Shown in pieces: positions 1 through 21,495 of a stretch of DNA of 21,495 nucleotides. Source of the DNA: a virus. The stretch spans positions 1 through 21,495 of the IMG/VR virus record IMGVR_UViG_3300020463_000168. One strand, given 5' to 3'. How positions within the stretch are numbered: the stretch's first letter is position 1; every line of letters begins with the position of its first letter. The notes under the pieces were generated by a model. That model ran no database searches. It was given only the letters and a program-made list of their open reading frames with translations, and had not been told where the DNA came from. The position numbers and the translations under genes are program-made.

Positions 1-3000
1 GCACTGCGCCAGAGCCTGCAACAGAGCCAGCACCAGAGCCTGTTGCACAACCAGCACCAGAGCCTGTTGCACAACCAACACCAGAGCCTGTAACACAACC
101 AACACCAGAGCCTGCGCAAAGGACTGAACTATCGCCTTTACAAAAGGTTGTTCCTACTCTTGACGGTTATTCCAGGGCGCAACCTGACCCAGATGACCCA
201 ATTCCAACCAGTGTTCTTGATATGATTGCTTGGGTTACAACACCAGAAAAAGCAAAGCAGCTTACAAATCAAGACATCTCATTAATAATGAGAAGCAGCA
301 CAATAGGCGACGCTCCACAATCAAATCTTGATCTAGTCATTAATGAACGGCAAGAAAGGTTAAATGAAATAGAGCAAGGAGTGCCGCCAGTTACGCAAGG
401 GCCAGCTACACAACCAGCGCCAGAGCCTGTTGCGCAGCCGGAGCCGGAAACGAACCCACAGCAAATAGCCGAGCCAGTTGGTGTGAGAACAGCCGATGAG
501 CCTAAGTCGGTGCAAACACCTGACAGCGAAGCAAGATATGAAGTTGAAGCTGTTGTAATGGAGTTGGCAGAACTCAAGCAAGCACAAGGCAGTTTGCAGC
601 CGCGTGACCGCACACTAAAAGAATCTACTGTCGAAATGCTTAGACGAGCATCGCCAGAACGATTTAACCCAGCCAGATTACTTGACAGCCCAACAACAGG
701 TGACGGTGCGCCGATTATTGCCCGTGACGGAACAATCATGTCAGGCAATGGCCGTGCGCTGACATTGCGAGAACTTTATGAAAAGCACCCAGAAAGCGTT
801 GCGGCATACAAACAAGCCCTTGAAGCTGCTGGCGTCAAAATAGAGGGCTTTAGCCAGCCTGTTCTGGTGCGGCGCTTAACAGATACAGACATGACGATTG
901 CTGACCTTTCTAGGTTTGCTGACCTGGCGAACACAGACGACAAGGCTCGTATGTCAACCACCGAAGCAGCGCAAAGAGATGCGCAACGGCTGTCAACAGA
1001 AACTGTAAATTTGTTTACTGGCGGTGATTTAACATCAACTGAGAACAAGCCTTTTGTTGATGCGTTTGTCCGCCAAGTCCTATCGCCGACAGAGTTAGGG
1101 CAATTTACTCGGGATGGCAGGCTTACAAAAGATGCGGTAAGTCGGATGCAGGCCGCTATTTTAGCGACAGCTTACCAAGACACTGACGCACTAGCCATTA
1201 TGCTGGACAGCACAGACGACAACATCAAGGCAATTAGCAGCGCGATGATGGCAGCTGCCCCAAAAATCAGCCAATTAAAAGCAGATATTGCGGCTGGCGA
1301 AGTTAAAAGTGAATTTGACATATCGCAGCAGATAACGGATGCTGCTAAATTAATAAGCGATTTGCGGTCAAGAAACATCAAGCCGCGTGATTACTACAAC
1401 CAGCAAGACGCTTTTAGCGATGCAGACCCACTGGTTGAAGCTATTGTGCGCTCTTTATATAACGATGAATTAACCAGAGCTAAATCGCAAAAGTTTATGC
1501 GTTTTATGCTGGAGTCTTATGTAGAAGAAGCCAGCAATAGAAAAACAGACGCTTTGTTCGAGGATGAAACTACGCCTGAACAAGTTTTAAAAACAGCCAG
1601 AACAAAGGCGGAAAGGGCAGCAGATGGCAGTGCGGAAGGGCAAGGGAGCCTCCTCACCGAGGCAGGCATTAGCGACAGCAATCAAACGGGCCGCGAACAA
1701 GTTCAACGTAAGCGCCGCAAGAGCGGCGGCCAAGGACTTAGAGATGTCGATACAACGGATACCCGCCAAGCTAGGCAAGAAGCGCTAGATGACGGACAGA
1801 TATCCACCGAAGAAGCTAGTCAAGCCGCTGCTGAAGCAGATACCAGAGTTGTCAAAGTATCTGACATCGACAACCAAAGAACTGAAAAACCTGGTACGCG
1901 GGTCAGCAAAATCAAAGAAAGAGACAAAACGGCTCTGATGTTTACAGCGTTTGCAGACGCTGGACTAAATCCTGATGAGGCGACAAGCTTACCGATAGAG
2001 CGACAGTACAGGATTTTGTCGACACTGGTACAAGACCGTTTCGGTTTTAAAAGCATAATTAAAACTGAAAACGCTAATTCAAAAGAAGCTGTGGACCAGC
2101 TGCTGACTGGCTACCATAACTTATCTGCAATGGCTAATGTGCTGGGCCTGCCATACAAGGCGATTGGCTTGGGCGGCACACTTAGCTTTATCATGGCTAA
2201 AGAAATAAAAGCTTACGGACGGTATGACCCAAATACGAGGGCAATCTCTATACCGCGCAGAGTAAACAGTTTTGCGCACGAGTGGTTCCATGCTCTTGAC
2301 CATTATGTTTATGAGAAATTTGGTCAGAACGCAGGCGAAAATCCGTTAGCCAGCGATACCTCAAGGAAAGAAGGCAAAGATGCGTTCAAGGATGATGCGC
2401 CCGTCGGTGTCGTTGAATCGTACCTTGCTCTATCCCGAGCAATGTTCAAAGACAAAGCCACCGAAGCACAGCAACTTGCTAAGATTGAGCAAGATATGGC
2501 GAAGATGGAGGCTAACGCAGGCAAGAGGGGCAAAGATGTTTATGCCTTAAAATCGTATAAAGCACTTGTCGCGCAGCGAAAACGCATTTTAGAAGGCACA
2601 GGCAAAAGCCCAGCCATCAAGAAAACAAATTTTAGAACAAGCGCAGAGTTTTTTGCGCAAATGGCTGGACAGGGCGTCAGCTACTGGGCGTCACCGCGAG
2701 AAATGTTTGCAAGAACTGGCGAGGCTTTCATAACTAACAAGATGGCGCTGGACGCCTTGAACGCTGATTTTCTTGGCGGAACGCAAGATGGTTACATGAT
2801 GACCCTCGAGCAGCTTGGCGTTACAGAAGCAGAACTGACAGACCCTGCAAATGCCGCGATTGCTATGGACTCACGCCTTGCGCTCACATTCCCCAAGGAT
2901 GCAGAACGCATGGAAATATTCGGCGCTATGCAAAACCTGATGTATGCAATAGCAGCTGAGACAGCGCTGGGCGAAGGCCAGGTGGGCAAAATGCCTGGTG

Positions 3001-5852
3001 ATAATTTTGTCTACGATGTGCGTCGGATGCACGATGTTACTGAGCCTGAGTCAAAAGGAATAATACGAGATCAAGTAAAAGCTTATAGTGACCGCAAAAA
3101 ATTTATGGAACGGATGGCACAACGAGCATCTGAATACGATAAGTACGAGAAAGGCAAAATCCCTGTTTTCAACGCTCGTCGGCGTAAAGTTATAGAAGAT
3201 GGTTTTACAGCGCCGTTGTTCTACCAAAAACAAGGTGTTCTCAAAGCGCTTATAAAAAGATATCCGAAAAGCAAACGTCTCAAACTATTGATGCAGCTGC
3301 TTGCAACACACACAGGCGGCAGCCTGCAAAGCATGGCAGAGGGTGACAATCTTACAAATGCACAAATGCGGCAAGTCAGGATATTCTCTGACAGATTAAA
3401 AAATGTATCAGTTAGGCATGACATTCCTGGCTTTACAAAAGAAGAAGTTGATTTGCTGCGCGATATATTGATTGGGCAAGACACGCTTGGGTCAGCGCCA
3501 GACAAGGTAACAAAAGCAGCTGGCGAAATCAGACTGATCTATAACACCTTGTACGAATATCTACGCAAGTCAGGACTAGACATAGGCTACGCCCCCAGTG
3601 GCTATGTGCAGCGTTTGCTAGACCATGTAGAAATAAACACTGATCCAGAAGGGTTTAGCAAAGCGGCAAAAGATGTTTACGGCGTTGTGTTTGAGAACGA
3701 GGTAGGCAAGCTGGACACTGACAGCATCGAGCAAATGGATAGGCTCATAGATTTTATACGCGAAGCTAAACTCGGCATTGTGCAAACGGATCAGTGGAAA
3801 ACCTTTTTAGAGTCTAATGAGTTCCAGCAAATACAGGATTTGCGACGCGAAGCTAGAAACGAAAATACAACAGATGCGCGCAAAGACGAAATAGAAGCAG
3901 AAATAGAAGATGTTTTTGCTGGCATGAAAGATATATACGAGCAGTTCTACAATGACATGCTTGATATATATTCTGAGATAAAAGGCGCTAATTGGCGAAC
4001 CAGCATACAAGAAAGCCATGTTGGCGACCCTGTTGCTAATGGTGGGCCATCGCAAGACTTTACAAAGAAACGTGCGCTGCCGCCCGAAGCTGACAAGATA
4101 CTTGAGAAATACTACGTCAGTGACCCAATAGAAAACCTTACAACCTATATCATGGGTGCGGTGCGCAAAGCAGAATATAACAAAAGGTTTGGCAGGCAGC
4201 GCATACCTAAAGGAGAAAACCCAAATAACAAATACACAGACTATCTGCATTACACACTGGCTAAATTGGCCAGCCAGGACAGGCTGCTGCAATCAGAACT
4301 ATCCATGCTTGAAACATCAATAAACAACATGCTGGGCCGTAATATACAAAACTACGCTCCTAATAATCCACAGAAAATAGCAAATAGATTGAGCGCAGTA
4401 CTGTCTATGACACTTCTTATTCGTGCTCCGATTGCTGGTATAGCAGAGCCGTTTACTGTTGCGCTTGCTTCAGGCAGCGTGAAAAAGGGTATGAGCGCCT
4501 GGGGAATGACGCTGATGGAGTTTCCAGGGTTGCGCAAAATGAACAAAGAAGGCATCAGACAGCGGCAACAGTTTGCCCGTATCATGGGTGTGATTGATGA
4601 CCCGGAGGTTGGCGACCTTATTGCAAACAGAATTGGTGGCGACTTTGCTGGAGAGCAAAACCTCAACAAAATAATGTCTTCTTTTTTCCATAAAATAAAA
4701 CTATCCGGCATGACCAATGCGCAACGGCGGTCAGCTGCAAAGATAGGTTTCCAGTACATTACAGAAATGGCTTACGAATACAAAAAGCCAGTTACGCCCA
4801 AAGCAAAAGAGCAAGCTAAACGTGTTCTTAATGACTTAGGTGTGGCTAACAGTCGTATGGAGCAATTCGTTGATTATGTTCTCAGTTTCAATGATGTCAA
4901 ACGCAAAAACAGGCTGCGCGATTTTGCAATAGGCGCTGATGCAAAAGGCAAAGCAAAGATTGATGGCAAGTTAGAATTGCCAACAGCAGAAGATGTTATG
5001 GATGATAGCGGAGATTTTAACGACATGGGGTTGCAGCTGGCAGTATCAGTGATGCGTTTTACTGACCAGTCAATACAAGACCCACGTACACAAGACAGAC
5101 CTATGTATGCCGAGCATCCAATGGGCCGCATTGTTTACGGTATCATGTCATTTGTGTATAGCTTCCAAGACAAGGTGTTGAAACCTATACTTAGAAGGAC
5201 AGCTAGAGAATACGATATAAGCAGAACAGTAGGGCAGGGCAAAGCAAGCGCAGCTGGCAGCGCTGCTTTATATGCAACATCCACAGTTGCAGGGCCGCTG
5301 CTGTCGCTGTTCACTGCGCATTTTCTTGTTTCAACAGCTAGAGAGTTTCTGCTCAATCAAGAGCGCTGGGATCGCGAATGGGATGAGTCAGACGAGGATG
5401 AGTTAAAATTTTTCATAAATTATTTGTTGCCGCTGGCACTCAGCCGTGCTGGCGCAACAGGCGCTTTTGATCCAATTATCCAAGCGATTACGGGCCTAAA
5501 ATATCAACGTGACTTGTCAAACGCTTTTCTTGGAACTGGTGGCTACATCGCGCAAAACGCGCAAGACATTGCTTCATATTGGATTAACAACAGCCCAAAT
5601 AGTTTATATTCTGAGTACCGGGCATTGCGCGGAGCATGGAACCTGACTGTTGCGCCTGCTGTATCTCTTACAATTGCAAATCTTCCTCTGACCCCAGCAA
5701 CGGCCTTAGCTGCCACTGGCGCTGCGCAATATGGCACATCATCGACAGTCCGAAACAAAGCAATCAATGCGTTCCTCGAGGCTGTCTATGGCGAGAAGTA
5801 TGTAAGGGGCGGTAAAGGTAGAACTAAATCAAGCTTCCCAGATATTTTTTAA
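1..5852 (+). CDS. Large polyvalent (injected-type) virion protein, 5' truncated
   Basis: The reading frame is open from the first base, so the true start lies upstream; the ATG at 222 is internal. Numbering residues from that ATG, the order is: a Pro/Glu/Gln-rich tract encoded at 3-119 and 399-460; a ParB/DdrB-like domain at about 100-470 with SGNGR at 174-178; a charged linker; a region at about 600-720 with a zincin-type HEWFH motif (nt 2277-2291, residues 686-690); long helical and charged regions; and a C-terminal third with hydrophobic stretches (around nt 4380-4480 and 5250-5345). This architecture fits phage polyvalent proteins, which are packaged in the virion and injected to protect or reprogram the incoming genome. 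Role and peptidase activity are inferred; the third zinc ligand was not identified. It reads toward the putative attP region. Confidence 0.8.
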   Translation, partial: TAPEPATEPAPEPVAQPAPEPVAQPTPEPVTQPTPEPAQRTELSPLQKVVPTLDGYSRAQPDPDDPIPTSVLDMIAWVTTPEKAKQLTNQDISLIMRSSTIGDAPQSNLDLVINERQERLNEIEQGVPPVTQGPATQPAPEPVAQPEPETNPQQIAEPVGVRTADEPKSVQTPDSEARYEVEAVVMELAELKQAQGSLQPRDRTLKESTVEMLRRASPERFNPARLLDSPTTGDGAPIIARDGTIMSGNGRALTLRELYEKHPESVAAYKQALEAAGVKIEGFSQPVLVRRLTDTDMTIADLSRFADLANTDDKARMSTTEAAQRDAQRLSTETVNLFTGGDLTSTENKPFVDAFVRQVLSPTELGQFTRDGRLTKDAVSRMQAAILATAYQDTDALAIMLDSTDDNIKAISSAMMAAAPKISQLKADIAAGEVKSEFDISQQITDAAKLISDLRSRNIKPRDYYNQQDAFSDADPLVEAIVRSLYNDELTRAKSQKFMRFMLESYVEEASNRKTDALFEDETTPEQVLKTARTKAERAADGSAEGQGSLLTEAGISDSNQTGREQVQRKRRKSGGQGLRDVDTTDTRQARQEALDDGQISTEEASQAAAEADTRVVKVSDIDNQRTEKPGTRVSKIKERDKTALMFTAFADAGLNPDEATSLPIERQYRILSTLVQDRFGFKSIIKTENANSKEAVDQLLTGYHNLSAMANVLGLPYKAIGLGGTLSFIMAKEIKAYGRYDPNTRAISIPRRVNSFAHEWFHALDHYVYEKFGQNAGENPLASDTSRKEGKDAFKDDAPVGVVESYLALSRAMFKDKATEAQQLAKIEQDMAKMEANAGKRGKDVYALKSYKALVAQRKRILEGTGKSPAIKKTNFRTSAEFFAQMAGQGVSYWASPREMFARTGEAFITNKMALDALNADFLGGTQDGYMMTLEQLGVTEAELTDPANAAIAMDSRLALTFPKDAERMEIFGAMQNLMYAIAAETALGEGQVGKMPGDNFVYDVRRMHDVTEPESKGIIRDQVKAYSDRKKFMERMAQRASEYDKYEKGKIPVFNARRRKVIEDGFTAPLFYQKQGVLKALIKRYPKSKRLKLLMQLLATHTGGSLQSMAEGDNLTNAQMRQVRIFSDRLKNVSVRHDIPGFTKEEVDLLRDILIGQDTLGSAPDKVTKAAGEIRLIYNTLYEYLRKSGLDIGYAPSGYVQRLLDHVEINTDPEGFSKAAKDVYGVVFENEVGKLDTDSIEQMDRLIDFIREAKLGIVQTDQWKTFLESNEFQQIQDLRREARNENTTDARKDEIEAEIEDVFAGMKDIYEQFYNDMLDIYSEIKGANWRTSIQESHVGDPVANGGPSQDFTKKRALPPEADKILEKYYVSDPIENLTTYIMGAVRKAEYNKRFGRQRIPKGENPNNKYTDYLHYTLAKLASQDRLLQSELSMLETSINNMLGRNIQNYAPNNPQKIANRLSAVLSMTLLIRAPIAGIAEPFTVALASGSVKKGMSAWGMTLMEFPGLRKMNKEGIRQRQQFARIMGVIDDPEVGDLIANRIGGDFAGEQNLNKIMSSFFHKIKLSGMTNAQRRSAAKIGFQYITEMAYEYKKPVTPKAKEQAKRVLNDLGVANSRMEQFVDYVLSFNDVKRKNRLRDFAIGADAKGKAKIDGKLELPTAEDVMDDSGDFNDMGLQLAVSVMRFTDQSIQDPRTQDRPMYAEHPMGRIVYGIMSFVYSFQDKVLKPILRRTAREYDISRTVGQGKASAAGSAALYATSTVAGPLLSLFTAHFLVSTAREFLLNQERWDREWDESDEDELKFFINYLLPLALSRAGATGAFDPIIQAITGLKYQRDLSNAFLGTGGYIAQNAQDIASYWINNSPNSLYSEYRALRGAWNLTVAPAVSLTIANLPLTPATALAATGAAQYGTSSTVRNKAINAFLEAVYGEKYVRGGKGRTKSSFPDIF
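27..119 (+). repeat. 24-bp tandem repeats encoding a Pro-Glu octapeptide
   Basis: Four consecutive 24-bp units (27-50, 51-74, 75-98, 99-119, the last incomplete) encode PAPEPVAQ, PAPEPVAQ, PTPEPVTQ and PTPEPAQ. A diverged unit precedes them at 3-26. A further PAPEPVAQ copy is encoded at 413-436 in the same frame. The tract is a flexible acidic/proline spacer in the large virion protein and probably varies in copy number by slippage. Confidence 0.85.
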
Positions 5853-5856
5853 ATCA

Positions 5857-5872
5857 CCAATAAAACACCAGT
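5857..5872 (+). repeat. 16-bp direct repeat, copy 1 (possible integrase arm site)
   Basis: CCAATAAAACACCAGT occurs here and again at 6063-6078, the two copies bracketing the attP candidate region. This copy lies inside a small dyad, AAATCAC (5851-5857) and GTGATTT (5871-5877), just after the stop codon of the large virion gene. Confidence 0.75.
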
Positions 5873-5905
5873 GATTTTGTTATGTAGCTGTGTTAAAACG
5901 ATAAT

Positions 5906-5933
5906 GTCGGGGTGTTCTTAGTCCCACTCCGAC
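5906..5933 (+). other. 9-bp stem hairpin in attP candidate region
   Basis: GTCGGGGTG (5906-5914) and CACTCCGAC (5925-5933) pair over nine positions with one G-U wobble around a 10-base loop. No T-tract follows on the + strand, so it is not a clear intrinsic terminator. It may be part of the recombination core or a transcript-end structure for the virion gene upstream. Confidence 0.5.
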
Positions 5934-5945
5934 CAACCTCCATTA

Positions 5946-5957
5946 TGTCGATCGACA
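5946..5957. repeat. 12-bp perfect palindrome
   Basis: TGTCGATCGACA is a perfect 12-bp palindrome in the middle of the attP candidate region. Related TCGACA and TCGATA strings lie nearby. It could be a binding site for integrase, excisionase or a host factor; this is inference. Confidence 0.6.
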
Positions 5958-6062
5958 GTCTACACCTCAAAAATCGATATCTCGAAACAAGGCTTACATG
6001 ACTGTAGATGACAGGAGACGACAAAAATCGACACCACTGGTGATTTAAACGCGTTTTAAACG

Positions 6063-6078
6063 CCAATAAAACACCAGT
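6063..6078 (+). repeat. 16-bp direct repeat, copy 2 (possible integrase arm site)
   Basis: This is the second perfect copy of CCAATAAAACACCAGT (first at 5857-5872), ending 5 bp before the integrase stop codon. The copies start 206 bp apart, a spacing plausible for outer arm sites of an attP. Confidence 0.75.
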
Positions 6079-6083
6079 AAATC

Positions 6084-7157
6084 TTATCGATTAATGACGT
6101 TTCTTAGGTATTCTGGACTCAGGTGCTTGTAGTTTTTTTCTACTGTTTGCACTGTGTCGCCCATGAAAGCAGCAATTTGATCCATTGGAACGCCATCCAT
6201 CGCAGCATGGGTTGCCCCGGTATGACGCCAAACGTGCGGCGATAAACCGTCAATATCTAAGTCGAAGCCCATTTTTTTAACTGCATAATGTATGTCGCTT
6301 TTAGTGTCGCAGACAAAATCGTTTGTGCGCTCTTCAAAAGCACGACGCAGAACAGTCAGCAGCTTGTCGTCGATTGGCAGCATCGGACGGCGTTTTGCAG
6401 TTTGCAATCTGCCGCCTGGCAAAAAGTTAATTGTAGCCCGTTCAGAATAAAGGTCGTTCACCTGGCTCCAGCGCAGCTGCAATATTGCTGACTTACGTTG
6501 CCAGGTGTAATGAGCTAGATAAACAAAACGAGTTAGCTTGGGCAGACGATTGGTTGCTCTGCGGAACTGGCCATCGACCTTTAGATTGTCAACGTAGTTA
6601 AATATTGCGTCTATTTCAACGTCGTCAAGCACCCTGTCACGCGGAGGACTGGGAGGCGGCAATTCAATGTATGGCAGCTTTTCTTTCAACAACCTAAAAG
6701 AGACTGGTTCAATTCTATCAGACATAAAGTTGAGGGCAGCCCGTAATGACTGTAATTCCTTTCTGATTGTGCTGTCTGCGGCTATACAGCGACCGTATTT
6801 GCCTGTACGCCGATCTTCTATGTACTGCCTGCTATGCGTTCTGTTCACTTGGCTGACGCGCATACGACCAAAAGCTTTTTTGAGGTGCTTTATAATGCTG
6901 GGGTATCTGTTTTCAGATAACATTCGACCTGATATCCATTGCTCAAACCAGTAGTCTAAACAATCTGCAATTAGAGGGTCGGGGTCGCCATCTGTTTGCA
7001 GGCGGCGTTCCTTTAGCCAGCCTTCAAACCGCGTGACTGCGATTTTGCTATCATCCGTCCGTAAGCTAACTCTCCGACCTCTTTCTCCGTCGTGATATGA
7101 TGCGTAATATGTGCCATCGCGTTGCGTGATTCGCGGTGGCATGACGTTTTTTGACAT
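6084..7157 (-). CDS. int: Tyrosine-recombinase integrase
   Basis: This 357-residue protein catalyses site-specific integration and excision of the phage genome. The N-terminal ~60 residues look like an arm-binding domain (GTYYASYHDGERGRRVSLRT), residues ~65-165 like a SAM-like core-binding domain, and the rest is the catalytic domain. The expected catalytic residues are R221 (WQRKSAILQLRW), K255 (QTAKRRPML), H308 and R311 (HVWRH) and Y343 (EKNYKHL). The usual second histidine of LGH is D334 here (FMGD). The start at 7157 has GGAGG seven bases upstream. Its first ~145 bases overlap the excisionase gene in another frame, so the two are probably translated from the repressor transcript. Confidence 0.95.
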   Translation of the reverse strand: MSKNVMPPRITQRDGTYYASYHDGERGRRVSLRTDDSKIAVTRFEGWLKERRLQTDGDPDPLIADCLDYWFEQWISGRMLSENRYPSIIKHLKKAFGRMRVSQVNRTHSRQYIEDRRTGKYGRCIAADSTIRKELQSLRAALNFMSDRIEPVSFRLLKEKLPYIELPPPSPPRDRVLDDVEIDAIFNYVDNLKVDGQFRRATNRLPKLTRFVYLAHYTWQRKSAILQLRWSQVNDLYSERATINFLPGGRLQTAKRRPMLPIDDKLLTVLRRAFEERTNDFVCDTKSDIHYAVKKMGFDLDIDGLSPHVWRHTGATHAAMDGVPMDQIAAFMGDTVQTVEKNYKHLSPEYLRNVINR

Positions 7158-7300
7158 AAATATTCCTCCACAGCTTTCGCTGGTATTCTATTGGAACGAC
7201 CAACACGAATTGTTGGCAGATGCCCTGCTGTTTGTAGTCTTTGTATCGTGCGTATCGACACATTAAGCAAAGTTGCAGCGGTGGCTTGAGTGACTAACAT
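7013..7300 (-). CDS. xis: Excisionase-like HTH protein
   Basis: This 95-residue protein has an N-terminal MerR/excisionase-type helix-turn-helix (residues ~1-50: VTQATAATLLNVSIRTIQRL, then GHLPTIRVGRSNRIPAKAVEEYL). Such proteins bend attachment-site DNA and set integrase directionality; that role is inferred from the fold and from the position directly before int. Its start is one base past the repressor stop, indicating coupling. The last ~48 residues are encoded over the start of int in a different frame and carry no recognisable domain. Confidence 0.8.
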   Translation of the reverse strand: MLVTQATAATLLNVSIRTIQRLQTAGHLPTIRVGRSNRIPAKAVEEYLCQKTSCHRESRNAMAHITHHITTEKEVGELAYGRMIAKSQSRGLKAG

Positions 7301-7301
7301 A

Positions 7302-7715
7302 CTAACCGTTTATGATTGCAAAGATTTCTAATGCTTTAGCTTTGGGCAGCTTCATGTTTACGCGAACCCAAAGATGATCCGTATCGCCAGGCACGGCTTT
7401 AAACTCATGCGCTGGCTCATCTGCTGCGAACCCTGCTAACTCGTAATGTGGATAAAGGTCTGCCTCGTTTAATCCTACAGACTTTGCTATTTTTTTGAGG
7501 TTTTGCGGTGTAGGAACTGTTTTGCCGCGCACATATTGCGATATCGAATCCCGGCCTACTCCAGCTGATCGGGCCAAATCGCTCTGGTTCCAACCTTTAT
7601 CTAAAAGCGCCTTATATAAACGCTTTCCAAATTCTTCGTTGCGATTCTTTTTAACAGATAAATCAACTGAATCGTCTGACGCTGGTGCGCTCCTAGATGC
7701 AGCATGTTTGTTCAT
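7302..7715 (-). CDS. XRE-family phage repressor (CI-like, no protease domain)
   Basis: This 137-residue protein has a disordered N-terminal ~25 residues and then an XRE helix-turn-helix at ~28-85 (WNQSDLARSAGVGRDSISQY, then VPTPQNLKKIAKSVGL). The remaining ~50 residues (VPGDTDHLWVRVNMKLPKAKALEIFAIING) are too short and lack the Ser/Lys motifs of the S24/LexA self-cleavage domain. It is first in the leftward repressor-xis-int set and diverges from the Cro-like gene, the usual place for a lysogeny repressor. Induction by RecA-stimulated self-cleavage is therefore unlikely. No strong ribosome-binding site precedes the ATG (GGAATCTTGAA). Confidence 0.85.
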   Translation of the reverse strand: MNKHAASRSAPASDDSVDLSVKKNRNEEFGKRLYKALLDKGWNQSDLARSAGVGRDSISQYVRGKTVPTPQNLKKIAKSVGLNEADLYPHYELAGFAADEPAHEFKAVPGDTDHLWVRVNMKLPKAKALEIFAIING

Positions 7716-7884
7716 TTCAAGATTCCAACATTAATTTTTTTCAAGATTACAAGATTGTTGCGATAGTGACACCATACAGACAATGTGTCAACAGACAACT
7801 TGTAGACATAAGGTGTGGACAATATGTAGATTTTTGTCTATTTTGATCTACAAGTATTAATTTGCGCGAAAGGCTTAATAAAAC
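7716..7884. promoter_or_regulatory. Divergent immunity control region with operator-like repeats
   Basis: This 169-bp region lies between the leftward repressor and the rightward Cro-like gene. It is AT-rich and repetitive. CAAGATT occurs three times at about 7723-7757, ACAGACAA twice (7776-7783, 7791-7798), TGACAC/GTGTCA form a dyad (7767-7772, 7785-7790), and TAGACA/TGTCTA form another (7803-7808, 7835-7840). Such repeats fit repressor and Cro operators. I could not fix a convincing rightward promoter; TTGTCT at 7834-7839 with TATTAA at 7855-7860 has a spacer of only 15. Confidence 0.65.
7763..7791 (-). promoter_or_regulatory. Sigma70-type promoter for repressor-xis-int
   Basis: On the - strand, TTGACA (7791-7786) is a perfect -35 box, followed by a 17-base spacer and CACTAT (7768-7763), which keeps the key -10 positions A2, A5 and T6. 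Transcription would begin near 7756, about 40 bases before the repressor start. The dyad TGACAC/GTGTCA overlaps both boxes, so binding there would control this promoter. Confidence 0.6.
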
Positions 7885-8106
7885 ATGCAAGACTTACAGC
7901 TAGATTTAAGGCGTATGGTCAAGGACTTCGGCGGTATGACAAAAACATCTCGCTTACTGACAGCAAATGGGTGGCCGACGAGCCGTGATGCTGTTGACAA
8001 GTGGCGTCGTCGTCAGTCTCTGCCTGTGAGTACGTTGTGTGTATTGGCTCTAATTGCAAAAGAACGGGGACAGAGGTTCGATTTATACGATTATATAAAA
8101 AAATAA
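7885..8106 (+). CDS. Cro-like small HTH regulator
   Basis: This 73-residue protein diverges from the repressor. Residues ~15-50 (FGGMTKTSRLLTANGWPTSR, then DAVDKWRRRQSLPV) look like a Cro/YdaS-type helix-turn-helix, followed by a short helix and FDLYDYI. By position and fold it is the probable Cro counterpart, opposing the repressor and allowing lytic gene expression. The ribosome-binding site (AAAGG) is weak and distant. Assignment to a named family is uncertain. Confidence 0.7.
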   Translation: MQDLQLDLRRMVKDFGGMTKTSRLLTANGWPTSRDAVDKWRRRQSLPVSTLCVLALIAKERGQRFDLYDYIKK

Positions 8107-8136
8107 TCAAAACATAGTGTTAAGGGAGATAGACAC

Positions 8137-8751
8137 ATGGATTATGTAAGACAGGCGCTTATGGACAAGTACACACTTCAGTTGTGCCATTATGAAATGG
8201 CTTTATATGACGGGCGGCAAACCCGTCTTCATGGAAAAATGCAACAATACTTCAATTCAACGCCAGTGAAAAATGCTTTTGCACGACTGATGTATATAGC
8301 AGCTAACGTAAAGTCACTTTACACTAAAACGGCTATTTCGCAAAAACTGCATATCACTCGTCAGGCCGCGCATCAGATGGTAAACGAGTGCTTGGATGGT
8401 GGGTGGATTATAGTCGACCAGGATGGTCGTTGCCCGACCTATAAGGCTACTGAAACCTTAATAAATGGCGTAAAATTGTATGCTGCATTTGCGCTTGATA
8501 GTGGCGAGAACATAGGGGTCGTCAATTACAGGCAGGCTATCAGCAACTACGATGCAGCTGAACGTAAAGCTGGTTTATATTGTCCAGACAATTCTTCAGT
8601 GTTAGATTTTAAGATTCCTGACACTGGAGAAGAAAGCGATGAGACAAGAGAGAAAACAGACAGCTTGCGAAACACTGTGGAACGTTGTTCCTTTGCACGG
8701 CCACACAAACAAACATCTGGAAGACCTGGCAGAATTGCAGCTAAAGCTTAA
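8137..8751 (+). CDS. Winged-HTH protein of unknown role
   Basis: This 204-residue protein is preceded by GGGAG eight bases before the ATG. Residues ~48-110 form a probable winged helix (LYTKTAISQKLHITRQAAHQ, then MVNECLDGGWIIVD), suggesting DNA binding, perhaps as an early regulator. The C-terminal ~50 residues are charged and low in complexity. The last 113 bases are shared, in another frame, with the next gene. I do not recognise the full-length family. Confidence 0.7.
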   Translation: MDYVRQALMDKYTLQLCHYEMALYDGRQTRLHGKMQQYFNSTPVKNAFARLMYIAANVKSLYTKTAISQKLHITRQAAHQMVNECLDGGWIIVDQDGRCPTYKATETLINGVKLYAAFALDSGENIGVVNYRQAISNYDAAERKAGLYCPDNSSVLDFKIPDTGEESDETREKTDSLRNTVERCSFARPHKQTSGRPGRIAAKA

Positions 8752-8959
8752 AGAAACAGAAAATTGGACTGCGGAACGGCTACACCTTGTATTTTTATGT
8801 TGTGAAATGATGAACCATAAAAATTTACCAACTAAAGTCAAAGAAAAAGCCTATGAGTTGGTTTTAACATATGCTTGTGCGTCAGATGCAATTTATCAGT
8901 ATAACACTGAGAAAATGGAAGACATTGTGCCAGTAAACCATTTGGGGAAAAGCAAATGA
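8639..8959 (+). CDS. Small hypothetical early protein
   Basis: This is a 106-residue protein of unknown function. The start is supported by GGAGAA seven bases upstream, inside the preceding gene, giving a 113-base out-of-phase overlap. Its stop overlaps the start of the RuvC-like gene as ATGA, which indicates coupled translation. The sequence is mostly helical and rich in charged residues (HLEDLAELQLKLKETENWTA), with no signal peptide or membrane segment. Confidence 0.65.
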   Translation: MRQERKQTACETLWNVVPLHGHTNKHLEDLAELQLKLKETENWTAERLHLVFLCCEMMNHKNLPTKVKEKAYELVLTYACASDAIYQYNTEKMEDIVPVNHLGKSK

Positions 8960-9432
8960 TTTGTTGGGGCATTGATCCCGGAGTTTCCGGCGCTATCTGC
9001 TGCTTCGATTACACTGAAGGGGCGGTCGATATATTCGACATGCCGATTGTAGAGGTGCGGGGCAAAAAAGAAGTAAGTCCCGTGCTCGTTAGAAACATCT
9101 TGCGTGATTTGCCAGGCCCGGTTTTTGTTGAGCGCGTCGGCGCACGACCTGGACAGGGCGTTTCATCCATGTTCAACTTTGGAAAGAGTTATGGAATGGT
9201 GCTGGGCGTCGTCGCTGCACTAGACTATTCGCTTCACTATGTCACCCCACAGCGATGGCAGCGTGACCTTCATGTAGAGACAGGGAAGGACGGAAACAGA
9301 ACAAGAGCAATGCAGCTGTTGCCAGCATATGCACAAGAGTTTAAACGTCGACGCGATGATGGTCGCGCTGACGCTGCTTTGATTGCATACTGGGGCGTTT
9401 CTTTTGGATTGAGTGTTGAAAGTAATGACTGA
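8956..9432 (+). CDS. RuvC-like Holliday-junction resolvase
   Basis: This 158-residue protein has an RNase H/RuvC fold. GIDPG carries D7 after the first strand, E59 lies in VFVERVGARPGQG, and the C-terminal DDGRADAALIA supplies D134/D135 and D139. These acidic residues match the two-metal active site of RuvC resolvases, and the length is near the usual ~170. It would resolve branched intermediates from phage recombination or clear DNA before packaging. It is coupled to the upstream gene by ATGA and followed by the PD-(D/E)XK nuclease. Confidence 0.85.
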   Translation: MICWGIDPGVSGAICCFDYTEGAVDIFDMPIVEVRGKKEVSPVLVRNILRDLPGPVFVERVGARPGQGVSSMFNFGKSYGMVLGVVAALDYSLHYVTPQRWQRDLHVETGKDGNRTRAMQLLPAYAQEFKRRRDDGRADAALIAYWGVSFGLSVESND

Positions 9433-10258
9433 CAAAATCAACAAAAACGGATTTGAGTTACACAACTTAAAGCATGTGAGTGTAAGCCAAGCTAATAAAT
9501 TCAGAGAAGCGCCGGACGCTTGGATTGCTGATAAGCTTTTTGGGTATAAATCGCCATACGGATATCCAGCGCTGCAAGGCTTGGCTGTAGAAAGCGCCGT
9601 AGAGATGCGCCTTTACAACGGCATCGTTGCTGATGATTGCGTAAGCCATGCGCTCGAGCGTTTTGCGTCAGATATTAAGTTGATGAAGGACAGCGCCGCA
9701 GAATTTGAAAAACGTGCTCCGATAATAGAACGCATGGTGCGCACAGCGCTTGAGCAACTTGTTGAGTTAGGTAAGCCAGAAGAGCCGCCCGTCGGCAGCA
9801 GGCAACACAATATAGGTATTCCTGTCAGATTTAAGAAGGGCGAGAACGGCAGAATAAACTGTATTGGCTTTTTGGACTTCTATTATCCAGACAAACAGCT
9901 TGTGATAGACCTTAAAACAACGGCAAAAGCGCCGTCAGGTTGGTCTACATCGCATGGTATCCAAGCAGCTGTTTACAAAAAAGCCGTTGAGGCAATGACT
10001 GGCAAGCCAACAACAGTAAAGTTTTTGTATGTTTTGACCCGGCAGAAAGACCCGTTTGTCTGGCTGACAATGGAAGACCCAGATTATTATTTGGACATAT
10101 TCAAACGAACAATTATATCGCTCGAAGCGCTGCTTTCTGTAAGCAGCGATGCGGCTGACCTTCTGAAAATCATACCACACAACCCAGATAGTTTTTACTG
10201 GAGTGGCGCTGAACACATAGCTGCTGAACTGTACGGCGATGACGGAAAAGCAGAGTGA
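9425..10258 (+). CDS. PD-(D/E)XK nuclease (RecB/Cas4-like)
   Basis: From the ATG at 9425 the protein has 277 residues; a GTG at 9413 would add four. The nuclease motifs are GFLD with D151, VIDLKTT with D162 and K164, and QAAVY (Q180, Y184), preceded by E56 in GLAVESAVE. Together these are the PD-(D/E)XK core of RecB/Cas4-type exonucleases. I see no clear iron-sulphur cysteine set. It overlaps the resolvase by eight bases and the following gene by 20. A likely role is processing DNA ends for recombination-linked replication; this is inferred. Confidence 0.85.
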   Translation: MTDKINKNGFELHNLKHVSVSQANKFREAPDAWIADKLFGYKSPYGYPALQGLAVESAVEMRLYNGIVADDCVSHALERFASDIKLMKDSAAEFEKRAPIIERMVRTALEQLVELGKPEEPPVGSRQHNIGIPVRFKKGENGRINCIGFLDFYYPDKQLVIDLKTTAKAPSGWSTSHGIQAAVYKKAVEAMTGKPTTVKFLYVLTRQKDPFVWLTMEDPDYYLDIFKRTIISLEALLSVSSDAADLLKIIPHNPDSFYWSGAEHIAAELYGDDGKAE

Positions 10259-10562
10259 CCTTTTTGAAACTATATTCTCCAGCAAAAAGAGAGGGGCAAT
10301 CAGAGATCCAGAACTACTTTTGTGGCAATCAGTGTTGATTACAGCGATCAACGATGCCGACAATCTGGACAGCAAAAGCAGGGTCAGAAGGCGCAATGCC
10401 GCAGATGCAATCATCTGGATGACAGAGAACAGTGAAGATTTTGCAACGGTCTGTGACCTAGCAAGAGAGAATCCCGATTACGCAAGTATGCGCTTCAAGC
10501 AATGGCTAGCTAATCGATACCCGGCCACACTCCTGGCCAACGTGTTCGCCTCACACGATTAA
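10239..10562 (+). CDS. Small hypothetical protein in replication operon
   Basis: This 107-residue protein starts inside the nuclease gene (20-base overlap). The central part (RVRRRNAADAIIWMTENSED, then FATVCDLARENPDYASMRFK) resembles a short helical module common in phage replication and regulatory regions, possibly a DNA-binding helix-turn-helix. I cannot name a family firmly. The start has only a weak ribosome-binding site, consistent with translational coupling. Confidence 0.65.
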   Translation: MTEKQSDLFETIFSSKKRGAIRDPELLLWQSVLITAINDADNLDSKSRVRRRNAADAIIWMTENSEDFATVCDLARENPDYASMRFKQWLANRYPATLLANVFASHD

Positions 10563-10594
10563 GGGGGCGCTAAACCTAAGAAAAGGAGGCTGTA

Positions 10595-11170
10595 ATGTCT
10601 TTAAATTTTTTAAGTATGGGTAGCGGATCACCGTTTATTCGGTTTTCTGTGGAAGACAACGAGTGGACACGCTCGTCTGTTGATGGGGATTTGATACCGA
10701 TTGATTGGAAGTCTCCAGTCGTCATCGATATCGAAAAAATACAGCAGGGCTGGTTAAAGCTGGCAGGCGGCAGAGATTGGCAGCCGTGGCCAGACAATAA
10801 CCCGACCAGTATTGAAAGGCCTAGCATGGAGCACAAGCAGGGCTTTGCTGTAAAGTTTTTCTCAACAAAGCTGTTTGATGACGAGCCTGTGCGCGAGTTG
10901 TCCAGTAGCGGTGCTGGCATGATTGAGTTTATCAAAGCGCTATACAAGGCAGCTGAACCTGGTTTTGGCGAAGGCAAGGTTCCTGTTGTCAAGATGCTCC
11001 CAGCTATCAAAGTGCGGATTGGCAAGGGTCCGAGCAAGATACCGCAGTTTGAAATTGTCGCATGGGTGGGGCGCCCAGCTGAACTGGATGGCGATAATGC
11101 TGAGGAAACGCCAGCCCCGGCAGCTGCTACCGAAGCAGCAGATGACGACTCTTTCGACGACGAAATCTGA
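10595..11170 (+). CDS. Probable ssDNA-binding protein with acidic tail
   Basis: This 191-residue protein is preceded by AAGGAGG. The body (residues ~10-155) is rich in beta-prone segments and tryptophans (FIRFSVEDNEW, DWQPWPDNNP, QFEIVAWVG). It is followed by an Ala/Glu-rich linker and a strongly acidic end, DDDSFDDEI. A compact domain, flexible linker and acidic tail are the layout of single-stranded DNA-binding proteins, and the gene sits between recombination nucleases and the primase-helicase. The terminal tip is not the canonical DDIPF. The function is inferred from layout and context, without a clear family match. Confidence 0.55.
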   Translation: MSLNFLSMGSGSPFIRFSVEDNEWTRSSVDGDLIPIDWKSPVVIDIEKIQQGWLKLAGGRDWQPWPDNNPTSIERPSMEHKQGFAVKFFSTKLFDDEPVRELSSSGAGMIEFIKALYKAAEPGFGEGKVPVVKMLPAIKVRIGKGPSKIPQFEIVAWVGRPAELDGDNAEETPAPAAATEAADDDSFDDEI

Positions 11171-11177
11171 TTTGCAG

Positions 11178-11197
11178 GGCGCAGCTACGGCTGCGCC
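11178..11197 (+). terminator. GC-rich stem-loop after the SSB-like gene
   Basis: GGCGCAGC (11178-11185) and GCTGCGCC (11190-11197) form a perfect 8-bp stem around TACG. It begins eight bases after the stop codon and is followed by TTTCGTCT. It resembles a leaky intrinsic terminator that would lower expression of downstream genes relative to the abundant binding protein. The T-tract is short, so readthrough is expected. Confidence 0.6.
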
Positions 11198-11221
11198 TTT
11201 CGTCTGCTTGGGAGGGCAAAA

Positions 11222-11668
11222 ATGAACCGTGATTGGAAAAAAGAAATACTGACGGCGGCATCGCTGGAGCCAGCAAGAAAGTCTTTCGATGCCCTGTGGA
11301 AAATTAGAATAGACTTGGCTAAAAGTGGTAATTTTGGACTGCGGTTAGGCGAGGTGGAAGAATGGGGAAACGCGGTTAAGCTCGTTGACTTTCATATTGT
11401 CGTGTATCACGCCAAGCCATTTTATGATGCAGGCGGCAATCCACATAAAGGTTATGCCGACAGATTTATAGGCCGCGAAGAAGATGCACATGTGGTCTGC
11501 AACAAGACTGGTAAGTCTTCATCTGTAACAAATGCGCAGCTAGGGGCTTTTTTTGTCATGGCGCAAAACCTTATTAACGAAATCCATTGGGATGGTTATG
11601 AGGACGGCGACATGGACTCTATCCATAATATCTGGTGCAGCACAATATCTGCAAGTGATTTAGTCTAA
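11222..11668 (+). CDS. Hypothetical protein before primase-helicase
   Basis: This 148-residue protein is preceded by GGGAGG. Its stop TAA shares one base with the ATG of the primase-helicase, so the two are translationally coupled. Visible segments include VKLVDFHIVVYHAKPFYDAG and DRFIGREEDAHVVC, suggesting a mixed alpha/beta fold. No catalytic motif is recognised. Its position suggests an accessory replication role. Confidence 0.7.
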   Translation: MNRDWKKEILTAASLEPARKSFDALWKIRIDLAKSGNFGLRLGEVEEWGNAVKLVDFHIVVYHAKPFYDAGGNPHKGYADRFIGREEDAHVVCNKTGKSSSVTNAQLGAFFVMAQNLINEIHWDGYEDGDMDSIHNIWCSTISASDLV

Positions 11669-13842
11669 TGGAAACAAAGTTTGATTGGGCAAAGTATTGG
11701 TATGACTTAGGCTTCAGCGTCGTGCCAGTACATTATGTGAAGCCTGACGGCAGTTGCAGCTGCCCGTTAGGCAAAAACTGCCCAAGTCCAGGCAAGCACC
11801 CTGCGCCGTCCAGGTGGAAGAATTACCAGGAAAAACGTGCGGACATGGACACACTGGAAATGTGGTTTGATGGCCGCTTCAAAGATTTTAACATAGGTGT
11901 GGTCACTGGCAGCATCAGTAACAACGTGTTTGTGGTGGATGTTGATATAGCTGAAGGCAAGCCGGGTGCTGACACGCTCGACGATTTGTGCATGGCAAAC
12001 GATGACTTGCCAGAAACAATGCAGCAGATTACAGGCAGTGGCGGCAAGCATTACTTCTTTAAAGCGCCTGACGGCATAAGCATCACTACAGGCAAGAACG
12101 TGCTGGGCGAAGGGATTGATACACGGGGCGAAGGCGGCTTTGTGGTTGTTGCGCCGAGCAATCACAAATCTGGAGGTGAATATATTGTTTCGCCGCACAT
12201 AAGGCACATCGAACAAAGCCCAGACTGGCTGCGCGAGATGGCGGTTATGTCAAATGGCTATGTCAACGGTGAGGGCAGCCTGCAAGACACAACGGTAAAT
12301 CGATGGGGCGAGTTAGCCGATGGCCGTGAAGGCTACATGGTCAAGCTCATTATTGGAACTATACGAACTTGGTGGGCGCAGAAGGGCGTTCTGCCGACGT
12401 TTGAGGAATTGGTAGATGATGCGTGGCCTACATACGAAGCAAAAGCGCTGGCCCGTGGCAAGAACTTGTCGATGGACAATAGGGGTATCGAGTTATTCGA
12501 GTACAAAGCCAGGTATCAGCTGAAACGTGCAAAGAATAAAGAACTTAGAATCCTTGACGGAGTACAGCCCGGCTCCGAAAAGGCAGAGCGGCAACCACCC
12601 AGTTTTCAGTCATCTGGGCCTCCCTATATGGTTGCACACTCTCAAACTGAAGCGGCAGGCCCGGTGCTTGATACGGCAAAACTGCCGCTTCTTTTATCTG
12701 ATTGGACGCTAAAACGATATGCAGGCGAGGCTCCAGCGCAAGAATGGCTTATAGAAAACATACTGCCGCGCCGTATTCCGGGGCTGATTGCAGCGATTGG
12801 CGGCCTTGGCAAGTCATACATCTTGCTGGATCTAGCTATGAAGGTAGCAGGCGGCGACCAAAACATGCACACAGAGATAGCGCTGGGCGGTAAGGTGGCG
12901 CACAACGGTAAAGTTGTGTTTCTGGGCGCAGAAGACAGCGCAGCGTCGATGCACAGACGCATTAACTCAATCGCTGACCCAACCTTACGCGACAGGGCGG
13001 CAGACAACCTCATTGTTGTGCCTATGCCGGACGCAGGCGGCGCGATACCGCTAATATCAGCGCACATGGGCGCTTACAGCGTCAGTCACGATTACTTAGA
13101 TATTCGCAAGCAGCTGCTTGACATGGGTGACGTAGCGCTGCTGGTCATCGACCCTTTACAGGCTTTTGCTCATGCCGATATCAACACAGACCCAGCAGCT
13201 GCGCAGTTCTGGTGGTCATTGATGTCTGAGTTATGCGTGGCAATCAACGGAAACATCTTGATTAGCCACCATATGCGCAAAGAAGGCACGTTCAGCATCA
13301 GGAAGTCAATGCAGGCCCGTGAGGCAATCCGTGGCACGACAGCGCTGGTGGACGGCGCCCGGTGGGCCTATGGCCTGTGGCAGATGCCAGAAGCCGATGA
13401 AATGGTAATAGCGCAGCGCATGGGGTTTGAGCCGGGGCTTGGCAACTGCGTTATGGGCGGGGTCGTCAAGGTCAATGATGCAGCGGATGCAACAACGAGA
13501 GCGTTTATCCGTGAGGAAAATGGTCTGTTGGTAGATAGATCGATGGAAGTTGACGCGATACTTGAGGCTAGCGCAAAGCTCGATACACAGCAAATAGAAG
13601 CAATATTCGATGAGGTAGACCGCAGATGGTCCAGCGATGAGCCGTTTGCAGCTGGTAGTAACACGACCAGAAGCTTTCTTGCATACCTCAAAACCGAATA
13701 CGGGATGCCGCCCCGGGCTGCAAAAGGATACATGCAAGCATGGCTTGACCAAGGATATCTGCAAAAAGCGACACACGATGCAGCAACAAAACGGCAAGGA
13801 ATCAGAGTAGCGAAGCGATTGGAGGGCAGACATGTCTATTAG
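11668..13842 (+). CDS. Primase-polymerase / RepA-like helicase fusion
   Basis: This 724-residue protein joins two replication activities. Residues ~5-190 form an archaeo-eukaryotic prim-pol domain: VVDVD with D91 and D93 as metal ligands, SGGKHYFF with H128, and IDTRGEGGFVVVAPS. A cysteine cluster near the N-terminus (CSCPLGKNC) may bind zinc. Residues ~355-600 form a RecA/RepA-type ATPase with Walker A GGLGKS (378-383, K382), Walker B LLVIDPL (D495) and a downstream SHHMRKEG sensor. A C-terminal winged helix is likely (~670-720). It would unwind and prime phage DNA, probably loading at the adjacent iteron array, with host polymerase extending. Confidence 0.9.
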   Translation: METKFDWAKYWYDLGFSVVPVHYVKPDGSCSCPLGKNCPSPGKHPAPSRWKNYQEKRADMDTLEMWFDGRFKDFNIGVVTGSISNNVFVVDVDIAEGKPGADTLDDLCMANDDLPETMQQITGSGGKHYFFKAPDGISITTGKNVLGEGIDTRGEGGFVVVAPSNHKSGGEYIVSPHIRHIEQSPDWLREMAVMSNGYVNGEGSLQDTTVNRWGELADGREGYMVKLIIGTIRTWWAQKGVLPTFEELVDDAWPTYEAKALARGKNLSMDNRGIELFEYKARYQLKRAKNKELRILDGVQPGSEKAERQPPSFQSSGPPYMVAHSQTEAAGPVLDTAKLPLLLSDWTLKRYAGEAPAQEWLIENILPRRIPGLIAAIGGLGKSYILLDLAMKVAGGDQNMHTEIALGGKVAHNGKVVFLGAEDSAASMHRRINSIADPTLRDRAADNLIVVPMPDAGGAIPLISAHMGAYSVSHDYLDIRKQLLDMGDVALLVIDPLQAFAHADINTDPAAAQFWWSLMSELCVAINGNILISHHMRKEGTFSIRKSMQAREAIRGTTALVDGARWAYGLWQMPEADEMVIAQRMGFEPGLGNCVMGGVVKVNDAADATTRAFIREENGLLVDRSMEVDAILEASAKLDTQQIEAIFDEVDRRWSSDEPFAAGSNTTRSFLAYLKTEYGMPPRAAKGYMQAWLDQGYLQKATHDAATKRQGIRVAKRLEGRHVY

Positions 13843-14032
13843 TCAAGGCGATGGCTCGATGCAGCAATTAATCAACAACAATCAATGCCCCAGATGCCAG
13901 ACAACCATGCCCCCGGTGGATGTTCATGGTCATCTGCAATGCTCTGTTTGTCATCTGGTTATCAGCGAATGTTGCCAAGGTGAACAAGCCTGTCATTTTG
14001 ATGTTTCAGACAAGTCAGGCAGCTTGAAATGA
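13832..14032 (+). CDS. Small zinc-ribbon protein
   Basis: This 66-residue protein starts 11 bases inside the primase-helicase gene, with GGAGGG well placed upstream. It contains CPRC and CSVC pairs (about 16 residues apart) in a zinc-ribbon arrangement, plus CC and C/H residues further on. It probably binds DNA, RNA or a protein partner in replication or transcription; this is inference. Its stop overlaps a possible downstream 48-codon frame as ATGA. Confidence 0.75.
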   Translation: MSISQGDGSMQQLINNNQCPRCQTTMPPVDVHGHLQCSVCHLVISECCQGEQACHFDVSDKSGSLK

Positions 14033-14175
14033 CTTACGGAAATGGAACGGAAATGAACGGAAGTATTACGGAAGTAAAACCCCCATACCCCCAGGCGTTT
14101 ACTTCCGCAACGCCACCTTGGCGGTTGGCGAGGCGGTGCGTAACGCTGAACCGGGAGGTATGGCGTGGCTGGTAA
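14029..14175 (+). CDS. Possible 48-residue gene overlapping the iteron array
   Basis: An ATG at 14029 overlaps the zinc-ribbon stop as ATGA and opens 48 codons to TAA at 14173-14175, overlapping the next gene by 11 bases. The product begins MTYGNGTEMNGSITEVKPP and ends VWRGW. No strong ribosome-binding site is visible. The iteron-like repeats fall inside the frame, so it may be translated only incidentally. Confidence 0.3.
   Translation: MTYGNGTEMNGSITEVKPPYPQAFTSATPPWRLARRCVTLNREVWRGW
14036..14078 (+). repeat. Iteron-like direct repeats (candidate replication origin)
   Basis: Four head-to-tail copies of ACGGAARTR start at 14036, 14047, 14057 and 14068, spaced 11, 10 and 11 bases, so all face the same side of the helix. 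They lie just downstream of the prim-pol/helicase gene. Iterons with helical-turn spacing are typical initiator binding sites in theta-type replicons. The origin assignment is inferred. Confidence 0.6.
14069..14107 (+). other. 10-bp stem-loop joined to the iteron array
   Basis: CGGAAGTAAA (14069-14078, part of the last iteron) and TTTACTTCCG (14098-14107) pair perfectly over 10 bases around a 19-base C-rich loop containing two runs of five Cs. A smaller hairpin CGCCA-CCT-TGGCG follows at 14111-14123. It could expose single strands for priming at an origin, or act as an RNA structure. Confidence 0.6.
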
Positions 14176-14773
14176 GTGGAGTAAAGCAAGGCAAAAGCCA
14201 AGGGATTTAGCCTATAACGCTAGAACGTCACCCGATATGTGGGGCGACCATAGAGGTAAAGCGTTAAATGCAGCTGTGCAAAGCTTGGATCAGGTTGCTC
14301 GACAGATGGAGCAGAAGTGGGGCTATGGCACGTTAGAGCGCCTTGCATCACCTGACCTTGCTGCAAAGTTTTACCGAGCAAAAGAAAATCTGCAGGCAGC
14401 CTGTGATGGCGATGACCATAACCTTGTTATTCAGAAGTGTGAGAACATGGCAAAGGGCTGGCGGTTGCTCGATAGGAAAGCAACAGAAGCAGGCTGTAAG
14501 CCGCTAGACGAGCGTGTAGTGCTTCATACGGCAGATAGTGGGCAGAAGTACGCTTTTACCAATGAAAGCGGCCTGTATAAGCTTATTGCGGATAAATACG
14601 GACCAGATGTGCGTGTCATGTCTTTTGATGAAGTCACGCGGATTATGGAGGACTGGCACAAGTCAAACACCTTGTTGAACGGTATCAAAGATGCGTTTCC
14701 CGGCAGCGAGGTAACAAAAATTAACCCAAAGTCAGACGGAAAGGATTTGTTCAATGACGAAATACCATTCTAA
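14165..14773 (+). CDS. Unknown replication-region protein with SSB-like DEIPF tail
   Basis: This 202-residue protein starts at GTG, with GGGAGG six bases upstream; an ATG at 14160 is out of frame and stops after 16 codons. The body is mostly helical (ALNAAVQSLDQVARQMEQKW) with a possible small domain at ~110-165. The last residues, DLFNDEIPF, closely match the acidic C-terminal tip (DDDIPF) by which bacterial SSB recruits PriA, RecQ, RecO, Exo I and other partners. No OB-fold is evident, so it may mimic or compete with host SSB, or be a divergent binding protein. It overlaps the next gene by 20 bases. Confidence 0.65.
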   Translation: MAGKWSKARQKPRDLAYNARTSPDMWGDHRGKALNAAVQSLDQVARQMEQKWGYGTLERLASPDLAAKFYRAKENLQAACDGDDHNLVIQKCENMAKGWRLLDRKATEAGCKPLDERVVLHTADSGQKYAFTNESGLYKLIADKYGPDVRVMSFDEVTRIMEDWHKSNTLLNGIKDAFPGSEVTKINPKSDGKDLFNDEIPF

Positions 14774-15107
14774 ACCAGCGAGGCAGCTTGCGCTTGAGCA
14801 GGCAATCACCTTGACCACACAAAAACGAAATCGTGAGTATGGTGAGCCAAAAGAAAATTTTGAACGGACAGCGGCTATGTTAAACGCCTATTTAGGGAAG
14901 CGCCTTGTTGATCCCCTGGGCGCGGCTGATGTGGCAATGATGGGAATTGTGCTGAAGATGGGCAGGCTGGCAGAAAATCAGGACAGCCCGGACAGCTGGC
15001 GTGACGTCGCTGGTTATGCAGCGCTTGGTTTCGAGATTACCCACCAGCCAAAAAAACGAGGCAGGCCAATCGGCAGCCGGAACAAAAAAACAGCCTTGCC
15101 CAAGTAA
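14754..15107 (+). CDS. DUF6378-like (MazG-like) protein with AT-hook tail
   Basis: This is a 117-residue protein. Residues ~20-95 (REYGEPKENFERTAAMLNAY, VDPLGAADVAMMGIVLKMGR, DSPDSWRDVAGYAALGFE) match the small all-helical phage family I know as DUF6378, whose acidic residues and length recall MazG-type nucleotide pyrophosphohydrolases. The tail KKRGRPIGSRNKK contains an AT-hook-like GRP core, suggesting DNA association. Substrate and activity are not established. It is last in the rightward operon, and its stop codon lies in the loop of the terminator of the opposing cassette. Confidence 0.7.
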   Translation: MTKYHSKPARQLALEQAITLTTQKRNREYGEPKENFERTAAMLNAYLGKRLVDPLGAADVAMMGIVLKMGRLAENQDSPDSWRDVAGYAALGFEITHQPKKRGRPIGSRNKKTALPK

Positions 15108-15117
15108 GGCAAGGCTG
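15084..15117 (-). terminator. Intrinsic terminator of the leftward cassette
   Basis: On the - strand, CAGCCTTGCC, the loop TTACTTG and GGCAAGGCTG form a perfect 10-bp stem, immediately followed by seven Ts (15090-15084). This is a textbook Rho-independent terminator for leftward transcripts. It overlaps the 3' end of the rightward gene ending at 15107, so it marks the convergence of two operons. The + strand version lacks a T-tract. Confidence 0.9.
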
Positions 15118-15119
15118 TC

Positions 15120-15143
15120 AGCCGGGGCATTTATGGCCCGGCT
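15120..15143 (+). terminator. Second GC-rich hairpin between convergent operons
   Basis: AGCCGGG (15120-15126) and CCCGGCT (15137-15143) form a perfect 7-bp stem with a 10-base loop, just downstream of the rightward operon. ATTGATTAAAT follows, without a proper T-tract. It may terminate or stabilise the rightward transcript; the evidence is weaker than for the adjacent leftward terminator. Confidence 0.4.
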
Positions 15144-15333
15144 ATTGATTAAATGGCGGAAGCGGTTGAAAGGGTTTTGCCTCTTCGGCCCACACACGCA
15201 GCAACTTATAATCCCGGTCAGCTGCGTCTACATTGGCCCGGGCTACGCCATCACTTGCGCAGCCGCGCCAAGTAAAGGCAATTTCTGGGGCGTCGCCTTC
15301 TATCTCGACCCAGATGTGATGACGTTCAGTCAT
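15142..15333 (-). CDS. Small hypothetical protein (last gene of cassette)
   Basis: The ATG at 15333 gives 63 residues and overlaps the upstream stop by eight bases; an ATG at 15345 is a possible alternative, and both lack a strong ribosome-binding site. The sequence (HHIWVEIEGDAPEIAFTWRG, then KLLRVWAEEAKPFQPLPPF) suggests a small beta-containing domain. Function is unknown. It is the last gene before the leftward terminator. Confidence 0.6.
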   Translation of the reverse strand: MTERHHIWVEIEGDAPEIAFTWRGCASDGVARANVDAADRDYKLLRVWAEEAKPFQPLPPFNQ

Positions 15334-15514
15334 TGTGATCTTCATGGTCGATGGCCTGCATTTTTGTTTCTTCCATTGCTTCTTCATAACTCCATTCATC
15401 TGTAGTCATTACATGCCAACTATTGCAGTTTGGGCAGCGCTCATCTTGTTTGCTTGATTGCCAGTGATGGTTACAATTTCCACAGTCAAAACCATTCATT
15501 AACCCCTCAGCCAT
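15326..15514 (-). CDS. Zinc-ribbon mini-protein
   Basis: The ATG at 15514, with AGGTGG six bases upstream, gives 62 residues and overlaps the previous stop by eight bases. CGNC and CPNC, about 15 residues apart, form a classic four-cysteine zinc ribbon (FDCGNCNHHW, DERCPNCNSW), followed by an acidic tail. It may be a nucleic-acid or protein-binding adaptor; partners are unknown. Confidence 0.75.
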   Translation of the reverse strand: MAEGLMNGFDCGNCNHHWQSSKQDERCPNCNSWHVMTTDEWSYEEAMEETKMQAIDHEDHND

Positions 15515-15746
15515 GATAAACCACCTTTCTGCCTTCGACATATTCAGACAGCGGAATGACAAACTCGTCCGGCTCTTCGTCCGGCTCCATTCCGCTTTTA
15601 ATTTGATTGCTGCGCAATTCTTGAAAATCTGCGTTCAACTCGCGCTGCGCTTCTTCCTTTGTTTCGTAAGTGAACGGATTGCCGTCATCATCTTTTTCGC
15701 ACTGCCATCCGTCGCAAATAGTGTCGAACACTCGTACAAAAGCCAT
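15507..15746 (-). CDS. Small acidic hypothetical protein
   Basis: This 79-residue protein has a strong AGGAGG ribosome-binding site. It begins MAFVRVFDTICDGWQCEKDD, with one Cys pair, continues with a charged helix (KEEAQRELNADFQELRSNQI) and ends in an acidic segment (EPDEEPDEF). The DNA-mimic-like acidity is notable, but no family is recognised. Confidence 0.75.
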   Translation of the reverse strand: MAFVRVFDTICDGWQCEKDDDGNPFTYETKEEAQRELNADFQELRSNQIKSGMEPDEEPDEFVIPLSEYVEGRKVVYHG

Positions 15747-15757
15747 TTGTGATCCTC

Positions 15758-15853
15758 CTATCTAATGCCGAGCGCAGCGCTAATGATAAGCGCTGCGCAA
15801 ACAACCGCAAACAAGCCCAGCAGGGCCAGTATGTCAAAAATCCAACCCCACAT
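15758..15853 (-). CDS. 31-residue single-pass membrane mini-protein
   Basis: An ATG at 15853 overlaps the stop of the upstream gene as TGATG and opens 31 codons to TAG (15760-15758). The product, MWGWIFDILALLGLFAVVCA followed by ALIISAALGIR, is almost entirely one hydrophobic helix with a short Arg end. AAGAGG lies about 10 bases upstream. The overlap and consistent hydrophobicity support a real gene: a small inner-membrane peptide, perhaps toxic, holin-like or exclusion-related. Confidence 0.65.
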   Translation of the reverse strand: MWGWIFDILALLGLFAVVCAALIISAALGIR

Positions 15854-16398
15854 CAACTTAATGCCTCTTGGCGCTGCTTGAGGTGCTCTTGCCAAGCAGC
15901 GTTATGCTTGTCTCGTCTTTCGCGCTGCAAAGTCTTCCACTGCTCATTATCAAATTCCCAGCTTATCTGTGCTCTTAATGCGCTGGCCATCACCCGGGAC
16001 GCTTTAGCCATTATTGCCCTTATGAGCCAGTAAGCGTCTTTGGTAACCCAGTTCTCAACCTCGCAGCTTTGATAATCTAAACAGAGACACATGTTATAAA
16101 TGTCTGCTGCGCTTAACTGGTGGCGTCCTACTTTTCTGGAAAGCCCGACCGCAACGTCTATAAGGTCGTCTTGTAGCATGTCTGGGCTGTCTGGATATCT
16201 GGCTTCAATACTTTCGATATTTCCCCGGGCCAGTATTTCGGCGGCCGTGTGTGCCTCCAGCGATTTATCAAAACCGCATTTTATCTCGCGGTGTTCTACC
16301 ATGTTCCAGCAATGCGGGTTGTCTATATGGACGCGGCCGCTAAAAGCCCATTTGCATATTTCAGCGATATGCTCGGGTTGTACTAAATAAGCACTCAT
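15853..16398 (-). CDS. Hypothetical protein, largest gene of the leftward cassette
   Basis: This is a 181-residue protein with GGAGA well placed before the ATG. It is helical, with several Cys/His residues (CKWAFSGRVHIDNPHCW, EHREIKCGF, DIYNMCLCLDYQSCEVENW) and a highly charged C-terminal helix (TLQRERRDKHNAAWQEHLKQ). The Cys/His pattern is not a clear zinc finger. Function is unknown. It is coupled by TGATG to the downstream 31-residue membrane peptide. Confidence 0.75.
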   Translation of the reverse strand: MSAYLVQPEHIAEICKWAFSGRVHIDNPHCWNMVEHREIKCGFDKSLEAHTAAEILARGNIESIEARYPDSPDMLQDDLIDVAVGLSRKVGRHQLSAADIYNMCLCLDYQSCEVENWVTKDAYWLIRAIMAKASRVMASALRAQISWEFDNEQWKTLQRERRDKHNAAWQEHLKQRQEALS

Positions 16399-16549
16399 TT
16401 TGATTTCTCCATTTTATCAAGGTTGCTGCCTCGTCAGGCCCGGACCACAACGCCCGGACGACACCCAGCAGCGGACAGCTGCAGGGTGTTTCGGCTAATG
16501 TTTGTCTTTGGTTTCCACAAAATGGACATGCTGCTTCCACAGTTCCCAC
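16361..16549 (-). CDS. Doubtful overlapping frame with CPFC motif
   Basis: A GTG-initiated frame of 62 codons contains CPFCGNQ and CSC, a possible zinc-binding pattern. It overlaps the upstream gene by 55 bases and the downstream one by 38, and passes through a strong hairpin. No good ribosome-binding site precedes the GTG. It is listed because it fills the only sizeable gap in the cassette, but it may be non-coding. Confidence 0.25.
   Translation of the reverse strand: MGTVEAACPFCGNQRQTLAETPCSCPLLGVVRALWSGPDEAATLIKWRNQNECLFSTTRAYR
16461..16489 (-). other. Strong hairpin inside the leftward cassette
   Basis: ACACCCAGCAGC (16461-16472) and GCTGCAGGGTGT (16478-16489) pair over 12 positions with one A-A mismatch around GGACA. 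It sits in the 96-base gap between two cassette genes. No T-tract follows on the - strand, so an attenuator, processing site or mRNA stabiliser is more likely than a terminator. Confidence 0.5.
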
Positions 16550-16665
16550 AGTTCAGCTTTAAGCTTTTCATCCGCGCGAATGTTGAAAATGAATTTTTCC
16601 TGTATGGTGTCCATAAAAAACTCGAACGACGCTAGCAACTTTTTTTCTTTTGTCTGCTCCATCAT
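16495..16665 (-). CDS. Small helical hypothetical protein
   Basis: The ATG at 16665 overlaps the upstream stop as ATGA, with AAGGG upstream, and gives 56 residues; a longer frame from 16776 would run through the preceding gene and is less likely. The sequence (MMEQTKEKKLLASFEFFMDT, then DEKLKAELWELWKQHVHF) is mostly one or two amphipathic helices. Function is unknown. Confidence 0.65.
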   Translation of the reverse strand: MMEQTKEKKLLASFEFFMDTIQEKFIFNIRADEKLKAELWELWKQHVHFVETKDKH

Positions 16666-16907
16666 TGACAGCCCTTTGTAATCACATGCATCGCCTGACG
16701 CAGCTGCGGCCCGTCTAATCCGTTTTTTGATGCAACTTGGCAGGCTATATCTACCAGCGACACTGCGTCGGCCCATGTCATACGGTACTTATATTTACCT
16801 CGCCTTACGTCCTGCTCCATCATTTCAAAATCAGCGACCAGCTGGGCGTCTGTCCAAGTTTCGATTAACTGGGCGGCCGCTGCCGCTTGTGTTTGATTGT
16901 CTACCAT
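16662..16907 (-). CDS. Small hypothetical protein
   Basis: This 81-residue protein has AGGGA five bases before the ATG and overlaps the preceding gene by seven bases. It begins with a Gln/Ala-rich helix (NQTQAAAAAQLIETW), continues with VADFEMMEQDVRRGKYKYRM and a helical C-terminus. It is soluble and alpha-helical. No family is recognised. Confidence 0.7.
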   Translation of the reverse strand: MVDNQTQAAAAAQLIETWTDAQLVADFEMMEQDVRRGKYKYRMTWADAVSLVDIACQVASKNGLDGPQLRQAMHVITKGCQ

Positions 16908-17119
16908 AAGCTTCCCTGCTCCTTCGCTTTGCTGGGGGTTGTTTCACGTTCTGCGCCGGGCAGCACGTACTGGACGCCTTCGGGCGTCAACTCTTCGGTT
17001 GGTTGCGGTGCGTCAGCGTACAGCCTGCACTCGAGGCAGGCTGTATCGCTTAAACCTTCGGCTACGATAAAATCACACTCCTCGCAGCCTTCCACTGGCT
17101 TTAGATTATGATTAGCCAT
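16901..17119 (-). CDS. Small Cys-pair (zinc-binding?) protein
   Basis: This is a 72-residue protein with GGAGGC before the ATG, coupled to the previous gene as TAATG. CEEC and CLEC, about 16 residues apart, suggest a compact zinc ribbon at residues ~12-32. The C-terminal half is Pro/Glu-rich and probably disordered (PQPTEELTPEGVQYVLPGAE). It is one of several CxxC mini-proteins in the cassette. Confidence 0.7.
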   Translation of the reverse strand: MANHNLKPVEGCEECDFIVAEGLSDTACLECRLYADAPQPTEELTPEGVQYVLPGAERETTPSKAKEQGSLW

Positions 17120-17481
17120 TAAGACGCCTCCGCATATTTTTTGCGGTATTTGCGGCCAATCTCTAAGTTTTTATGAAACTCTTTAAACCAAACAACCGTC
17201 GATTTTTTGGTTGTTACGTTTGTGCGCAGCCCTACATACTTTTGCATGAACTCGCGCTGCCCCAACAAACACCGTTCCCCGGGTTTGTAATATGCTGGGC
17301 CACGTATTGCCTCAACAATACGCGCCCGGTCCAGCCAGTCTTGCAGATTGTCATCTGTAAGATGCCCGATGTCTAAAGCCATGGTCATCTGGATAACAGT
17401 GTCCAGCGCTCTACATTCGCTGTCTGTTTCGGTCAGCTGCTTCCAATCTTTGCAGCCTTCAATATCCCAATTTATAGCCAT
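17119..17481 (-). CDS. Hypothetical protein of leftward cassette
   Basis: This is a 120-residue protein with GGAGGC upstream, coupled to its neighbours on both sides by TAATG overlaps. The N-terminal half is acidic and helical (LTDDNLQDWLDRARIVEAIR). The C-terminal half is basic (TNVTTKKSTVVWFKEFHKNL, then EIGRKYRKKYAEAS), suggesting a nucleic-acid-facing surface. No family is recognised. Confidence 0.7.
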   Translation of the reverse strand: MAINWDIEGCKDWKQLTETDSECRALDTVIQMTMALDIGHLTDDNLQDWLDRARIVEAIRGPAYYKPGERCLLGQREFMQKYVGLRTNVTTKKSTVVWFKEFHKNLEIGRKYRKKYAEAS

Positions 17482-17753
17482 TATGATGCCTCCCTTTTTT
17501 CGATGTTGTCTAAGTCATTAAGCGCTAGCTGGATGCGGTTGAGATAAACACGCAGCCCGTCTAATTCTGCGACAGCTGCCGGGCTAAAATTGTGATAAGC
17601 CACAATGCTAGCGAGGCGCTGCGCTGCTATCTTTGCTGTATTGGCGCTGTATTCCATTGCGCAGCCGTCGTGATTAGCGACTAACTGGGCAACTTGTGCG
17701 ATAGTCAGGCCATACTGGCGCTGCTCTATTAGCTGTTTTTCTTCTGGTGTCAT
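17481..17753 (-). CDS. Small hypothetical protein
   Basis: The ATG at 17753, preceded by GAGGG, gives 90 residues (MTPEEKQLIEQRQYGLTIAQ...); the longer frame from 17849 would overlap the upstream gene and has no better signal. It is predicted alpha-helical throughout, with heptad-like leucine/isoleucine spacing in the C-terminal half (DGLRVYLNRIQLALNDLDNI), so it may form a coiled coil. Function is unknown. Confidence 0.65.
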   Translation of the reverse strand: MTPEEKQLIEQRQYGLTIAQVAQLVANHDGCAMEYSANTAKIAAQRLASIVAYHNFSPAAVAELDGLRVYLNRIQLALNDLDNIEKREAS

Positions 17754-17760
17754 TTTTCCC

Positions 17761-18009
17761 TCACTGATACCGATGTTTAATGTCGTAGGCGGCGTCTTCA
17801 TCCGCCCAGATGTCGTGGTTAACCTCATCAGGCTCCGCGCAGCACTCAACAGGCTCCGCGTAATATTCAGCCTTTTCTTCTTTTCCTTTTTTCACGGCTT
17901 TACGCAGTTCTAGAGAAATCCTTTTTAAGTCCTCAATATCTGCCGCGACCTGTTCTGGTGTGCGCTTGGCAAGCTGACGCAGAGTGTGTTTTCTGACTTT
18001 TGCGTTCAT
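17761..18009 (-). CDS. Small charged coiled-coil-like protein
   Basis: The ATG at 18009 overlaps the upstream stop as TAATG, with GGAGGC eight bases before it, giving 82 residues. A basic helix (KVRKHTLRQLAKRTPEQVAA) leads to a charged helix (DIEDLKRISLELRKAVKKGK) and an acidic tail (ADEDAAYDIKHRYQ). Upstream in-frame ATGs at 18030 and 18078 are less likely. No family is recognised. Confidence 0.65.
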   Translation of the reverse strand: MNAKVRKHTLRQLAKRTPEQVAADIEDLKRISLELRKAVKKGKEEKAEYYAEPVECCAEPDEVNHDIWADEDAAYDIKHRYQ

Positions 18010-18227
18010 TATCTCTGCCTCCGTTGCCATATAATCTGGTCGGTGCTGTCCGAAAGCATAAAGGCGCAACCACAGCACAGCAGCGCAAGGTTGCCAGTAA
18101 GGGCAAATGCAAAAGCGTCATATGCCATGTCTGTAAAGCTCAGAAAAATAGCTGTCATAAAACAAGCAGCGCCGGACATGCCGAAAAAGAATGTTAGCGC
18201 TTTTGATATTGTGTTGAGTATCTTCAT
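18009..18227 (-). CDS. Two-helix membrane protein (first gene of cassette)
   Basis: The ATG at 18227 has GGAGAG well placed upstream and gives 72 residues; the frame extends to 18314 but without a better start. Two hydrophobic segments are visible, ~9-30 (KALTFFFGMSGAACFMTAIF) and ~35-57 (MAYDAFAFALTGNLALLCCG), followed by a hydrophilic, Arg-rich end (WQRRQR). Two-helix proteins of about 70 residues include class II holins, but no endolysin gene is nearby. A membrane-exclusion or other host-takeover role is equally possible. Confidence 0.7.
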   Translation of the reverse strand: MKILNTISKALTFFFGMSGAACFMTAIFLSFTDMAYDAFAFALTGNLALLCCGCAFMLSDSTDQIIWQRRQR

Positions 18228-18361
18228 GTTTATCTCTCCGTTTACATGTTGAAACCTGTGACCAACAAAGTCACAATAATATACTGCCAGATTGTCCGTA
18301 TATACACAAGACAAAAATCAACATAATCTACAAACAAGCAAAACAGCCGGATAAGCAGCAC
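18228..18361. promoter_or_regulatory. Divergent promoter region between cassette and terminase
   Basis: This 134-bp AT-rich region separates the leftward cassette from the rightward small terminase gene. On the - strand, TTGTGT (18309-18304), a 17-base spacer and CAGTAT (18286-18281) form a weak sigma70-like promoter. The operator-like dyad at 18257-18275 covers its predicted start site. No convincing rightward promoter was found, although CATAAT at 18322-18327 resembles a -10 box. Confidence 0.45.
18257..18275. promoter_or_regulatory. Operator-like dyad TGTGAC-N7-GTCACA
   Basis: This perfect 6-bp inverted repeat with a 7-base spacer lies at the presumed start of leftward cassette transcription. 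The spacing (nine bases between TGTGA and TCACA) is wrong for CRP. It may bind a phage regulator such as the repressor or Cro-like protein. Confidence 0.45.
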
Positions 18362-18814
18362 ATGGCAAACATCAAAACTCGCGGACCCAGCGAGCAGCAG
18401 CAGGCATTTATTGATTACCTTGTCAACAATGTTTCGACGCCTACAGAAGCAGCGCGACAAGCAGGGTATGCTCACCCAAAACAATCTGCTTATATATTGA
18501 CCCGGACACCTCACGTTATGGCGGCTGTGCGGCAGGCCAGACAAACTGTCTACCAATCCGAGCTAGCCAGTTTGTCTGTTGATACACTGAAGCGAGTGAT
18601 GCGCGACGACGATGCGCCAGCCTCGGCCAAGGTTTCAGCAGCGCGAACGGCGCTCGAGCTTGCCGGAGATATAGGCAAGGCAGCTGATGATCTAACAAGC
18701 AGCAAGCAGCTGGCCGAAATGTCGCCGGATGAATTAGCCAGTCTAATAGATAAATGGGAAGGCGAACGGGCCAGCCTTGCCACCGATATAACACCACCAG
18801 CAGATAAAACGTAA
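18362..18814 (+). CDS. terS: Terminase small subunit
   Basis: This 150-residue protein is probably the DNA-recognition subunit of the packaging motor. The N-terminal half has the helix-turn-helix arrangement of small terminases (QQQAFIDYLVNNVSTPTEAA, RQAGYAHPKQSAYILTRTPH, VMAAVRQARQ). A helical oligomerisation region follows (VSAARTALELAGDIGKAADD), then an acidic C-terminal helix that may contact the large subunit. The ribosome-binding site is weak. The large subunit is not in the window and presumably lies downstream of the tail-fibre region. Confidence 0.8.
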   Translation: MANIKTRGPSEQQQAFIDYLVNNVSTPTEAARQAGYAHPKQSAYILTRTPHVMAAVRQARQTVYQSELASLSVDTLKRVMRDDDAPASAKVSAARTALELAGDIGKAADDLTSSKQLAEMSPDELASLIDKWEGERASLATDITPPADKT

Positions 18815-18830
18815 GCAGCAGCATACATTT

Positions 18831-18855
18831 AATAGTCACAGCCGGACTATTTTAT
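18831..18855 (+). terminator. Weak AT-rich terminator-like hairpin after terS
   Basis: AATAGTC (18831-18837) and GACTATT (18845-18851) form a perfect 7-bp stem around ACAGCCG, followed by TTATC. The stem is AT-rich, so termination would be inefficient, but it separates terS from the next promoter. Confidence 0.4.
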
Positions 18856-18968
18856 CTGTGAGGCCGACGGCCGCTGTCCCGACCCACCCCCCGGCCTGGT
18901 CGCACGACACGCTACATGTGTATTATGCCCTCGCGTACAAATTTTGTGTAAAACTCAATCTTCGAGGT
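18852..18968. other. GC-rich non-coding stretch downstream of terS
   Basis: This stretch contains GC-rich dyads (AGGCCG 18861-18866 and CGGCCT 18892-18897) around a C-rich run on the + strand (about 18880-18892). I see no convincing coding frame. A packaging-recognition site is one possibility because terS is adjacent; nothing in the sequence proves it. Confidence 0.3.
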
Positions 18969-18971
18969 GTG

Positions 18972-19000
18972 TTGATAGTTGTCGATTATTGCTGTACTAT
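18972..19000 (+). promoter_or_regulatory. Strong sigma70-like promoter for late small genes
   Basis: TTGATA (18972-18977), a 17-base spacer and TACTAT (18995-19000) match the sigma70 consensus closely. The inverted repeat GTGTTGA (18969-18975) and TCAACAC (19005-19011) flanks the core exactly, so a bound regulator could control it. It lies about 30 bases before the DUF6321-like gene. Confidence 0.65.
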
Positions 19001-19033
19001 TTAGTCAACACATGGATTTCTTTGGCGGTTAAA

Positions 19034-19300
19034 GTGGTATCTCTAAGTGTTGGAAGGGGTGAGAAGCTGCCAGTCAGCCAAGGCGCTGGGTTAACGGCTA
19101 AAGGCAGGCGCAAATACAATGCGTCTACTGGCTCAAACCTCAAGCCGCCAGTTACGCAAAAGAATCCTAAAGGTAAGGCGAAAGCCCGTAAAAAGTCGTT
19201 CTGTGCTCGGATGTCCGGGATGAAGGGGCCGACAAGCAAGGACGGCAAGTTAACCAGGAAAGGCGCAGCGTTAAAGCGCTGGCGATGTAACTTAGCATGA
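19034..19300 (+). CDS. DUF6321-like small basic phage protein
   Basis: From a GTG at 19034 (GGCGG five bases upstream) the protein has 88 residues; the frame is open further upstream but lacks a start with support. The body (KLPVSQGAGLTAKGRRKYNA, then SFCARMSGMKGPTSKDGKLT and ALKRWRC) matches the conserved small basic phage family I know as DUF6321, often found near packaging genes. Two conserved Cys, in SFCARM and RWRC, may bind metal. The molecular role is unknown. Its stop overlaps the next ATG as ATGA. Confidence 0.75.
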   Translation: MVSLSVGRGEKLPVSQGAGLTAKGRRKYNASTGSNLKPPVTQKNPKGKAKARKKSFCARMSGMKGPTSKDGKLTRKGAALKRWRCNLA

Positions 19301-19470
19301 GCCTCTATGAAAACATTAACAAAAGAAAACGGGCAGGCACTAGCCGACCAAAATCCAAATCAACGATTTCAGACAAATCTTATAAAAACATGCAGGCGGG
19401 ATTTCCTAACAGCAAGAAGAACAAGGCCAAGCGCAAGCGCGGCATGGCCAAGTCTATGGGATATGCGTGA
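19297..19470 (+). CDS. 57-residue lysine-rich phage protein
   Basis: The ATG at 19297 overlaps the DUF6321-like stop as ATGA; 57 codons run to TGA at 19468-19470. The product begins MSLYENINKRKRAGTSRPKS and contains STISDKSYKNMQAGFP, a short basic sequence type that I associate with marine podovirus and cyanophage genomes near packaging and structural genes. It is strongly positively charged, so nucleic-acid binding is plausible. It ends in RGMAKSMGYA, shared with the next gene. A longer-looking frame at 19307 is a shadow. Confidence 0.8.
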   Translation: MSLYENINKRKRAGTSRPKSKSTISDKSYKNMQAGFPNSKKNKAKRKRGMAKSMGYA

Positions 19471-19628
19471 TGGACAGGAGCAAAAAGCATAAAAGCCTTT
19501 CGCAGAAGCAGATGAAGATAGCCAGAGTTGCGGAGCCTCGAGATAAAATTACGGGCGCAGACTTTGCTGCGTTACGCAAAAAGCCAAATCGCAAGAAAAC
19601 TATGGCCAAATCTATGGGGTATGCGTGA
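19443..19628 (+). repeat. 27-bp near-identical ends of two adjacent tiny genes
   Basis: The last 27 bases of the 57-residue gene (19444-19470) and of the 52-residue gene (19602-19628) differ at only two positions, both silent, and encode MAKSMGYA plus stop. The preceding codons are unrelated, so the genes share only the tail. Confidence 0.8.
19470..19628 (+). CDS. 52-residue basic phage protein (DKITGADF family type)
   Basis: The ATG at 19470 overlaps the previous stop as TGATG; 52 codons run to TGA at 19626-19628. The product begins MDRSKKHKSLSQKQMKIARV and contains DKITGADFAALRKK, another short basic sequence type common in marine tailed phages. It ends in KTMAKSMGYA. Coupled order with the 57-residue gene suggests co-translation. 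Function is unknown; DNA or protein scaffolding during assembly is only a guess. Confidence 0.8.
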   Translation: MDRSKKHKSLSQKQMKIARVAEPRDKITGADFAALRKKPNRKKTMAKSMGYA

Positions 19629-19875
19629 TTTGCTGAAAGCAGATGGTTTTGATGACGCGATAATCGGGATGTGTCAGGTGCATGGTGAGCATGTTTATGC
19701 CTATGACTATGAAAAATGTATTGAAGTTTTGCAGCGTGACCAGGGTTTTTCTTACTCAGATTCAGTTGAGTACATGGATTTCAATGTTGCTGGCGCTTAC
19801 GTCGGCAGGCACACGCCAGTTTTTGTTCATATAGGCGAAACGGAAGAGGATGTGATAGATGGCGCAACCCCGTGA
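19621..19875 (+). CDS. Small conserved phage protein (DDAIIG...NVAGAYVG)
   Basis: From the ATG at 19621, which overlaps the previous gene by eight bases, the protein has 84 residues; the frame continues upstream to 19528 through other genes and is less likely to be used. DDAIIGMCQVHGEHVYAYDY, KCIEVLQRDQGFSYSDSVEY and MDFNVAGAYVGRHTPVFV match a short conserved alpha/beta protein type that I associate with marine phages, of unknown role. It is soluble, with no membrane segment. It overlaps the tail-fibre gene by 17 bases. Confidence 0.75.
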   Translation: MRDLLKADGFDDAIIGMCQVHGEHVYAYDYEKCIEVLQRDQGFSYSDSVEYMDFNVAGAYVGRHTPVFVHIGETEEDVIDGATP

Positions 19876-21391
19876 CTATTCGAGGCAGCATAATTTTAAC
19901 GATTTTGCTACAACAAGCCCGGCTTCACCATTGCCAGGGCAGCAAGTCGATAATGAATTAAATGCTGTTAAGCTTACGCTTGATGATTTAAACACAAATA
20001 TTGGCATTATTCAGCGCGATGACGGCAAGATCAGGAACCAGTCTGTCCACAAAGACGCCTTTGATGTTGATGCTTTAGCTCTAATTTCGTCTGGTAACTT
20101 CACTCCAAAGGGTGATTGGTCATCTGGTACTGCTTTTGCTGTTGGTGACATTGTTAATTTTAACAACGCCACTTATTATGCGACCTCTGCGCATACGTCT
20201 TCTAATGCTTTTCAAACAGATTTGAGTGCATCTAAATGGTTATTGATAGCTAATGCTGCTATTGCGAATACTGCTTCAGCGGTCGACAAGTTCGAGGGCG
20301 ATGGCAACACGACAGCGTTTACACTTTCTTTTAGTTACACTGGAAATACAGATGCTTTAGTTTTTGTAAATGGCGCTTTGCGGAATCCCGGCGATGATTA
20401 CACTTTATCTGGCACAACAATTACTTTTGTAACTGCACCTTCTTCTCCGTCAGTTGCTGGTAACGAGAATGTTATTATTTGGGGAACGTCTGTCGTTGTG
20501 GCAGCTGCAAAAACAGCTGCGCAGTCTGCATCGTCAAATGCCCAGGCATTTAGAGACACAGCGCAAGACTGGGCCAGCAAGGTTAACGGCGATGTTGACA
20601 GCAGCGGCGAGTATTCTTCAAAAGCTCACGCGATAGGCGGCACTGGCGTTGACACAGGCACTGGCTCTGCAAAAGACTGGGCTACAAAAACTGGCGGAAC
20701 TGTAGGAAATAGCGGCGAATATTCTGCTAAACATTACGCAACAGATGCAAATGTCGGTACAGTTGCGACAAACATAACTAATGTAAATCTGGTTGGTGGG
20801 TCTATTAGTAACGTCAACACAGTAGCATCCAATATCTCAGCAATTGGCACAGCTTCCGCAAATGCAACACTAGCTGAGAACTACGCTACTAAAACAGACG
20901 GCACAGTGGAAACAAGTCCTGACCGTTACAGCTCAGAAGCACATGCTGTGGGTGGCACAGGCGTTACATCTGTTGTTGGGTCGGCCCGTGAGTGGGCCAT
21001 TGGCGGTGGGTCATCACCAAACGCTACCACAGCAGTTGATAGCGGCGGCGAGTTTAGTGCAAAAGGTTATGCCGTAGGCTCTATCAATCGTGGCTCATCT
21101 GGCGCACATTCTGCAAAGGACTGGGCAAGCTATACATCTGGCACTGTGGATGGCACTTTATTTTCTGCTAAATATTATGCAGAGCAAGCGGCAGCATCAA
21201 AAACAGAGTTCAGCAATATCTATCATGGCATTTCGAGTTCTGCGCCAACAGGCTCAGAGGTTGGGGCCGGAGACCTGTGGTTCGATTCCTCCAACAGTGT
21301 TTTAAAATATTACAATAACAGTAATCAGTGGGTAGCTGTTGAATCAGGTGCAACGGCTGGCTTTAGCATCGCAATGGCGATTGCTTTATAG
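19859..21391 (+). CDS. Modular tail-fibre / receptor-binding protein
   Basis: This 510-residue protein has an N-terminal anchor (~1-75: RDYSRQHNFNDFATTSPASP, then QQVDNELNAVKLTLDDLNTN), then a carbohydrate-binding-like module (~80-130: GDWSSGTAFAVGDIVNFNNA with the aromatic pattern of CBM5/12). A beta module follows (~145-210: FEGDGNTTAFTLSFSY, VFVNGALRNPGDDYTL), then about five repeats of a DWA..SGEYSAKxYA unit (~235-445) and a tip (GDLWFDSSNSVLKYYN). Such repeats form trimeric shafts. The protein probably attaches to the virion base and binds the host surface. It overlaps the upstream gene by 17 bases, with GAGGAT before its ATG. Confidence 0.9.
   Translation: MAQPRDYSRQHNFNDFATTSPASPLPGQQVDNELNAVKLTLDDLNTNIGIIQRDDGKIRNQSVHKDAFDVDALALISSGNFTPKGDWSSGTAFAVGDIVNFNNATYYATSAHTSSNAFQTDLSASKWLLIANAAIANTASAVDKFEGDGNTTAFTLSFSYTGNTDALVFVNGALRNPGDDYTLSGTTITFVTAPSSPSVAGNENVIIWGTSVVVAAAKTAAQSASSNAQAFRDTAQDWASKVNGDVDSSGEYSSKAHAIGGTGVDTGTGSAKDWATKTGGTVGNSGEYSAKHYATDANVGTVATNITNVNLVGGSISNVNTVASNISAIGTASANATLAENYATKTDGTVETSPDRYSSEAHAVGGTGVTSVVGSAREWAIGGGSSPNATTAVDSGGEFSAKGYAVGSINRGSSGAHSAKDWASYTSGTVDGTLFSAKYYAEQAAASKTEFSNIYHGISSSAPTGSEVGAGDLWFDSSNSVLKYYNNSNQWVAVESGATAGFSIAMAIAL
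20561..21190 (+). repeat. Imperfect repeats encoding the tail-fibre shaft
   Basis: About five imperfect units begin near residues 237, 273, 341, 378 and 421 of the tail fibre (DWASK, DWATK, NYATK, EWAIG, DWASY). Each leads into Y/FSxKxYA or SSxAHAxGGTGV. Two units contain the near-identical stretch coding for AHAxGGTGV. They are substrates for recombination-driven length variation. Confidence 0.7.
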
Positions 21392-21400
21392 GAGATTAAA

Positions 21401-21495
21401 ATGGCGCAAAACTTCCGTAGATACAAACTGACAGGGGTTGGGTCTACAGCCCAAGATATACCAGATGGTTCAGATTTTGATAGTTTTGATACTAT
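21401..21495 (+). CDS. Start of next virion gene (3' truncated)
   Basis: An ATG at 21401, with GGAG seven bases upstream, opens a frame that continues past the window end. The product begins MAQNFRRYKLTGVGSTAQDI and contains GSDFDSFDT. Its N-terminus resembles short structural proteins that follow tail-fibre genes in marine podoviruses. Too little is present for a firm assignment. Confidence 0.7.
   Translation, partial: MAQNFRRYKLTGVGSTAQDIPDGSDFDSFDT

Follow-up and report, generated by a model that had tools for sequence, protein, structure and literature searches.

The window, by which we mean the whole 21,495-nucleotide stretch of viral DNA analysed here (IMG/VR record IMGVR_UViG_3300020463_000168), carries an accessory operon with its own promoter and terminator, the mRNA of which probably cuts itself into two messages by means of a hammerhead ribozyme. 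We demonstrated the operon, the turnover of its genes, the intact core and the covariation of the predicted ribozyme, and a fixed geometry between the ribozyme and the neighbouring genes.

An opposite-strand operon of small genes in a fixed slot

The minus-strand block at 15142-18227 comprises 12 credible small overlapping genes; a promoter and a dyad precede them and an intrinsic terminator follows. It is bordered by a rightward replication module on one side and by the small terminase gene on the other. The original prediction, made from the letters of the window, had described a leftward cassette of about a dozen tiny overlapping genes between the replication and packaging modules, and its coordinates and overlaps proved correct. 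The features are as follows (dN/dS values are relative to the sister phage L003).

18278-18283, minus strand: TATATT, -10-like element of the leftward promoter, with a weak -35
18258-18274, minus strand: dyad GTGAC-N7-GTCAC, directly downstream of the -10
18009-18227, minus strand: g1, first gene of the operon, 72 aa, hydrophobic, apparent membrane span; dN/dS 0.11
17761-18009, minus strand: g2, 82 aa, charged, helical
17481-17753, minus strand: g3, 90 aa, four-helix; dN/dS 0.09; AlphaFold pLDDT 85
17119-17481, minus strand: g4, 120 aa; dN/dS 0.14
16901-17119, minus strand: g5, 72 aa, N-terminus with four Cys; dN/dS 0.04
16662-16907, minus strand: g6, 81 aa; dN/dS 0.44
16495-16662, minus strand: g7, 55 aa; dN/dS 0.19
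16428-16495, minus strand: predicted type II hammerhead ribozyme (Rfam RF02276), between g7 and g9
16361-16549, minus strand: spurious ORF "g8", GTG start, CPFC motif, overlying the ribozyme; judged not to be a gene
15853-16398, minus strand: g9, 181 aa, first gene past the ribozyme; dN/dS 0.13
15758-15853, minus strand: g10, 31 aa, one apparent membrane span; 90% identity to the L003 copy
15507-15746, minus strand: g11, 79 aa, strongly acidic; not in L003
15326-15514, minus strand: g12, 62 aa, zinc-ribbon-like (two CxxC), acidic; weak Pfam zinc-ribbon matches
15142-15330, minus strand: g13, 62 aa, start at 15330 set by comparison with L003; dN/dS 0.32
15120-15143, minus strand: second hairpin, preceding the terminator
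15089-15119, minus strand: intrinsic terminator, hairpin with a 13-bp stem and a T run; kept in L003

All three types of junction that had been claimed were found, namely TAATG (g1/g2, g3/g4 and g4/g5), ATGA (g6/g7) and TGATG (g9/g10), together with overlaps of 7-8 nt at g5/g6 and g11/g12. Alternative starts occur upstream of g7 (an in-frame ATG at 16665, adding one residue) and of g13 (a further ATG at 15345). The dN/dS values between the window and L003 range from 0.04 to 0.44 across the nine shared genes (g1, g3-g7, g9, g10 and g13, those of g10 and g13 being based on few changes), g2, g11 and g12 falling outside the comparison since their counterparts are absent from L003. These values support the view that most of the 12 ORFs are true genes. 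The protein types expected from the original prediction were also recognised: g5 and g12 are zinc-ribbon-like with four Cys each, g11 and g12 are acidic (net charges of -12 and -11), g1 and g10 are apparently membrane-spanning, and g2 and g3 are helical.

Regarding the transcription signals, the "perfect" terminator is indeed present and is the strongest of 14 terminator-like sites (5.3 being expected in shuffles). The promoter is weak, as had been announced: the sigma-70 scan found none upstream of g1, yet the -10-like element lies in a GGCAGTATaaT context and many relatives have similar elements ahead of the block. The operator-like dyad is identical across L003-L005, other relatives having different dyads at the same place, and it may be either an operator or a 5'-UTR hairpin. 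Thus, as in a moron-like operon, the block has its own terminator, which is clear, and its own promoter, which is weak and has a recurring -10-like element.

The comparison of gene content across relatives, which had been suggested as a check, showed that the slot is leftward in 24/24 relatives with a complete block and always located between replication and packaging genes, while its content is strongly variable, as in morons. No gene family occurs in all relatives, few genes are common to the window and distant relatives, and gene content differs even between phages with 98% identical terminases. In L003, g2 is swapped for an unrelated ORF and g11 and g12 are replaced; in L004, g2 is missing. 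Homologues of g1 are present in six loci; g3 is the window cassette protein commonest among relatives (12 loci); and proteins similar to g12 occur in three (L027, L028 and L039). The C-terminal tail of g5 (about 32 aa, ending in QGSLW) is joined to different N-termini in relatives. Among isolated phages, the search for close relatives returned no DNA match and only distant protein matches. A distant homologue of g9 belongs to Podoviridae sp. ctptF532, and no ribozyme was found when searched for near it. Strict conservation of the block with homologues of core function was not seen, since gene content changes fast in a fixed slot.

No confident family match was obtained for the window cassette proteins in Pfam, PHROGs, NCBIfam or PADLOC, nor with Foldseek, which likewise found no fold match for the AlphaFold model of g3, and the g9 model was unusable (pLDDT of 46). 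The window contains no gene homologous to a known counter-defence protein. In relatives only, the slot encodes methyltransferases and DUF6884 proteins: 17/29 blocks examined carry a relative of PHROG-757 DNA methyltransferases, and the L043/L010 pair holds a DUF6884 / PDC-M57A protein. Close homologues of the former in isolates, Labrenzia phage vB_LagS-V1 among them, bear the annotation DNA (cytosine-5) methyltransferase. Furthermore, genes beside similar ribozymes elsewhere include anti-restriction proteins. Given the absence of a confident family match, an anti-defence role is argued from position and neighbours only. The proposal of an independently controlled host-takeover or anti-defence island therefore stands for the separate opposite-strand operon, its own signals and its fast gene turnover, but not for a counter-defence or host-takeover family in the window.

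It could be argued that the proteins of the block have core roles in the phage (in DNA metabolism or packaging, or as lysis helpers), given its constant place between replication and packaging genes and the fact that a methyltransferase could serve either process. We regard this as unlikely in view of the turnover observed even at 98% terminase identity and of the lack of any family common to all relatives. Most plausibly, the cassette genes encode exchangeable small accessory proteins acting in host interaction or in countering defence. As a separate observation, beta-clamp-like terminal motifs were noticed in 5/144 cassette C-termini versus 0/309 elsewhere; all five come from one family, and so we keep them as a lead only.

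A predicted type II hammerhead ribozyme within the operon

The original prediction had overlooked the element lying mid-operon at 16495-16428, the sole Rfam match in the window (RF02276, 53.7 bits, E 2e-9, gathering cut-off 37), which is a predicted type II hammerhead ribozyme. Its parts are, in the direction of transcription:

16495-16493, minus strand: stem II, 5' strand (GCC)
16492-16489, minus strand: GAAA
16489-16461, minus strand: stem III
16460, minus strand: C17, with the predicted cut between 16460 and 16459
16459-16438, minus strand: stem I
16437-16431, minus strand: CTGACGA
16430-16428, minus strand: stem II, 3' strand (GGC)

The catalytic core is intact (CUGACGA, GAAA, the GUC cleavage triplet and the A15.1-U16.1 pair as A-U), and the stems have the type II permutation, stems I and III being loop-closed and stem II open. 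In the minimum-energy fold, stems I and III are formed and stem II is absent. In type II hammerheads, loop I frequently, though not universally, pairs with the 3' tail as a pseudoknot. This would be GUUGU/GCAAC in the window and is plausible in many copies, but the pairing score of the family copies (4.43, versus a shuffled mean of 3.96 and a shuffled maximum of 4.51) lies within the shuffled range.

The ribozyme is conserved among relatives. A hammerhead occurs in sense in 21/24 complete blocks (core-plus-stem matches), always inside the block and on the cassette strand. RF02276 scores in relatives lie at or above the cut-off (56.1 bits in L003). In one relative (L031), a gene is flanked by two ribozymes. 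GAAA, NUH and CUGANGA are kept in the 20 distinct family copies. The stems have diverged in sequence while retaining pairing: stems I and III are paired at 98.5% of positions, versus 57% (maximum 69%) with shuffled partners, with up to six pair types per stem position. A custom covariance model built on a MAFFT alignment captured only 7 pairs, and was therefore set aside and replaced by the Rfam model and a direct parse of the stems. In three relatives with the operon (L017, L018 and L043), no ribozyme was found with relaxed cores and Rfam searches; in L017 and L018 the genes on its two sides overlap, so that there is no gap for one. Hence, the slot can do without the ribozyme.

The ribozyme is overlain by the ORF at 16361-16549, which is open across 62 codons and contains a CPFC motif, and could thus be taken as a thirteenth small gene, of the zinc-ribbon type, with a coincidental RNA match. 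We find this scarcely credible, given the E-value and the covariation of the RNA match. As a gene, this ORF was rejected: its frame has internal stops in L003, the second of its Cys pairs has been lost and its constraint is weak (w = 0.71). It was also rejected as a zinc-ribbon or Lar-like anti-restriction gene, for it has no Pfam or PHROG match and is interrupted in L003.

Spacing of the stop codon, the ribozyme and the start codon

In the window, the TAG stop of g7 (16497-16495) ends with a G that is the first base of the ribozyme, and the predicted cut precedes the g9 start codon by 61 nt. A similar geometry is found throughout the family, even though several unrelated genes occur on each side of the ribozyme: at 21/21 sites checked, the following start codon lies 26-36 nt downstream of it, and at 18/21 sites the end of the upstream stop falls between -5 and +1 relative to it. 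We extended the analysis to viral contigs, in which 147 distinct hammerhead-like sites were taken from the matches listed by a pattern scan. Stop and start both fell in the corresponding windows at 59% of these listed sites, the figures for the opposite strand and for random positions being 2% and 1.4%, and the stop ended at -6 to +3 in 75% of them, versus 4% at random positions. In addition, 25/27 gene families are confined to one side of the ribozyme (random mean of 9), a fidelity that is supportive only, since gene order is partly inherited and some listed families are shadow ORFs.

From these lines of evidence, we propose that leftward transcription of the operon starts at its own promoter and stops at its own terminator, and that the operon RNA would fold into a hammerhead between g7 and g9 and cut itself in the cell between 16460 and 16459. 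The upstream product would be a g1-g7 mRNA that has the stem III hairpin and a 2',3'-cyclic phosphate at its 3' end, and the downstream product a g9-g13 mRNA with a 5'-OH, starting 61 nt before g9. Once the message is split in two, the halves could differ in lifetime and translation. Such mRNA punctuation is our leading idea for the role of the ribozyme, in view of the strict stop-ribozyme-start spacing.

Alternatively, the ribozyme may control one side only, for instance through removal of the 5' end, leaving the next gene to be separately expressed or silenced. This is possible, if somewhat doubtful: the start-codon distance is kept whichever gene follows, and in the HF1/HF2 haloviruses a hammerhead lies 13 nt before the start codon of a helicase (PMC3088659), but the position of the upstream stop is equally tight, and the two ribozymes around one gene in L031 fit processing on both sides.

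The tight stop position, in the family as in the 147 listed sites, also brings to mind a ribozyme gated by translation, which would cleave only when the upstream gene is untranslated. Indeed, with the stop at or in the 5' strand of the ribozyme, a terminating ribosome would cover stem II, GAAA and part of stem III. The geometry may reflect genome compaction alone, however, and we hold such gating to be rather improbable. Its extension to a general phage rule of translation-gated mRNA punctuation by type II hammerheads, with the window cassette as one instance, is improbable too. According to this rule, ribosomes terminating at the upstream stop would hold the ribozyme open; the cut would occur when upstream translation stops, for example upon host shut-off or defence attack, and the downstream accessory genes would be freed on an mRNA with a 5'-OH, which would resist degradation.

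Finally, the hammerhead might be a boundary or recombination relic at the DNA level, marking cassette swaps and having no RNA function, as genes are exchanged on both of its flanks. This is very improbable for the following reasons. First, the stems are so diverged that homology is slight, yet pairing and core are kept. Second, the element is in sense orientation with strict stop and start spacing. Third, nearly all gene families keep to one side of it.

Relation to known ribozymes and accessory cassettes

Phage type II hammerheads are already known. Prophage hammerheads cut in vitro and in E. coli, mRNA processing has been proposed for them, and type II clusters flank genes of non-constant identity (Perreault et al. 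2011, PMC3088659), while a review considers the role of hammerheads in bacteria and phages an open question (PMC6155905). The window element shares with these bacterial and prophage ribozymes the topology, the core, the Rfam model (RF02276) and a phage context of small genes. It differs from the clusters in being a single copy (two in L031) at one place of one opposite-strand operon in a phage group, the stop-ribozyme-start spacing being measured here with random and antisense controls. Similarly, the triple hammerhead around ardA in Agrobacterium tumefaciens, which cuts in E. coli (PMC3088659), consists of sense hammerheads beside small accessory genes; there, three ribozymes surround individual genes and one neighbour is an anti-restriction gene, whereas here a single ribozyme usually lies mid-operon and no anti-restriction gene is recognisable in the window. 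Moron and early host-takeover cassettes resemble the operon, for they too have a promoter and a terminator of their own, are transcribed in the opposite direction or separately, and contain tiny genes with fast turnover, but the window operon mRNA carries a conserved predicted self-cleaving ribozyme. As for the PHROG-757 DNA methyltransferases, members occupy the slot of 17 relatives and are absent from the window.

The ribozyme being fixed while the genes are exchanged, with three relatives lacking it and one having two, this phage group offers a natural experiment on its role. Beyond this group, the stop-ribozyme-start spacing also occurs at most of the 147 listed viral sites. If the accessory genes counter host defences, self-cutting RNA would join the means by which phages express such genes.

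A leftward operon with exchangeable genes

The window, a virus record of 21,495 bases and possibly a fragment, has the following layout.

6084-7715, minus strand: integrase (named from reading of the sequence, not by family search), small helix-turn-helix-type ORF and repressor
8137-15107, rightward: replication module, comprising a RuvC-like resolvase and an exonuclease-like protein (both named from reading of the sequences, not by family search), a Prim-Pol/AAA protein, a 202-aa protein and DUF6378
11668-13842, rightward: Prim-Pol/AAA protein, within the replication module
15142-18227, minus strand: leftward block, between the replication module and the small terminase gene
18362-18814, rightward: small terminase gene
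19859-21391, rightward: tail-fibre-like gene

Positions 3-5852 encode a protein truncated on its left side, at least 1949 aa long, that matches PHROG 5143 (unknown function), and a replication-module protein (10239-10562) begins with MTEKQSDLF, a clamp-binding-like motif.

The span, overlaps, terminator and dyad originally predicted for the block (genes g1-g7 and g9-g13) were all found; a second hairpin (15120-15143), retained with a compensatory change in L003 (IMGVR_UViG_3300020401_000006, the closest relative), lies immediately ahead of the terminator. With L003 as the reference, g1, g3-g7, g9, g10 and g13 are supported as genes by dN/dS values of 0.04-0.44, which rest on few changes for g10 and g13. 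The block is tightly packed, the sole exception being the 96 nt that separate g7 from g9. A reading frame open across this gap ("g8") is interrupted in L003 and was rejected.

A terminase-profile scan of viral contigs collected about 35 relatives, and the block is complete in 24 of them, window counted. All 24 have the leftward orientation, a rightward gene pair on the left and the terminase on the right. The genes themselves are exchanged: L003 has another gene in place of g2 and one single gene in place of g11 and g12, the relative L004 is devoid of g2, and distant relatives have only a few gene families in common. The most widely distributed window protein is g3 (12 loci), confidently modeled as a four-helix bundle, for which structure comparison returned no match to a known fold. 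This fixed slot and orientation, with exchanged genes, supports the proposal of an independent accessory operon with variable content. As for the anti-defence role also proposed, it is plausible from the relatives and not demonstrated for the window itself. Among the 29 blocks compared, 17 contain a PHROG 757 methyltransferase, and a DUF6884 protein, also matching a PADLOC candidate, is present in two relatives (L043 and L010).

Some relatives encode proteins whose N-terminus, M..QLD[MI]F, is a motif typical of beta-clamp binding (L024:6147-6902, L034:1945-2694 and cassette proteins of L032 and L035); in L024 and L034 it is joined to the PHROG-757 methyltransferase. The C-terminal tail of g5 (16901-17119; about 32 aa, EELTPEG.Q.V.PGAER....QG.LW) ends in a beta-clamp-like QGxLW. 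In relatives (L019, L020, L039, L040, L041 and L042), this tail follows several N-terminal domains that are unrelated, among them, in L039, a zinc ribbon like that of g12.

A hammerhead ribozyme within the operon

The sole RNA matched by an Rfam scan of the whole window is a type II hammerhead ribozyme, a structured element overlooked in the original prediction. It lies in the g7-g9 gap in the operon sense, scores 53.7 bits (cut-off 37), and has an intact core (GAAA, the cleavage triplet GUC and CUGACGA). L003 also carries it; there, an A-U pair of stem III is replaced by G-C, a compensatory change, and C is replaced by U at N7, a free position of the core.

The ribozyme is a near-constant part of an otherwise variable block, being present on the cassette strand in 21 of the 24 complete blocks (none was found in the other three) and in three incomplete ones. 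Several copies, including those of L024, L037, L039 and L042, were called by core-and-stem match, not by the Rfam gathering score, and those of L027 and L028 (30.9 bits) fall under the cut-off. Despite sequence divergence, stems I and III are paired at 98.5% of positions in 20 distinct copies, as compared with 57% (maximum 69%, none near the observed value) after shuffling the 3' partners, a comparison not readable as a probability since the copies share kinship. A minimal 48-nt hammerhead-like site occurs at L044:9647-9694 and L045:6167-6214, where the terminase is only 29% identical, which suggests that the association reaches beyond this phage group.

Spacing between stop codon, ribozyme and start codon

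At each of the 21 family sites checked, 26-36 nt separate the ribozyme from the next start codon downstream, and the upstream stop codon ends at -5 to +1 of the ribozyme's first base in 18 of 21; in the window, this first base is the G of the g7 TAG. Because the adjoining genes come from several unrelated families, we regard the spacing as a property of the ribozyme, not of any one gene.

A pattern scan of viral contigs yielded at least 147 distinct hammerhead-like sites. Among the matches listed (147), 75% have an upstream stop at -6 to +3, 80% a downstream start at 20-45 nt and 59% both, versus 2% on the opposite strand and 1.4% at random same-strand positions. The genes beside the listed sites are small, with a median length of about 110 codons, and most lack a known function; anti-restriction proteins, HNH endonucleases and an antitoxin are among the named PHROG matches. 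Three viral contigs (L058, L076 and L090) carry at least seven consecutive hammerhead-like sites, roughly one per gene.

The window element belongs to a known class, since type II hammerheads have been described in prophages, next to genes without constant identity, with a proposed role in mRNA processing and, for a triple array around ardA, cleavage shown in E. coli (Perreault et al. 2011, PMC3088659). For prokaryotic hammerheads, a review mentions flanking ORFs that are small and non-conserved and describes the role of these ribozymes as an open question (PMC6155905). Neither a near-constant place in a single operon of variable content throughout a phage group nor a measured stop-ribozyme-start rule was found in these two open-access papers (PMC3088659, PMC6155905).

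Possible consequences of cleavage

In the window, the predicted cleavage would part g1-g7 from g9-g13 and create a new 5' end 61 nt ahead of g9. By established hammerhead chemistry, the upstream cleavage product ends in a 2',3'-cyclic phosphate and the downstream product begins with a 5'-OH. Since 5'-OH ends are poor triggers of 5'-end-dependent decay by RNase E, and hairpin ends with a cyclic phosphate withstand 3' exonucleases, the likeliest effect is the uncoupling of the two operon halves. The stop codon at the ribozyme edge raises a further possibility, namely that translation gates cleavage. Finally, in the relative L031 (8030-8620), two hammerheads flank one 139-aa gene, whose RNA could thus be excised on its own, with a 5'-OH at one end and a cyclic phosphate at the other.
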